Below, piece after piece: positions 1-64,000 of a stretch of 64,000 bases of DNA. Made by a program: the position numbers and the translations under genes. Under the pieces are notes generated by a model that saw only the letters and a program-made list of their open reading frames with translations, was not told the origin of the DNA and made no database searches. The stretch is from Paracoccus haematequi (GTDB lineage: Bacteria; Pseudomonadota; Alphaproteobacteria; Rhodobacterales; Rhodobacteraceae): positions 124,001 through 188,000 of the forward strand of contig NZ_UZWE01000026.1 of the NCBI RefSeq assembly GCF_900631945.1, given 5' to 3'. Numbering within the stretch: position 1 is the first letter of the stretch; every line of letters begins with the position of its first letter.

Positions 1-15
1 CGCGAAGGATTTTAT

Positions 16-333
16 TCAAAATCGCTGGGCCAGCACCGCACTGGTCGGCGTATTGTGGCGCTGACCGGCCTGATCATAGGTTTGCAGGCTGCGCGCGTTC
101 TTCACGATGTCCCGAATCTGGTCGATGGCGCGCTGAGTGCCGCGCGCGGAATCCTCGGCCAGGCGGCGCAAGTGTTGAAGGATCTGTTCGATCTGCGCCT
201 TCGAATCGGCGTCCAGCCCGTCGCGTTCGAATCGATGGGCCAGCGTCTCGATCCGGGCGAGGGCCTGGGCCGCATCACCGGAAATGATGGCCTGTTCGAT
301 GCCGCGCAGGATCTCTCGGTGCTTCGGTTTCAT
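16..333 (-). CDS. FlgN-like flagellar protein
   Basis: A 105-residue, mostly helical, charged protein. It follows the rod-binding protein gene with an ATGA overlap (start 331-333, upstream stop 330-332). The C-terminus carries an 'ARSLQTYDQAGQ' stretch, and I recall a similar Thr-Tyr-Asp...Gly tail in short FlgN-like proteins of Rhodobacteraceae. FlgN is the cytoplasmic chaperone of hook-filament junction proteins. A start 12 bases upstream (345) is possible, but the coupled ATG fits better. The neighbours fliK and flgD support a flagellar role. The exact family is inferred from context and that short motif. Confidence 0.55.
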   Translation of the reverse strand: MKPKHREILRGIEQAIISGDAAQALARIETLAHRFERDGLDADSKAQIEQILQHLRRLAEDSARGTQRAIDQIRDIVKNARSLQTYDQAGQRHNTPTSAVLAQRF

Positions 334-569
334 TGCGCCACCCATGTGCCGAATCCCAGATCCATGCGGCCCGCGAGGGCGGCAGCCTGCTCCTGGATCA
401 GGAAGCTGGAGAATTGCTCCTCGCCGATGCCGCCGCCGAACGCGCCGGTGTTCGATTTCGGACCGCAATATTTCAGCATCTCCTCAAGAAACATCTGTTC
501 CAGCTGTTCGGATGGCGGTCGCGACGCGGTCGCAGGCGCGGCTGCCGTTGAGATTTGGTTAACCTGCAT
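330..569 (-). CDS. Rod-binding protein (FlgJ N-domain / CheL type)
   Basis: A 79-residue protein containing only the rod-binding part of FlgJ: 'LEQMFLEEMLKY', a Gly-rich turn, then 'EEQFSSFLIQEQAAALAGR' and 'GFGTWVAQ'. There is no muramidase domain, as in the short alphaproteobacterial version often called CheL. It probably scaffolds rod assembly in the periplasm. The ATG at 567-569 is preceded by a GGAAAA ribosome site. It is coupled to the FlgN-like gene and divergent from fliK, with 106 bases between. Confidence 0.75.
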   Translation of the reverse strand: MQVNQISTAAAPATASRPPSEQLEQMFLEEMLKYCGPKSNTGAFGGGIGEEQFSSFLIQEQAAALAGRMDLGFGTWVAQ

Positions 570-675
570 GAGAATTTTCCTGATTGCGGATATTTTTCAT
601 GATTAGCCGGTTGCGGTAAATAAATCGTAAGGACTTATCCTTATTTCTGGCGGCATCACGTTGGGAATCGGGCAT
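570..675. promoter_or_regulatory. Divergent flagellar intergenic region with palindrome
   Basis: This AT-rich gap (unlike its surroundings) separates the minus-strand rod-binding gene from fliK, so promoters for both directions should lie here. A perfect inverted repeat TAAGGA-CTTA-TCCTTA sits at 628-643, about 33 bases before the fliK start. It could be an operator or a small leader hairpin. No convincing -35/-10 pair was found by eye. Confidence 0.4.
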
Positions 676-1569
676 ATGGCAGACAGTTTCGTTTTACCGG
701 TCATGACCCTGGTGCAAGCCACGGCCGCCGCCGAACCTATTATCGAGGGCGAGGATGAAGCCGAGTTCGACTTTACCATCGACGACGCGCCGATCGATGA
801 TCTGCTGGCCGAGGCGGCGCCTGCGGATGGGGCGGCCGTCTGCCAGGCGCCGCAGGATCTGTTGCAGATGCTGATCGAGGATTTGTCCGGGATCAGCGGT
901 GCCCTGCGCCAGGCCGCGCCGGAAGGCGGCCAACCCGCAGAGGATCCGGTCCCTTCCGATACCAGAGCGGCCTTGCCCGAATCGGCGATGCGGATCGCCG
1001 TGCCTGCCGCTGCCGACGCCGCTGTCGACGCCGCACCCGACCTGGCGGTGCAGGTTGCGCCGGACATGCCGCAGATCGACCTTCTGTCCGCCGAACCACC
1101 CTCGCCGCACGCGGCGGCGGCGCGCGATGTCGCGGCGGCCGCCCCGGAACAGCCGCTGCCGCCGTCCCGCGTTCCCGTCGCGTCGGTGGTGCGCCAGATG
1201 GCCGAGGCCGTCGTCAGCGCCCGCGAGGACCGGATCGAGATTGCCCTGGCGCCCGAGGAACTGGGCCGGATCCGCATGGTGATGACCGGACCGGACCACA
1301 GCCCGCATGTGCTGGTCTGGGCCGAACGCCCCGAGGTTCTGGACCAGCTGCGCCGCAACGCCGCCTTTTTGCAGGAATGCTTCGGGGATGCCGGAATGGC
1401 CGATGCGTCCTTCGAATTCCAGGGCGACGGCGGCACCGGGTCCGGCCGCGGGCAGCCCTTGCCCGAGGCGTCAGGCCACGGCTTTGACGTCACCGAAACC
1501 GTTTCCGTTTCCCTCCCCGCCGCCTGGACGCCCCTGGCGATCCCGGCGCGACTGGACATCCGCATCTGA
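676..1569 (+). CDS. fliK: Flagellar hook-length control protein FliK (C-domain)
   Basis: About 297 residues. The first two thirds are low-complexity Ala/Pro/Asp/Glu, typical of the variable secreted ruler part. The C-terminal part (about residues 170-270) has the FliK switch-domain pattern 'IEIALAPEELGRIRMVM', followed by an Arg-Asn-rich 'LDQLRRNAAFLQECF' helix. FliK is exported through the flagellar type III system, measures hook length and switches FlhB specificity. ATG 676 is preferred to the in-frame TTG at 661 because GGGAATCGGG precedes it. flgD follows 13 bases downstream. The short length is normal for alphaproteobacteria. Confidence 0.8.
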   Translation: MADSFVLPVMTLVQATAAAEPIIEGEDEAEFDFTIDDAPIDDLLAEAAPADGAAVCQAPQDLLQMLIEDLSGISGALRQAAPEGGQPAEDPVPSDTRAALPESAMRIAVPAAADAAVDAAPDLAVQVAPDMPQIDLLSAEPPSPHAAAARDVAAAAPEQPLPPSRVPVASVVRQMAEAVVSAREDRIEIALAPEELGRIRMVMTGPDHSPHVLVWAERPEVLDQLRRNAAFLQECFGDAGMADASFEFQGDGGTGSGRGQPLPEASGHGFDVTETVSVSLPAAWTPLAIPARLDIRI

Positions 1570-1582
1570 AAAGGAGAATCGC

Positions 1583-2251
1583 TTGGTTAACCCCGTCAAC
1601 GGCTCGACGACCGGAACCACCGGCACGACATCCACGTCCAAGGCCACGGACGCCATGACCGCGCAGTCGGCAAATTTCGACACGTTCCTGCGGATGCTGA
1701 CCACGCAGTTGCAGAACCAGGATCCGCTGAACCCGATGGAGGGCAGCGATTTCGCCGTCCAGCTTGCGACCTTTTCGGGGGTCGAACAGCAGGCGCAGAC
1801 GAACAAGCTGCTGGAACAGATGCTGACGCAATCGGGCGGCAGCCTGGGGCAACTGGCCGAGTGGATCGGCAAAGAGGTGCGCACGACAGAACCCGTCTGG
1901 TTCGGGGACAAGCCGCTGACGCTGGATGTCAATCCCGACAGCCGGGCCGACAGCGTGACCCTGGTGACGCTGAACGAATCGGGCAAGGAAGTCCTGAGAG
2001 AGGAAATCGGGCCGGGCGAAGGCCAGATCGACTGGCTGGGCCGCGACGAATATGGCGAAAAGCTGGCCGACGGCCGCTATTCCTTCGTGATCGAGAGCAA
2101 CCGCGCGGGCGAGGTGATTTCCGAGGATCCGGTCGGCGCCTATGTCCGCGTGGCCGAGGCCGAGGTTGGCAGCCGAGGGGTCGAGCTGATCTTCGAAGGC
2201 GGCGGGTCGGCCCTGGCCAGCCAGATCGAGGCGCTGCGCCAGGCGAATTAA
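1583..2251 (+). CDS. flgD: Flagellar hook cap protein FlgD
   Basis: 222 residues, the usual size. The N-terminus has the conserved FlgD signature 'FLRMLTTQLQNQDPLNPMEGSDF', here from about residue 30, followed by 'VQLATFSGVEQQ'. FlgD caps the growing hook and guides FlgE assembly outside the cell. The start is a TTG at 1583 preceded by AAGGAG at a spacing of 6; no in-frame ATG gives a full N-terminus. Its stop overlaps the stop of convergent cbbR by 4 bases (TTAA, 2248-2251), marking the border between the flagellar and Calvin-cycle regions. Confidence 0.9.
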   Translation: MVNPVNGSTTGTTGTTSTSKATDAMTAQSANFDTFLRMLTTQLQNQDPLNPMEGSDFAVQLATFSGVEQQAQTNKLLEQMLTQSGGSLGQLAEWIGKEVRTTEPVWFGDKPLTLDVNPDSRADSVTLVTLNESGKEVLREEIGPGEGQIDWLGRDEYGEKLADGRYSFVIESNRAGEVISEDPVGAYVRVAEAEVGSRGVELIFEGGGSALASQIEALRQAN

Positions 2252-3168
2252 AGCTGCGGCAGGAAGCCGCCGCGCATCGCCAGGATCTCGTCGCGGATGC
2301 GGACGGTCGCGGCGCTCATCTGCCGGTCGGCGCGGCGCAGCAGATACCAGCTTCGCTGGATCGGCAACCCGATGCCGCGCAGGGCGATCAGACGGCCCGA
2401 CCGCAGTTCCTCGGTCACGGTATGCTGGGAAATCAGCGCCACGCCCAGGCCCGCGATCACCGCCTGCTTGATCGTCTCGTTGGTGCCCATCTCGACCGCG
2501 CGCCAGGTCGCGCCCTCGCCGATGCGGTCCAGGAAGCGGGTCATCAGGATGCGGGTGCCGGACCCTTCCTCTCGTGACAGGAAGGTCTGGGCCAGCAGGT
2601 CGCCCGGCATCACCGGGTCGGCATCGGCCAGCGGGTGGTCGGGCGCGGCGATGATGATGTGCGGATGCGGCCCGACCGGGTCGGCGACCACCGCGGGTTC
2701 GCGCGGCGGGCGGCCCATGATCGCCAGATCCAGGTCGTCGCCCGCCAGCGCCGCCAGCACCGCGTCGCGGTTGCCGATCCGCAGTGTCACCTCGATATCG
2801 GGCAAAAGTCGCAGCAGCCGCGCGACCAGGCCGGGGGCGAAATACTTGCCGGTCGAGACCACGCCCAGCACGACATTGCCGACATGGCCCTGCTGCAAGG
2901 CGCCGATCTCTCGGGCCGCGCGGGACAGGGCGGTGGCGATCTGCGATTCCGCCAGCAGCAGCGCCTCGCCCTCGGGGGTGGGGCGGAAGGCGCCATGATC
3001 CCCCCGCTGGACCAGGGGGCATCCGGCCAGATCCTCCAGCCCGCGCAACTGGCTGTGGACGGCGGGCGTGGTCAGGCCCAGCAGGCCCGCAGCCGCCGTC
3101 AGGCTGCCGCTGTCGGTGACGGCGCGCAGGCAGCGCAACTGGCGCAGGGTGATCCCTTCGGGCTTCAT
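2248..3168 (-). CDS. cbbR: LysR-type regulator CbbR
   Basis: 306 residues. The N-terminal winged HTH (about 8-65) reads 'LRQLRCLRAVTDSGSLTAAA...PAVHSQLRGLEDLAG', and a LysR substrate-binding domain follows. It is transcribed away from the cbb operon with a 94-base gap, the standard arrangement for CbbR. CbbR activates CO2-fixation genes in response to metabolites such as RuBP or NADPH (family knowledge). The context makes CbbR much more likely than another LysR member. Confidence 0.9.
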   Translation of the reverse strand: MKPEGITLRQLRCLRAVTDSGSLTAAAGLLGLTTPAVHSQLRGLEDLAGCPLVQRGDHGAFRPTPEGEALLLAESQIATALSRAAREIGALQQGHVGNVVLGVVSTGKYFAPGLVARLLRLLPDIEVTLRIGNRDAVLAALAGDDLDLAIMGRPPREPAVVADPVGPHPHIIIAAPDHPLADADPVMPGDLLAQTFLSREEGSGTRILMTRFLDRIGEGATWRAVEMGTNETIKQAVIAGLGVALISQHTVTEELRSGRLIALRGIGLPIQRSWYLLRRADRQMSAATVRIRDEILAMRGGFLPQL

Positions 3169-3262
3169 TTCACCAAAATCTAATCTTCCTTCCAGATTAT
3201 TAAATTTCCTCTAACTCCGCCGAATGTCAATCTGCCCCTACCAGACGCCACGGGAGGGGCAG
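3169..3262. promoter_or_regulatory. cbbR/cbbF divergent promoter and candidate CbbR site
   Basis: The gap is AT-rich for this genome. It contains an exact inverted repeat TAATCT-N7-AGATTA at 3181-3199, close to the cbbR start. The spacing gives T-N11-A-type half sites as used by LysR proteins. AT-rich sequence continues to about 3215, so several overlapping LysR sites are plausible. The cbbF ribosome site GGGAGGGG is at 3252-3259. Confidence 0.55.
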
Positions 3263-4258
3263 ATGACGACGCCCAGCATTGACACCACGCATATTCCGCC
3301 AGACTTCCGCCCCTTGATGCTGGCCCTGGCGCGGGGCGGGGCGACTCTGGCAGGGGTGATCCGGCGCGGCGACGGCAGCCTGTCGGCCGAGGTCGGCACC
3401 AACAGCGACGGCGACGGCCAGAAACGGCTGGACGTGCAGGCCGATGCGCTGTTCCGCGACGCGCTGCGCGACGCGGGCATCCGCTGGTTCGCAAGCGAGG
3501 AACAGGCCGAACCCGTCGCCATGCAGCCGGGCGGCGCCTTCGCCCTGGCCATCGACCCGCTGGACGGGTCGTCCAACATCGACACCAATGTCTCGATCGG
3601 CACCATCTTCGCCGTCTATCCCGCCCAGGACCAGGCCGAGGCCAGCTTCCTGCGCCCGGCCCGCGACCTGATCGCGGGGGGATACATCATCTATGGCCCG
3701 CGCTGCTGCCTGGTGGTCAGCTTCGGCGACGGCACGCAGATCTATACGCTGAACCCGGATACCGACAGCTTCGACCTGACCAGCCCGCGCGCGACCCTGC
3801 CGGACTGTTTCTTCGAATACGCCATCAACGCGTCCAATTACCGCCACTGGCCGCGCCCGATCCGCGCCTATATCGACGACTGCATCGCCGGGATCGACGG
3901 CCCGCGCGCGCGCAATTTCAACATGCGCTGGATCGCATCCCTGGTGGCCGAGGCGCACCGGATCCTGATGCGCGGCGGCATCTTCCTGTACCCGGCCGAC
4001 GCCCGCAAGGGCTATGAGAGGGGCCGGTTGCGGATGCTGTACGAATGCGCGCCCATCGCCTTTGTCATCGAACAGGCGGGGGGCCGCGCGACCGACGGCG
4101 CGCTGCCGATCCTGGACGCCGCCATCACCGACCTGCACGGCCGCACGCCGCTGGTCTTCGGATCGGCCGAAAAGGTCGACCGCGTCGCCGCCTATCACGA
4201 CCTGCCCGATGCCGAGGTCTCGGCCCTGTTCGGCAATCGCGGCCTGTTCCGCGCCTGA
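3263..4258 (+). CDS. cbbF: Class I fructose-1,6-bisphosphatase
   Basis: 331 residues. Metal- and substrate-binding motifs are visible: '[14 protein letters not shown]' near the N-terminus and '[21 protein letters not shown]' at about 95-115. The C-terminal '[24 protein letters not shown]...FVIEQAGG' matches class I FBPase. It hydrolyses fructose-1,6-bisphosphate (and in such operons probably sedoheptulose-1,7-bisphosphate) for RuBP regeneration. The ATG at 3263 has a GGGAGGGG ribosome site; the 13 residues upstream of it are not needed. First gene of the cbb operon. Confidence 0.95.
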
Positions 4259-4266
4259 GGAAATCC

Positions 4267-5139
4267 ATGAGCAAGAAGCATCCCATCATCTCGGTCACAG
4301 GCAGTTCCGGCGCGGGGACGACCACGGTCAAGACCACCTTCGACCAGATCTTCCGCCGCGAGGGCATCCGGGCCGTCAGCATCGAGGGCGACGCCTTCCA
4401 CCGCTTCGACCGCCAGGCGATGAAGGACGAACTGGCCCGCCGCCAGGCGGCGGGCGACCAGACCTTCAGCCATTTCAGCTTCGACGCCAACGAATTGGAG
4501 AAGCTGGAGGACATCTTCCGCGTCTATGGCGAAACCGGCCGGGGCGAGACGCGCCATTACGTCCATGACGACCGCGAGGCCGAGAAATGGGGCGCCGCGC
4601 CCGGCACATTCACCCCCTGGGCGCCCTTCGAGGAAGGATCGGACCTGCTGTTCTACGAAGGGCTGCACGGCGCGGTCGTCAACGCCACGGTGAACCTGGC
4701 GAAGCTGGCCGACCTGAAGATCGGCGTGGTGCCGGTCATCAACCTGGAATGGATCCAGAAAATCCACCGCGACAAGGCCAGCCGGGGCTATTCGACCGAG
4801 GCCGTGACCGACACGATCCTGCGCCGGATGCACGCCTATGTGCATTGCATCTGCCCGCAATTCACCCAGACCGACATCAATTTCCAGCGGGTGCCGGTGG
4901 TCGACACCTCGAACCCGTTCATCGCCCGCTGGATCCCCACGCCCGACGAAAGCCTGGTGGTGATCCGGTTCCGCAACCCGCGCGGCATCGATTTTCCCTA
5001 TCTGACCCAGATGATCGACGGGTCGTGGATGAGCCGCGCGAACTCCATCGTCATTCCCGGCCCCAAGACCGACCTGGCGATGCAACTGATCCTGACGCCG
5101 ATGATCCTGCGCCTGATCGACGACGCCAAGCGCGCCTGA
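4267..5139 (+). CDS. cbbP: Phosphoribulokinase
   Basis: 290 residues, the proteobacterial octameric type. The P-loop '[13 protein letters not shown]' lies at about 10-22, '[11 protein letters not shown]' follows, and '[14 protein letters not shown]' carries substrate-binding basic residues. It phosphorylates ribulose-5-phosphate with ATP to give the RuBisCO substrate. The ATG at 4267 follows GAGGAAAT at the end of cbbF, 8 bases after the cbbF stop, so the two genes share a transcript. Confidence 0.95.
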
Positions 5140-5153
5140 GGGGGGAACCAGCC

Positions 5154-7150
5154 ATGAACCAGATGACCCGCATCGACGCCGCGCTCGAGGCCCGCATGGC
5201 GAACGCCATCCGCGCCCTGGCCATGGACGCGGTCGAGGCCGCGAAATCCGGCCATCCCGGCGCGCCGATGGGCATGGCGGATGTGGCGACGGTGCTGTTC
5301 AACCGCTTCATGCGGGTGGATCCCGCCGACCCCGCCTGGCCGGACCGCGACCGCTTCGTGATGTCGGCGGGGCATGGGTCGATGCTGGTTTACGCGATCC
5401 ATCACATGCTGGGCTATGACGACATGGGCATGGACCAGATCCGCGCCTTCCGGCAACTGGGATCGCGCACCGCGGGCCATCCCGAATACGGCCATGCCAA
5501 GGGGATCGAGGTGACGACCGGCCCCTTGGGCCAGGGCATCGCCACGGCGGTTGGCATGGCGCTTGCCGAACGGATGGCCCATGCCCGCTGGCCGGATCTG
5601 GCCGGCCACCACACCTATGTCATCGCCGGCGACGGCTGTTTGATGGAGGGGATCAGCCACGAGGCCATCGACCTTGCGGGCCACCTGCGCCTTGGGCGGC
5701 TGATCGTGCTGTGGGACGACAACGGCATCACCATCGACGGGGCCACGGATCTGTCCACCAGCACCGACCAGAAGGCGCGCTTTGCCGCCGCCGGATGGCA
5801 TGTGCAGGCGGTGGACGGCCACGACCGCGATGCCGTCGCCGCAGCCATCCAGGCCGCGCAGGGGGACGACCGCCCGTCCATGATCGCCTGCAAGACCATC
5901 ATCGGCTTCGGCGCGCCCAACAAGCAGGGCGGCCACGATGTCCATGGCGCGCCGCTGGGTGCCGATGAAATCGCGGCGGCCCGTGCCCATCTGGACTGGC
6001 CGCACGACCCCTTTACCCTGCCCGAGGACGTGACCGCCGCATGGGCCGCGATTGCCGCGCGCGGCGCGCAGGCTCGGGCCGACTGGGCGGCGCGGCTGGA
6101 AACCTCCGCCAACCGCGCCGCCTTTCTTGCCGCCCAGGCCGCGCCGGATGCGCAGACGCTGCGGACCGCCATCGCCGGTCATTGCCACCAGCTTGTCGCG
6201 GATCGTCCCAAGGTCGCAACCCGCAAGGCCAGCGAGATGGCGTTGGGGGTCATCAACGCCGCCCTGCCCCAGACCATCGGCGGAAGCGCCGACCTGACCG
6301 GATCGAACCTGACCCGGACAAAGGACATGCAGTCGATCCGCGCGGGCGATTACGCGGGCCGCTATGTGAACTATGGCATCCGCGAACATGCCATGGCGGC
6401 GGTGATGAACGGCATCGCGCTGCATGGCGGCTTCATCCCCTATGGCGGGACGTTCCTGGCCTTTGCCGACTATTCGCGGCCCGCGATCCGGCTGGGCGCG
6501 CTGATGGGGGTGCGGGTGATCCATGTGATGACCCATGACAGCATCGGGTTGGGCGAGGACGGCCCGACCCACCAGCCGGTCGAGCATCTGGCGTCCCTGC
6601 GCGCCATCCCCAACCTTCAGGTGTTCCGCCCCGCCGATGCGGTCGAGACCGCCGAAGCCTGGGAGATCGCGCTGACCAGCCCCACGACGCCCTCGGTCCT
6701 GGCCTTGTCGCGCCAGAACCTGCCCACCGTCAGGACCGAGGACGAGGATGCCAACCGCTCGCGGCGGGGCGCCTATGTGCTGCGCGCCACGCCCGCGCCG
6801 CGCGACGTGACGCTGATCGCCACCGGATCCGAGGTCGAAATCGCCCTGGCCGCCGCCGACCTGCTGCGGGCCGACCGGATCGACGCGGCGGTGGTGTCCG
6901 CCCCCTGTTTCGAACTGTTCGCCCGCCAGGACCGGGCCTATCGCCAGGGGGTGCTGTGCGATGCCCCCCGCATCGGGATCGAGGCGGCGATCCGCCAGGG
7001 ATGGGATCTGTTCCTGCGCCCCGAGGACGGCTTCGTCGGCATGACGGGCTTTGGCGCCTCGGCCCCCGCCCCCGCCCTTTACCGCCATTTCGGCATCACG
7101 CCCGAGGCCGTCGCCGAACTGGCCCGCAACCTCATCAAGGGAGAGACCTG

Positions 7151-7151
<1 letters not shown>
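5154..7151 (+). CDS. cbbT: Transketolase
   Basis: 665 residues, full length. The thiamine diphosphate motif starts at 'GDGCLMEG...' (about 155) and ends in '[12 protein letters not shown]'. Substrate-binding '[12 protein letters not shown]' is near the N-terminus. The second domain has the catalytic Glu context '[20 protein letters not shown]'. It interconverts C5, C7, C4, C6 and C3 sugar phosphates in RuBP regeneration. The ATG at 5154 follows GGGGGGAAC. The stop overlaps the cbbA start by one base (TGATG). Confidence 0.95.
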
Positions 7152-9708
<2,557 letters not shown>

Positions 9709-9716
9709 CCCGCAGC

Positions 9717-9770
9717 GGTGGGGTGAAACCCCACCCTACAACACCCCGTAGGGTGGGGTTCCACCCCACC
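9717..9770. repeat. Nested palindrome between cbbL and cbbS
   Basis: Two 23-base arms (9717-9739 and 9748-9770) are reverse complements at 22 of 23 positions, separated by 8 bases. Each arm is itself a small hairpin: GGTGGGG, a five-base loop, then CCCCACC. The RNA could therefore fold as one long stem or as two short hairpins. No T-run follows, so it is more likely an RNA-stability element or a dispersed REP-like repeat than an intrinsic terminator. Confidence 0.85.
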
Positions 9771-9797
9771 TTCCCCCGCCACAAAGGAACACACCCC

Positions 9798-10217
9798 ATG
9801 AAACTGCGCCAAGGACAGTTCAGCTTCCTGCCCGACCTGACGGATGACGATATCCGCGTTCAGGCCCAATACGCCATCGACAACGGCTGGGCGGTGTCGG
9901 TCGAATACACCGATGATCCCCATCCCCGGAACACCTATTGGGAAATGTGGGGCCATCCGATGTTCGACAACCCGGACGCCGCCGCCGTGGTCTTCGAGGT
10001 GAACGAATGCCGCAAGGAACATGGCGGCAAGTATATCCGCGTCATCGCCTTCGACGCCTCGCCCGGCTGGGAATCGATCCGCATGAGCTTCATCGTGAAC
10101 CGCCCCGCGACGGAACCGGGCTTCCGCCTGATCCGGCAAGAGGCCGAGGGCCGCAGCGTCCGCTATACCATCGAAAGCTATGCCGTGCGCGAGCCGGAAG
10201 GCGCGCGCTATGCCTGA
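9798..10217 (+). CDS. cbbS: RuBisCO small subunit, red-type
   Basis: 139 residues. The typical start 'MKLRQGQFSFLPDLTDDDI' and core 'YAIDNGWAVSVEYTDDPHPRNTYWEMWG' are present. It has the C-terminal extension characteristic of red-type small subunits, ending about residue 139, which forms extra contacts in the L8S8 holoenzyme (family knowledge). The ATG at 9798 has AAAGGAAC upstream. It is probably expressed with cbbL. Confidence 0.95.
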   Translation: MKLRQGQFSFLPDLTDDDIRVQAQYAIDNGWAVSVEYTDDPHPRNTYWEMWGHPMFDNPDAAAVVFEVNECRKEHGGKYIRVIAFDASPGWESIRMSFIVNRPATEPGFRLIRQEAEGRSVRYTIESYAVREPEGARYA

Positions 10218-10264
10218 GCGATCCGGGCGGCGCCCCCCCCGCCGCCCGGACCCTGTGCGAAAGA

Positions 10265-10286
10265 CCGGGGGCGCTTCGCCCCCCGG
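10265..10286. repeat. GC hairpin, copy A of a duplicated intergenic module
   Basis: A 22-base GC-rich hairpin (CCGGGGG stem, CTT-centred loop) that recurs base for base at 15277-15298. In both places it is followed downstream by the same 14-base box CCCCGAGGATATTT (here 10354-10367). In this copy a second hairpin at 10316-10336 lies between them. The module sits between cbbS and cbbX. Confidence 0.8.
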
Positions 10287-10315
10287 CTCGGGCCTGCCGG
10301 CCCCTTCTCCGCTGA

Positions 10316-10336
10316 AAAAGGTCCACTGGACCTTTT
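10316..10336. terminator. Intrinsic terminator-like hairpin before cbbX
   Basis: A perfect 9-bp stem AAAAGGTCC-ACT-GGACCTTTT ends in a short T-run on both strands. It stands 99 bases after the cbbS stop and 80 bases before cbbX. It could partly terminate cbbLS transcripts, so that the chaperone cbbX and cbbE are made in smaller amounts than RuBisCO. Confidence 0.6.
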
Positions 10337-10416
10337 CCCGGGCGCTTCGAAGCCCCCGAGGATATTTGAACCAAGGCAAAAGGCGCCGCGCAGTGCACCG
10401 CTCAGGAAGGTGAAAG

Positions 10417-11355
10417 ATGGACGAACCCCGCCCCACCCATGTCGATCTGGCCGCATCCTTCGAGAACAGCGGCGTGCGCGACGTGCTGCGCGAACTGGAC
10501 GAGACGCTGATCGGACTGGAGCCGGTCAAGTCCCGCATCCGCGAGACCGCCGCGCTGCTGCTGGTCGATCAGGCCCGCCGCCAGCTGGGCCTGGCGACCG
10601 AGACGCCGACCCTGCACATGTCCTTCACCGGCAACCCCGGCACCGGCAAGACCACCGTGGCGCTGAAGATGGCCGACCTGCTGCACCGGCTGGGCTATGT
10701 CCGCAAGGGACACCTGGTGACGGTCACGCGCGACGACCTGGTCGGCCAGTATATCGGCCATACCGCGCCCAAGACCAAGGAGGTGCTGAAGAAGGCGATG
10801 GGCGGCGTGTTGTTCATCGACGAGGCCTATTATCTGTATCGGCCCGAAAACGAACGCGATTACGGGCAGGAGGCGATCGAGATCCTGCTTCAGGTGATGG
10901 AAAACAACCGCGACGACCTGGTGGTGATCCTGGCCGGCTATGCCGACCGGATGGACCGCTTCTTCGCCTCGAATCCCGGCTTCCGGTCGCGGATCGCCCA
11001 CCATATCGAGTTCCCGGATTATACCGACCCGGAACTGCTGCATATCTCGGAAAAGATGCTGGCGTCGCAGAACTATCGGCTCGACGACGGCGCGCGGGCC
11101 GCCATGCGGGACTACATCGCCGCGCGCCGCCACCAGCCGCATTTTGCCAATGCCCGCTCGGTCAGGAACGCATTGGACCGCGCCCGGCTGCGGCAGGCGA
11201 ACCGGCTGTTCAACGAGGCGAAAGGCCCCATCGACGCCGACCGCCTGTCCCTGATCACCGAACCCGACATCCGCGCCAGCCGCGTCTTTCGCGGCGGGCT
11301 TGACGTGGACCGGCTTGACGCGGGTCGCGCGACCGGGCAGGCCGCTGCCGAATGA
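10417..11355 (+). CDS. cbbX: Red-type RuBisCO activase CbbX (AAA+)
   Basis: 312 residues. An AAA+ ATPase with Walker A '[14 protein letters not shown]' at about 71-84, Walker B '[12 protein letters not shown]', the pore-loop '[11 protein letters not shown]' and a sensor arginine region '[12 protein letters not shown]'. CbbX forms a hexamer, is activated by RuBP, and pulls the C-terminus of the red-type large subunit to release inhibitory sugar phosphates. The ATG at 10417 follows GGAAGGTGAAAG. A 199-base gap with strong hairpins separates it from cbbS, and cbbE follows closely. Confidence 0.95.
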
Positions 11356-11372
11356 TTGCGAAAGGAATCGCC

Positions 11373-12071
11373 ATGACCTTCGACCGTTCGATCAAGATCG
11401 CGCCCTCGATCCTGTCCGCCGATTTCGCCGATTTCGGACGCGAGATCCAGGCCATCGAGGCCCAGGGCGCGGATTGTGTCCATGTCGATGTGATGGACGG
11501 GCATTTCGTGCCGAACCTGACCTTCGGCCCGCCCGCCGTGAAGGCGTTCCGCCCGCATGTGAAGACGGTCATGGACGTGCATCTGATGATTGCGCCGGTC
11601 GATGCCTATATCGACGCCTATGCCGAGGCGGGCGCCGACATGATCACCGCCCATGTCGAGGCCGGACCCCATCCGCACCGCACCTTGCAGGCGATCCGGG
11701 CCACCGGGAAAAAGGCGGGCATCGCGCTGAACCCCGGCACTCCGGTCGAGGCGGTGGAATACCTGCTGGATCTGGCCGACATGGTGCTGGTGATGACTGT
11801 GAACCCCGGCTTCGGCGGGCAGAAGTTCATCCATTCCCAGGTGGACAAGATCGCCCGGCTGCGCGGCATGATCGGCGACCGGCCCATCCATATCCAGGTG
11901 GACGGCGGCGTCGATCCCACCACCGCGCCGCTGGTGGCGAAGGCCGGGGCGGATGTGCTGGTGGCGGGATCGGCGGTCTTCAAGGGCGGCTCGGTCGGCC
12001 AGCCGCAGGTCTATGGCCAGAACATCCGCGCGATCCGCGACGCCATCGACGGATTGGCGCTGTCAGCCTAG
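11373..12071 (+). CDS. cbbE: Ribulose-phosphate 3-epimerase
   Basis: 232 residues, a TIM-barrel epimerase. Motifs: '[14 protein letters not shown]' at the N-terminus, the metal-binding '[18 protein letters not shown]', 'MDVHLMI', '[13 protein letters not shown]' and 'IQVDGGVDP'. It converts xylulose-5-P to ribulose-5-P, feeding phosphoribulokinase. An ATG at 11352 overlaps the cbbX stop, but the ATG at 11373 has AAAGGAAT at good spacing and gives the usual N-terminus. Its 3' end overlaps the convergent DsbA-like gene by 9 bases. Confidence 0.93.
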
Positions 12072-12608
12072 CGCCGCGGCCCAGTCCTCGACCGGATCGC
12101 CGCTGCCGAGGCCCGTCACCAGCCCGTTCACCATGAAGGTGGGCGAGACATGGATGCCGTTCTGCCGCGCGTATTTCGCGTGCCGCTTGATCTGCGCCTC
12201 AAGCTCGGGAAAGGCGAAGGCTTCCGCCAGAGCCACGCCGCTGCATTCCTCCAGCCGGGCGATGATCTGATTGGGCGTGGCGTCCATGTTCGGTCCCTTG
12301 CGGTGTTGCTCGAACTCGAAGGCTTCGCGGTGATCGGCCACGGCCTGCAACACGCGCCGCGCGGTCTCGCGCCCGCCCTCCAGCATCGAGGCCGCCAGCA
12401 CGCAGCGCGTCACCACCGGCGAAAACATGTGCCAGGGCTGCGACTGCATCCGCAGTTTCACCGTCACCCGGTCGCGCCCCGCCGCATCCAGGAAGGCGTC
12501 CATCTTGCGGAACGCCTTGACCGAAAACGGGCAGGTCGGTTCCAGGAACATCTCGAAGACCTGCGGTCCCCGGCCCCATTCCAACGGATCGGCGGTGCGT
12601 ATGGTCAT
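12063..12608 (-). CDS. DsbA-family thioredoxin-fold protein, cytoplasmic, single-Cys motif
   Basis: 181 residues without a signal peptide. A thioredoxin-like strand leads to '[13 protein letters not shown]', where the usual CxxC has become C-P-F-S. A helical insertion follows, then the cis-Pro loop '[10 protein letters not shown]'. It resembles cytoplasmic DsbA/FrnE-like or GST-kappa-like proteins rather than periplasmic DsbA. With one active-site Cys it could be a monothiol reductase or an isomerase; substrate unknown. It is divergent from the SDR gene with 68 bases between. Start chosen at 12608, with GGAAGGGACC upstream. Confidence 0.6.
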
Positions 12609-12676
12609 GGCATGGTCCCTTCCGTTTGACATTCGCCCCTGCACGGGCATCCTGCGGCCAGCAACAGGAGATGGCA

Positions 12677-13456
12677 ATGGATCTGGGCATCAGAGGAAAG
12701 CGGGGGCTGGTCTGCGCGGCGTCGAAGGGCTTGGGGCGCGGCTGCGCCGAGGCGCTGGCCGAGGCGGGCGTGGATCTGGTCATCAACAGCCGGACCGAGG
12801 CCGACATCACCCGCACGGCCAAGGAAATCGCCGCAAAATACGGCGTCGGCGTCACCCCGGTCGCGGCCGATATCACCACGGACGAAGGCCGCGCCAGGGT
12901 CTTGGAGGCCGTGGGCCAGGCCGACATCCTGGTCACCAATGCGGGCGGCCCGCCGCCGGGCGACTGGCGGGACTGGAGCCGCGACGACTTCATCCGCGCC
13001 CTTGACGCCAACATGCTGTCGGCCGTCGCGCTGATGCAGGCCCTGGTGCCCGGCATGATGGATCGCGGCTGGGGCCGGGTGGTCAACATCACCTCTCAGT
13101 CTGTGAAATCGCCCATCGCGGCCCTGGGGCTGTCGAACACCGCGCGCACCGGGCTGACCGGCTTTGTCGCGGGCATGTCGCGGCAGGTGGCGGGGCACGG
13201 GGTCTGCGTGAACAACATCCTGCCCGGCATCCACGCGACCGACCGCGCCGTCAGCCTGGACAGGGGCGTGATGGAAAAGCAGGGCATCGACATGGAAACA
13301 GCGCGGCGCCAGCGGCAGGCGGGGATCCCGACCGGCACCTATGGCGATCCCGGCGACTTCGGCGCCGCCTGCGCCTTTCTGTGCAGCCAGCAGGCGAAGT
13401 TCATCGTCGGCCAGAACCTGCTGCTGGACGGCGGCGCGCTGAACGCGACGCTGTAA
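12677..13456 (+). CDS. Atypical short-chain dehydrogenase/reductase (FabG-like, no YxxxK)
   Basis: 259 residues with a Rossmann fold. The cofactor loop reads 'AASKGLGRG' instead of TGxxxGxG, and 'TNAGGPPPGDW' corresponds to the NNAG motif. The catalytic Ser is in 'NITSQSV', but the position of YxxxK is occupied by 'SNTAR' (Ser for Tyr, Arg for Lys). This matches the beta-ketoacyl-reductase-like SDR subgroup that lacks the catalytic tetrad (recalled as cd05344). Classical dehydrogenase activity is therefore doubtful. The ATG at 12677 is spaced 6 bases from CAGGAG; the ATG at 12671 is too close. Confidence 0.75.
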   Translation: MDLGIRGKRGLVCAASKGLGRGCAEALAEAGVDLVINSRTEADITRTAKEIAAKYGVGVTPVAADITTDEGRARVLEAVGQADILVTNAGGPPPGDWRDWSRDDFIRALDANMLSAVALMQALVPGMMDRGWGRVVNITSQSVKSPIAALGLSNTARTGLTGFVAGMSRQVAGHGVCVNNILPGIHATDRAVSLDRGVMEKQGIDMETARRQRQAGIPTGTYGDPGDFGAACAFLCSQQAKFIVGQNLLLDGGALNATL

Positions 13457-13487
13457 CCGGGACGGACGCCGGGCTACGACAAAAGGC

Positions 13488-13516
13488 TTGCCTTGCGTCC
13501 GCGGCCCGGCTAGCTC
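13488..13516 (+). promoter_or_regulatory. Candidate promoter of the gcv operon
   Basis: TTGCCT at 13488-13493 and TAGCTC at 13511-13516 are separated by exactly 17 bases and lie just upstream of the glycine riboswitch. A transcript starting near 13523 would begin at the first aptamer. The -35 box is good and the -10 box is weak. Confidence 0.4.
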
Positions 13517-13525
13517 TCATCCATC

Positions 13526-13709
13526 GGAATTCGGGAGAAGCTGGCCCCGCGCCAGTGCCGAAGGAGCAGCCGCCCCGGCGAACTCTCAGGCAGAAGGACC
13601 GCTTTCCGCCAAAAACTCTGGAGAGTGGCGCGCCGCGCCCGCCGAAGGGATAACGATCTCAGGCGTCCCGATCCGGTCTGACCGGACGGGGCAGGGACAG
13701 AGGGGGCAT
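13526..13709 (+). promoter_or_regulatory. Tandem glycine riboswitch
   Basis: Two consecutive aptamers can be recognised by their conserved strings. Aptamer 1 (about 13526-13607) contains GGGAGAAGC, GCCGAAGGAGCAG and GAACTCTCAGGCAGAAGGACCG. Aptamer 2 (about 13611-13709) contains CTCTGGAGAGTGG, GCCGAAGGGATAACGATCTC and CAGGGACAGAGGGGGCAT. The linker between them is short. Downstream, GGCATCG (13705-13711) can pair with CGATGCC (13734-13740), and the gcvT ribosome site GAAGGAGG follows at 13761-13768. Glycine binding would switch on glycine cleavage, as is usual for this class. Confidence 0.92.
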
Positions 13710-13772
13710 CGACCGGGCGAACCGCCCGCCACCCGATGCCGGCTGCCCGGCTGTTTGAGAGAAGGAGGTCGC

Positions 13773-14897
13773 ATGACCGACGATCCGCGCCGGACCCCGC
13801 TGCACGACCTGCACCTGTCGCTGGGTGCCCGCATGGTGCCCTTTGCCGGATGGGAGATGCCTGTCCAGTATCCGAAAGGGGTGCTGGCCGAACATCTGCA
13901 TACCCGCGCGCAAGCGGGGCTGTTCGATGTCAGCCATATGGGGCAGGTTGTGATCACACCGCAGGACGGCGATATGGCTGCGGCCGCCCTGGCCCTGGAA
14001 AGCCTGATCCCTGCGGATGTGCTGGGCCTTGCGCCAGGCCGCCAGCGTTACGGGCTGTTCACCAATGATGCCGGCGGCATCCTGGACGACCTGATGTTCG
14101 CCAACTGCGGCGATCATTTCCTGCTGGTGGTCAACGCCGCCCGCGCGGAACACGACATCGCCCATATGGGCAGCCTTGGCGGCGTCACGGTGACGCCCGT
14201 CACGGATCGCGGGCTGCTGGCGCTGCAAGGCCCGCAGGCCGCAGAGGTGCTGGCCCGGCTGGTGCCGGAAGCTGCGGACATGCGCTTCATGGACAGCCGG
14301 ATCCTGCCTTGGAAAGGGGTCGATCTGTGGGTGTCGCGGTCCGGCTACACCGGCGAGGACGGGTTCGAGATCTCGGTTCCCGAGGCGCGGCTGCGCGAAT
14401 TCGCCGAAGATCTGCTGGACCGGCCCGAGGTCGCGCCCATCGGCCTGGGCGCCCGCGACAGCCTGCGGCTGGAGGCGGGGATGCCGCTTTACGGCCATGA
14501 CATGGATACCGGGGTCACGCCCGCGCAGGCAGGACTGGGCTGGTCGATTCCCAAGGTCCGCCGGACGGGCGGGGCGCGGGCGGGCGGCTTTCCGGGCGCC
14601 GAGGCGGTGCTGGCCGAACTGGCCGACGGTCCCGCGATGATCCGCCGGGGCCTGCGCCCGGAAGGCCGCGCCCCGATCCGCGAGGGTGTGGCGATCTTTG
14701 CCGAACCTTCGGGCGGCGCGCCGATCGGCCATGTTTCCTCGGGCGGGTTCGGGCCTTCAGTGGGCGCGCCCATCGCCATGGCGCGCCTGCCCGCCGCGCT
14801 GCCCGACGGTGCCACCCTCTATGCCGAATTGCGCGGCAAGCGGCTACCCGCCGCGATCACCCCCCTGCCCTTCATCACGCCATCCTACAAACGCTGA
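13773..14897 (+). CDS. gcvT: Glycine cleavage system T protein (aminomethyltransferase)
   Basis: 374 residues. The N-terminus 'TPLHDLHLSLGARMVPFAGWEMPVQY' and 'AGLFDVSHMGQ' are diagnostic, as are 'LLALQGPQAAEVL' and 'GYTGEDGFEISVP'. It moves the methylene group from the lipoylated H protein to tetrahydrofolate and releases ammonia. The start at 13773 follows GAAGGAGGTCGC. Together with gcvH (11 bases downstream) and gcvP it forms an operon behind the tandem glycine riboswitch. Confidence 0.95.
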   Translation: MTDDPRRTPLHDLHLSLGARMVPFAGWEMPVQYPKGVLAEHLHTRAQAGLFDVSHMGQVVITPQDGDMAAAALALESLIPADVLGLAPGRQRYGLFTNDAGGILDDLMFANCGDHFLLVVNAARAEHDIAHMGSLGGVTVTPVTDRGLLALQGPQAAEVLARLVPEAADMRFMDSRILPWKGVDLWVSRSGYTGEDGFEISVPEARLREFAEDLLDRPEVAPIGLGARDSLRLEAGMPLYGHDMDTGVTPAQAGLGWSIPKVRRTGGARAGGFPGAEAVLAELADGPAMIRRGLRPEGRAPIREGVAIFAEPSGGAPIGHVSSGGFGPSVGAPIAMARLPAALPDGATLYAELRGKRLPAAITPLPFITPSYKR

Positions 14898-14908
14898 GGA
14901 GCGACCCG

Positions 14909-15268
14909 ATGCTGAAATACACCGAGGACCACGAATGGCTGCGCGCCGAGGGCGATGAGATCGTCGTGGGCATCACCCCCCATGCCAGCGAGCAACTGGG
15001 CGACGTGGTGTTCATCGAACTGCCCGAGGAAGGCCGCGAGGTCGAGGCGGGCGACGAGGTGGTGGTGATCGAATCGGTCAAGGCCGCATCCGACATCTCG
15101 GCGCCGATCTCGGGTGTGATCACGGCGGTGAACACCGCCCTGGCCGATACGCCGGGCAGCGTGAACGACGACCCCCTTGCCGCCTGGTTCTTCCGCATCA
15201 GGCCCGCCCAGGGCACCAGCCTGGACGGCTTCATGGATGATGCCGCCTATCAGGCGCTGATCGGCTGA
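14909..15268 (+). CDS. gcvH: Glycine cleavage system H protein
   Basis: 119 residues, a lipoyl-domain carrier. 'YTEDHEWLRAEG' is at the start and the lipoylated lysine lies in 'VVIESVKAASDISAPISG' (about residue 62). The C-terminus 'GFMDDAAYQALIG' is typical. It shuttles the aminomethyl group between the P and T proteins. The start follows GAGGAGCGACCCG. The gap to gcvP carries copy B of the duplicated hairpin module. Confidence 0.96.
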   Translation: MLKYTEDHEWLRAEGDEIVVGITPHASEQLGDVVFIELPEEGREVEAGDEVVVIESVKAASDISAPISGVITAVNTALADTPGSVNDDPLAAWFFRIRPAQGTSLDGFMDDAAYQALIG

Positions 15269-15276
15269 GGCCATCG

Positions 15277-15315
15277 CCGGGGGCGCTTCGCCCCCCGGAC
15301 CCCCCGAGGATATTT
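15277..15315. repeat. GC hairpin plus GAGGATATTT box, copy B
   Basis: The 22-base hairpin at 15277-15298 is identical to 10265-10286. The 14-base box at 15302-15315 is identical to 10354-10367. Here the two parts are almost adjacent, giving a hairpin followed by a T-rich tail. It lies between gcvH and gcvP, again inside an operon. The hairpin could cause partial termination or protect the 3' end of the upstream message. Confidence 0.8.
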
Positions 15316-15337
15316 TTACACAGAAGATGTGGCGCGC

Positions 15338-18172
15338 ATGACCCGCTGGACCCCGACCGACTATAACCCCGACGATTTCGCGAACCGCCGCCATATCGGA
15401 CCTTCTCCGGCCGAAATGGCCGAGATGCTGAAGGCGGTCGGCGCCGACAGCCTGGACGCGCTGATCGGCCAGACGGTGCCCGCCGCGATCCGGCAGGACA
15501 GCGCGCTGGACTGGCCCGCCTTGTCCGAGGCCGCGCTGCTGGAGCGGATGCGGCAGGTGGCGGCGAAGAACCGGGTCATGACCAGCCTGATCGGCCAGGG
15601 CTATTACGGGACGGTCACGCCCCCGGCGATCCAGCGCAACATCCTGGAAAACCCGGCCTGGTACACCGCCTATACCCCCTATCAGCCCGAAATCGCCCAG
15701 GGGCGGCTTGAAGCGCTGCTGAATTACCAGACCATGGTGGCCGATCTGACGGGACTGCCGGTGGCGAATGCATCCCTGCTGGACGAGGCGACGGCGGCGG
15801 CCGAGGCGATGGCCATGGCGCGGCGGCAGTCGAAGTCCAAGGCGGACGCCTTTTTCGTGGCCCATGACCTGCATCCGCAAACCATCGCCGTAATCGAGAC
15901 GCGGGCCGCGCCGCTGGGGATCCGCATCGTCAAGGCCTCGATCGACGATCTTCAGGCGGATCAGGTCTTTGGCGCGATCTTCCAGTATCCCGGCACCTAT
16001 GGCCATATCCGCGACCTGACCCCCGAGATTGCGGCCCTGCACGCGGCGGGCGCGCTGGCGGTGGTGGCGACGGATCTGCTGGCGCTGTGCCTGCTGAAGG
16101 AACCGGGGGCGATGGGGGCGGACATTGCGGTCGGATCGGCGCAACGGTTCGGGGTGCCGATGGGCTATGGCGGGCCGCACGCGGCCTTCATGTCCTGCCG
16201 CGACGAGCTGAAACGCGCCATGCCGGGACGGATCGTGGGCGTCAGCATCGACGCCAAGGGTAACAAGGCCTATCGCCTGTCGCTGCAAACCCGCGAACAG
16301 CATATCCGCCGCGAGAAGGCGACCAGCAATGTCTGCACGGCGCAGGCGCTGCTGGCGGTGATGGCGTCCTTCTATGCCGTCTTCCACGGCCCGGTGGGTC
16401 TGCGCGCCATCGCCCAGCGGGTGCACCTGCACGCGGTCACGATTGCCCAGACCCTGCGCGCGGCGGGGGCCGAGGTCGCGCCGGATGCGTTCTTCGATAC
16501 GATCACCGTCAAGGTCGGTGTGGGCCAGGCGGGCATCCTGGCCGCCGCGCAGCATCGCGGCATCAACCTGCGCCGCGTCGGCCGCGACCGGGTGGGCATC
16601 AGCGTCGATGAAACGACCGATGCCGATGTGATCACACGCCTGCTGGACGCCTTCGGCATCACCGATGCCCCCGCGCCCGCGCAGGCCCCGGCGATCCCCG
16701 AGGCGCTGCTGCGCGGGACGGATTACCTGACCCATCCGGTCTTCCACATGAACCGCGCCGAATCCGAGATGATGCGTTACATGCGCCGCCTGTCGGACCG
16801 CGACCTGGCCCTGGACCGGGCGATGATCCCGCTGGGCAGTTGCACGATGAAGCTGAACGCGGCGGCCGAGATGATGCCGATCACCTGGCCGGAATTCGGC
16901 GCGCTGCATCCCTTTGCCCCGGCCGACCAGGCGGCGGGCTATGCCGAGGCCATCGCCGATCTGACCGACAAGCTGTGCCGGATCACCGGATACGACGCCT
17001 TTTCCATGCAGCCGAACAGCGGTGCGCAAGGGGAATATGCCGGGCTGCTGACGATTGCCGCTTATCACAAGTCGCGTGGCGAGGATCGCGATGTCTGCCT
17101 GATCCCGGTCAGCGCTCATGGCACCAATCCTGCCAGTGCGCAGATGGCCGGAATGAAGGTTGTGGTCGTGAAATCCGCCCCGAACGGCGACATCGACCTG
17201 GAGGATTTCGCCGACAAGGCGGCGAAGGCCGGGGACAGGCTGGCGGCCGTGATGATCACCTATCCCAGCACCCACGGCGTCTTCGAGGATACGGTGCGCG
17301 AGGTTTGCGACATCACCCACCGGCATGGCGGGCAGGTCTATATCGACGGGGCCAACATGAACGCCCTGGTCGGCCTGGTGAAACCGGGCGAGATCGGCGG
17401 CGATGTCAGCCACCTGAACCTGCACAAGACCTTCGCGATCCCGCATGGCGGCGGGGGCCCCGGCATGGGGCCGATCGGGGTCAAGGCGCATCTGGCGCCC
17501 TTCCTGCCGGGCGATCCGCAATCGGGCGACGGCGCGGTCAGCGCGGCGCCCTATGGCTCGGCGTCGATCCTGCTGATTTCCTGGGCCTATTGCCTGATGA
17601 TGGGCGGGGCCGGGCTGACCCAGGCCACGCGGGTGGCGATCCTGAACGCGAACTATATCGCGTCCCGGCTGGCCGGGGCCTATCCGATCCTGTTCATGGG
17701 CAACCGGGGCCGGGTGGCGCATGAATGCATCATCGACACGCGGCCCTTCGCCGACCATGGCGTGACCGTGGACGATATCGCCAAGCGCCTGATCGACAAC
17801 GGTTTCCATGCCCCGACGATGAGCTGGCCGGTGGCGGGGACGCTGATGGTGGAACCCACGGAATCGGAAACCAAGGCCGAGATCGACCGCTTCATCACCG
17901 CGATGCTGGCGATCCGGGCCGAGATCACCGAGGTGGCCGAGGGCCGCATCCCCGCCGATCAAAGCCCTCTGCGTCACGCGCCGCACACGGTCGAGGATCT
18001 GATCGCCGACTGGGACCGCGCCTATTCGCGCGAACAGGGCTGCTTCCCGCCGGGGGCGTTCCGGGTGGACAAGTACTGGCCGCCGGTGGGCCGGGTCGAC
18101 AACGCCTATGGCGACCGCAACCTGGTCTGCACCTGCCCGCCGCTGGAAAGCTATGCCGAGGCGGCCGAGTGA
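15338..18172 (+). CDS. gcvP: Glycine dehydrogenase (decarboxylating), P protein
   Basis: 944 residues, the single-chain form combining both halves of two-subunit enzymes. '[10 protein letters not shown]' is near the N-terminus, and the PLP lysine is in '[20 protein letters not shown]' (about residue 700). '[14 protein letters not shown]' and '[11 protein letters not shown]' are also typical. It decarboxylates glycine onto the lipoyl H protein. The start is uncertain: GTG 15329 is in frame, but ATG 15338 gives the usual N-terminus; neither has a strong ribosome site. Confidence 0.95.
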
Positions 18173-18179
18173 CTGGACC

Positions 18180-18201
18180 GGCACCGGCCCTGCCCGGTGC
18201 C
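18180..18201. terminator. Hairpin between convergent gcvP and argC
   Basis: A perfect 8-bp stem GGCACCGG-N6-CCGGTGCC lies in the 39 bases between the two stop codons. There is no T-run, so termination would need help, but the structure could protect both 3' ends. Confidence 0.5.
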
Positions 18202-18211
18202 GCCTTCGCGG

Positions 18212-19123
18212 CTAGAGGCTGATCGCCTCGTCCACGCCCAGCATGATGTTGAGATTCTGGACCGCCGCGCCCGACGCGCCCTTGCCCAGGTTGTCCAGCA
18301 CCGCAACCACCGTCGCGCAGCCGTTTTCAGCATCGCCCTGGACGGTGATGCGCAGGCGGTTGGTATCGTTCAGATCCGTCGGCACGATGCGCGGACCCGT
18401 CCCCTTGGCGACCTCGATGAACCGCTGCCCGGCATAATGGTCGGCCAGGGCGCGGATCAGACCGTCCAGCGTCCGCCGGTCGTTCAGGAACAGCGGCACC
18501 TGCACCGCCATGCCTTGGGCGAAGTTCCCGACCGAAGGCGCGAAGACCGGCTGCCGGGTCAGGCCCGCATGGGCCATGATTTCCGGGATATGCTTGTGCC
18601 GCTGGGTCAGGCCATAGACGAAATGCGCTGGCGCCGCGCCGCTGTCATATTCCGCGATCAGCGCCTTGCCGCCGCCGCTATAGCCGCTGACGGCGTTGAT
18701 CGACAGCGCCTCGTCCGGGGCGACCAGGCCCGCCGCGACCAGGGGGGCAAGAATGGCGATGGCGCCGGTGGAATAGCAGCCGGGATTGCTGACCAGCCGG
18801 GCACCCGCGATGCGGTCGCGCGCGGCGGCGTTCAGTTCCGGGAAGCCGAAGGCCCAGTCCGGGGCCACCCGATGCGCCGTCGAGGCATCAATGATCCGCG
18901 TGTCCAGACCGCCTGCCAGGGCCACGGCCTCGCGGGCGGCGTCGTCGGGCAGGCACAGGATCGCCACGTCGGCCTGGGCGAAGGCCTCGCGCCGGGCGTC
19001 GGCATCCTTGCGCCGGGCCGGGTCGATCTGGATCAGGCGGATGTCGTCGCGCGTTTCCAGCCGCTCGCGGATTTGCAGGCCCGTGGTGCCCGCCTCGCCA
19101 TCGATGAAAACGCTGTGTGCCAT
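18212..19123 (-). CDS. argC: N-acetyl-gamma-glutamyl-phosphate reductase, short type
   Basis: 303 residues, the shorter type 2 ArgC. The N-terminal nucleotide loop is '[13 protein letters not shown]', the catalytic Cys is in '[14 protein letters not shown]' (about residue 115), and '[13 protein letters not shown]' and 'HKHIPEI' match the family. It makes N-acetylglutamate semialdehyde in arginine synthesis. The start at 19123 leaves a 65-base leader with a good promoter. It is convergent with gcvP and is probably transcribed alone. Confidence 0.92.
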
Positions 19124-19148
19124 GGTCCGATCCCCGTTTGCTGCGGGG

Positions 19149-19177
19149 GTTATAGGGGACCGCCGCCCCCCTGCCAA
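19149..19177 (-). promoter_or_regulatory. argC promoter (sigma-70 type)
   Basis: Read on the minus strand: TTGGCA (19177-19172), a 17-base GC-rich spacer, then TATAAC (19154-19149). This is the best -35/-10 match I found in the window. The -10 box is 25 bases upstream of the argC ATG at 19123. Confidence 0.65.
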
Positions 19178-19188
19178 TCGGCGCGCGA

Positions 19189-19518
19189 TCAGATCGAGCA
19201 GATTTCCGAGCGGGTCAGGAACCGCTTTTCCCGCCCGTTGTCCAGGCTGAACATGCCGCCGCGTCCCGGCACCACGTCGATGATGAGATCCGTATGCGCC
19301 CAGGCCTCGGCCTGGGAGGCGCTGATGTAGAAGGGCGCGCCGCCGATCTCGCCCAGCTTCACGTCGCGCTCGCCCACGCGGAAATCGCCCTGGGCATAGC
19401 ACATGGGCGACGACCCGTCGCAGCATCCGCCCGACTGGTGGAACAGGACCGGGCCGTGGTCAGCGACAATTTCCGCGATCAGGTCAAGGGCGGCGGGGGT
19501 CGCGGAAACCTTGCTCAT
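19189..19518 (-). CDS. DUF779 family protein
   Basis: 109 residues, small and Cys-containing: '[18 protein letters not shown]', then '[38 protein letters not shown]'. This is the DUF779 pattern. Genes of this family often sit beside aldehyde dehydrogenases, as here, but the biochemical role is unknown to me. The conserved 'GGCCDG' could bind metal or a thiol adduct. Its ATG overlaps the topoisomerase stop (ATGA), so the two are translationally coupled. The window end of the operon is a gap before argC. Confidence 0.8.
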
Positions 19519-20573
19519 GTCTTCAACCTTTTCTTCAGGAACTCCAGCACCTGACGTTCCTCGGGGCGCAGGCCGGTCTTTTGCAGATCCTCGGCGATTT
19601 CGTCCTGCAATTCCAGCTTCAATTCGTCCGCCAGATAGGAATCGATCACCTGTGGATGGACATAGCATTTGCGGCAGATCGTGGGCGTGTTGCCAAGGCG
19701 GGCCGCGACCTGTTCGATCGCCTCGCGGATATTGCGCTTGGCGGCCGCCTGGCTGTCGACGGCCTCGTATTCGGCTAGCGCCAGGGCGGCCAGAACGGTG
19801 CCGGTCCAGGTGCGGAAATCCTTGGCGGTGACGTTCCGCCCCGAGATGTCGCGCAGATAGGCGTTCACCTCGGTCGAGGTGATCTTCTGCCGCTGGCCGT
19901 CCTCGTCCAGATACTGGAACAGGTGCTGGCCGGGGATGTCCTGGGCGGCGCGCACGATCCGGGCCACGCGGCGGTCCTTCAGGCCCAGGTTCCACTCCTT
20001 GCCCGACTTGCCCTTGAAGCGGAACCGGATCTGGCTGCCGTCGATCTTCACATGCCGGTCGCGCAGGGTGGTCAGCCCGTGCGACTTGTTCTGCCGCGCG
20101 TAATCGGCGTTGCCCACGCGGATCATGGTGTTTTCCAGCAGATGCACCACGGTGGCCACGACCTTCTCGGCAGGCAGCCCGCGCCGCGACATGTCCTGGT
20201 CCACCCGGTCGCGGATCTGCGGCAGCACATGGGCGAAGTCCAGCATGTGGTCGTATTTGGCGCCGTCGCGGATGGCGCGGAAATCGGGGTGGTATCGGTA
20301 TTGCTTGCGCCCCTTGGCATCGCGGCCGGTGGCCTGGACATGGCCGCGCGGATCGGGACAGATCCAGACATCGGTATAGGCGGGCGGGATCGCCAGCGAG
20401 GCCAGCCGCGCCCGTTCGGCCTTGTCGGTGATCGTCTTGCCATCGGGGCCGCGATAGGAAAACCCCTTGCCGGACCGCTGCCGGGTGATGCCGGGCATGT
20501 CATCGTTCACATAGATCAGCCCCGCCTCTTTCGCGGCGTCGCGCGGGTCGGGGATGACGGCATCGTCGGGCAT
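19515..20573 (-). CDS. DNA topoisomerase IB
   Basis: 352 residues, the bacterial (poxvirus-like) enzyme. Visible parts: 'GFSYRGPDGKTITD' and 'AIPPAYTDVWICPDPRGHVQATGRDAKGRKQYRYHPDFR' in the N-domain, 'NTMIRVGNADYARQNKSHGLTTL' and 'KGKSGKEW' in the catalytic core, and the nucleophilic Tyr in 'TICRKCYVHPQVI'. It relaxes supercoils of both signs through a 3'-phosphotyrosyl intermediate. ATG 20573 is chosen; an in-frame GTG at 20612 would add 13 residues encoded inside a hairpin. Confidence 0.92.
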   Translation of the reverse strand: MPDDAVIPDPRDAAKEAGLIYVNDDMPGITRQRSGKGFSYRGPDGKTITDKAERARLASLAIPPAYTDVWICPDPRGHVQATGRDAKGRKQYRYHPDFRAIRDGAKYDHMLDFAHVLPQIRDRVDQDMSRRGLPAEKVVATVVHLLENTMIRVGNADYARQNKSHGLTTLRDRHVKIDGSQIRFRFKGKSGKEWNLGLKDRRVARIVRAAQDIPGQHLFQYLDEDGQRQKITSTEVNAYLRDISGRNVTAKDFRTWTGTVLAALALAEYEAVDSQAAAKRNIREAIEQVAARLGNTPTICRKCYVHPQVIDSYLADELKLELQDEIAEDLQKTGLRPEERQVLEFLKKRLKT

Positions 20574-20577
20574 GGGC

Positions 20578-20610
20578 GTTGATCCGAAAGCGGGAGGCTT
20601 TCGGATCAAC
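20578..20610. repeat. Perfect 14-bp hairpin at the topoisomerase start
   Basis: Arms 20578-20591 and 20597-20610 are exact reverse complements around the 5-base loop GGGAG. The structure ends 4 bases before the topoisomerase ATG (minus strand), so in mRNA it would cover the ribosome site. It may act as an incomplete terminator for adhA or as a translational brake on the topoisomerase. Confidence 0.85.
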
Positions 20611-20672
20611 ACCGCCCCGCGCCTTTGGTTGCGCCGCAGGAGGGGACGGCGACAGACGCGGGACGGAAGCGG

Positions 20673-21698
20673 TCAGATCTCCATCACCATGCGGCCTTCG
20701 ATCTGGCCCTTGTGCATCCGGGCGAAGATGTCGTTCACATCCTCCAGCCGGGCCTTGTGGATGGTGGCCTTGACCTTGCCGTCGGCGGCGAAATCCAGCG
20801 ATTCCTGCAAGTCCAGCCGGGTGCCGACGATGGATCCGCGCACGGTGACGCCGTTCAGGACCATGCCGAAGATGTCCAGCGGGAAATCCCCCGGCGGCAA
20901 CCCATTCAGCGACACGGTGCCGCCCCGCCCGACCATGCCGACGGCCTGCTGGAACGCCTTGGGGCTGACGGCGGTAACCAGCACGCCCTGCGCGCCGCCA
21001 TCGGTCTCCTTGCGGATCTTCGCCACCGGATCCTCGGTCATGGCATTGGCGGTGACGGTGGCGCCCAGCCTGCGGGCAAAGGCCAGCTTTTCGTCGTCGA
21101 TGTCGACGGCGGCGACGTTCAGGCCCATCGCCTTGGCATATTGCACCGCCATATGGCCCAGGCCGCCGATGCCGGAAATGACCACCCAGTCGCCGGGCTT
21201 GGTGTCCGTCACCTTCAGCCCCTTGTAGACGGTGACGCCCGCGCACAGAACCGGCGCGATTTCGGCGAAATCGACGTTCTTGGGCAGATGGCCCACATAG
21301 TTCGGATCGGCCACCACATATTCCGCGAAACCGCCATTGACCGAATAGCCGGTGTTCTGCTGGCTTTCGCACAGCGTCTCCCATCCGCCCAGACAATGCT
21401 TGCAGAAGCCGCAGGCGGAATAGAGCCAGGGCACGCCCACCCGGTCGCCTTCTTTCACATGCCGGACGCCCTGGCCCACGGCGGAGACGAAGCCCACACC
21501 CTCATGCCCCGGAATGAAGGGGGGCTTCGGCTTGACGGGCCAGTCGCCCTCGGCTGCGTGAAGGTCGGTATGGCAGACGCCGGATGCCTTGATCTGCACC
21601 TGGATCATGCCGGGGCCGGGTTCGGGGATCGGCACCTCGTCAATCGACAGGGGTTTGCCGAATTCGCGCACGACGGCGGCTTTCATGGTTTTCGCCAT
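20673..21698 (-). CDS. adhA: Zinc-dependent alcohol dehydrogenase AdhA/AdhP type
   Basis: 341 residues. Catalytic zinc ligands lie in '[15 protein letters not shown]' and 'PGHEGVGFV', and structural zinc in '[15 protein letters not shown]'. The NAD-binding loop is '[17 protein letters not shown]'. It most resembles AdhP/AdhA enzymes that oxidise ethanol and other primary alcohols or reduce acetaldehyde. The ATG at 21698 is preceded by AAAGGAACCGTC. It sits 66 bases downstream of the aldehyde dehydrogenase, suggesting alcohol to aldehyde to acid conversion from one transcript. Confidence 0.92.
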
Positions 21699-21764
21699 GA
21701 CGGTTCCTTTCAGCGGGGGGACGGGCCTTGCGGCCCGCCCCGGTGGCATGACGGCCAGCCGTCG

Positions 21765-23291
21765 TCAGAAGAAGCCCAGCTTCTTGGGGCTGTAGCTGAC
21801 CAGCATGTTCTTGGTCTGCTGATAGTGGTCCAGCATCATCTTGTGGTTCTCGCGCCCGATGCCCGACTGCTTGTAGCCGCCGAAGGCCGCATGGGCCGGA
21901 TAGGCGTGATAGCAGTTGGTCCAGACCCGGCCCGCCTTGATCGCGCGGCCGAAGCGGTAGCAGGTATTGGCTTCGCGCGACCAGATGCCCGCGCCCAGAC
22001 CGTACAGCGTGTCATTGGCGATCGACAGCGCCTCGTCCTGGTCCTTGAAGGTGGTCACGGACACCACCGGGCCGAAGATTTCTTCCTGGAAGACCCGCAT
22101 CTTGTTGTTGCCGCGGAACACGGTCGGCTTGATGTAATAGCCGCCCGACAGTTCCCCGCCATGGTCGGCCGCCTCGCCGCCGATCAGAACCTCGGCGCCT
22201 TCCTTGCGACCGATGTCGAAGTAGGAAAGGATCTTTTCCTTCTGCTCGGACGAGGCCTGCGCGCCGATCATCGTGGCGCTGTCGCGCGGATCGCCCTGCT
22301 TGATCGCCTCGACGCGTTTCAGCGCGCGTTCGATGAAGCGGTCGTAGATCGATTCCTGGATCAGCACGCGCGACGGGCAGGTGCAGACCTCGCCCTGGTT
22401 CAGCGCGAACATCGCGAAGCCTTCCAGGGCCTTGTCGAAGAAATCGTCATCCTCGCGCAGCACATCCTCGAAGAAGATGTTGGGCGACTTGCCGCCCAGC
22501 TCCAGCGTCACCGGGATCAGGTTTTCGCTGGCATATTGCATGATCAGCCGGCCGGTGGTGGTTTCCCCGGTGAAGGCGATCTTGGCGATGCGCGGATTGC
22601 TGGCCAAGGGCTTGCCCGCCTCAAGGCCAAAGCCGTTGACGACGTTCAGCACGCCCGGCGGCAGCAGGTCGGCGATCAGGTTCACGAAGACCATGATGCT
22701 GGCGGGAGTCTGTTCGGCGGGCTTCAGCACCACGCAGTTCCCGGCGGCCAGCGCGGGCGCCAGCTTCCACACCGCCATCAGCAGCGGGAAGTTCCACGGG
22801 ATGATCTGGCCCACGACGCCCAGCGGTTCGTGGAAGTGATAGGCCACGGTGTCGTGGTCGATTTCCGAAATCCCGCCTTCCTGGGCGCGCAGCACGCCCG
22901 CGAAATAGCGGAAATGGTCGATGCCCAGCGGCAGGTCGGCGGCCATCGTCTCGCGGATCGGCTTGCCGTTGTCCCAGGTTTCCGCCGTCGCCAGCAGTTC
23001 CAGGTTCTGTTCCATCCGGTCGGCGATGCGCAGCAGGATCAGCGACCGTTCCGCGGCCGAGGTCCGGCCCCATTTGTCCTTGGCGGCATGGGCGGCGTCC
23101 AGCGCGGCCTCGATGTCGTCGGCGTTGGATCGGGCGATCTCGCCGATCTCGGCGCCGGTGATGGGGGTGGTGTTGGTGAAATACTTGCCCGACTTCGGCG
23201 CGGTCCACTGCCCGCCGATGAAGTTGTCGTAGCGCTTGGCAAAGGGCATCACGCCCACGCCCTTGAATTCGTGCGTCTGGTCGTTCGGCAT
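21765..23291 (-). CDS. NAD-dependent aldehyde dehydrogenase
   Basis: 508 residues. '[23 protein letters not shown]' and 'LKPAEQTP' (cofactor Lys) are followed by the catalytic Glu in '[11 protein letters not shown]' and the nucleophilic Cys in '[16 protein letters not shown]'. It belongs with AldB/ExaC-type acetaldehyde or chloroacetaldehyde dehydrogenases. The start has a strong CCAGAGGAGGAAACG ribosome site. It lies between its probable regulator gene upstream and adhA downstream. The DUF779 gene in the same unit is a common companion. Confidence 0.93.
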
Positions 23292-23312
23292 CGTTTCCTC
23301 CTCTGGAAATAG

Positions 23313-23333
23313 CCCGGAGTCTCCCTCTCCGGG
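23313..23333 (-). promoter_or_regulatory. Leader hairpin of the aldehyde dehydrogenase gene
   Basis: A perfect 7-bp stem CCCGGAG-N7-CTCCGGG lies 22 to 42 bases upstream of the aldehyde dehydrogenase ATG, outside the ribosome site. It may be a simple stabilising 5' structure. Confidence 0.4.
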
Positions 23334-23398
23334 TATGGGTCACAGCTTGGCGGGTGCGCGATTCGTTGCAACCGCCCTTGCCGTGCCGTGACACAGCC

Positions 23399-23418
23399 CT
23401 GTCTCAACCATGAGACAG
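23399..23418. promoter_or_regulatory. Palindromic candidate operator of the AcoR-like regulator
   Basis: The exact inverted repeat CTGTCTCA-ACCA-TGAGACAG (8-4-8) directly abuts the stop codon of the regulator gene and lies 108 bases upstream of the aldehyde dehydrogenase start. Its TGTC...GACA form is like upstream activator sites of AcoR-type Fis-domain regulators. It is the obvious binding-site candidate for the protein encoded next to it. Confidence 0.65.
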
Positions 23419-24363
23419 TCAGCCGGATTTTTCCGCCAGTCCCAGCCGGGACATGCGGCGATACAGCGTCGCCCGCCCGATCCCCAGGGCGCGCGCGGCG
23501 GCCGAGACATTGCCGTCGGACCGGGCCAGCGCGCGGACCACGGCGGCGCGTTCGGCCTTGTCGAAGCCGGTCAGATCGTCGCTGCGGCCCAGCAGGTCGG
23601 CGGCCGGGCGCGGGCGGATCGCGCCTTCGCGTTCCAGCCCCAGGGCGCGGCGCGCGGCGCGGGTGGCGCCGATGGCCAGGTCGTCCTGGTCCACCGCCAG
23701 CAGGACAGCGGCATCCGCCGTGTCGTCGGCCACGACGATGCGCGCGTCGGGAAAGCTGGCGCGGAAGAACACGGCTTCGATGGCCCGCGCGGTCTGCGCC
23801 ACCTGGGCCGAGATCAGCCGGTTATAGCGTTCGGTCTGCTCGGCGCGGGCAGAGCTGACATCCAGCGCCGCCAGCAACCGCCCGTCCGGCCCCCAGATCG
23901 GCGCGTCCATGCAGGACATGCCGGTGTTGCGGGTATGGAAATGTTCGTCGCGATGGATGGTGACCTGCCGCCCCTCGGCCAGGCAGGTGCCGATGCCGTT
24001 GGTTCCCTGCACGGCCTCGGACCACAGCGTGCCCTGCCACAGCCCCCAGTCGCGGAACTGTTCGGCATCCGCGCCATTCACCCGCTGGTCCAGCACCACC
24101 CCGTCGGCATCGGTCAGCATCACGTTGCAGCCCGACAGCCCCACCAGATTGAACAACTGATCCAGTTGCGGGGCGGCCACGCGCAGGAACGGATCCATGG
24201 CCTGCCGACGCTGGCTCAGTTCCTCAAGCGTCAGCCGTTCGGGGCGGCGGGCGTCGGCCGGATCCAGCCCGTGCTTGAACAGCGACCGCCGCCATGACGC
24301 TGTCAGGGCCGAGGTCGCTGAATTCGACTGCGACTGTCTTGCGACGTAATCCGCGTGACGCAT
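23419..24363 (-). CDS. Short AcoR-type regulator: GAF plus Fis HTH, no AAA+ domain
   Basis: 314 residues. The N-terminal half has the AcoR-like GAF region 'GLSGCNVMLTDADGVVLDQRVN...WSEAVQGTNGIGTCLAEGRQVTIHRDEHF'. The C-terminus is a Fis-type HTH, 'VVRALARSDGNVSAAARALGIGRATLYRRMSRLGL'. The sigma-54-interacting AAA+ domain (GAFTGA, Walker motifs) that normally lies between is absent; only a linker of about 60 residues is present. It probably controls the aldehyde/alcohol dehydrogenase genes from the adjacent palindrome, without direct sigma-54 activation. The start at 24363 is uncertain. Confidence 0.8.
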   Translation of the reverse strand: MRHADYVARQSQSNSATSALTASWRRSLFKHGLDPADARRPERLTLEELSQRRQAMDPFLRVAAPQLDQLFNLVGLSGCNVMLTDADGVVLDQRVNGADAEQFRDWGLWQGTLWSEAVQGTNGIGTCLAEGRQVTIHRDEHFHTRNTGMSCMDAPIWGPDGRLLAALDVSSARAEQTERYNRLISAQVAQTARAIEAVFFRASFPDARIVVADDTADAAVLLAVDQDDLAIGATRAARRALGLEREGAIRPRPAADLLGRSDDLTGFDKAERAAVVRALARSDGNVSAAARALGIGRATLYRRMSRLGLAEKSG

Positions 24364-24430
24364 ACCGGGCCGGCTCCTCCTCGGTCGGTAGCGGACAGTA
24401 TAACATGCAAGTCGGCAATAGGACCAAGGG

Positions 24431-26827
24431 CTAATTGCCCCCGGTCCCCGCAGGCAGCCGCCAGGCCAGCACATAATCGCCCAGATCGGTGCCGATGGAC
24501 CCGTGCCCGCCCGCGACCAGCACCACCATCTGCCGCCCCTGGCTGTCCAGATAGGTCATCGGCGTGGCCTGCCCGCCCGCAGGCAGACGCCCGCGCCACA
24601 GTTCGGCCCCGGTGGTCAGGTCATAGGCACGAAGATAGTTGTCCACGGCGGCGGCCAGGAAGACCACGCCCGACCCGGTGACGACCGGCCCGCCGATGCC
24701 CGGCATCCCCAGGGGCAGCGGGATCGGCAGCGGCGTCATGTCCATGGTGGTGCCGTTGCGGTGCTTCCAGGCGATCTCGCCGGTGCGCAGGTCGGCGCCC
24801 GCGACGAAGCCCCAGGGCGGCTGCTGGCAGGGCACACCGATGGGCGACAGGAACGGCCCCATCTCGACCGCATAGGGCGCGCCGGTGTTGGAATTCAGCC
24901 CCTGTTCGCCGGAATTGGTCGCCCCTTCCGCTTCGGCGGCAGGCACCAGGCGCGAGGTGAAGGCCAGTTGCAGCGGCATCCCGAACATCACCTGGCGGCG
25001 CGGATCGACGGCGATGCCGCCCCAGTTGAAGACCCCGAAATTGCCGGGATAGACGATCGTGCCTTGCAGCGACGGCGGCGTATAGCGGCCCTCATACCGC
25101 AACTGGCGGAACTGGATGCGGCACAGCATCTGGTCGACCAGCGTGGCGCCCCACATCTTCGATTCGGTCAGCGGTTCGGGCTCGAAGGACAGCGCGGAAA
25201 CCGGCTGGGTCGGGGCCGCGAAATCCTCGGGGATGGTGCCTTGCGGCGCGGGGCGTTCGGTGATGGGCAGGATCGGCTCGCCCGTCTCGCGGTTCAGCAC
25301 GTAAACGTCGCCCTGCTTGGTCGGCACGACCAGTGCGGGCACCCGGCCTTGCGGCATGTCCAGATCCAGCAGCGTCGGCTGGGCGGGCGTGTCCATGTCC
25401 CACAGATCGTGATGCACGAATTGCTGCACCCAGCGGGCCTGTCCCGTCGCCACATCCAGCGCCACCACGGAACTGGCATAAGTCTCCTCGGCCTCGTTGC
25501 GGAACATGCCCAACTGGTCGGGGGTGCGGTTGCCCATCGGCACATAGACCAGCCCCAGCCCCGGATCCGCGGACAGGGGCGCCCAGCTGTTGGGCGAGGA
25601 CGGCGTATAGACCTGCGTCGGGTCGTTCACGTCGAAGGGCGCGGTGGCGTCGGGATTGCCGGAATCCCAGTTCCACAGCAGCCGCCCGTCGCGCACGTCA
25701 TAGGCACGGATCACGCCCGAGGGTGCGTTGACATCATAGTTGTCGTTGACCGCGCCGCCGATCACCAGCGTGGTGCCGACGATGACCGGGGGCGAGGTCG
25801 AATAATAGAACCCCGCCTGCCGGAACGGCATGTTGTGGATCAGGTTCAACGATCCGTTGTCGCCGAATTCCGGGCACAGCGCGCCGGTGGTCGGATCGAT
25901 GGCCAGCAGATGCGCGTCCGAGGTCGGCATGAACAGCCTTGTGTCGCATTGCACGTCGGGGGTGGCATCTGCGGCGACGGCGGGGGTCGCCGGGTGGTCG
26001 GTATCGGCAGGCAGGACCGCCGCCGGTCCGGCGGGGGCCGCGCCGCCGTCGCCCGGCCAATAGCTGACGCCCCGGCAGGTCTGATGCTGGCGCTGGCTCA
26101 GCGGGCTGATATCGGCCTTGTAGACCCAGCGTTCCGCGCCGGTATCGGCATCCAGCGCCACCAGCCAGTTATGCGGCGTGCACAGATACAGCGTGTTGCC
26201 GACCTTGATCGGGGTCGCCTGATAGGTCGTCTCGTCGGTATCCTCGGGCTGTTTCAGGTCGCCCGTCTGATAGGTCCAGGCGGTTTCCAGGGACGCCACG
26301 TTCTGCGCCGTGATCTGATCCAGCGGCGAAAAGCGCTGCCCGAAATCGGTTCGGCCATAGGCCAGCCAATCCTGCGGCCCGCCGGGCGGTCCCATGTCGG
26401 GATCGGCATTGGCGATCTGGTCGGGCAGCGCGCCCTTGATGTCATGCGGGTCGGTGGCAAGGCTGCCCAGCAGGCCCACCCCGGTGATCACCGTCACCGC
26501 CGCCAGCGCCGTCCACCCCGGACGCCGCCGCGCGCCGAAGGGCAGCAGCAGCAGAAGGCCCAGGATCAGGAACATCCCCATGCGGGACGCCAGCGCCCAC
26601 CAGTCGTAACCCGATTCCCACAGCGACCAGGCTGCCAGCAGGATCAGAAAACCGGCATAGATCCATCGCGCCAGGTCGCTGCGGCGCAGGACGAAAACCG
26701 CCGTGACCAGCAGCGCCGCGCCGGAAAACCCGATGAAGGGCGATCCGCCCAGGGCGATCAGATAGATGCCGCCCGCCAACAGGATGACGCCGATCAGGCC
26801 AAAGACGATGGTCAGAAATACGCGCAT
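24431..26827 (-). CDS. gcd: Membrane-bound PQQ-dependent glucose dehydrogenase
   Basis: 798 residues. Five hydrophobic segments in the first 140 residues anchor it in the inner membrane. The periplasmic eight-bladed propeller begins near 'DWLAYGRTDFGQRFSPLDQI'. Quinoprotein signatures include 'GLVYVPMGNRTPDQLG', 'VHHDLWDMDTPAQPTL' and repeated W-containing blades such as 'DADTGAERWVYKAD'. It oxidises glucose to gluconolactone and passes electrons to ubiquinone. The start has a GAAAGGGGAC ribosome site. It is the only quinoprotein in the window and lies about 6.4 kb from the pqq genes. Confidence 0.93.
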   Translation of the reverse strand: MRVFLTIVFGLIGVILLAGGIYLIALGGSPFIGFSGAALLVTAVFVLRRSDLARWIYAGFLILLAAWSLWESGYDWWALASRMGMFLILGLLLLLPFGARRRPGWTALAAVTVITGVGLLGSLATDPHDIKGALPDQIANADPDMGPPGGPQDWLAYGRTDFGQRFSPLDQITAQNVASLETAWTYQTGDLKQPEDTDETTYQATPIKVGNTLYLCTPHNWLVALDADTGAERWVYKADISPLSQRQHQTCRGVSYWPGDGGAAPAGPAAVLPADTDHPATPAVAADATPDVQCDTRLFMPTSDAHLLAIDPTTGALCPEFGDNGSLNLIHNMPFRQAGFYYSTSPPVIVGTTLVIGGAVNDNYDVNAPSGVIRAYDVRDGRLLWNWDSGNPDATAPFDVNDPTQVYTPSSPNSWAPLSADPGLGLVYVPMGNRTPDQLGMFRNEAEETYASSVVALDVATGQARWVQQFVHHDLWDMDTPAQPTLLDLDMPQGRVPALVVPTKQGDVYVLNRETGEPILPITERPAPQGTIPEDFAAPTQPVSALSFEPEPLTESKMWGATLVDQMLCRIQFRQLRYEGRYTPPSLQGTIVYPGNFGVFNWGGIAVDPRRQVMFGMPLQLAFTSRLVPAAEAEGATNSGEQGLNSNTGAPYAVEMGPFLSPIGVPCQQPPWGFVAGADLRTGEIAWKHRNGTTMDMTPLPIPLPLGMPGIGGPVVTGSGVVFLAAAVDNYLRAYDLTTGAELWRGRLPAGGQATPMTYLDSQGRQMVVLVAGGHGSIGTDLGDYVLAWRLPAGTGGN

Positions 26828-26889
26828 GGGCTGTCCCCTTTCGAAAGGTGACGCCCAACCGGCGGTTGCGGTTCCCTGTCGGATCGGTT

Positions 26890-28029
26890 TCAGGCGGGCA
26901 CGGCCATCGCCGCGCGCGGTCGATAGGGCGGCAGATCGACCCCCGGCCGATACAGCAGCGACTGCCCGTCATGGAACAGATGCAGCGCGGCGGGATCGGC
27001 GGTCAGGCGCACCGTCCGTCCGTTCAGGCCCGGATGGATGCCCGGCAGCTTGGCGATGACCGGCACGCCGCCGCCGCGCGTGCCGAAATACAGCAGCGTC
27101 ACTTCGCCCAGGGCCTCGGTCAGGTCCACGGTGCCTTCGAAGATCGCGGGACCGTCCGTTTCGCGCATGTCCTCGGGGCGGACCCCGATGTTGACGCGCA
27201 TCCCCTCGTCCCCCGCGCGGGTCGGGATCGCCGCCTGCGCGGTGCCGCCGCCATCAAGCTGGACGGTGGTCACGGGACCGGCGGCGGTCACGCGGCCGGG
27301 CAGCAGGTTCATGGCCGGGCTGCCGATGAAGCCCGCCACGAATTCGTTGACCGGGCGTTCGTACAGCTCCAACGGCGCGCCGACCTGGGCGATGCCGCCG
27401 CCCGCCAGAACCACGATCCGGTCGGCCAGGGTCATCGCCTCGGTCTGGTCATGGGTGACATAGATCATCGTCCGGTCGGGCATGGACGCCTTCAACTGCG
27501 CGATCTCGATCCGAGTCGCGACGCGCAGCGCGGCGTCCAGGTTCGACAGCGGCTCGTCGAACAGATACACCTTGGGATCGCGCACGATGGCCCGGCCGAT
27601 GGCGACCCGCTGGCGCTGCCCGCCCGACAGGGCCTTGGGCAAACGGTCCAGATAGGGCGTCAGTTGCAGCATCCTTCCGGCGCGGTCGGTGGCCTCCTGC
27701 ACCTCGGCTCGCGACTTGCCCGCGATCTTCAGCGCGAAGGCCATGTTGTCGCGCACCGTCATGTGCGGATAGAGGGCATAGGACTGGAACACCATGGCGA
27801 TGCCCCGCTGGCTGGGCGGGATGTCGTTCATCCGCTGGCCGTCGATCTCCAGCGTGCCGCCGCTGATCCGTTCCAGCCCGGCGATCATCCGCAGCAGGGT
27901 CGATTTCCCGCAGCCCGAGGGGCCGACGAAGACGATGAACTCGCCCGACCGGATGTCCAGGTCGATGTCGCGCAGGACGTTCACCTCGCCATAGGATTTG
28001 GCGACATCGGTCAGTTTCAGATCGGCCAT
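26890..28029 (-). CDS. aglK: Alpha-glucoside ABC transporter ATP-binding protein
   Basis: 379 residues, MsmK/UgpC class. Walker A 'GPSGCGKSTLLRMI', signature 'LSGGQRQRVAIGRA', Walker B 'VYLFDEPLSNLD' and the switch His in 'YVTHDQTEAM' are all intact. A C-terminal regulatory (TOBE/MalK-like) domain follows from about residue 240. It powers import by the AglF-AglG permease. It is the last gene of a five-gene unit (aglE-F-G-A-K), 18 bases after the alpha-glucosidase. Confidence 0.92.
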   Translation of the reverse strand: MADLKLTDVAKSYGEVNVLRDIDLDIRSGEFIVFVGPSGCGKSTLLRMIAGLERISGGTLEIDGQRMNDIPPSQRGIAMVFQSYALYPHMTVRDNMAFALKIAGKSRAEVQEATDRAGRMLQLTPYLDRLPKALSGGQRQRVAIGRAIVRDPKVYLFDEPLSNLDAALRVATRIEIAQLKASMPDRTMIYVTHDQTEAMTLADRIVVLAGGGIAQVGAPLELYERPVNEFVAGFIGSPAMNLLPGRVTAAGPVTTVQLDGGGTAQAAIPTRAGDEGMRVNIGVRPEDMRETDGPAIFEGTVDLTEALGEVTLLYFGTRGGGVPVIAKLPGIHPGLNGRTVRLTADPAALHLFHDGQSLLYRPGVDLPPYRPRAAMAVPA

Positions 28030-28047
28030 GGCGTCCTCCGTTGCACC

Positions 28048-29592
28048 CTATCCCTCGATGATCCGCACCTGCCACGGACGCAGGCCTCCGGCCGCGTCGT
28101 CCGAAAGGTTGGCGCGGATTTCCAGCGTCTGCTTGTCGTCGGCACGCGTGAAGGTCAGGATCGGCCCATTGACCGTCATGTCGGACATCGTGCCGCCGCG
28201 CAGCGCCGAATGCTTGCGCCGCAGCCCGATGGCCCAGCGGTAATGGTGCAGCATGGATTGCGCATCGGCTTCCTGCGCGACCACGGTGCGCTGCAAATGG
28301 GTATGGGGAATGGGCAACCAGGGCTTGGCCGTGGAAAAGCCGCCGTTCACGCCCATGTCCCAGACCATCGGCGTCCGGCAGCCGTCCCGGCCCTTGAATT
28401 CCGGCCAGAACTCCTTGCCATAGGGATCCTGCAAATCCTCGAAGGCGATCTCGGCCTCGGGCAGGCCCAGTTCCTCGCCCTGGTACAGGCAGACAGAGCC
28501 TTTCAGGCACAGCAGCACCGTCGCATAGGCCTTGGCAGCCTGGTCCGACAGGTTCCAGCGGCTGATGTGGCGCACCACGTCGTGGTTCGACATCGCCCAG
28601 CACGGCCAGGAATTCGGCGCGACGGAATGCAGGGCTTCGAACACCTCGGAGATGCGGGCAGCGGCAAGATCCTGGCCGGACAGGAAGTCGAAGACATAGG
28701 ACATCTGCATCCGGCCCGCGACGCCGGTATATTCCTCCAGCAGTTCCAGGGCGCGTTCGCTGTCGCCGATCTCGCCGATCACGGCGGCGCCATAGCTGCG
28801 CAGCAGCGTCGCCATCCGTTCCAGGAAGGCGATGTTTTCGGGCTGCGACTTGTCGAACTTGTGGCTTTGGTGGTTGTAGGGATTGACCGCCGGGGCCGTG
28901 TCGGACTTCCGCAATTCCTTGGCCAAGGGCGGGTTGTCGCGCAGTTGCGCGTCGTGGAAGTAGAAGTTGACGGTATCCAGCCGAAAGCCGTCCACGCCCT
29001 TGTCCAGCCAGAACTTCGCCATGTCCAGCAATTCGTCCTGCACTTCCGGGTTGTGGAAGTTCAGGTCGGGCTGCGAGGCCAGGAAGTTGTGCAGATAATA
29101 CTGTTCGCGCCGCGCATCCCACTGCCACGAGGTGCCGCCGAACATCGACAGCCAGTTGTTGGGCACGGTTCCGTCCGGCTTGGGATCGGCCCAGACATAC
29201 CAGTCGGCCTTGGGATTGTCGCGGCTGGCCCGGCTTTCGATGAACCACGGATGCTGGTCCGAGGTGTGCGACATCACCAGATCGATCATCACTTTCAGGC
29301 CCAGTTCGTGGGCGCGTTCGATCAGGACATCGAAATCCTCCATCCGCCCGAACAGCGGGTCGACGCCGCGGTAATCGCAGACATCATAGCCGAAATCCTT
29401 CATGGGCGAGGTGAAGAAGGGCGAGATCCAGACCGCATCCACCCCCAGCGAGGCGACATAGGGCAGGCGCTGCGTGATCCCCGCCAGATCGCCGATGCCG
29501 TCGCCGGTCGTGTCCTGAAAACTGCGCGGATAGATCTGATAGATCACGCCGCCCTTCCACCAATCCACGGTCTTTTCCGTCAAGTCATCCAC
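28048..29592 (-). CDS. aglA: Alpha-glucosidase, GH13
   Basis: 514 residues, no signal peptide, hence cytoplasmic. GH13 motifs: 'IYQIYPRSFQDTTGDGIGDL' at the start, 'VMSHTSDQHPWF', nucleophile Asp in 'GFRLDTVNFY', acid Glu in 'VIGEIGD', and transition-state Asp in 'SNHDVVR'. It hydrolyses imported maltose, sucrose, trehalose or related alpha-glucosides. The start is a GTG at 29592 that overlaps the aglG stop by 8 bases. The gene is embedded in the transporter operon, as in Sinorhizobium agl. Confidence 0.92.
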   Translation of the reverse strand: MDDLTEKTVDWWKGGVIYQIYPRSFQDTTGDGIGDLAGITQRLPYVASLGVDAVWISPFFTSPMKDFGYDVCDYRGVDPLFGRMEDFDVLIERAHELGLKVMIDLVMSHTSDQHPWFIESRASRDNPKADWYVWADPKPDGTVPNNWLSMFGGTSWQWDARREQYYLHNFLASQPDLNFHNPEVQDELLDMAKFWLDKGVDGFRLDTVNFYFHDAQLRDNPPLAKELRKSDTAPAVNPYNHQSHKFDKSQPENIAFLERMATLLRSYGAAVIGEIGDSERALELLEEYTGVAGRMQMSYVFDFLSGQDLAAARISEVFEALHSVAPNSWPCWAMSNHDVVRHISRWNLSDQAAKAYATVLLCLKGSVCLYQGEELGLPEAEIAFEDLQDPYGKEFWPEFKGRDGCRTPMVWDMGVNGGFSTAKPWLPIPHTHLQRTVVAQEADAQSMLHHYRWAIGLRRKHSALRGGTMSDMTVNGPILTFTRADDKQTLEIRANLSDDAAGGLRPWQVRIIEG

Positions 29593-30718
29593 CTTTCACT
29601 GATCCGGCCAGCAATCCGCGAACCAGATATTTCTGCATCGCAAAGAACACGATCAGCGGCACCGCGATTGAGATGAAGGCCGAGGTGGCAAGGATCTCCC
29701 ATTCCCCGCCCTTCGATCCCATCAATTCGCGCAAGACGCCGGTCATGACCAGTTGCTCCCTGGTATTGCCAAGGAAAACGGTCGCGACAAGCAGGTCGTT
29801 CCAGACCCACAGGAACTGGAAGATCGCGAAGCTGGCCAATGCCGGAAAAGACAGCGGAAGGATGATCTTGCGGAAGATCTGGAATTCGGTCGCGCCGTCC
29901 ACGCGGGCGGATTCGATCACCTCTCGCGGCAGGCCGACCATGTAGTTGCGCAGAAGATAGATCGCCAAGGGCAGGCCGAAGCCGGTATGGGCCAGCCAGA
30001 TCCCCAGGTATCCCTTGCCGATGCCCAGTTCGTTGTGCAGCCGCAGCAGCGGGATCAGCGCCACCTGCAAGGGCACGACCAGCAGCCCCACCACGGCGGC
30101 GGTCAGGATGGCGCGGCCCGGAAACTCCATCCAGGCCAGCGCATAGGCGGCGAAGGCCGCGATCAGGATCGGGATGACGGTCGCGGGGATCGTCACCGTC
30201 AGCGTGTTCATGAAGGCGCGGCCCAGCCCTTCGGCGGTCAGCACGCGGGCATAGTTTTCGGTGGTCAGCCGGGCGGGCGCCCCGGTGGTGACGAAGATCC
30301 GTTCGCCCCGGCGCATCTCGAACGGGGTGGGCGAGGTCATGCGATAGCTGCCGTCCGGGGCCACCGTGACCTGCCAGCCGTCGCCGATCTCGGCCGTCTC
30401 GCCGGGCTGGAAGGCGCCTGGTTCGCGGGCGCGGGTGCCCCAGGCGATCAGGGACTGGCCCTCCTCCAGCACGTTGCCCTCGATCACATAGGCGCCGTCC
30501 TGCTGGACCGCATCGTCGCCCGTGCCGGTGCGCACGAAGCCCGTCGCCTGCTGGGCGGAAAACGACTGCCACCAGCCCGAGGTCAGGATCTGGTCGCGAT
30601 CCCGGAAAGACGACACCAGCAGGCCCAGCGTCGGGATGGTCCACAGCAGCACCAGCAGGAAGGCCGCGATGTTGACCGCCCAGACAAGACCCGATTTCTG
30701 TCCGGCCATGCCCTCCAT
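29585..30718 (-). CDS. aglG: Alpha-glucoside ABC transporter permease AglG
   Basis: 377 residues, MalG-like. One N-terminal TM segment is followed by a periplasmic insert of about 120 residues and then a five-TM permease core. The EAA loop reads 'EVIESARVDGATEFQIFRKIILPLSFPAL', which contacts the ATPase. The long periplasmic insert is typical of AglG. It overlaps the aglF stop by one base (TGATG) and the aglA start by 8 bases. Confidence 0.9.
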   Translation of the reverse strand: MEGMAGQKSGLVWAVNIAAFLLVLLWTIPTLGLLVSSFRDRDQILTSGWWQSFSAQQATGFVRTGTGDDAVQQDGAYVIEGNVLEEGQSLIAWGTRAREPGAFQPGETAEIGDGWQVTVAPDGSYRMTSPTPFEMRRGERIFVTTGAPARLTTENYARVLTAEGLGRAFMNTLTVTIPATVIPILIAAFAAYALAWMEFPGRAILTAAVVGLLVVPLQVALIPLLRLHNELGIGKGYLGIWLAHTGFGLPLAIYLLRNYMVGLPREVIESARVDGATEFQIFRKIILPLSFPALASFAIFQFLWVWNDLLVATVFLGNTREQLVMTGVLRELMGSKGGEWEILATSAFISIAVPLIVFFAMQKYLVRGLLAGSVKGG

Positions 30719-31713
30719 CAGCGCACCTCCCGCCGGGCGTTGACGATGTTCCAGATCATGATCGGCGTGACCAGGATCATCAGGATGATGGCGATGGCCG
30801 ATCCGCGCCCGTAATCGGGCGTGCCGCGGAACATCCAGTCATACATCAGGTTCGCCAGCACCTGCGTGCCCCATTGCCCGTTGGTCATCACGAACACGAT
30901 GTCGAAGACCTTGAGCACGACGATGGTGATGGTGGTCCACACGACCGCGATAGTGCCCATGATCTGCGGCACCTTGATCTTGAAGAACACCTGCCAGGGG
31001 GATGCGCCGTCCAGGATCGCGGCCTCGATGGTTTCCTCGGGGATGCCGCGCAGGGCGGCGGACAGGATCACCATCGCGAATCCCGTCTGGATCCAGACCA
31101 GCACGATCATCAGGAACAGGTTGTTCCAGGGGATCAGCGTCAGCCACAACTGCGGCTCACCCCCCAGGGCCTGGACGATGGCGTTCAGCAACCCGATCTG
31201 GTTTTCGCCCGGCGCGCGGTATTCATAGATGAATTTCCAGATCACCCCGGCGCCGACAAAGCTGATCGCCATCGGCATGAAGATCAGCGACTTGCCGATA
31301 TTGCCCCATTTCAGACGGTCGGTCAGCTGCGCCGCGATCAGCCCGAACAGCGTGGACAAAGCCGGCACCACCAACAGCCAGACCAGGTTGTTGCGCATGG
31401 ATTCGCGGAATTTTCCGTCGTTCAGCAGCCAGGCGTAATTGCCGCCGCCCACGAAGTCGGTGCCCCGCGCATTGTGCAGCGACCGCCACAGGCTGTCGAA
31501 GATCGGATAGACCAGATAGACGCCCAGGAACAGGATCGCCGGACCCAGGAACAGCCAAGGGCGGATCTGGTTGGCCTTGCGGATATTGTCCCCGGCATTC
31601 GGCCCGCGCGGGGGATAGATGCGGTCCAGGATCAGGTTCGATCCCCAGAACCACGCCACGCAGCCGAAGACGCCGATGGCGATGGTGCTGACGGCCAGCC
31701 AGAACAGTTCCAT
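30718..31713 (-). CDS. aglF: Alpha-glucoside ABC transporter permease AglF
   Basis: 331 residues, MalF-like, with about seven TM helices. The N-terminus carries an extra TM plus 'IYPPRGPNAGDNIRKANQIRPW', then 'FLGPAILFLGVYLVYPIFDSLW'. The EAA loop is 'ETIEAAILDGASPWQVFFKIKVPQIMG'. It pairs with AglG to form the membrane channel. It follows aglE after a 57-base gap containing a perfect 10-bp hairpin. Confidence 0.9.
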   Translation of the reverse strand: MELFWLAVSTIAIGVFGCVAWFWGSNLILDRIYPPRGPNAGDNIRKANQIRPWLFLGPAILFLGVYLVYPIFDSLWRSLHNARGTDFVGGGNYAWLLNDGKFRESMRNNLVWLLVVPALSTLFGLIAAQLTDRLKWGNIGKSLIFMPMAISFVGAGVIWKFIYEYRAPGENQIGLLNAIVQALGGEPQLWLTLIPWNNLFLMIVLVWIQTGFAMVILSAALRGIPEETIEAAILDGASPWQVFFKIKVPQIMGTIAVVWTTITIVVLKVFDIVFVMTNGQWGTQVLANLMYDWMFRGTPDYGRGSAIAIILMILVTPIMIWNIVNARREVR

Positions 31714-31738
31714 TCCGATACCTCGTGAACCGACGACA

Positions 31739-31763
31739 GGCGCGGCGGCCGGCCCGCCGCGCC
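31739..31763 (-). terminator. Strong hairpin between aglE and aglF
   Basis: A perfect 10-bp GC stem (GGCGCGGCGG / CCGCCGCGCC) with loop CCGGC lies directly after the binding-protein gene and before the permease genes. There is no T-run. Such structures usually protect the 3' end of the binding-protein message, giving more SBP than permease (known for malE-malF). Confidence 0.75.
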
Positions 31764-31770
31764 ACGACCG

Positions 31771-33126
31771 TTATTTCAGCGTGGCCCAGGTCTGCTGGAT
31801 CCGGTCGGCCACGTCCTGCGCGGAAGCGCCGCCGACGAAATTCACCATCCCCGTCCAGAACGCGCCCGCGCCGACCGCGCCCGGCATCAGGTCCGATCCA
31901 TCGAAGCGGAACACCGTCGCGTCCAGCAGAACCTGCCCCAGCCGCCGCTGGGTGTCATCGGCATAGGCGTCCATGTTGACGCCGGTATAGGGCGTCGTGA
32001 ATCCCGACTGCGCCATCCACAACTCATGCGCGGCGGGGGTTTTCAGGAAGTCGATGAAGGCCAGCGCCACCGGGTTGTCGGTGAAAACCCCGAACAGCGT
32101 GCCGCCGCCCAGCACCGGCTGGCCCAGGCTGCCGTCGGCGGGGGCGGGGAAATAGAAGAAATCCGCATCCTCGCCCACCACGGTGCCTTCGGGGAAGAAG
32201 GACGGGATGAAGCTGGCCTGCCGGTGCATGTAGCAGGCGGGCGGGCTGGCAAACAAACCGGCAGGGCTTTCGCGGAAATCGTTCGACGCGACGGATGCCG
32301 GGCCGCCCGCCACGAAATCGGGGTTCTTGGCGAACCAGCCGAACTCCTCGATGGCCTTGACGACCTTGGGATCGTTGAAGGGCAGCGCGTTGGTGGTCCA
32401 GGCGTCGTAATCCTCGGGCGTGTTCAGGCGCAGCATCAGATCCTCGACCCAGTCGGTGGCGGGCCAGCCGGTCGCCCCGCCCGACGCCAGGCCGATGCAC
32501 CAGGGGGTTTCGCCGTCCGCCGCGATCTGTTCGGTCAGCGCCTTCAGATCCTCGTAGGTGGTGGGGATCTCGTATCCCGCATCCTCGAAGTTTTCCGGGA
32601 CATACCAGACCAGCGACTTCACGTCGGCCTTGTAGGGGAAGGCGAAGAAATGTTCGGTTCCGTCCTTGCCCGCATAGGTGCCAAGCGCGGCCCAACTGTC
32701 GCCAGCCGCATAGTTGTCGCGCACCCATTGCGCGGTGTCCTCGCCCAGGTCGCGCAGGTATCCCTTGGATGCCAGATCCGCCGCCAGCCCCGGCTGCGGC
32801 AGCACGGCGATGTCGGGGGGCGAACCTGCCTCGCTGTCGATGACGATCTGCTGTTCGAAGCTGGTTGACCCGGAATAGTTCACGGTCGCGCCCGTCGCAT
32901 CCTCGAAATAGGCCGCGATCGAGGTGAAAAGCTCTTGGTCCGGTCCCAGCCAGGGCGCCAGGATCGTCACGCTCTGGCCTTGCAGGTCGGGATGGGCGGC
33001 GCCGAAATCCTCGAGGCTCTGCCAGTCGATGCGGTCGTCGCTGCCCTTTTCGATCACCAGCTGCGCCTGGGCGCCGCCGGCCATCAGCGCGGCAATCGCC
33101 ACGGTCGCATGAAACGATGTCCTCAT
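31771..33126 (-). CDS. aglE: Alpha-glucoside-binding periplasmic protein AglE
   Basis: 451 residues. An N-terminal signal peptide (about 1-21, 'MRTSFHATVAIAALMAGGAQA') precedes a family 1 solute-binding protein: 'VTILAPWLGPDQELFTSIAAYFEDATGATVNY', 'FEQQIVIDSEAG', and many surface Trp/Tyr residues for sugar stacking. It captures alpha-glucosides in the periplasm. The start at 33126 has GAAGGGGGAAGGAC upstream. First gene of the agl unit; no LacI-type aglR regulator lies within the window. Confidence 0.9.
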   Translation of the reverse strand: MRTSFHATVAIAALMAGGAQAQLVIEKGSDDRIDWQSLEDFGAAHPDLQGQSVTILAPWLGPDQELFTSIAAYFEDATGATVNYSGSTSFEQQIVIDSEAGSPPDIAVLPQPGLAADLASKGYLRDLGEDTAQWVRDNYAAGDSWAALGTYAGKDGTEHFFAFPYKADVKSLVWYVPENFEDAGYEIPTTYEDLKALTEQIAADGETPWCIGLASGGATGWPATDWVEDLMLRLNTPEDYDAWTTNALPFNDPKVVKAIEEFGWFAKNPDFVAGGPASVASNDFRESPAGLFASPPACYMHRQASFIPSFFPEGTVVGEDADFFYFPAPADGSLGQPVLGGGTLFGVFTDNPVALAFIDFLKTPAAHELWMAQSGFTTPYTGVNMDAYADDTQRRLGQVLLDATVFRFDGSDLMPGAVGAGAFWTGMVNFVGGASAQDVADRIQQTWATLK

Positions 33127-33208
33127 GTCCTTCCCCCTTCGATCTCCGCATCTTATGCGCGAGAATTTGTGCCGATGGTCTCTTGATAAGACCCATCCTG
33201 TCAAACGC
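33127..33208 (-). promoter_or_regulatory. aglE upstream region with a TTGACA box
   Basis: This gap must hold the agl promoter unless the unit is read from upstream. On the minus strand TTGACA occurs at 33204-33199, a perfect -35 sequence, but no good -10 appears at 16-18 bases. No clear LacI-type palindrome is visible. Confidence 0.3.
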
Positions 33209-34261
33209 TTATTCCCATTCCAGTTCCTTGAAGGCGGCCGTCGCGTCGCGCGCGGCAGAGTCCGGGAAGGATGCCCAGTCCGATGCGAAGGGCTGCAAGG
33301 CGGCGACGATGGCGGGGACCGCCTGCGACAGGGGCAACCCCTGCGCGACGGCCTCTCGGGTGCTGGCGGCCAGGACAGTCAGGAATTCCCGCTGCGCGCC
33401 CACCGCCTGCGGCCAGTCCGCCGCGACCGGCCCGTGGCCCGGCACGATGGGACCGCCGGTCTGGCCCGCCGCCATCCAGTCCAGCCAACCGGGCAGCGAT
33501 CCATCGACGATGGGGGTCAGCCCGCGAAACACCAGATCGCCCGCGAACAGCGTGCCGGTGGCGCTGTCGCGCACGGTCAGGTCGTTGTCGCTGTGCGCCG
33601 GGCCGGTCGCGGTCAGCGTCAGGATGCGCCCGCCCAGGTCGATGTCCAGCCGGTCCGCCACTTCGATGTCGGGCAGCACGACCCGCGTGCCGATCATCGG
33701 CCCCGGCCCGTACAGATCGGTCAGGTTGTCCAGATAGACCGGGCCGCGCGCCGCCAGAGCATCGCCCAGCCGGGCATGGCCGACGACGGCGGCGCCCGCC
33801 TCGCGGAAGACCTCGGCCCCGAAGGCATGGTCGGGGTGCATATGGGTGACGATCAGGTGGCTGATCGGCTTGTCGCTGATGCGGCGGATCGCCGCGAACA
33901 GGGCCTGCCCCTGCTGGCGGGATGCGCCTGCGTCGATCACCGCGATGCTGTCGCGCCCGATGACGAAGCCCAGGTTGGCGATCCAGCCGTCCGGGCTGTC
34001 CTCGAACTGGGCGATCTGGCCGATATGGACGTGGATTCCCTGGGCCACCGCCTGGACCGGCAGGGCGGGCAGGTCGGCCAGGGGCGCGCAGGACAGGCCC
34101 CCCTGGACCAGCGAGGGGCGGTCCCCCAGCCACGTGTCGGCGATTCGCGGCGCCTGAGCCTTGCAATCCGCCAGGGTCGCAAACGGCTGCGCGACCAGTG
34201 TCATGGGGGCGCAGGTCGGGGGATTGGCGGCAAGGCAGGCGGACAAGATGGCATGAAACAT
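33209..34261 (-). CDS. Quinoprotein-relay zinc metallo-hydrolase (SoxH-like, MBL fold)
   Basis: 350 residues. A metallo-beta-lactamase fold with 'LIVTHMHPDHAFGAEVF' (HxHxDH), 'TATGPAHSDNDL' (third His), 'GTLFAGDLVFRG' and 'IVPGHGPV'. The short hydrophobic N-terminus 'MFHAILSACLAA' with later paired Cys suggests export. It corresponds to the 'quinoprotein relay system zinc metallohydrolase' families found with PQQ loci. Its substrate is unknown. It is divergent from pqqA with a 139-base gap, which ties it to PQQ metabolism. Confidence 0.75.
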   Translation of the reverse strand: MFHAILSACLAANPPTCAPMTLVAQPFATLADCKAQAPRIADTWLGDRPSLVQGGLSCAPLADLPALPVQAVAQGIHVHIGQIAQFEDSPDGWIANLGFVIGRDSIAVIDAGASRQQGQALFAAIRRISDKPISHLIVTHMHPDHAFGAEVFREAGAAVVGHARLGDALAARGPVYLDNLTDLYGPGPMIGTRVVLPDIEVADRLDIDLGGRILTLTATGPAHSDNDLTVRDSATGTLFAGDLVFRGLTPIVDGSLPGWLDWMAAGQTGGPIVPGHGPVAADWPQAVGAQREFLTVLAASTREAVAQGLPLSQAVPAIVAALQPFASDWASFPDSAARDATAAFKELEWE

Positions 34262-34400
34262 TGCCGGATCTTCCCAATGTGACGGGTTGCGCTTTCCAAC
34301 TTTTCGTGACCTCCGACCTTAGTCGTGTTGAATCGCGTTGTCTCTGGGCTAACATCACAGACAGTCGCCATCCTGGCGGCCGTGGATTTGGAGGAAATGC
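34262..34400. promoter_or_regulatory. Divergent promoter region of pqqA and the metallo-hydrolase
   Basis: A 139-base gap between divergent starts, holding both promoters. The pqqA ribosome site GGAGGAAATGC is at 34390-34400. No regulator palindrome or clear sigma-70 boxes could be assigned by eye. The response regulator encoded at 39120 is a candidate binder. Confidence 0.4.
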
Positions 34401-34493
34401 ATGGCTTGGACGAAACCCATCCTGAAAGAAATCGCCTGCGGCATGGAAATCAACATGTACGCCCCGGCCGAGGACGAACCCGTCCTGTTCTGA
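34401..34493 (+). CDS. pqqA: PQQ precursor peptide PqqA
   Basis: Only 30 residues, beginning MAWTKPILKEIACGMEINMY. It contains the invariant Glu16 and Tyr20 (E-I-N-M-Y) that PqqE links and that become the PQQ skeleton. A short acidic tail follows (APAEDEPVLF). It has a strong GGAGGAAATGC ribosome site. It is separated from pqqB by 71 bases with a terminator-like hairpin, so it can be made in excess of the enzymes. Small-gene callers easily miss it. Confidence 0.96.
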   Translation: MAWTKPILKEIACGMEINMYAPAEDEPVLF

Positions 34494-34514
34494 AGCGTTC
34501 GCTTCAGGCATCAT

Positions 34515-34551
34515 GACCGGCCCCGTCCGACGCGATCGGGCGGGGTCTTTT
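34515..34551 (+). terminator. Attenuating terminator between pqqA and pqqB
   Basis: GACC..CCCGTCCGA pairs with TCGGGCGGGGTC around a CGCGA loop with one bulge, followed by TTTT. A smaller GAAGCG-TT-CGCTTC hairpin (34492-34505) overlaps the pqqA stop. Partial read-through would give the high pqqA to pqqB-E ratio expected for a consumed precursor peptide. Confidence 0.7.
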
Positions 34552-34564
34552 CGTCAGGGGGATC

Positions 34565-35446
34565 ATGCGGATCATCGTGCTGGGCGCAGCGGCGGGCGGC
34601 GGCCTGCCGCAATGGAACTGCGGCTGCGGCAACTGCAACGCCGCGCGGGTCGGGCGTATTCCGGCGATGACGCAAAGCTCGGTCGCGGTCAGCGCGGATG
34701 GGCGGGACTGGGCGATCCTGAACGCCTCGCCCGACATCCGCGCGCAACTGGCGGCGACGCCCGCGCTGCATCCGACCGGGCTGCGCGACATGCCGCTGCG
34801 CTCGGTGCTGGTCACGAACGGCGATATCGACCATGTGGCGGGGCTGCTGACGCTGCGCGAAAGCCAGCCGTTTGCGCTGTATGCGACGCCCGCGATCCAT
34901 GCGGCGCTGTCCGCGAACCCGATGCTGGCCGCCCTGCGCGAGGATCTGGTGCCGCGCCGGACCGTGGCCTTGGACCAGTCCATCGACCTGGCGCCGGGGC
35001 TCACCGCCACGCTGTTCGCGGTGCCGGGCAAGGTGCCGCTGTATCAGGAAGGCGCGGTGGTCGAGACCGGCCTGGTCGGCGAAACCACTGTGGGCGTGGA
35101 ACTGGCGGCGAACGGGCGCCGCGCGCTGTATATCCCCGGCTGCGCCGACCTGCCGGGCTGGCTGCTGGACCGCATCGCTGGCGCCGACCTGCTGATGTTC
35201 GACGGCACCCTATGGGAGGATGACGAGATGATCCGCATGGGCCTGGGCCAGAAGACCGGCCTGCGCATGGGCCACATTCCGGTGGTGGACACGATTGCCG
35301 CCCTGCGCGGCTTGGCCGTCGGGCAGCGGGTCTTCGTCCACATGAACAATTCGAACCCGCTGACCGATCCCGGCAGCACGCAGACCGCCGAAGCGCAGGC
35401 CGCTGGCTGGCAGATCGGCCGCGACGGAATGGAGATCACGCTGTGA
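34565..35446 (+). CDS. pqqB: PQQ biosynthesis protein PqqB
   Basis: 293 residues, metallo-beta-lactamase-like. 'VLGAAAGGGLPQWNCGCGNCNAAR' with its Cys pair is the PqqB zinc-knuckle start. 'LVTNGDIDHVAGLLTLRE' is the altered metal motif, and 'VFVHMNNSNPLTDPGS' is typical at the C-terminus. PqqB acts as a tyrosine hydroxylase-like enzyme on the processed Glu-Tyr intermediate. Its stop overlaps the GTG start of pqqC (GTGA). Confidence 0.96.
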   Translation: MRIIVLGAAAGGGLPQWNCGCGNCNAARVGRIPAMTQSSVAVSADGRDWAILNASPDIRAQLAATPALHPTGLRDMPLRSVLVTNGDIDHVAGLLTLRESQPFALYATPAIHAALSANPMLAALREDLVPRRTVALDQSIDLAPGLTATLFAVPGKVPLYQEGAVVETGLVGETTVGVELAANGRRALYIPGCADLPGWLLDRIAGADLLMFDGTLWEDDEMIRMGLGQKTGLRMGHIPVVDTIAALRGLAVGQRVFVHMNNSNPLTDPGSTQTAEAQAAGWQIGRDGMEITL

Positions 35447-36195
35447 AGGATATTCGCGACACCGCCCAATCGCGCGAGGATTTCGAGGCCCGGCTGCGCG
35501 CCATCGGCGCCGAACGCTATCACGACCGCCATCCGTTCCACGAACGGCTGCATGGCGGCCATTGCACCCCGGACGAGGTTCGCGCCTGGGTCATCAATCG
35601 CTGGATGTATCAGTCTCGCATCCCGATGAAGGACGCGGCCTTCATGTCGCGGGTGGAAGACCCGGACCTGCGCCGCGCCTGGCGCAAGCGGATCGAGGAT
35701 CACGACGGCGGCACCACCGAAGGCGGCGGCATCCGCCGCTGGCTGGCCCTGGCGCAGGCTGTGGGGCTGGACCCCGATTATGTCGCCAGCGGGGTGGGCA
35801 TCATGCCCGCGACGCGTTTCGCGGTGGACGCCTATGTCCGCTTCGTCCGCGACATGCCCTTGCTGGACGCGGTGGCCGCCAGCCTGACGGAACTGTTCGC
35901 GCCGAAAATCCACGCCCAGCGGATCGAGGGGCTGCTGGCCCATTACGATTTCGCCGACGACGCCAGCCTGTCCTATTTCAAGAAGCGCCTGACCGAGGCG
36001 CCCGAGGACGTGGCCTTCGGGCTGGATTATGTCCTGACCCATGCCGACACGCTGGAAAAACAGGACGCGGCGGCGGCGGCGCTGATCTTCAAGACCGACG
36101 TGCTGTGGGCGCAGCTTGACGCGCTGTGGCACGGTTATGTCGAGGGCAACATCCCGCCGGGCGCCTGGCGGCCGGGAGAGGGGATGGCAAAATGA
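35443..36195 (+). CDS. pqqC: Pyrroloquinoline-quinone synthase PqqC
   Basis: 250 residues, all-helical. 'RYHDRHPFHERLHGG' and 'RAWVINRWMYQSRIPMKDAAFMSR' carry active-site His, Arg and Tyr. 'DHDGGTTEGGGIRRWLALAQAVGL' and 'LTELFAPKIHAQRI' are family signatures. It catalyses the cofactor-free eight-electron oxidation and ring closure to PQQ. The GTG start (35443) overlaps pqqB and its stop overlaps pqqD (ATGA). Confidence 0.96.
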   Translation: MKDIRDTAQSREDFEARLRAIGAERYHDRHPFHERLHGGHCTPDEVRAWVINRWMYQSRIPMKDAAFMSRVEDPDLRRAWRKRIEDHDGGTTEGGGIRRWLALAQAVGLDPDYVASGVGIMPATRFAVDAYVRFVRDMPLLDAVAASLTELFAPKIHAQRIEGLLAHYDFADDASLSYFKKRLTEAPEDVAFGLDYVLTHADTLEKQDAAAAALIFKTDVLWAQLDALWHGYVEGNIPPGAWRPGEGMAK

Positions 36196-36512
36196 ACGCC
36201 CAGCCAGCCCCCCCAAGGCCAGCCGCCCTGATCGAACCCGACGACATTCCCTATCTGCCGCGCGGCGTGCGGCTGGCGGATGACCGGGTGCGCGGCATCC
36301 GCGTCTTGCAGGCCCCCGAACGGGCCATGCAGCTGGACGCCATCGGCGATGCGATCCTGTCGGAACTGGACGGCCGTCGCAGCATGGCCGGGATCGTCCA
36401 TGACCTTGCCGCGCGCTATAACGCGCCCGACGATCAGATCGCGGGCGACGTGCGCGATTTTCTGACCGGACTGATCGAACGGCGCATGGTCTTTGTGAAG
36501 GACAGGTCATGA
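36192..36512 (+). CDS. pqqD: PQQ peptide chaperone PqqD
   Basis: 106 residues. A RiPP recognition element fold: 'YLPRGVRLADDRVRGIRVLQAPERAMQLDAIGDAILSELDGRRSMAGIVHDLA'. It binds the PqqA leader and presents it to PqqE. The N-terminus is Pro/Ala-rich and about 15 residues longer than minimal PqqD. Start and stop both overlap neighbours by four bases, giving strict coupling of pqqC-D-E. Confidence 0.95.
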   Translation: MNAQPAPPRPAALIEPDDIPYLPRGVRLADDRVRGIRVLQAPERAMQLDAIGDAILSELDGRRSMAGIVHDLAARYNAPDDQIAGDVRDFLTGLIERRMVFVKDRS

Positions 36513-37645
36513 AGGACCAGCAGCATCAGCCCCGCGACCTGGACGGCAACCCCGTCACCCCCGGCCTGCCCATGGCCATGCTGGCCGAGGTGACGCATCG
36601 CTGCCCGCTGGCCTGCCCCTATTGTTCGAACCCCGTGGAACTGACCCGCGCCGCCCAGGAACTGACCGCCGACGACTGGGGCCGGGTGTTTCGCCAGGCC
36701 GCCGACCTGGGGGTGTTGCAGGTCCATGTCTCGGGCGGGGAACCCGGCGCGCGGCGGGATCTGGCGCAGATTGTGGCTCACGCGCGCGATGCGGGCCTGT
36801 ATGTGAACCTCATCACCTCGGGCATCGGCATCACCCGCGACCGGCTGGAAGAACTGGACCGTGCGGGCGTCGATCACGTGCAACTGTCCTTGCAGGGGAT
36901 CCGCCCCGACATGGCCGACCGGATCAGCGGCCATCCCGGATCCTGGGACAAGAAGATGGGTTTCGCCGACTGGGTGCGCGACATCGGCTTCCCGCTGACC
37001 ATCAACGCCGTGGTCCATCGCCAGAACCTGGAACGCCTGCCCGACATGATAGACTTGGCCGAACGGCTGGGCGCCCGCCGGATCGAGGTCGCGACGGTGC
37101 AGTTTCACGGCTGGGCGGATCTGAACCGCCGCGCGCTGATGCCCACCCGCGACCAGGCGGCCATGGCGCGGCAGGTGGTGAACGACGCGCGCATCCGGCT
37201 GCGCGGGCGGATGGTCATCGACTATGTTCCCGCCGACCACCACGCCGTCTATCCCAAGGCCTGCATGGGCGGCTGGGGATCCACCGGCCTGAACGTCGCG
37301 CCCGACGGAACCGTCCTGCCCTGCCACGCCGCGCAGTCGATCACCTGGATGCGCTTCGAGAATGTGCGCGACCGGGATCTGGACGACATCTGGCTGAATT
37401 CGGACAGCTTCAACGCCTTTCGTGGCACCGCCTGGATGCCCGAACCCTGCCAGGGCTGCGACCGCAAGACCGTGGATTTCGGCGGCTGCCGCTGCCAGGC
37501 CATGGCGCTTGCGGGCGATGCGCGGGCGACCGATCCTGTCTGTTCGCGGTCGCCCTTCCACGCCGACGTGGTGGCCCGCGCCGAGGCCGATGCCCAGGCC
37601 GACCCCGCCGACTTCATCTATCGCCGCATGAAAAAAGGGGATTAG
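36509..37645 (+). CDS. pqqE: PqqA peptide cyclase PqqE (radical SAM)
   Basis: 378 residues. The radical-SAM cluster motif is 'HRCPLACPYCSNPVEL', followed by 'VSGGEPGARRDL'. The C-terminal SPASM part contains Cys-rich 'PKACMGGWG', 'VLPCHAAQ' and 'CQGCDRKTVDFGGCRCQA' for the auxiliary [Fe-S] clusters. It joins Glu16 and Tyr20 of PqqA by a C-C bond. The start overlaps pqqD. No pqqF/pqqG-type protease gene follows. Confidence 0.96.
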   Translation: MKDQQHQPRDLDGNPVTPGLPMAMLAEVTHRCPLACPYCSNPVELTRAAQELTADDWGRVFRQAADLGVLQVHVSGGEPGARRDLAQIVAHARDAGLYVNLITSGIGITRDRLEELDRAGVDHVQLSLQGIRPDMADRISGHPGSWDKKMGFADWVRDIGFPLTINAVVHRQNLERLPDMIDLAERLGARRIEVATVQFHGWADLNRRALMPTRDQAAMARQVVNDARIRLRGRMVIDYVPADHHAVYPKACMGGWGSTGLNVAPDGTVLPCHAAQSITWMRFENVRDRDLDDIWLNSDSFNAFRGTAWMPEPCQGCDRKTVDFGGCRCQAMALAGDARATDPVCSRSPFHADVVARAEADAQADPADFIYRRMKKGD

Positions 37646-37647
37646 AC

Positions 37648-38424
37648 ATGAAGACCCTTGCCCTTGTCGCGCTGCTGCTGGCCGGACCGGCGGCGGCGCA
37701 GGACAATCCGCTGAAGAATTCTCCGACCTGGGACGATCTGCGCGATTCCGTGCTGGGCCTGTCGGCCGATGTGCCGCAGGACGCGGGCGTGCTGGATCTG
37801 GACGCCCCGGTCCGCGCACACGAGGCCGCCATCGTCCCGATCCGCCTGACCCAGCCCGCCGACGCTCCGCCGGTCCAGGCCGTGACCCTGGTGATCGACG
37901 AAAATCCCGCCCCGGTCGCCGCCGAATACAGCTTCGGCCCGGCCATGGCGCCCTTGGATTTCGAATTCCGCGTCCGCGTGGACAGCTATTCCGACGTGCG
38001 CGCCATCGCCGATACCGGCAACGGCACCCGCGTGATGGCGGGCCGCTTCGTCAAGGCTTCGGGCGGCTGTTCGGCCCCGGCGGGCAAGGACATGGCCGAG
38101 GTCGAAGCGACGATGGGCCAGATGCGCTGGAAAAGCGCCGTCCAGGACGGCCGGACCGTCGGCACGCTGATGATCCGGCATCCGAATTTCTCGGGCCTGC
38201 AACGCGACCAGGTGACGCTGCTGAACATCCCCGCCCATTTCATCGACCGGCTCGAGGTCCGGCAGGGCGAGGATCTGCTGTTTTCCCTGCAAGCCGGGAT
38301 CTCGATCAGCGAGGATCCGGTGTTCCGCTTCGCCTATGCCCCCAACGGCCAGCCGATCCATGTCCATGCCGAGGATACGGACGGCAATACCTGGGACCAC
38401 AGCTTCGATGCCGTCAATGGATAA
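37648..38424 (+). CDS. Quinoprotein-associated SoxYZ-like carrier protein
   Basis: 258 residues with a signal peptide (about 1-17, ending AAA-QDN). A SoxY-like part (about 25-145) ends in 'KASGGCSAPAG', where Cys141 parallels the sulfur-carrying Cys of SoxY. A SoxZ-like immunoglobulin-type domain follows ('GTLMIRHPNFSG...HFIDRLEV'). This fusion is known beside PQQ dehydrogenase loci; its cargo is not established. It starts 2 bases after the pqqE stop and, with the metallo-hydrolase at 33209, completes the so-called relay pair. Confidence 0.82.
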   Translation: MKTLALVALLLAGPAAAQDNPLKNSPTWDDLRDSVLGLSADVPQDAGVLDLDAPVRAHEAAIVPIRLTQPADAPPVQAVTLVIDENPAPVAAEYSFGPAMAPLDFEFRVRVDSYSDVRAIADTGNGTRVMAGRFVKASGGCSAPAGKDMAEVEATMGQMRWKSAVQDGRTVGTLMIRHPNFSGLQRDQVTLLNIPAHFIDRLEVRQGEDLLFSLQAGISISEDPVFRFAYAPNGQPIHVHAEDTDGNTWDHSFDAVNG

Positions 38425-38434
38425 GGACACCATC

Positions 38435-38992
38435 ATGACCAAGCGCGCGACCATCGCCGTCGATATTCAGAACGACTATTTCCCCGGCGGAAAATTCCCG
38501 CTGGAGGGCATGGAGGACGCCGCCGCCAAGGCCCGCGCCGTGCTGGATGCCGCCCGCAAACGGGGCGACCTGATCGTGCATGTTCGCCACGAATTCGCCG
38601 ACGATTCGGCGCCGTTCTTCCATCCCGGCAGCGAGGGCGCGGGCATCAACCCGACTGCGGCGCCGCAGGGGGACGAGATCGTCGTGACCAAGAACAACGT
38701 CAACGCCTTCAAGGATACCGGCCTGCAACGCATCCTGGACGACAACGGCGTCACCGACGTGGTGATCGTCGGCGCCATGAGCCATATGTGCATCGACGCG
38801 GCCACCCGCGCGGCATCCGATCTGGGCTACAAGACCACGGTGATCGCCGATGCCTGCGCGACCCGCGACCTGGAATTCCAGGGCACGACCGTCCCGGCCG
38901 CCCAGGTCCATGCCGCGATGATGAGCGGGCTGGCCTTCGGCTATGCCACCGTCACGGACGCGCAGGACTGGATCGCCGGTCAACCCGCCTGA
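38435..38992 (+). CDS. Cysteine hydrolase (isochorismatase/nicotinamidase-like)
   Basis: 185 residues. The catalytic triad is visible: Asp in 'IAVDIQNDYFPGG', Lys in 'IVVTKNNVNAF' and Cys in 'GAMSHMCIDAATRAA' with the preceding cis-peptide. It hydrolyses a C-N or C-C bond in an amide, imide or vinyl ether; the substrate cannot be read from sequence. The start at 38435 has AAGGAC at a spacing of 6; an ATG at 38417 is less likely. It appears to be the last gene of the pqq transcript. Confidence 0.85.
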   Translation: MTKRATIAVDIQNDYFPGGKFPLEGMEDAAAKARAVLDAARKRGDLIVHVRHEFADDSAPFFHPGSEGAGINPTAAPQGDEIVVTKNNVNAFKDTGLQRILDDNGVTDVVIVGAMSHMCIDAATRAASDLGYKTTVIADACATRDLEFQGTTVPAAQVHAAMMSGLAFGYATVTDAQDWIAGQPA

Positions 38993-39119
38993 CGCCGCCG
39001 GCCCGGCGGGACCGCGACCTTGGTCGCATCAGCGGGCTTGCGTTGGCGCACAGCAGGCCTACAATCGTGAAAGAATGTTGCGGAGGGGAGACCGCGATAT
39101 CATCCGAGGAGGAATCACG
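38993..39119 (+). promoter_or_regulatory. Upstream region of the response-regulator gene
   Basis: 127 bases. A CCGCCGG-C-CCGGCGG hairpin directly follows the hydrolase stop and may end the pqq transcript. The remainder, ending in a strong GAGGAGGAATCACG ribosome site, presumably holds the promoter of the signalling genes. Confidence 0.4.
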
Positions 39120-39827
39120 ATGACAGCCGCAGCCATGCAGGCCCGTGCGCCGCAGACGCCACGGCAAAGCGCCGATCAGGTCCGGGAAATCCTGATCGTG
39201 GACGATCACCCGCTGATGTGCGATGCCCTGGCCTTGACCCTGAAGATCAGCTTCGGCCTGAAGAATGTGCGGACCGCCCGCAGCCTGGGCGCGGCCCTGG
39301 ACGGGATCAAGGCGCAGGGCGCGCCCGACGCGGTGATCCTGGACCTGAACCTGCCCGACGCGCGCGGGGCCGAGGGGATCGTCACCCTGCGCCGCCAGTT
39401 GCCCGACGTGCCGATCACCATGATCTCGGCCGACATGGACAGCGCCATGATATCGGCGGCGATGGCCGCAGGGGCGCAGGGCTATATCAGCAAGTCTCTG
39501 GGCCGCGAGGCCCTGGTCGACAGCCTGCGCCGCATGTGGGAGGGCGAGCATGTCACCCCCGAAGGCTATGCGCCCGACCAGGCCGATGCGGACGATGCGG
39601 CCAAGGCCGAACTGGCGCGCCGCTTCGCCACCCTGACGCCGCAGCAGATGAAGATCCTGCGGCTGATCTGCCAGGGCAAGGCGAACAAGGAGATCAGCTA
39701 TGACCTGTCCATCGCCGAGGCGACGGTGAAAACCCACATCACCGCCATCATGTCCAAGATCAACGCCCGCCGCCGCACCCAGGCGGTGCTGCTTGCCAAT
39801 ACGGTCCGCCTGTTCGAGGCGGGCTGA
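39120..39827 (+). CDS. NarL/LuxR-type response regulator (ErbR/AgmR-like)
   Basis: 235 residues. The receiver domain (about 22-140) has 'ILIVDDHPLMCDAL', phospho-Asp in 'VILDLNLPDARG' and 'GYISKSLG' (Lys switch). The C-terminal HTH is 'LTPQQMKILRLICQGKANKEISYDLSIAEATVKTHITAIMSKI'. Regulators of this kind control PQQ alcohol dehydrogenases in pseudomonads (ErbR/AgmR), and the position beside pqq genes supports that. It is translationally linked to the FIST gene by a TGATG overlap. Confidence 0.85.
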   Translation: MTAAAMQARAPQTPRQSADQVREILIVDDHPLMCDALALTLKISFGLKNVRTARSLGAALDGIKAQGAPDAVILDLNLPDARGAEGIVTLRRQLPDVPITMISADMDSAMISAAMAAGAQGYISKSLGREALVDSLRRMWEGEHVTPEGYAPDQADADDAAKAELARRFATLTPQQMKILRLICQGKANKEISYDLSIAEATVKTHITAIMSKINARRRTQAVLLANTVRLFEAG

Positions 39828-40996
39828 TGATGGATACCGGCCCGGCAGCGAAGGAGGGCGCCACCGGGCCGGTGGCCGTGCAGGCCGACCGCGGACAGGC
39901 CGATCACGGCCGGATCCTGCTGGACGGCCTGCGCGGAGCCAATCCGGGCCTGGTCCTGATCTTCGGCGCGCATGGTCCCGAACTGGCCGCGCTTGACGCG
40001 GCGCTGCGGGCGGGCCTGCCCGAGGGCTGCGTGATCGCGGGCTGTTCGTCCGCAGGCGAAATCGGGCCGTGCGGCTATGCCAGCGACAGCGTGGTCGCCA
40101 TCGGCTTTCCGGCGGCGCATTTCCGTGCCTCGGCCCTGGTGCTGCCCGATCTGGACGCCTTGCCGGTGTCGGACTGGATGGCGGCGCTGCGCCGGTTGCA
40201 GGCGGGCTTCGGTCCCGATCCGCAGCGGTCGCTGTTCGGGCTGCTGCTGGTCGACGGGCTGGCGGGCCAGGAAGACGCCCTGGTGGCCACCATCGACGCG
40301 GCGCTGCCCTCGGTTCCGACGCTGGGCGGATCGGCGGGCGACGGGCTGCTGTTCCGCCAGACCTGGCTGCTGGCCCAGGGCAAGGTCGTGACCAATGCCG
40401 CCGTCTTCCTGCTGGTCGAAACCGACCTGGCCGTCAGCGAGGTGACCTTCGCCCATTTCAGCCCCACCGACCGGCGCGTGGTCGTCACCGCCGCGATCCC
40501 CGAAAAGCGCCGCATCCTGGAACTGAACGCCGAACCGGCGGCCGAGGAATATGCCCGCCTGACCGGACTCGCCCCCGACGCCCTGACACCCACCGAATTC
40601 GCGCGCCATCCGCTGTTGCTGCGGATGGGCCGCCACCATCACGTCCGGGCGATCAGCGCGCAGACCGGCGACGGCGGGCTGTCGCTGATGTCGGCCATCG
40701 ACACCGGCACCGTCCTGACGCTGGGCCGGGCCGAGGACATGACCCAGGGTTTCGCCGAGGCGCTTGCCGCCCTGCCCCGCCCGCCGCTGATGGTTCTGGC
40801 CTTCGACTGCATCCTGCGCCGCCTGGCGGTCGAACGCGAGGGCCTGAGCGACCAGATGTCGGAACTGCTGGCGCGGTATCGCGTGGCGGGGTTCAACACC
40901 TATGGCGAACAGCACAGCGGGATGCATGTGAACCAGACCTTCGTGGGACTGGCCTTCATGCCCAACACGGATGCGGCACCGACCCATGCTGCGTGA
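39827..40996 (+). CDS. FIST-domain sensor protein (NosP-like)
   Basis: 389 residues, soluble, no signal peptide. The FIST N domain (about 30-225) includes 'GCSSAGEIGPCGYASDSVVAIGF' and 'LFGLLLVDGLAGQEDALVATIDAALPSVPTLGGSAGDGL'. The FIST_C domain (about 235-370) ends in 'YRVAGFNTYGEQHSGMHVNQTFVGLAF'. FIST proteins bind small ligands; NosP of Pseudomonas is a haem FIST protein that senses NO and inhibits its kinase. The same gene order here (regulator, FIST, hybrid kinase) suggests a NosP-type role. Haem binding is inference. Confidence 0.8.
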   Translation: MMDTGPAAKEGATGPVAVQADRGQADHGRILLDGLRGANPGLVLIFGAHGPELAALDAALRAGLPEGCVIAGCSSAGEIGPCGYASDSVVAIGFPAAHFRASALVLPDLDALPVSDWMAALRRLQAGFGPDPQRSLFGLLLVDGLAGQEDALVATIDAALPSVPTLGGSAGDGLLFRQTWLLAQGKVVTNAAVFLLVETDLAVSEVTFAHFSPTDRRVVVTAAIPEKRRILELNAEPAAEEYARLTGLAPDALTPTEFARHPLLLRMGRHHHVRAISAQTGDGGLSLMSAIDTGTVLTLGRAEDMTQGFAEALAALPRPPLMVLAFDCILRRLAVEREGLSDQMSELLARYRVAGFNTYGEQHSGMHVNQTFVGLAFMPNTDAAPTHAA

Positions 40997-42308
40997 CGAC
41001 GACGGTCCCGAACGCCGGGTCGAAAAGCTGGCCCGCATCAACCAGGTGCTGATCGACCGCATCGACCGGCTGGAGGAATCGCGCGGCTCGGCCTGGTCGA
41101 TGTTCCAGGCCGCCGTCGCCCTGGAACAAGAGGTGATGGCCCGCACCCGCGACCTGGAACGCGCCCTGGCCGACCTGTCGCAACGCAACCGCGAACTGGC
41201 CGTCGCCCGCGCCTCGGCCGAAGAAGCCAATCGATCCAAGACCCGCTTCCTGCGCGCGGCCAGCCACGACCTGCTCCAACCCCTGTCGGCGGCGCGGCTG
41301 TTTTTGTCGATGCTGGCCGATACGCCGATGACCGAACATCAGGCGGAACTGACCGACCGGCTGTCGGGGGCCTTCGAATCGGTGGAACAGCTGATGCACG
41401 CGGTCTTGGACATCTCTCGGCTGGACAGCCAGCGGATCGAATTCCACCGCCAGCCGGTGCCCTTGGGCGATCTGTTCCGCAAGCTGGCCATAGAATACGC
41501 CCCCCTGGCCGAGGCGAAGGGGCTGCGGCTGTCCTTCGTGCCCACCGATGCGGTGGTCGAAAGCGACCCGGTCTTCCTGCGGCGGATCGCGCAGAACCTG
41601 GTGTCGAACGCGATCAAGTATACCAACCGGGGCGGCGTGGTGGTGGGCGCGCGCAAGCGCGGGCCGCTGGCTTGGCTGTGCGTCTATGACACGGGGGTGG
41701 GCATCCCGGCCGTGGACCGGAACCGGATCTTCGACGAATTCCAGCGGCTTGGCAACGACAACCGGACACCCGGAATGGGCTTGGGCCTGTCCATCGTGCG
41801 CCGCGCCTGCGCCAAGCTGGACCACCCGATCCGCCTGGATTCCGAAGCGATGCGCGGCACGGTCTTTCGCGTCGGCCTGCCCCTGGTCCAGCGTCAGGAC
41901 CGCAGCGGCCCGGACCGGCCCGCCCGCGCCACCCTGCCCCTGCGCGGCCGGGTCGCCCTGGTGGTGGAAAACGACCAGGGGATGCGGCGCGGATACGAGA
42001 TGATCCTGCGCGACCGGCTGGGCATGGTGGCCCGCATCGCCGGCGGCACGGCCGAGGCCCTGGCGACCATGGGCGACGACCCGCCCGACGTGATCCTGGC
42101 CGACTACAACCTGGAAAACGGCGATACCGGCGTCCAGGCCATCGCCGCCCTGCGCCGATCGGCGGGCCAGGCGATCCCCGCCGTGATGATCACCGCCCAT
42201 CGCGACCCGCAGATCGCCCGCAACTGCGCCGCCATGCAGGTGCATCTGATGGAAAAGCCCGTGCGCCCCTCGGAACTGGCCGAGATGCTGGGCGGCATCC
42301 TGGCATGA
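40986..42308 (+). CDS. Hybrid histidine kinase (NahK/ErcS-like), soluble
   Basis: About 440 residues. An N-terminal coiled coil (about 10-95) leads to HisKA with 'LRAASHDLLQPLSAARLFLS' (phospho-His). The ATPase motifs are N 'NLVSNAIKYTNRGG', G1 'YDTGVGIP' and G2 'GMGLGLSIV'. A C-terminal receiver has phospho-Asp in 'DVILADYNLENGD'. There is no TM or PAS domain, so a partner must supply the signal, most likely the FIST protein. An alternative ATG at 40971 is in frame. Both starts lie inside the FIST gene. Confidence 0.88.
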   Translation: MLRDDDGPERRVEKLARINQVLIDRIDRLEESRGSAWSMFQAAVALEQEVMARTRDLERALADLSQRNRELAVARASAEEANRSKTRFLRAASHDLLQPLSAARLFLSMLADTPMTEHQAELTDRLSGAFESVEQLMHAVLDISRLDSQRIEFHRQPVPLGDLFRKLAIEYAPLAEAKGLRLSFVPTDAVVESDPVFLRRIAQNLVSNAIKYTNRGGVVVGARKRGPLAWLCVYDTGVGIPAVDRNRIFDEFQRLGNDNRTPGMGLGLSIVRRACAKLDHPIRLDSEAMRGTVFRVGLPLVQRQDRSGPDRPARATLPLRGRVALVVENDQGMRRGYEMILRDRLGMVARIAGGTAEALATMGDDPPDVILADYNLENGDTGVQAIAALRRSAGQAIPAVMITAHRDPQIARNCAAMQVHLMEKPVRPSELAEMLGGILA

Positions 42309-42396
42309 TCTGCGACCAAAGGCCGAGGGCGCGCGCGGTGGGGCTTGCCCTTCGCCGCGGGGGGCGCAAACTGCCCCGGCATTGGGGAGGGTTAGC

Positions 42397-43014
42397 ATGA
42401 AACGAGCCATTGCCGCGGCCTTGTGGCTGGGGCTGTCGGTCCTGTCGCCGGGCATTGCCCCTGCGGGCGAAGCAGGCGACGCCGTCTTTGCCGAACGCGG
42501 CCCCTGGTCCATCGAGGGGCGCGACCTGCACTGGTCCCTGCATGTCGAGGGGCCGCAGGCTCCGGGCTTTGTGCCGGTCCGGGACGGCAGCCTGACGCTG
42601 ACCCAGGTGATCGACCCCACCGACAGCCAGCCGGTGCTGCAACTGGTCCAGCAGACCGATTCGCGGACTCGGCGGATCGGGCCGTTCCCGATCTCGGCCG
42701 GGGATCCGGTGCTGACCTTCTTTCTGGAACAGGTTACCCGCGACATGGCGACCCTGACCGGGGGCAGCCCGTTCTATATCCGCAACCGCATCAAGGAGGC
42801 GCTGTTCCAAGGTGGCAGGATCGCCGCGCAAAAGGGCGGGTCGGTCGCCAGCTTCCAGCCTTTCGCGGACGATCCGAACGCGAACCGGATGAAGGGGTTC
42901 GAGACGCTGACCCTGACCTTCCTGTTGGGCGATCCGTCCCAGCCGATCCGCGAACTGCGCGCCGAAACGGCCGGGGCGCAGCCCGGCTATGTCCAGCGGA
43001 TGGCGCTGCAATGA
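42397..43014 (+). CDS. Exported protein of unknown function
   Basis: 205 residues. A signal peptide of about 28 residues ends near 'PAGEA'. The mature part is a beta-rich domain ('WSIEGRDLHWSLHVEGPQ', 'DGSLTLTQVIDP') followed by a helical segment, and contains no Cys. I do not recognise the family. GGGGAGGG precedes the ATG at 42397. Its stop overlaps the start of the next exported protein (ATGA), so the pair is co-produced. Being directly downstream of the PQQ-linked kinase suggests a periplasmic partner of quinoprotein metabolism. Confidence 0.7.
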   Translation: MKRAIAAALWLGLSVLSPGIAPAGEAGDAVFAERGPWSIEGRDLHWSLHVEGPQAPGFVPVRDGSLTLTQVIDPTDSQPVLQLVQQTDSRTRRIGPFPISAGDPVLTFFLEQVTRDMATLTGGSPFYIRNRIKEALFQGGRIAAQKGGSVASFQPFADDPNANRMKGFETLTLTFLLGDPSQPIRELRAETAGAQPGYVQRMALQ

Positions 43015-43349
43015 TCGCCCGGCTGGCCTTGCTGGCCCTGGCGACGGGCGCGGCGCCCGCCTGGGCGCAGGCGGTGAACGATTATCCGACCAATGCGCGG
43101 ACGGAATACGTCTTTGCCTGCATGGCGACGAACGGCCAGACCCGCGACATGCTGGACCGCTGTTCCTGCGCCATCGACCAGATCGCCGAGGTGTTGCCCT
43201 ATGACGATTACGTCAGCGCCGAAACGGTGTTGCGGATGCAGCAGACGACCGGCGAACGATCCGGCATGTTCCGGGGAATGCCGCAGATGACCGAGATCAT
43301 CGCCCATCTGAAACGCGCCGAGGCCGAGGCCGAGATTTTGTGTTTCTGA
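43011..43349 (+). CDS. Small exported Cys-containing protein of unknown function
   Basis: 112 residues with a signal peptide (about 1-20, ending AWA-QAV). The mature part is about 92 residues and helical. It contains four Cys: 'VFACMATNGQ', 'DRCSCAIDQIAEVL' and a C-terminal 'EILCF', enough for two disulfides. No c-type haem motif CxxCH is present. I do not recognise the family. Coupled to the preceding exported protein by ATGA; together they end the rightward block and converge on ubiB. Confidence 0.7.
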   Translation: MIARLALLALATGAAPAWAQAVNDYPTNARTEYVFACMATNGQTRDMLDRCSCAIDQIAEVLPYDDYVSAETVLRMQQTTGERSGMFRGMPQMTEIIAHLKRAEAEAEILCF

Positions 43350-43401
43350 GCGGCGAAAGGTCCGTCAGTCCAATGCACGCCCATGACCCGGCTGGACCGC
43401 G

Positions 43402-44940
43402 CTAGACCAGCACCATCCCGATCGCTGCCCCCGCGCCAAGCGCCAGCGCCACCGCCAGCCAGACCGGCGCGCCGCGGCGAATCACGACCGGCTGGATACG
43501 GCGCGCATCCTCGGGATGGGCGCGTTCCCACAGCGCCTGTTCGACCATGCGCGGCAGCAGCGGGCCATAGCGCCCCACGGTCTGCGCCACGCGCGCCATG
43601 TCGCCCGCCAGCGCACTGGGTCCGATGTTCGACTTGATGTAATCCGACACCACCGGCTTGGCCGCGTCCCAGATGTTCAGCTGCGGATCGACCGACCGGG
43701 CCACGCCTTCGACCACGACCATGGTGCGTTGCAGCAGGATCAGCTGCGTCTGGGTCTGCATCCCGAAGCGTTCCGTCACCTCGAACAGATAGGCCAGCAG
43801 GTTCGCCATGGAAATCCGGCTGGCATTGGCGCCGAAGATCGGCTCGCCCACGGCGCGCAGGGCGCGGGCGAATTGCGCCTCGTCGCGGTCGCGGGGGACA
43901 TAGCCCGCCTCGAAATGGACGCGGGCGACGCGGCGGTAATCGCGCTGGATGAAGCCGTAGAGGATCTCGGCATAGATGCGGCGGGTGTATTCGTCGATCT
44001 CGCCCATGATGCCGAAGTCATAGGCCAGCACGTCGCCATTCGCCGCGACCTTCAGGTTGCCGTGATGCATGTCGGCATGAAAGAACCCGTCGCGCAGGGC
44101 GTGCTGCAAAAACAGCTGGATCACCCGCGTGGCGATGCGGCTGACATCATGGCCCGCCGCCAGCAGCGCGGCGCGGTCGCCCATCGGCAGGCCCTCGGCC
44201 CAATCCGAGGTCAGGACGCGGCGCGAGGACAGATCCCAATGCGGACGGGGAACGGCAAAGCCCGGATCGTCCTTGGTGTTTTCGGCGAATTCCGACGCGT
44301 TCGCCGCCTCCAGCCGCATGTCCTGTTCGGCGGTGACCGTGGCTTCGAAATGGGCCACCACGTCGCGCGGGCGCAAGCGGCGGCTGCCGGGGGACAGGAA
44401 CTCGATGATCCCGGCGGCGAAATGGAACGCGTCGATGTCGCGGCGGAAGGCCCCCGCGATTCCGGGGCGCAGCACCTTGACCGCGACCTCGCGCCCCGTC
44501 TCGCGCACGCGGGCGCGGTGGACCTGGGCGATCGAGGCCGCCGCCACGGGTTCCGAGAATTCGGAAAACAGCAGATCGACCGGCTGGCGCAGGTCGGTCT
44601 GGATGATCTCTTTCGCCTGTTCGGTCGGAAAGGGCGGCAGGCGGTCCTGCAACATCCGCAACTGGTCGGCCATCTGCACGCCGACCACATCCGCGCGGGT
44701 CGAGAGGATCTGGCCGAACTTGATATAGGCCGGGCCAAGCGCGGTGATCGCCCGCGTGATCGGCGGCAGGGCCGGGTCGCCCTTGTAGCCCAGCCAGCGG
44801 AACGGCCAGCCCAGGATCCGCGCGGCGACGCGCAGCCGGGGCGGCGCCTCCATCGCGTCCAGGACCGCGCCCATGGCGCCGGTGCGCTCGAAGGTGGCGC
44901 CGGTGCGGATCAGGCGCAGAAGGTTGTGCGGTCCCCTCAA
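43402..44940 (-). CDS. ubiB: Ubiquinone biosynthesis kinase-like protein UbiB
   Basis: 512 residues. The ABC1/ADCK signature '[20 protein letters not shown]' (KxGQ) is followed by the kinase-like core '[11 protein letters not shown]' (Lys), '[10 protein letters not shown]' and 'YDFGIMG' (DFG). A hydrophobic C-terminal anchor ends '[11 protein letters not shown]'. It is an ATPase supporting coenzyme Q synthesis at the membrane. The start is TTG at 44938-44940, overlapping the ubiE stop (TTGA); the N-terminus matches the family only with this start. Confidence 0.92.
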
Positions 44941-45683
44941 AGCTTCCAGCCCGAATGCAGGGCGGCGATGCCCATCGACAGGTTGCGATAGTGCACACGG
45001 TCGAAACCGGCGGCGCGGATCAGATCGGCGAAGGCGTCCTGGTCGGGGAACTTGCGGATCGATTCGACCAGATACTGATAGCTGTCGCGATCGCCCGTCA
45101 CCGCCTGCCCCATCGCCGGAATGACGTTGAAGGAATAGCGGTCATAGGCCCATTGCATCGCGGGCACCGGGATCCGGCTGAATTCCAGCACCATCAGCCG
45201 CCCGCCGGGGCGCAGGACGCGATAGGCCTCGGCCAGGGCGTCGGGGATGCGGGTGACGTTGCGGATGCCGAAGCTGATCGTATAGCGGTCGAAGCTGTTG
45301 TCGGCAAAGGGCAGCGCCATCGCATCGCCCGTGACCCAGGACAGCCGGTCGGATTTCTCGACCGCGTCGGCGCGCTTGCGCCCCTCGACCAGCATGGATT
45401 CGGTCATGTCGCAGACGGTGACGCGGGCGCCCGGCGCACGGTCCAGAAAGCGGAAGGCGATGTCGCCCGTGCCGCCCGCCACGTCCAGCAGATGCTGGCC
45501 GTCGCGCGGCGCCAGCCAGTCCATCATCGCGTTCTTCCAGACCCGGTGGATGCCCGCGCTCATCAGGTCGTTCATCAGGTCGTAACGGGACGCGACGCTG
45601 GAAAAGACCCCGTGGACCATCCCGGCCTTGGCATCCTCGTCCACGGTCTGGAAACCGAAATGGGTCTGCTTCTTGTCGCTCAT
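44937..45683 (-). CDS. ubiE: Ubiquinone/menaquinone C-methyltransferase UbiE
   Basis: 248 residues. '[44 protein letters not shown]' is the classic start. The SAM loop is '[16 protein letters not shown]', and '[31 protein letters not shown]' is also diagnostic. It methylates the quinone ring. Start 45683 is used; an ATG at 45707 would add 8 residues and has no ribosome site. Divergent from mutM with 75 bases between, as in many alphaproteobacteria. Confidence 0.93.
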
Positions 45684-45758
45684 CCGCTTGCCGATCCGCT
45701 GTTTCATCGCCAGATAGATCCGACGCGCCTGCGGCACAATGGATCGAAAGGACCGGGA

Positions 45759-46604
45759 TTGCCAGAACTGCCCGAAGTCGAAACCGTCCGCCGCGGCCTG
45801 TTGCCGCATCTGGAAGGACAACGCATCGCGCGGGCCGAGGTTCGCCGCCCCGACCTGCGCTGGCCTCTGCCGGTCGATCTGGTGCAGGTGCTGACCGGGG
45901 CCATGGTGACGGCGCTGCGGCGGCGGTCGAAATACCTGCTGGCGGACCTAGACCGGGGCGGCACGCTGCTGATGCATCTGGGGATGTCGGGGCGGATGCT
46001 GGTCCAGGACGCATCCCTGGGCGATTTCCACCGCGACCCGGCGATCCTGCCGCGCCATGACCACGTGGTGCTGACGACCGAGGCAGGCAGCACGATCACC
46101 TTCAACGACGCCCGCCGCTTCGGCATGGTGGATCTGATCCGCGAGGGGTCGGCGCATCCGCTGCTGGACCATCTGGGGCCCGAGCCCTTCGACGGCGCCT
46201 TTACCCCGGCCTATCTGGCTGCGGCCTTCGCGGGCCGCCGGGTGCCGGTAAAGCAGGCGCTGCTGGATCAGCGGATCGTCGCGGGCCTGGGCAACATCTA
46301 TGTGTCCGAGGCGCTGCACCGCGCGGGCATCGACCCGCGCCGGGCGGCGGGGCGGATCGGGGCCGCGCGCATCGCCGCATTGGTCGGCCATATCCGCGAC
46401 GTGCTGACCGATGCCATCGCGGCGGGCGGATCCAGTCTGCGCGACCACCGTCAGGCCAGCGGGGAACTGGGCTATTTCCAGCACAGCTTCCGCGTCTATG
46501 ACCGCGAGGGCGCGCCCTGCCCCATGCCCGGCTGTTCGGGCAGCATCCGCCGGATCGTGCAGGGCGGACGGTCCAGTTTCTTCTGCCCTGCCTGCCAGCG
46601 TTAG
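45759..46604 (+). CDS. mutM: Formamidopyrimidine-DNA glycosylase MutM
   Basis: 281 residues. The N-terminus must be Pro-Glu after removal of Met ('[13 protein letters not shown]'); the only start giving this is TTG at 45759, preceded by AAAGGACCGGGA. Other marks are '[10 protein letters not shown]' (Lys), 'LGMSGRML', '[16 protein letters not shown]' and the zinc finger '[27 protein letters not shown]'. It removes 8-oxoguanine and other oxidised purines. Confidence 0.95.
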
Positions 46605-46609
46605 GCTGC

Positions 46610-46637
46610 TTGGCTTTCCGCCCGCGCTTTTGATAGG
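46610..46637 (+). promoter_or_regulatory. Candidate promoter of the enoyl-CoA hydratase gene
   Basis: TTGGCT (46610-46615), a 16-base spacer, then GATAGG (46632-46637), 34 bases upstream of the ATG. The -35 box is good and the -10 box partial. Confidence 0.4.
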
Positions 46638-46671
46638 GTCCGCCACGAACCTTTTGCAACCGGGACGCACC

Positions 46672-47448
46672 ATGGCCTATGACACCATCATCGTCGAGAT
46701 CGAGGGCAGCGTCGCCCTGATCCGGCTGAACCGCCCCGAGGCGCTGAACGCGCTGAACACCGCGCTGATCACCGAACTGGGCCAGGCCCTGGCGGAAGCC
46801 GACCGCAATGACAAGATCCGCTGCGTCGTTCTGACCGGCAGCGAAAAGGCCTTCGCCGCCGGGGCCGACATCAAGGAGATGTCCACCAAGACCTTCGTGG
46901 ACGCCTATGACGAGGATCTGTTCGGCGCCAGGATCGACGCGATCACCCGCATCCGCAAGCCGATCATCGCCGCCGTTTCGGGCTATGCCCTGGGCGGGGG
47001 ATGCGAACTGGCGATGATCTGCGACTTCATCATCGCCGCCGACACCGCGAAGTTCGGCCAGCCGGAAATCAACCTGGGCGTCATCGCGGGCATCGGCGGC
47101 ACCCAGCGGCTGACCCGATTCGTGGGCAAGTCCAAGGCCATGGACATGCACCTGACCGGCCGCTTCATGGACGCGGCCGAGGCGGAACGGTCGGGCCTGG
47201 TCAGCCGCGTGGTCCCCGCCGCCAAGCTGATCCCCGAGGCGATGGCCGCCGCCCGCAAGATCGCCGAGAAATCCCAGGTCTCGGTCAAGGCCGCGAAAGA
47301 GGCCGTCAACCGCGCCTACGAGACCACCATGGCCGAGGGCATCCTGTTCGAGCGGCGCAATTTCCAGGCGCTGTTCTCGACCGAGGATCAGAAGGAAGGC
47401 ATGGCCGCCTTCCTGGAAAAGCGCGAGCCGCAATTCCGCGACCGCTGA
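46672..47448 (+). CDS. Enoyl-CoA hydratase
   Basis: 258 residues, crotonase fold. The oxyanion-hole segments '[12 protein letters not shown]' and '[15 protein letters not shown]' and both catalytic Glu residues ('GGGCE' and '[13 protein letters not shown]') are intact, so it should hydrate 2-enoyl-CoA esters in beta-oxidation. Ends 'KREPQFRDR', as short-chain hydratases do. The ATG at 46672 follows GGGACGCACC. It appears monocistronic between mutM and rpsT. Confidence 0.92.
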
Positions 47449-47530
47449 TTTTTCGGCTTTCCTTTGCGGGCCATTTGCCCTATAGGCCCCGGCTTACATG
47501 CGCGTGGGCCCGCTTAGGCAAGAATCATGA

Positions 47531-47550
47531 CCGCTTTCCCCGGAAGGCGG
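47531..47550 (+). promoter_or_regulatory. Leader hairpin upstream of rpsT
   Basis: CCGCTTTCC-CC-GGAAGGCGG forms a 9-bp stem with one G-U pair, 60 bases before the rpsT start. It could be part of the rpsT 5' leader or the 3' end of the hydratase transcript. The rest of the 161-base gap shows no clear promoter; TATAGG at 47481 is a possible -10. Confidence 0.35.
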
Positions 47551-47609
47551 CGTCTTGGGTCTTTTGCGCAACCGAAACGCTGAAGACCTGAACAGGAAGA
47601 ACAAGACCC

Positions 47610-47879
47610 ATGGCCAACTCGCCCCAGTCCAAGAAACGCGCCCGCCAGATCGAGCGTCGCACCGACGTGAACAAGGCCCGCCGTTCGCGCATCCGCACCT
47701 ATCTGCGCAAGGTCGAAGAGGCCATCGCCTCGGGCAATGCCGACGAGGCCAAGGCGGCCCTTCAGGCGGCCCAGCCCGAACTGATGCGCGGCGTCACCAA
47801 GGGCGTCGTCCACAAGAATACTGCGTCGCGGAAAATCTCGCGCCTGGCATCGCGCGTGAAGGCCCTGTCGGCGGCCTGA
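47610..47879 (+). CDS. rpsT: 30S ribosomal protein S20
   Basis: 89 residues, very basic: '[43 protein letters not shown]' and '[23 protein letters not shown]'. It binds 16S rRNA. An ACAGGAAGAACAAG ribosome site precedes the ATG. rpsT next to dnaA is a conserved alphaproteobacterial arrangement. Confidence 0.97.
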
Positions 47880-48439
47880 TTCTCGCGCCGTCCGCGGCGC
47901 TGATTGCCTTGAAATCGCGGTCCCGCGGGACCCGGAAACCCGGTCGGGTGCGGTTGCGAAACCGCGCCCGATTTCCATTTCTGCGCCTGCGAATGTTGCA
48001 AAAATGCCCACATATCAAGGCGTTCAGGATTCTTTCCTTTCGAGTCAAGGGGCTCGCAGATTCGATTTGGCAAAGCCCCTGTCAAGCACATAGTTCGGTT
48101 GCAGCAGGCCGCGCGCCATTGCTAACGTCATGGGGCGATTCACGTCGCTGTGTTGGGGGACGGGCCGGTTTCCCGACGATCCTGAAGGGTCGCGGGCATC
48201 GGTCGGGCCAGAAGGCTTCAGGCGCCTTCAAGCCCTCGGGTTGTTCTTGCAGACGGCTGCCACCGGCTGTGCGGAACCCCGTGTCTTGGATTGAACCTCG
48301 GGCGAAAGCCTCGTCATGCGACCCGTTCGGGGCCGCAGGGTGGGGTGTTGCCGCAGTTCGGTCCGTCCGGCCCGCGTCGGGGATCCTGTTTCGCCGGAAG
48401 GTCCGGCGAAGGCTGGGGACAGGAAAGATAGGGCAGACC
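47880..48439 (+). promoter_or_regulatory. 560-base dnaA upstream region with four GANTC sites
   Basis: No gene is apparent. GANTC, the CcrM methylation sequence of alphaproteobacteria, occurs four times in 114 bases (48028, 48042, 48059, 48137), in the only AT-richer part of the gap. No TTATNCACA DnaA box or AT-rich unwinding region was seen, so it is not an obvious origin. The second half (48150-48439) is GC-rich and probably a long dnaA leader, with a CGCCGGAAGGTCCGGCG-type hairpin shortly before the start. Confidence 0.6.
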
Positions 48440-49825
48440 ATGGACGAGATCTGGGGCCAGGCATGCGCCGCGCTTGAAACAAGCGTGGGGCCGAACAACT
48501 TCAATCATTGGATCAAGCCCCTGCGCCTGACCGGCGTGGATTCGGGGATCGCCCATTTCGCCAGCCCGACGCGCTTCATTTCCGACTGGGTGAACCGCCA
48601 CTTCGCCAAGGACATCCTGGGCGAGCTGAGCCGCCACGGCGCCACCGTGGAGCGCCTGCGGTTCGAGGTCGTGCCCCAGACCGCGCCCGGCCGCGCCCGT
48701 CCGGCCGCCGCCACCGCTGCCGCGAAGCCCGCGCGCCCCGTCGCAAGCGCCGCCGCGCCCGCCACGGCGCGGGTGGGCCGCACGGATCTGGGCGCGCCGC
48801 TGGATCCGCGCTATACCTTCGGCAATTTCGTTGTGGGCAAGCCCAACGAACTGGCCCATGCCGCCGCGCGCCGCGTGGCCGAGGGCGGGCCGGTCGGATT
48901 CAACCCGTTGTTTCTGTATGGCGGCGTGGGCCTGGGCAAGACCCACCTGATGCACGCCATCGCCCATGATTATCAGACGCGCCATCCGGCGGCGCAGGTG
49001 CTGTATCTGTCGGCGGAACAGTTCATGTACCGCTTCGTGCAGGCGCTGCGCGAAAGCACGATCATGGATTTCAAGGGCATGTTCCGCAACGTGAACATGC
49101 TGATGGTGGACGACGTGCAGTTCATCGCCGGCAAGGACAGCACCCAGGAGGAATTCTTCCACACCTTCAACGCCCTGGTCGATCAGGGCAAGCAGATCGT
49201 GATTTCCGCCGACCGCGCGCCCGCCGAGATCAAGGGCCTCGAGGAACGCATCAAGTCGCGCCTGTCCTGCGGACTGATCGTGGACCTGCATCCCACGACC
49301 TATGAATTGCGCCTGGGCATCCTGCAATCCAAGACCGAGGGCTTCCGCGCCCAGCAGCCCGATCTTGAGATCGGCGCGGGGGTTCTGGAATTCCTGGCGC
49401 ACCGGATCACCACCAACGTCCGCGTTCTGGAAGGCGCGCTGCAACGGCTGTTCGCCCATGCCAGCCTGCTGCGCCGCGAGATCACGCTGGAGGTGGCCCA
49501 GGAATGCCTGGCCGACATCCTGCGCACCAATGACCGCAAGATCTCGATCGACGACATCCAGCGCAAGGTCGCGGAACATTACAACATCCGTCTGGCCGAC
49601 ATGGTGGGGCCCAAGCGCGCCCGCAACGTCGCGCGTCCCCGGCAGATCGCCATGTACCTGTCCAAGCAGTTGACCAGCCGGTCCCTGCCGGAAATCGGCC
49701 GCCGCTTCGGCGGGCGCGATCACACCACGATCATGCACGGCATCCGCAAGGTCGAGGAACTGGTGGTCGAGGATCACGCCCTGGCCGAGGATGTGGCCCT
49801 GTTGAAGCGCCTGCTGGAAGCCTGA
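48440..49825 (+). CDS. dnaA: Chromosomal replication initiator DnaA
   Basis: 461 residues. Domain I (about 1-80), an Ala/Pro-rich linker (85-115), AAA+ domain III with 'GGVGLGKTHLMHAIAH' (Walker A) and 'NMLMVDDVQFIAGK' (Walker B), and DNA-binding domain IV with 'MYLSKQLTSRSLPEIGRRFGGRDHTTIMHG'. It binds DnaA boxes and opens the origin. The ATG at 48440 follows AGGAAAGATAGGGCAGACC. It begins a dnaA-dnaN-recF-gyrB block. Confidence 0.97.
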   Translation: MDEIWGQACAALETSVGPNNFNHWIKPLRLTGVDSGIAHFASPTRFISDWVNRHFAKDILGELSRHGATVERLRFEVVPQTAPGRARPAAATAAAKPARPVASAAAPATARVGRTDLGAPLDPRYTFGNFVVGKPNELAHAAARRVAEGGPVGFNPLFLYGGVGLGKTHLMHAIAHDYQTRHPAAQVLYLSAEQFMYRFVQALRESTIMDFKGMFRNVNMLMVDDVQFIAGKDSTQEEFFHTFNALVDQGKQIVISADRAPAEIKGLEERIKSRLSCGLIVDLHPTTYELRLGILQSKTEGFRAQQPDLEIGAGVLEFLAHRITTNVRVLEGALQRLFAHASLLRREITLEVAQECLADILRTNDRKISIDDIQRKVAEHYNIRLADMVGPKRARNVARPRQIAMYLSKQLTSRSLPEIGRRFGGRDHTTIMHGIRKVEELVVEDHALAEDVALLKRLLEA

Positions 49826-49834
49826 ACGAAACGC

Positions 49835-49863
49835 TTGTGACTGCCTGCGCGGGCCGTTACAAA
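49835..49863 (+). promoter_or_regulatory. Candidate dnaN promoter
   Basis: TTGTGA (49835-49840), a 17-base spacer and TACAAA (49858-49863) lie in the 85-base dnaA-dnaN gap, 47 bases upstream of the dnaN ATG. Confidence 0.4.
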
Positions 49864-49910
49864 ACAGGTCCGTTTACGGGCCGGAATGGCCGCAGGCACA
49901 GGGAAAAGCG

Positions 49911-51029
49911 ATGAAATTCTCGATCGAGCGCGCCGTTCTGGTCAAGGCCGTCTCTCAGGCCCAGTCGGTCGTGGAACGGCGCAACACCATTCCGATCCTG
50001 GCCAACGTCCTGATCGAGGCCACGCCCGAAGGGGTCAGCTTCCGCGCCACCGACTTGGATACCGAGGTCGTGGACCGCGCCCCCGCCCAGGTGGAACGTC
50101 CCGGCGCCACCACCGTCAGCGCGGTGATGCTGAACGAGATCGCGCGCAAGCTGCCCGACGGGGCCTTGGTCCAGATCAGCAGCGACGACGCGGCGGGGCG
50201 GCTGGCGGTGCAGGCTGGGCGGTCGTCCTTCAGCCTGGCCACGTTGCCGCGCGAGGATTTTCCGGTCATGGCGTCGTCGGAATACAGCGCCAATTTCAAG
50301 GCCAAGGCCGATGTGCTGCGGCGTCTGTTCGACAAGGCGAAGTTCGCCATCTCGACCGAGGAGACGCGCTATTACCTGAACGGCGTCTACATGCACGTGG
50401 CCCAGGTCGACGGCCAGCCGATGCTGCGCTGCGTGGCGACCGATGGGCACCGGCTTGCGCGGATCGACGCGCCGCTGCCGGTGGGCGCGGACGAGATGCC
50501 GGGCGTGATCGTGCCGCGCAAGACGGTCGCCGAACTGCGCAAGCTGCTGGACGACGACGATACCGACATTGCGGTGTCGGTCAGCGAAACCAAGGTGCGC
50601 TTCGCCACGCCGACGCTGACGCTGACATCCAAGGTGATCGACGGCACCTTCCCGGATTATTCCCGCGTCATCCCGATGAACAACGCCCGCAAGCTGGAGG
50701 TCGACGCGACCGACTTCGCCCGCGCGGTGGATCGGGTGGCGACCGTCAGCAGCGAACGGTCGCGCGCCGTCAAGCTGGCGCTGGATCAGGACCGGCTGAT
50801 CCTGTCGGTGAACGCCCCCGACGCCGGCGCCGCCGAAGAGGAGCTGATCGTGGCTTACGCCGACGACCCGCTGGAAATCGGCTTCAACGCCAAGTACCTG
50901 CAGGAAATCGCCAGCCAGGTGGACCGCGACAACGCGGTGTTCCTGTTCAACGGCTCGGGCGATGCCGCGCTGATCCGCGAAGGGTCCGACCAAAGCGCGG
51001 TCTATGTCGTCATGCCGATGCGGGTGTGA
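49911..51029 (+). CDS. dnaN: DNA polymerase III beta subunit (sliding clamp)
   Basis: 372 residues. Typical start 'MKFSIERAVLVKAVSQAQSVVERRNTIPILANVLIEA', 'SRAVKLALDQDRLILSVNAPD' and the C-terminal 'YVVMPMRV', where the last residues form the partner-binding pocket. It encircles DNA and tethers Pol III and repair factors. The stop overlaps the GTG start of recF. Confidence 0.97.
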   Translation: MKFSIERAVLVKAVSQAQSVVERRNTIPILANVLIEATPEGVSFRATDLDTEVVDRAPAQVERPGATTVSAVMLNEIARKLPDGALVQISSDDAAGRLAVQAGRSSFSLATLPREDFPVMASSEYSANFKAKADVLRRLFDKAKFAISTEETRYYLNGVYMHVAQVDGQPMLRCVATDGHRLARIDAPLPVGADEMPGVIVPRKTVAELRKLLDDDDTDIAVSVSETKVRFATPTLTLTSKVIDGTFPDYSRVIPMNNARKLEVDATDFARAVDRVATVSSERSRAVKLALDQDRLILSVNAPDAGAAEEELIVAYADDPLEIGFNAKYLQEIASQVDRDNAVFLFNGSGDAALIREGSDQSAVYVVMPMRV

Positions 51030-52102
51030 CGCTTACCCATCTGTCGCTGGCGCAGTTCCGGTCATGGTCCCGGCTGGATCTGGATCTGGACCATCGGCCG
51101 CTGGCGATCTTCGGCTCGAACGGGTCGGGCAAGACCAATATCCTTGAGGCCGTGTCGATGCTGGCGCCGGGTCGCGGCCTGCGGGCCGCGCCCGCCCCCG
51201 ATCAGGCACGGCAGGGGCGCGACGCGGGCTGGCGGATCCGCGCCGCGGTGGACGACCACGCGGTCGAGACCGCCGCCCCACCGGGCCAGTCCCGCAGCGT
51301 CCTGATCGACGACAAGCCGGTGGCGCAGACGGCCCTGGGGCGGCTGCTGCGGATCCTGTGGCTGGTGCCCGCGATGGACCGGCTGTGGTCCGACCCGCCC
51401 GAGGCGCGACGCCGGTTCCTGGACCGCGTGACTCTCAGCCTGTTTCCCGACCATGCCGACGTGGCGCTGACCTATGACCGGGCGATGCGGGAACGCAACC
51501 GCCTGCTGAAGGACCAGATCGGCGATCCCGGCTGGTATCGCGCGCTTGAAGCGCAGATGGGGGATGCGGGCGCGGCCCTGACCCGCAACCGCCAGGCGGC
51601 GCTGACGGCGATCATGGCCGCGCAGGACGGCGGCGACTTTCCCGCAGCGACCCTGACCCTGTTGCCGGGCGAAGGCCAGGCCGACGACCCCGATCCCGAC
51701 AGCATCGCCGCCCGCCTTGCCGCGATGCGTCCCCGCGACCTGGGCGCGGGCCGCAGCCTGACCGGCCCGCACCGCGCCGATCTGGGCGCGCATTGGGGGC
51801 CGCAGGACATGCCCGCCGCCCTGTCGTCCACCGGCGAACAGAAAGCGCTGCTGCTGTCCCTGATCCTCGCCAATGCCCGGGCGCTGTCGGACCAGCCGGT
51901 CGTGCTGCTGCTGGACGAGGTCGCGGCCCATCTGGACGCCGACCGCCGCGCGGCGCTGTACGACCGGATCTGCGCCCTGCCCGCGCAGAGCCTGCTGACC
52001 GGCACCGGGCCGGAGCTTTTCGACAGCTTCGGCCCCCGCGCCCGGCGGCTGGCGGTGACGCGCGACGACGGGGTTTCGGCGGCTGCGGAAATCGCCGCTT
52101 AA
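51026..52102 (+). CDS. recF: DNA repair protein RecF
   Basis: 358 residues, SMC-like ATPase. Walker A 'IFGSNGSGKTNILEAVSML', signature 'LSSTGEQKALLLSLILA' and Walker B 'PVVLLLDEVAAHLD' are intact. It loads RecA at gaps with RecOR. The GTG start at 51026 overlaps the dnaN stop (GTGA). Confidence 0.95.
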   Translation: MTLTHLSLAQFRSWSRLDLDLDHRPLAIFGSNGSGKTNILEAVSMLAPGRGLRAAPAPDQARQGRDAGWRIRAAVDDHAVETAAPPGQSRSVLIDDKPVAQTALGRLLRILWLVPAMDRLWSDPPEARRRFLDRVTLSLFPDHADVALTYDRAMRERNRLLKDQIGDPGWYRALEAQMGDAGAALTRNRQAALTAIMAAQDGGDFPAATLTLLPGEGQADDPDPDSIAARLAAMRPRDLGAGRSLTGPHRADLGAHWGPQDMPAALSSTGEQKALLLSLILANARALSDQPVVLLLDEVAAHLDADRRAALYDRICALPAQSLLTGTGPELFDSFGPRARRLAVTRDDGVSAAAEIAA

Positions 52103-52137
52103 CCGCGCCGAAAGGGCAGAAAAATCCCGTCTTTCCC

Positions 52138-54634
<2,497 letters not shown>

Positions 54635-54706
54635 CCGGGCGCTGTGACGGATTTGCCGCCCCCGCGCTTTTTCTTGAAGGCCGGATCAACTCGTGGTTGC
54701 CGCAGC

Positions 54707-54763
54707 GGAAGGCTGGCGCTATGGCCTTCGCCATCAGTGCCGGCCCGCCCGGCGGGTGTTTTT
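54707..54763 (+). promoter_or_regulatory. Two hairpins in the outer-membrane protein leader
   Basis: A first hairpin (GGAAGGC ... GCCTTCG, about 54707-54730) and a terminator-like second one (CCCGC-CCG-GCGGG followed by TGTTTTT, 54744-54763) lie in the 148-base gap after gyrB. The T-run ends only 19 bases before the ATG of the barrel protein, so the second hairpin either ends gyrB transcription or attenuates the downstream gene. Confidence 0.45.
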
Positions 54764-54782
54764 ATCAGTTGAGGATCTGGTC

Positions 54783-55520
54783 ATGCGTTACACCGCCGTT
54801 CTTGCGACCTGCGCAGTGGGAAGCCTGTCGGCTGCGTCCGGCGCCCTGGCAGGCGGCTTCGCCGCCCCGGTCGTGGAACCCGCAGTCGCCGCGCCGGTGG
54901 TCGAAACCGCCCGCGACGATTGGACCGGCCCTTATGTCGGCGGCTCGCTGGGCTACAGCTTCGGCGCCGATGACGAGGTCGGGCTGGATTTCTATGACGG
55001 CGACAGCCTGATCGAACGCAATCCGGGCCTTGGGTCGGTAGACGTCAAGGGGGTGACGGCGGGCGTTCACGCAGGTTACCGCTGGCAGCGCAACAACTGG
55101 GTGTTCGGCCCGGAAGTGTGGCTGGAAGGCGGCAGCGTCGATGCTGCGGACGACGTTTCCCTGGACGGCATTACCGTGGAATCCTCGGTCAATTACATCA
55201 TCGGCCTGCACCTCAAGACCGGCTATGCGGTCGATCCCCGGACCCTGGTCTATGGGACGGTCGGCGCGGTTCATGGCGATTTCGACTATGAAATGTCGGA
55301 CGCCGGTGGGACGACGACCGAAGGGTACAGTGCAGGCGGCTATTCCGTGGGCCTTGGCGTCGAACGCAAGGTCCGGCCAAACCTGGCGGTCTTTGCCGAA
55401 TGGCAATACCGCAACTTCGGCAAGACGGACCTGACCTTCGACAACACCACCGCCGAGGTGCTGACCCGCGCCACGCCCGAACATCACAACATCAAGGCCG
55501 GCGTGAACTTCAGCTTCTGA
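54783..55520 (+). CDS. Outer-membrane beta-barrel protein (Omp25/opacity type)
   Basis: 245 residues. A signal peptide (about 1-24, ending ALA-GGF) precedes a Pro/Val/Ala-rich linker and 'DWTGPYVGGSLGYSFG', the usual first strand of porin-like OMP_b-brl proteins. Eight amphipathic strands of alternating residues follow, and it ends in Phe ('HHNIKAGVNFSF'), the assembly signal. Function is structural or adhesive; no substrate can be deduced. GAGGATCTGGTC precedes the ATG. Confidence 0.85.
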   Translation: MRYTAVLATCAVGSLSAASGALAGGFAAPVVEPAVAAPVVETARDDWTGPYVGGSLGYSFGADDEVGLDFYDGDSLIERNPGLGSVDVKGVTAGVHAGYRWQRNNWVFGPEVWLEGGSVDAADDVSLDGITVESSVNYIIGLHLKTGYAVDPRTLVYGTVGAVHGDFDYEMSDAGGTTTEGYSAGGYSVGLGVERKVRPNLAVFAEWQYRNFGKTDLTFDNTTAEVLTRATPEHHNIKAGVNFSF

Positions 55521-55535
55521 CGCTGCGGCGCAAAG

Positions 55536-55566
55536 GGCCGGAGGCGCAGGGCCGCCCGGCCTTTTT
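55536..55566 (+). terminator. Terminator after the barrel protein gene
   Basis: GGCCGG (55536-55541) pairs with CCGGCC (55556-55561), followed by TTTTT. It lies between this gene and convergent pdeM. Confidence 0.6.
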
Positions 55567-56234
55567 CATGCCCGATGCCCCCTGCGCAGGGTCGTGCCGA
55601 CCGGAACCGGCAGCGCCCGCGTCCCGCCGCAGGCGATGGCCAGACCCCGCGGCACCAAGGCCGACAGCGCCGGGCTGTCGATGGCCAGCCCGCCGGTATA
55701 GGCCCCGAAGGCGGGCAGGATCAGGTGGTCCGGGCCGATCAGGAAACAGCGCCGCCGCTCTCCGGCCAGCCGGATGCAGGGATGGAAATGGCCCGACACG
55801 TCCGGTCCCGGCCCGGCCTGGTGGCGCAGCACCAGACCGTCGGTCAGTTCCGCCACCGTTTCCCCCGGCAGACGCGGGCAGACGGGGGACGGGTCGTGGT
55901 TGCCGCTGACCCAGGTCCAGCGGCGGCCCCGCGCCATGCCGTGCAGCCGGTCGCACAGCATATCGGGCAGCGCCAGAGCGGCCGCGTCGTCGTCGAAGCC
56001 ATCGCCCAGGCTGACCACGCAGGCGGGATCGGTGGCGGCGATCTCGGCCTCCAGCCGGTCAAGCGTCGCCAGCACCTCGTAAGGCGGCAGCAGCGACCCG
56101 CCCCGCCGGGCCATGCGTTCGGATTTTCCCAGATGCAGGTCGGCGACTACCAGCCAGCTGCGGTCGGGCCAGAACAGCGCGCCGGACGGCCGGGCCTGCA
56201 AGGACTGCCCCGCGAAGTCGAAGCCGTAACTCAC
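55566..56234 (-). CDS. pdeM: Ligase-associated DNA repair endonuclease PdeM
   Basis: 222 residues, calcineurin-like phosphoesterase. Metal motifs 'LVVADLHLGKS', 'VVSLGDGFDDD', 'WVSGNHDP' and 'VSGHFHP' are all present. It is the last gene of the four-gene ligase module and has a GTG start overlapping the helicase stop (GTGA). Family knowledge: PdeM acts with the Lhr-type helicase, the ATP ligase and the MBL exonuclease in DNA damage response. Confidence 0.9.
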   Translation of the reverse strand: MSYGFDFAGQSLQARPSGALFWPDRSWLVVADLHLGKSERMARRGGSLLPPYEVLATLDRLEAEIAATDPACVVSLGDGFDDDAAALALPDMLCDRLHGMARGRRWTWVSGNHDPSPVCPRLPGETVAELTDGLVLRHQAGPGPDVSGHFHPCIRLAGERRRCFLIGPDHLILPAFGAYTGGLAIDSPALSALVPRGLAIACGGTRALPVPVGTTLRRGHRA

Positions 56235-58606
56235 GCCAAGCCCGCCTCGGCCATCAGGGCGGCGGCCTCGGCTTCGGCCAGGCGTTCGCGGCCCGCGCCG
56301 CTGATCGGCACCCGGCCGTATTCCAGCAGCAGGGGCGCCGCCAGCGGGGTGACGCGGCCCGTCATGCGGTGGTCGATCTGCGGGGAACGGTCCAGCATCT
56401 CCTCGATCCGGTCGAAATCGACAAGACCCCGCCGCGCCTCGTCGGCGGTGATCCGCAACAGCAGGTGGTCGGGGTCATAGCGGCGCAGGGTATCGTAAAG
56501 GATGTCGCTGGAAAAGGTCGCCTGCTTGCCCGACCGGCGCCCGCCCGGCATGTTCCGCTGGATCAGGCCCGAGATGATGGCGACGTTGCGGAAGGTCCGC
56601 TTCATCACCGCGTTGCCCGCCAGCCAGTCGCCCAGGCCCGCGCGCAAGCCGTCGCGGTCCAGCAGCGGCGCGGGATCGGCGACGGGATCCAGCGACCAGA
56701 TCAGCAGCGCGTAATCGGTGGCGATGAAGCCCAAAGGGCCAAGACCCGCCTCCTCCATCATCCGGGTCATCAGCAGGCCCAGGGTTTGCAGCGCATTGCG
56801 CCCGGCAAAACCGTACAGCGCGAAATGCCACTTGCCCTGGAACGGAAAGCTTTCGCTGACCAGCACGCCGGGGCGCGGCAGGACGCTGATCCGATCCTGA
56901 AGAGCCAGCCAATCGGCGGTGTCGGGCGGCAGCACCCAATGGCGCGCGGGATCGCCGATCAGCGCCTGGACCCGATGCGACAACTGGGTCGAGGTCGCCA
57001 GCTTCAGCCCCGAATAGACCGCGATCCGAGGCTGGCGGGTCGGCTGCTTCGTCACCTCGATCACCATTTCGCGCATCGCGTCATAGCGGACGGTCTGCCC
57101 GCCGATCAGGAAGGTGTCGCCCGGCACCAGGGTCGCGGCGAAGCTTTCCTCGACCTCGCCCAGCGGCACGCCGCCGCGTCCGCGCAGCCGGACCTTCAGC
57201 ATCTCGGCCTCGACGATGGTGCCGACATTCATGCGCAGGTCGCGGGCGGCGCGCGGATCGCGCAGCCGCCACAGCCCGTCGCGTTGCATCAACCGCTGCC
57301 AGCGGTCATAGGCGCGCAGGGCGTAACCCCCGGTCGCCGCGAAATCCAGGGTGTCGTCGAACTGCGCGCGGGTCAGGCCGCGATAGGGACCGGCGGTTCG
57401 GACTTCGCGGAACAGCGCGTCGGCGTCGAAGGGACCGGCGCAGGCCGTCAACAGGATATGCTGGCACAGCACGTCCAGCGGGCCAGGGCCGCGCGGGTCG
57501 CCGTCAAGGTCGTGTTCGTGGACGGCCTCAAGCGCGGCGACGCATTCGATCACCTCGAAGCGGTTTGCGGGCACGATCCGGGCGCGGCTGGGCGCGTTAT
57601 AGCGGTGGTTCGCCCGCCCGATCCGCTGGACCAGCCGCTTGACGTTCTTGGGCGCGCCGACCTGGATCACCAGATCGACCGCGCCCCAGTCGATGCCCAG
57701 ATCCAGGCTGCCGGTCGCCACCACGGCGCGCAATTCACCCGCCGCCATCGCAGCCTCGACCCGCTGCCGCGCCTCTCGGGCCAGGCTGCCGTGATGCAGG
57801 CCGATGGGCAGGTTGTCGTCATTCGCCGCCCACAGGGCCTGGAAGAACAGTTCCGCCTGGGCGCGCGTGTTGATGAAGATGATCGTGGTGCGGGCCTGCC
57901 GGATCTGGTCCAGAACCTCGGGCACCGCATAATGGCCGCCGCCGCCCGACCAGGGCGCGGGACGCGCGGTCGCCAGCATGGCGATGTCGGGTTCCGGGCC
58001 GGGATCGGCCTGGATCACCGTGGCGCCGCCCATGAAATCGGCCAGGGCGCTCGGATCCTCGACCGTCGCGGACAGGCCCGTGGCGATCAGGCCCGGCGAC
58101 AGGCTGCGCAGGCGGGCCAGGCACAGCATCAACTGGTCGCCGCGCTTGTTTTCGGCCAGGGCGTGCAATTCGTCCAGCACCACCCGGCGGACGCTGCCGA
58201 AGATCTGCGGCGCCTGTTCATAGGACAGCATCAGCGCCAGCGATTCCGGCGTGGTCAGCAGGATCTGCGGCGGATCGACCCGCTGCCGCGCGCGCTGCGA
58301 GGACCGCGTGTCGCCGGTCCGATCCTCGACCCGCACAGGCAGGTTCAGTTCGGCCACCGGGCGCGCCAGGTTGCGGGCGATATCCGCCGTCAGCGCCTTC
58401 AAGGGCGAGACATAGAGCGTGTGCAGCCCCCTGTGCCCGTCCTTCAGATCGACCAGCGAGGGCAGGAAACCGGCCAGCGTCTTGCCGCCGCCGGTCGGCG
58501 CGATCAGCAGCGTGTCGCCCTTGGCCTCCAGCAGCGCGATCTGGTGCGGATGGGGTTGCCAGCCCTGCCGGGCGAACCAGTCCTGGAAATCGGGCGGCAG
58601 GCTCAC
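56231..58606 (-). CDS. lhr: Ligase-associated Lhr-type DEXH helicase
   Basis: 791 residues, the Lhr-core form. Walker A 'LLIAPTGGGKTLAGFLPSL', 'VSPLKALTADIARNL', 'LLTTPESLALML', DExH box 'VVLDELHALAENKRG' and 'ATGLSATV' define domain 1. 'IIFINTRAQAELF' and 'QRIGRANHRY' define domain 2, followed by the WH and Lhr-core domains. It unwinds DNA or RNA:DNA hybrids. The GTG start at 58606 overlaps the ligase stop; a longer upstream extension is not needed. Confidence 0.92.
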   Translation of the reverse strand: MSLPPDFQDWFARQGWQPHPHQIALLEAKGDTLLIAPTGGGKTLAGFLPSLVDLKDGHRGLHTLYVSPLKALTADIARNLARPVAELNLPVRVEDRTGDTRSSQRARQRVDPPQILLTTPESLALMLSYEQAPQIFGSVRRVVLDELHALAENKRGDQLMLCLARLRSLSPGLIATGLSATVEDPSALADFMGGATVIQADPGPEPDIAMLATARPAPWSGGGGHYAVPEVLDQIRQARTTIIFINTRAQAELFFQALWAANDDNLPIGLHHGSLAREARQRVEAAMAAGELRAVVATGSLDLGIDWGAVDLVIQVGAPKNVKRLVQRIGRANHRYNAPSRARIVPANRFEVIECVAALEAVHEHDLDGDPRGPGPLDVLCQHILLTACAGPFDADALFREVRTAGPYRGLTRAQFDDTLDFAATGGYALRAYDRWQRLMQRDGLWRLRDPRAARDLRMNVGTIVEAEMLKVRLRGRGGVPLGEVEESFAATLVPGDTFLIGGQTVRYDAMREMVIEVTKQPTRQPRIAVYSGLKLATSTQLSHRVQALIGDPARHWVLPPDTADWLALQDRISVLPRPGVLVSESFPFQGKWHFALYGFAGRNALQTLGLLMTRMMEEAGLGPLGFIATDYALLIWSLDPVADPAPLLDRDGLRAGLGDWLAGNAVMKRTFRNVAIISGLIQRNMPGGRRSGKQATFSSDILYDTLRRYDPDHLLLRITADEARRGLVDFDRIEEMLDRSPQIDHRMTGRVTPLAAPLLLEYGRVPISGAGRERLAEAEAAALMAEAGLA

Positions 58607-60153
58607 GCGATCATCGCCTTCAGGGTGGACAGGTGGTCCGCCTCGGACACCGGCTTGTCCCAGCGGATCCGGCTGATGCGGGGAAAGCGCATCGCCACGC
58701 CCGATTTGTGGCGGCCGGAGGCGTTCAGCCCCTCGAACGCGACCTCCAGCACCAGCTTCGGCGCGACCGATCGGACGGGGCCGAAGCGTTCGACGGTGTT
58801 GTTCCTGACGAAGCGGTCCAGTTCGCGCAACTCCTCGTCCGTAAAGCCGAAATAGGCCTTGCCGACCGGCACCAGCTGGTTGCCGTCCCACAGGCCAAAG
58901 GTGAAATCGCTGTAAAATCCCGACCGCTTGCCATGGCCCCGCTGCGCATACAGAAGCACCGCATCGACGACATGCGGGTCGCGCTTCCACTTGAACCACG
59001 GCCCGCGCGGGCGGCCGCCGACATAGGCGCTGTCGCGGCGCTTGATCATCACGCCCTCGATCACCGGGGCGGGCGGATCGGCGCGCAGCGCGGCCAGGTC
59101 GTCCCAGGTGGCAAAGTCCAGCAGCGGCGACAGGTCGATGCGGTCGCTGCCGAAATCCGCGCCCTCCAGCACGGCGCGGCGTTCGGCCAGCGGCAGGTCG
59201 CGCAGATCGCGGCCCTGCCAGATCATCGCATCATAGACCCGCATCCCGGCCGGATGGCTGTCCAGCATCCCGCGCCCGACCTGCTTGCGGCCCAGGCGCT
59301 TTTGCAGGTCGCCGAACACCGCAACGTCATCCCCGCGCCGGACCAGCAGTTCACCGTCCAGGGCGCCGTCGAAATTCAGCGCCTCGATCAGGTCGGGAAA
59401 GCTGTCGCTGATATCCTCTCCGGTGCGGGAATACAGGCGGCGGGTGCCCGCATCGTTGATCGCCTGCACGCGGATGCCGTCCCATTTCCATTCCGCGACG
59501 TAATCGGCGGGGTCGAAAGCCCGAAGCTGGTCCAGATCGACCGGCGTGGACAACATCACCGGGCGGAACGGGGCCTTGGCCGCATGTTCGGGCCGCGTCC
59601 CGCCCGCGATCCAGTGGAACAGCGGTTCATAGGGGGGCGTCAAGCCATGCCAGATTTCCTCGATGGCGGCCACGTCGGGGGCGCCCATCTCGGCCAGGGC
59701 CATCCGGGCCATCCGGGCGGACAGGCCGACGCGCATATTGCCGGTCGCCAGCTTCAGAAAGGCCAGCCGCTGCGACGGCCCCAGACGATCCAGCATTGCG
59801 GCGATGGCGGCGGGAAGGCCCGCCTTGCCGGTTTCCGACAGCAGGGCGACCGCCTGATGCAGGGGCACGTCCTGGTCCCGGTCGCTGTTCCACAGCAGCG
59901 CGATGGTTTCCGCCAAGTCGCCCACGAAATCATAGGACAGCGCGAAAAGCTGTCCGTCCACGCGTTCGACCATCAGCCCGCGCAGCAGGCCGGGCGTCAC
60001 GGTGCGCAGCTTCAGATCGCCGGTCAGCGCGGCCAGGGCAAAGCCGCGATCCGGGTCGGGCGTGGCTTCCAGGTAATGCCGCAACAGCCGCAGCTTGGCG
60101 TTGCGCGCGGGGGTGAAGGCCAGGCGTTCCAGCAGGGTGGCGAAAGCCCTCAT
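58603..60153 (-). CDS. Cisplatin-type ATP-dependent DNA ligase (ligase module)
   Basis: 516 residues. A DNA-binding N-domain (about 1-190, 'LGPSQRLAFLKLATGNMRVGLSARM') is followed by the nucleotidyltransferase domain. Its adenylated Lys is in 'YVAEWKWDGIRVQ' (KxDG); later motifs are 'ALDGELLV' and 'EGVMIKRRDSAYVGGRPRGPWFKWK', then an OB fold. It belongs to the bacterial LigC/LigB-like 'cisATP' ligases that travel with an MBL exonuclease. Start 60153 overlaps the exonuclease stop (ATGA). Confidence 0.92.
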   Translation of the reverse strand: MRAFATLLERLAFTPARNAKLRLLRHYLEATPDPDRGFALAALTGDLKLRTVTPGLLRGLMVERVDGQLFALSYDFVGDLAETIALLWNSDRDQDVPLHQAVALLSETGKAGLPAAIAAMLDRLGPSQRLAFLKLATGNMRVGLSARMARMALAEMGAPDVAAIEEIWHGLTPPYEPLFHWIAGGTRPEHAAKAPFRPVMLSTPVDLDQLRAFDPADYVAEWKWDGIRVQAINDAGTRRLYSRTGEDISDSFPDLIEALNFDGALDGELLVRRGDDVAVFGDLQKRLGRKQVGRGMLDSHPAGMRVYDAMIWQGRDLRDLPLAERRAVLEGADFGSDRIDLSPLLDFATWDDLAALRADPPAPVIEGVMIKRRDSAYVGGRPRGPWFKWKRDPHVVDAVLLYAQRGHGKRSGFYSDFTFGLWDGNQLVPVGKAYFGFTDEELRELDRFVRNNTVERFGPVRSVAPKLVLEVAFEGLNASGRHKSGVAMRFPRISRIRWDKPVSEADHLSTLKAMIA

Positions 60154-61142
60154 TCCGGCTCGTCCTCGTATCCGACCAGACGCAACGGGCGGGCGGGGAT
60201 GCCCTGGATTTCGCACCAGCGCAGCAATCCGTCCTCGGCCCCGTGGGTGATCCAGACTTCCTGTGGGGCAAGCTCGGTAATGGTCTGCGTGACCTGCGGC
60301 CAGTCCACATGGTCGCTGATGACCAGGGGCAGTTCGACGCCCCGCTGCCGCGCCCGCGCCCGCACCGCCATCCAGCCCGAGGCGAAGCCGATCACCGGGT
60401 CGCGGAACCGCTGCACCCAGGCGCTGGCAAAGGCGGATGGCGGGGCGATCACCAGCTGCGCATCGACCTTGTCGGCGGTGGCGGGAACCAGCGGGCCAAG
60501 GTCGATGCCTTGGGCCACGTGGTAATCGCACAGCCGTTGCAGCGCGCCGTGGATGGCGATGGGGCCGTCGAGGCCGGCCGCGCGGGCCAGCATGATCAGC
60601 CGCTGCGCCTTACCCAGGGCATAGGCGCCGATCAGGTGGGGCCGTTCGGGGAATTCGGCCATGCTGGCCAGCAGCCGCGCCATCTCTTGCGCCGGGTCGG
60701 GATGCTTGAAGACCGGCAGGCCGAAGGTCGCCTCGGTCACGAAGATGTCGCAGGGCACGGGTTCGTAAGGCGCGCTGACCGGGTTGGGATGGCGGCAGTA
60801 ATCGCCGGACACCACGATCTTCGGCCCGGCGTCGGGCTGCACGGCGATCTGCGCCGATCCCAGGATATGCCCGGCGGGATGGAAGCTGACCGTGGTGTCG
60901 CCGATCCGCACCGGACCGTCCGCCGCCTGGATCTTGCCCGCGAAGTCCTCGCCATAGCGGATCGCCATGATGTCCAGCGTCTGCCGCGTCGCCATCACCG
61001 CGCCATGGCCCGACCGGGCGTGGTCGCCATGGCCATGCGTGATCAGCGCGCGCGACACCGGGCGGATCGGGTCGATGTGGAAATCACCGGGGGGGCAATA
61101 AAGCCCGGCCGGCGTGGGGTGCAGGATCTGATCGGCGCGCAT
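60150..61142 (-). CDS. Ligase-associated MBL-fold DNA exonuclease
   Basis: 330 residues, metallo-beta-lactamase/beta-CASP related. Metal motif 'ALITHGHGDHARSG' (HxHxDH), 'SFHPAGHILGSAQI', 'VVSGDYCR', 'TEATFG' and 'LVISDHVDW' are characteristic of the Artemis/SNM1-like exonuclease of the ligase operon. First gene of the module, with no upstream coding overlap. It probably trims ends before ligation. Confidence 0.9.
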   Translation of the reverse strand: MRADQILHPTPAGLYCPPGDFHIDPIRPVSRALITHGHGDHARSGHGAVMATRQTLDIMAIRYGEDFAGKIQAADGPVRIGDTTVSFHPAGHILGSAQIAVQPDAGPKIVVSGDYCRHPNPVSAPYEPVPCDIFVTEATFGLPVFKHPDPAQEMARLLASMAEFPERPHLIGAYALGKAQRLIMLARAAGLDGPIAIHGALQRLCDYHVAQGIDLGPLVPATADKVDAQLVIAPPSAFASAWVQRFRDPVIGFASGWMAVRARARQRGVELPLVISDHVDWPQVTQTITELAPQEVWITHGAEDGLLRWCEIQGIPARPLRLVGYEDEPE

Positions 61143-61172
61143 GGGTCCAAGATGGTGAACATTCCATGAAAA

Positions 61173-61877
61173 TCAACGCTGCGCCGATGCGCCCCGTTCC
61201 CCGCGCGTCCGGGCAAAGTCGCGCACCATCGCCACCCGATGCGGGCGGAAGCTGTCGCCCGTCGGGCTGGCCGCCGCGATGCGGTTGACGTGGAAGACGC
61301 GGTAATCCATCCGCAACCGGCAATGCGCCAGCAGCATCAGCGAGCGGTCGGAATAGGACAGGCCCAGCGGCCAGATCACCCGCTGCGTCCGCTGGCCCGC
61401 CAAATCGGCATAGTCGATCCGCAGCGCCTGCTCGTCCCAGCAGGCCGCCCGGATCAGGCCCAGATCGACCTGCGGCGCCGGACGGTCGGGGGTTTGCAGG
61501 AAACAGCGCATGACCGCGTGCAGCGCCTGGCGGGCCTGGCGTTCCGGCAGCGTCGCCACGATCCGCGCCAGGGCGTCGCGTCCCGCCTGGACCAGTTCCG
61601 CATCGCCCACCCCCGCCAGCGATTCGACGGCCAGCCGCAGGGCCTCGATCTCAAGCCGGGAAAAGCTCTGCGGCGGCAGGGCCGGATCCTCGGTCAGGGT
61701 GTATCCCAGCCCCGCCGCCCCGTCGATCAGCGCGCCGCCCGCGCGCAGCGTGGCGATGTCGCGGTAAAGCTGGCGCGGGGATACGCCCGTCTCGGCCGCC
61801 AGCCGCGTTGCGGTCACGGGCGCGGGCAGGCGGCGCAGCCTGTCCATCAGGCGCATCAGGCGGTCGGTGCGGGCCAT
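61173..61877 (-). CDS. YafY-type HTH/WYL transcriptional regulator
   Basis: 234 residues. The N-terminal HTH is 'RLRRLPAPVTATRLAAETGVSPRQLYRDIATLRAGGALI'. A WYL-like domain follows ('LRIDYADLAGQRTQRVIWPLGL', 'LLAHCRLRMDYRVFHVNRI'). Such proteins sense ligands or nucleic acids through the WYL barrel. It is divergent from the GST gene (63 bases between), its most likely target, and could also relate to the repair operon it points towards. Confidence 0.85.
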   Translation of the reverse strand: MARTDRLMRLMDRLRRLPAPVTATRLAAETGVSPRQLYRDIATLRAGGALIDGAAGLGYTLTEDPALPPQSFSRLEIEALRLAVESLAGVGDAELVQAGRDALARIVATLPERQARQALHAVMRCFLQTPDRPAPQVDLGLIRAACWDEQALRIDYADLAGQRTQRVIWPLGLSYSDRSLMLLAHCRLRMDYRVFHVNRIAAASPTGDSFRPHRVAMVRDFARTRGERGASAQR

Positions 61878-61940
61878 GCTGCCACTTTCTGTCAGGGCTT
61901 TGCGCTATCCTGCCGCCACAGCAAACCTGGAGACAAGCCC

Positions 61941-62513
61941 ATGCCCACGCTTTACCACGCCCCGCAAAGCCGTTCGGATACCATCGTCACGCTGATCGAC
62001 CTGATGGGCATCCGCGCCCGCATCGACATCGTCGAGGTGACGATTCCCCGCCAGGACGGCAGCGGCGCCCGCGACCCCAGGAATCCCCACCCCGAGGGCA
62101 AGGTGCCCTATCTGGTCGACGGCGACGATCATGTCCGCGAACGCGGCGCGATCATCGCCTGGCTGACCGACCGTTTTCCCGAAAGCGGGCTGGGCCGCCC
62201 GGTCGGCGATCCGCAGCGCGGCGCCTTTCTGTCCTGGCTGTTCTATTACCAAGGCGTGATCGAGCCGGTAGGCCTGCTGCATCACCTGAAGATTGACCAT
62301 CCCGCCATCCAGGCGACCTTCCGCGATTACGACACGATGGTCCGGCGGATCGAGGAGGCGGTGACGGACCAGCCGTTTCTGCTAGGGCAGGATTTCTCCG
62401 CCGCCGATCTGCTCTGCGCCTCGCCGTTCATCTTCTTTGGCGAGATGATGCCGGTGACGCCGACGGTGAGGGCCTGGGTCGAACGGTGTTCTTCACGGAT
62501 GCAGCCCGCCTAG
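61941..62513 (+). CDS. Glutathione S-transferase family protein
   Basis: 190 residues. The N-terminal thioredoxin domain starts 'MPTLYHAPQSRSDTIVTLIDLMG' and has 'HPEGKVPYLVDGDDHVRERGAIIAWL', where cis-Pro and Glu/Arg form the GSH site. The C-terminal helical domain includes 'PFLLGQDFSAADLLCASP'. It probably conjugates or reduces small electrophiles. CTGGAGACAAGCCC precedes the ATG. It ends inside a 16-base palindrome shared with the convergent transporter. Confidence 0.85.
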   Translation: MPTLYHAPQSRSDTIVTLIDLMGIRARIDIVEVTIPRQDGSGARDPRNPHPEGKVPYLVDGDDHVRERGAIIAWLTDRFPESGLGRPVGDPQRGAFLSWLFYYQGVIEPVGLLHHLKIDHPAIQATFRDYDTMVRRIEEAVTDQPFLLGQDFSAADLLCASPFIFFGEMMPVTPTVRAWVERCSSRMQPA

Positions 62514-63415
62514 GCGGGCGGCGGGCGCCTGACCGGGACCACGGGCGCGGGCGCCTTGGACAGCTGCACGGCCAGGATGCCCGCCATGATCACGCCCACG
62601 CCGATCACGTCGCCCATGGCAAGCTGTTCGCCCAGCAGCAGCGCCCCGGTCGCGACGCCGAAGAACGGCGTCAGGAAATGGAAGGTCGCGGCCCGCACGG
62701 CGCCGATCCGGCCGACCAGCTTGAACCAGACCCAGGTCGCCACAAGGCCGGGCACGATCACCGTATAAAGAAACGCCCAGACCAGACGGGGGGTGTAATC
62801 GACATGCCAATCCTCGACGATCGGGGCGATCACCCACAGGGTCGCCGATCCGACCAGCATTTGCAGGCCGACGATCATCATCACATTGCCGCCGGAACTG
62901 GCGCCCCGCACGGTCAGCGTGGCGACGGCCAGGGCCAGGGCGGCGGCAAAGCACATCAGGATGCCCACCGGGTCGCTGCCGCCGCCTTGCAGCCGCGCGC
63001 CCATGATGATCGCCACCCCGGCCAGCCCCAGGGCCAGGCCCGCGACCCCCAGCGGGCGCAGCCGTTCGCCCATCAGCATCCAGCCCAGCAGGGCCACGAT
63101 CAGCGGCATGGTGGCCGCGATGATCGAGGCCAGCCCCGCCTCGATCCACTGCATCGCCACCCAGTTGAGGCCCAGATACAGCGCGTTCTGGCACAGCCCC
63201 AGGATCACCACCGCCCGCCACTGCGCGCGGGTCAGGGCGCGCCAGGTCTCGCCCATCAACAGGGCGATGACGACGCCCGCAGCGCCGGACAGCAAAAAGC
63301 GCAGGGCCAGGGCGAACAGCGGCGGCACCTCGGTCACGATCATCCGGGTCGAGGTAAAGGCCGAGGCCCACATCACCGCGAAGAACACCCCCATCAGGAT
63401 CGCGCGAATGTCCAT
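62510..63415 (-). CDS. EamA/DMT-family transporter
   Basis: 301 residues, ten hydrophobic helices in two EamA repeats ('FFAVMWASAFTSTRMI', 'LGLNWVAMQWIEAGLASIIAATMPLIVALLGWMLMGERL', later 'FHFLTPFFGVATGALLLGEQL'). It is an inner-membrane metabolite or drug exporter; substrate unknown. Its Pro/Arg-rich C-terminus ends at a stop that overlaps the GST stop (CTAG). No operon partner. Confidence 0.88.
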   Translation of the reverse strand: MDIRAILMGVFFAVMWASAFTSTRMIVTEVPPLFALALRFLLSGAAGVVIALLMGETWRALTRAQWRAVVILGLCQNALYLGLNWVAMQWIEAGLASIIAATMPLIVALLGWMLMGERLRPLGVAGLALGLAGVAIIMGARLQGGGSDPVGILMCFAAALALAVATLTVRGASSGGNVMMIVGLQMLVGSATLWVIAPIVEDWHVDYTPRLVWAFLYTVIVPGLVATWVWFKLVGRIGAVRAATFHFLTPFFGVATGALLLGEQLAMGDVIGVGVIMAGILAVQLSKAPAPVVPVRRPPPA

Positions 63416-63567
63416 TCTGGCCCCGTGTCTTGCAGATGATGCAGAAGGGCTAGCAGGTCGAGGCGGCGGCGGGAAGGGTCATCTGCGGATTCCGATGGCG
63501 TCGCTGACCCGCCGGATTGCTGCGGCCGCGCGCCATGCAATTCCTCAGGAATCCCTGCAAGACAACG
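63416..63567. other. Intergenic stretch without a visible gene
   Basis: Between the EamA start and the HU terminator. It should contain the transporter promoter (minus strand), but no convincing boxes, repeats or small coding frames were seen. Confidence 0.3.
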
Positions 63568-63594
63568 AAAAAGGCCGCGCCCACCGGCACGGCC
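63568..63594 (-). terminator. Rho-independent terminator of the HU gene
   Basis: On the minus strand GGCCGTGCC-GGTG-GGCGCGGCC forms a 9-bp stem (one G-U pair) followed directly by TTTTT, 24 bases after the HU stop. It is the clearest intrinsic terminator in the window. Confidence 0.85.
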
Positions 63595-63617
63595 CTGTGA
63601 TCGCGATGTCGCCGGAA

Positions 63618-63917
63618 TCAGCTGTTCACGCTGTCCTTCAGCGCCTTGGCGACCGTCACCTTGACCTGCTTGTCGGCGGGCTTGGTCATCATTTCCTGGG
63701 TCTGCGGGTTGCGGACCTGGCGTTCCGGGCGGGCGCGGCAGGCGATCTTGCCGATGCCGGGGATCGTGACCGAGCCGCCGGCGGCGACTTCACGGCTGAC
63801 GACGGCGGCGATCGCGTCCAGCGCGGCCGCGGCCGATTTCTTGTCCGAACCCATTTCCTCGGCCAGGGTCGCGACAAGCTGGGTCTTGGTCATCGGTTTC
63901 GCGGATGGCGTGGCCAT
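63618..63917 (-). CDS. HU-family DNA-binding protein
   Basis: 99 residues. An extra N-terminal 'MATPSAKP' precedes the HU core 'MTKTQLVATLAEEMGSDKKSAAAALDAIAAVVSREVAAGGSVTIPGIGKI'. The DNA-binding arm 'RARPERQVRNPQTQEMM' carries the RNP motif. It bends DNA and organises the nucleoid. AGGAG lies 8 bases before the ATG at 63917, supporting the longer start. It has its own terminator. Confidence 0.93.
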   Translation of the reverse strand: MATPSAKPMTKTQLVATLAEEMGSDKKSAAAALDAIAAVVSREVAAGGSVTIPGIGKIACRARPERQVRNPQTQEMMTKPADKQVKVTVAKALKDSVNS

Positions 63918-64000
63918 GAATCTGTCTCCTCTTGCCCGGTTTTCGGGGGCTGCGAATAGCGCCTTTTTCGGCATATCGCCTGCTACACACGGTTTTGCCC

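Follow-up and report, generated by a model that had tools for sequence, protein, structure and literature searches.

What does a FIST-domain protein sense when it is encoded between a response regulator and a hybrid histidine kinase, and which genes does such a trio control? The question is raised by a locus downstream of pqqA-E in Paracoccus haematequi, within a stretch of 64,000 nucleotides (contig NZ_UZWE01000026.1) that is here called the window. The original prediction read the locus as a NosP/NahK-like module, fused into a PQQ locus, through which NO controls PQQ-dependent oxidation. We find that the trio probably belongs with flhR-orf2-flhS and afdR-afdT-afdS and regulates PQQ-dependent oxidation, a judgement that covers the whole mechanism proposed below.

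Organization of the locus

The three open reading frames are intact and lie on the forward strand. The first (39120..39827, +) encodes a FlhR/AfdR/ErdR-like response regulator of the LuxR/NarL type, with a REC domain carrying D75 and a GerE DNA-binding domain. The second (39827..40996, +) encodes a protein with FIST and FIST_C domains, named from Pfam, NCBIfam and alignment as a presumed sensor subunit of the orf2/AfdT/NosP-like type. The third (40971..42308, +; Pfam and NCBIfam) is a short hybrid histidine kinase with HisKA, HATPase_c and REC domains, H99 and a receiver D378. The regulator stop and the FIST start have one base in common (TGATG), and the kinase starts 26 bases within the FIST gene. 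The genes are thus separate and overlapping, not fused in the literal sense. NahK-type kinases have PAS domains before the kinase core; Pfam finds none in the window kinase, which is missing ~290 residues, PAS included, and keeps the conserved N-terminal segment of ~80 residues common to its relatives. Of 138 long homologues, 120 contain a match to this segment (E 0.001). PAS domains occur in the kinases of relatives, PAS_4 together with PAS_7 at one locus (L128) and PAS_7 at three others (L065, L074 and L097). Judged from its domain content only, the kinase has no transmembrane segment.

Upstream, on the same strand, stands pqqA for the PQQ precursor peptide (34401..34493, +), with the E..MY core typical of PqqA. 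It is followed by pqqB, pqqC, pqqD and pqqE (34565..37645, +), the likely targets of the regulator. The products of pqqD and pqqE score above the NCBIfam cut-offs; pqqB and pqqC, conserved beside pqqD-E in relatives, are named by homology to those relatives. With these genes in place, the predicted arrangement of a LuxR-type regulator, a FIST protein and a PAS-less hybrid kinase, overlapping one another after pqqA-E, is confirmed by the reading frames and Pfam domains. A quinoprotein relay system zinc metallohydrolase 2 (33209..34261, -; TIGR04559, above cut-off) is divergent from pqqA. Between pqqE and the regulator lie two genes that the prediction did not include, one for a quinoprotein dehydrogenase-associated SoxYZ-like carrier (37651..38424, +; TIGR04557, above cut-off) and one of the isochorismatase family. 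Downstream of the kinase, a conserved protein that lacks a Pfam match (42382..43014, +) is found at the same place in many relatives, and a short conserved protein (43011..43349, +) comes next in the same relatives, Sinorhizobium included.

A FIST match was found in 95 of 113 Paracoccus genomes, and the regulator-FIST-kinase arrangement is therefore not a matter of chance. Window-type FIST proteins, defined by a best hit of at least 47% identity, account for 93 genomes, and two (G611 and G682) have the other type only. The closest FIST protein among the 80 named loci listed, from P. acridae, is 91% identical. The genome of the window has a second FIST locus, on contig C10.

Relationship to NosP and NahK

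The FIST protein matches the NosP model NF041558 over nearly its full length, and as a stand-alone FIST and FIST_C protein adjoining a hybrid kinase it has the NosP-type layout. The window FIST protein and kinase are related to NosP and NahK, as predicted, but both fall short of the NCBI family cut-offs (316.3 bits against 450 for the FIST protein; 334.6 against 400 for the kinase with the NahK/ErcS model NF041832). The best NCBIfam match of the regulator is ErdR, at 165.5 bits with a cut-off of 390. Of the 78 named FIST rows that were usable, 70 were aligned with the window FIST protein, and the NosP comparison set comprised 20 of the 23 over-cut-off matches. In the tree, the over-cut-off NosP rows fall outside a 51-row clade that holds the window protein.

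The comparison with NosP that had been suggested as a check on the haem ligand gave a divided answer. The residue at H210 is histidine in all 20 over-cut-off NosP rows, glycine in 16 of the 18 rows of distant FIST proteins and histidine in the window protein, which makes it a candidate haem ligand specific to the NosP-like branch. With H210 kept, the FIST protein may bind haem or NO. Positions 47, 289 and 326 (window numbering), which were found to be conserved in this alignment and correspond to no published criterion, are cysteine in 20/20, 20/20 and 18/20 over-cut-off NosP rows, but glycine, serine and phenylalanine here. A published haem ligand of NosP was not found in our literature search (excerpts of PMC8738867 and PMC12889525).

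A search of the FIST sequence against solved structures gave one match only (E 0.99), and its predicted model resembles the FIST domain of FBXO22, chorismatase and cyanuric acid hydrolase/barbiturase, with Z scores of 20.2, 11.7 and ~10, respectively. Chorismatase and cyanuric acid hydrolase/barbiturase are enzymes of small organic molecules, and by this predicted likeness the FIST protein might read an organic metabolite (an alcohol-derived acid, an aldehyde adduct or the PQQ/cofactor state), with haem uninvolved. A common fold proves no function, however, and the FBXO22 FIST domain is described in the excerpt of PMC11185555 as having no obvious ligand pocket. We regard this reading as unlikely.

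Gene order and neighbourhoods in relatives

By one stated rule, the order regulator-FIST-kinase holds at 58 of the 60 family loci L065-L124 and at 72 of the 80 named ones. It holds at none of the 20 loci of over-cut-off NosP; at 16 of these the regulator match has the opposite strand, whereas the window regulator is co-directional with and upstream of the FIST gene. In 62 of the 91 Paracoccus genomes with both genes, pqqE lies no more than 8 kb away, immediately upstream and in the same orientation; it is on another contig in 17, and farther off or on the opposite strand in 12.

Neighbourhoods were inspected at 100 places chosen among the matches listed. On S. meliloti pSymB and in S. medicae the trio stands with xoxF, flhA, fghA and quinoprotein relay genes, in several roseobacters with flhA, fghA and xoxF, and on P. 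pantotrophus pPAN1 downstream of a PQQ methanol/ethanol dehydrogenase. Within the fetched stretch, flhA occurs at 26 of the 80 named loci, with xoxF too at 17 of those 26. The trio thus has both the order regulator - inserted reading frame - hybrid kinase and the linkage to C1/quinoprotein oxidation genes that mark the FlhRS and AfdRTS systems. A module serving mainly sugar oxidation would agree with the glucose/quinate-family PQQ dehydrogenase (24431-26827) and the sugar transport-like genes (26890-31713) of the window, as a membrane PQQ dehydrogenase combined with ABC transporter genes. The annotated Sinorhizobium and P. pantotrophus trios sit with methanol/ethanol-type PQQ dehydrogenases instead, and co-occurrence tracks the methanol-type enzyme, so that methanol or ethanol would very improbably give way to sugars as the main substrate.

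Co-occurrence across genomes

With co-occurrence given as both / FIST only / other only / neither, and with statistics that ignore shared ancestry, FIST tracks the methanol-type PQQ dehydrogenase (94/1/1/17, p = 5e-18) and pqqE (91/4/3/15, p = 1.6e-12) in 113 Paracoccus genomes, and the dehydrogenase again in 296 family genomes (87/35/4/170, p = 1.6e-40), a table in which the weak-FIST-hit genomes G452, G499, G507 and G549 are counted as FIST-negative. The 35 of 122 FIST-bearing family genomes from which the dehydrogenase is absent count against the reading that we prefer. FIST showed no association with nirS or nirK in the 113 Paracoccus genomes (44/51/8/10, p = 1). Here nirS was scored by PF02239 at E <= 6.3e-144 (38 genomes), and nirK, pqqE and the PQQ dehydrogenase were counted when above the family cut-off.

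These counts bear on the proposal that the FIST protein binds haem, that NO-bound FIST alters the kinase and that NO from denitrification tunes PQQ-dependent oxidation. The homology of the FIST protein to NosP, the retained H210 and the presence of nirK in the window's own genome speak in favour, as does Burkholderia NosK, a kinase that lacks a recognised sensory domain and works under a NosP (excerpt of PMC12570481). But because FIST presence is independent of nirS/nirK, we reject NO as the default signal. The sub-cut-off scores, the missing cysteines, the C1/quinoprotein neighbours in relatives and a gene order matching that of formaldehyde/methanol regulators weigh against it as well. NO sensing by the trio is unproven and unneeded, and we hold this account to be improbable. 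The half of the prediction that ties the module to PQQ is upheld by neighbourhood, co-occurrence and a candidate operator.

A candidate operator at pqqA and the regulator gene

The inverted repeat CGACCTTWGTCG (CGAC-N4-GTCG) adjoins the pqqA -35 box; in a minority of species, that of the window among them, it recurs before the regulator gene. At pqqA the candidate operator CGACCTTAGTCG (34314..34325, +) lies 2 bp before a -35-like TTGAAT (34328-34333), followed by a -10-like TAACAT (34350-34355); before the regulator gene, CGACCTTGGTCG (39015..39026, +) precedes a -35-like TTGCGT (~39038-39043) and a -10-like TACAAT (~39060-39065), both promoters being on the + strand with boxes assigned by eye. 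The presence of the repeat at both places supports the pqq genes as a putative target. Among the papers listed, the literature search turned up no known pqqA operator.

The pattern was noticed first and then tested on overlapping data. After removal of near-identical upstream regions (pqqA 29 to 26, regulator 33 to 31), it was present with at most one mismatch in 15 of 26 pqqA and 12 of 31 regulator regions, and absent from 11 and 19, respectively; permuted patterns (up to 300) gave means of 0.15 (pqqA) and 0.23 (regulator) with maxima of 4 and 6. The counts before removal were 16/29 and 13/33, compared with 57 matches among 2000 stretches drawn at random from these loci, true sites included. 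As a genome-wide regulon marker the operator was discarded, for it is not enriched across the genome (the reversed control gives 14 matches, the operator 9). The seven other genome-wide matches include a pair on contig C25 with a purL-like and a LysR gene near. Control of the PQQ dehydrogenase gene by the operator was likewise rejected: within 600 bp of a PQQ dehydrogenase match, 0 of 21 loci have a site with at most one mismatch and 3 of 21 have one with two.

Discussion

The trio order found here is already described for formaldehyde/methanol regulators. According to the excerpt of PMC4776306, the relevant paper for the names AfdT, RfdT and GfdT among the literature matches listed, afdR-afdT-afdS, rfdR-rfdT-rfdS and flhR-orf2-flhS have the same order of regulator, reading frame and kinase and act on formaldehyde/methanol genes. 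The flhR-orf2-flhS genes of Paracoccus denitrificans are close in setting, with the same genus, order and methanol/formaldehyde link (excerpts of PMC4776306 and PMC8879981); this likeness is one of gene order, and they may correspond to the window locus or to the second FIST locus. Rhodobacter sphaeroides has two copies per genome, Afd and Rfd, as here, which control the gene for GSH-dependent formaldehyde dehydrogenase (PMC4776306, excerpt), and by their order AfdT and RfdT would be FIST proteins. The same excerpt treats the formaldehyde sensing mechanism of Afd/Rfd and the role of the inserted reading frame as unsettled, and reports that adhI expression with formaldehyde is unchanged in an rfdT mutant, which counts against our preferred reading. 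Order, tree and neighbourhood point to this kind of regulator, and it is gene order together with presence across the genus that carries the assignment.

NosP/NahK of P. aeruginosa and, in the ped cluster of P. putida, PP_2663/PedS1 likewise pair a FIST protein with a co-cistronic hybrid kinase, close to a LuxR regulator and to genes of PQQ-dependent alcohol oxidation (excerpt of PMC12997753). The over-cut-off NosP rows, however, lie outside the clade of the window FIST protein, and the window proteins score below the family cut-offs, with a PAS-less kinase and the NosP cysteines missing. NosR-NosP-NosK of Burkholderia pseudomallei is also a three-gene operon whose kinase lacks a recognised sensory domain under its FIST partner, but its response regulator has a degenerate HD-GYP domain (excerpt of PMC12570481), in contrast to the DNA-binding LuxR-type domain of the window regulator.

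In the mechanism that we favour for a FlhRS/AfdRTS-like trio, the FIST protein would act as input subunit for a cytoplasmic hybrid kinase whose own PAS sensor has been lost, with the kinase's conserved N-terminal segment as the probable docking site. A signal tied to alcohol/aldehyde oxidation, with formaldehyde or a metabolite downstream of it as the leading candidate, would alter the FIST protein and lead to autophosphorylation of the kinase at H99. The phosphate would then reach D75 of the regulator, directly or via an Hpt protein. The regulator may bind CGAC-N4-GTCG sites ahead of its own operon and beside the pqqA -35 box, raising PQQ supply while quinoprotein dehydrogenases run. A bolder version, which we advance tentatively and consider rather doubtful, is that the inserted reading frame of FlhRS/AfdRS is a NosP-like FIST sensor and that the Paracoccus kinase dropped PAS so that FIST alone gates PQQ supply through the operator, possibly with an H210-held haem through which NO or the redox state could overrule alcohol oxidation.

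The module tracks PQQ dehydrogenases, not nitrite reductases, which is a caution against treating all FIST proteins of this sort as NO sensors. The short kinase of Paracoccus lends itself to simple tests, and from the candidate operator the target genes can be predicted directly. By tying the inserted reading frame of FlhRS/AfdRS to the NosP-like FIST family through gene order, the locus would provide these regulators with a concrete, testable sensor candidate.

A conserved trio beside the pqq genes

The three overlapping ORFs of the original prediction are intact, with overlaps as described, and comprise a LuxR-type response regulator (39120-39827; Pfam REC and GerE), a FIST protein (39827-40996; FIST and FIST_C) and a hybrid kinase (40971-42308; HisKA, HATPase_c and REC, without PAS), all on the forward strand. 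The phosphorylation residues are kept, namely H99 and D378 in the kinase and D75 in the regulator. The placement of the trio after pqqA-E is confirmed. Upstream lie pqqA (34401-34493), two ORFs that we take to be pqqB and pqqC, which also stand beside pqqD-E in relatives, and pqqD-E, identified by family-model matches. A quinoprotein relay metallohydrolase gene is divergent from pqqA, and a SoxYZ-like quinoprotein carrier gene and an isochorismatase-family gene (38390-38992) separate the pqq genes from the regulator. The isochorismatase-family gene was detected in P. acridae (L168) and in one Paracoccus MAG (L171), and not in the other named Paracoccus loci with pqqE, such as L169, L172, L173, L176 and L179. 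The genome comprises 4.1 Mb in 110 contigs. Its named relatives place it in Paracoccus, and the closest FIST protein among 80 named loci is that of P. acridae (91% identical).

In many Rhodobacterales and Sinorhizobium loci, as in the window, the kinase is followed by two small proteins of no assigned function (42382-43349), the second being 47-62% identical between named Paracoccus loci and its Sinorhizobium counterpart. Elsewhere in the window, a membrane-bound, glucose/quinate-family PQQ dehydrogenase (24431-26827, reverse strand; TIGR03074, 1070.5 bits, over cut-off) adjoins sugar ABC transporter-like and glycosidase-like genes (26890-31713). ExaC-type acetaldehyde and AdhP-type alcohol dehydrogenases (20673-23291, reverse strand), both over cut-off, lie beside a weak DhaR-like match (23419-24474). 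By eye, dnaA-, dnaN- and recF-like ORFs (48000-52100) suggest a nearby replication origin.

Relationship to NosP and NahK

The earlier description as NosP/NahK-like holds for relatedness but not for curated membership. With the NosP model (cut-off 450) the FIST protein reaches 316.3 bits, and with the NahK/ErcS model (cut-off 400) the kinase reaches 334.6 bits, so both are relatives outside the curated families. In a 92-row tree, the FIST protein falls within a 51-row clade (support 100/97), which splits into 23 rows, including the second copy of the same genome (L065, on contig C10), and 28 rows, including xoxF-cluster proteins and the window protein's own 16-row clade (100/100). Most over-cut-off NosP proteins form a separate 17-row branch (97/93), whose labelled members belong to other classes of the phylum; a further four, and several other alphaproteobacterial FIST proteins, also lie outside the 51-row clade.

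We found no statement of the NosP haem ligand in the accessible literature. H210 is histidine in 20/20 over-cut-off NosP rows, in 0.90 of 21 window-clade rows and in 0.89 of 140 other rows, but 16 of the 18 distant FIST proteins have glycine at this position. C73, C328, Y359 and H367 are features of FIST proteins in general, and cysteines 47, 289 and 326, fixed or nearly so in NosP rows, are absent here. The AlphaFold2 model (71 sequences, mean pLDDT 93.9) is closest to the FBXO22 FIST fold (Z 20.2), followed by chorismatase (Z 11.7) and cyanuric acid hydrolase/barbiturase (Z about 10), a kind of kinship already reported for FBXO22 (PMC11185555).

The kinase has 445 residues, against a median of 746 for 153 homologues outside the window clade, 14 of which are also shorter than 520. 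Its N-terminal segment (residues about 6-86) is matched in 120/138 long homologues (114/138 at E 1e-6) and may be where the FIST protein docks. Because the core match in long homologues begins only at residue 279-469 (median 333), about 290 residues, PAS_7 included, are missing from the window kinase.

Gene order and the PQQ link

With the regulator required ≤900 bp before and the kinase ≤1500 bp after the FIST gene on the same strand, the order recurs in 58/60 family loci, 72/80 named loci and 4/20 further loci. None of the 20 loci that encode over-cut-off NosP proteins shows it, and 16 of them have the regulator match on the opposite strand. Of the 80 named loci, 33 have a SoxYZ-like match and 26 have flhA (17 of these with xoxF too); a more distant PQQ dehydrogenase occurs in 11 and a pqq gene in 15. 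At least one of these is found in 50 loci and none inside the fetched stretch in 30. On S. meliloti pSymB and in S. medicae, regulator, FIST, kinase and the two small proteins precede a SoxYZ-like gene, a metallohydrolase gene, one more gene, flhA, fghA, a cytochrome and a PQQ methanol/ethanol dehydrogenase. Such a dehydrogenase is upstream of the trio on P. pantotrophus pPAN1, and the second FIST copy of the genome bearing the window adjoins a PQQ dehydrogenase (C10:59044-60726). Its locus, L065 (C10:46000-62000), is a second regulator-FIST-kinase set with a PAS-bearing kinase; besides this dehydrogenase, its neighbours include a cytochrome and a SoxY-like gene.

The same order is published for R. 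sphaeroides afdR-afdT-afdS and rfdR-rfdT-rfdS and P. denitrificans flhR-orf2-flhS, systems that act on formaldehyde and methanol genes and in which the role of the inserted ORF is described as unclear (PMC4776306). FlhRS is formaldehyde-activated and controls formaldehyde-producing and -consuming enzymes (PMC8879981), and the ped PQQ cluster of P. putida has a NosP homologue, PP_2663, next to PedS1 and AgmR, a LuxR regulator (PMC12997753). The PQQ link thus extends beyond the window.

A candidate operator

A motif, spotted first and tested afterwards, occurs as CGACCTTAGTCG (34314-34325), 2 bp upstream of the pqqA -35-like box TTGAAT, and as CGACCTTGGTCG (39015-39026), upstream of the regulator gene. 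The window holds three matches at ≤1 mismatch, two being these sites; shuffled sequence gives a mean of 1.28 and reached three in 11/100 shuffles, so the count alone is not significant. The evidence is instead cross-species conservation. With near-identical rows removed, the motif at ≤1 mismatch precedes 15/26 pqqA and 12/31 regulator genes, whereas up to 300 permuted patterns averaged 0.15 and 0.23, with maxima of 4 and 6. Across the genome the motif shows no enrichment (9 matches versus 14 for the reversed control), and in 21 loci no site at ≤1 mismatch lies within 600 bp of the PQQ dehydrogenase match. This candidate operator, which the regulator of the trio may bind, supports pqqA as a putative target and, for part of the species, also the operon of the module itself, and nothing further.

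Co-occurrence and the question of NO

A FIST match is present in 95/113 Paracoccus genomes. Counted as both/FIST only/other only/neither and uncorrected for ancestry, FIST associates there with methanol-type PQQ dehydrogenase (94/1/1/17, p = 5e-18) and pqqE (91/4/3/15, p = 1.6e-12). In 296 genomes of the wider family, likewise uncorrected, the tables are 87/35/4/170 (p = 1.6e-40) and 56/66/9/165 (p = 3.6e-17). The original prediction that NO controls PQQ-dependent oxidation is not borne out by the 113 genomes, in which FIST has no association with nirS (32/63/6/12), nirK (14/81/2/16) or either nitrite reductase (44/51/8/10; p = 1 for each). The genome bearing the window has nirK and so may make NO; NO sensing by the trio is possible, not indicated. 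The trio is an ordinary yet informative FlhRS/AfdRTS-like, NosP-related regulator tied to PQQ-dependent oxidation.
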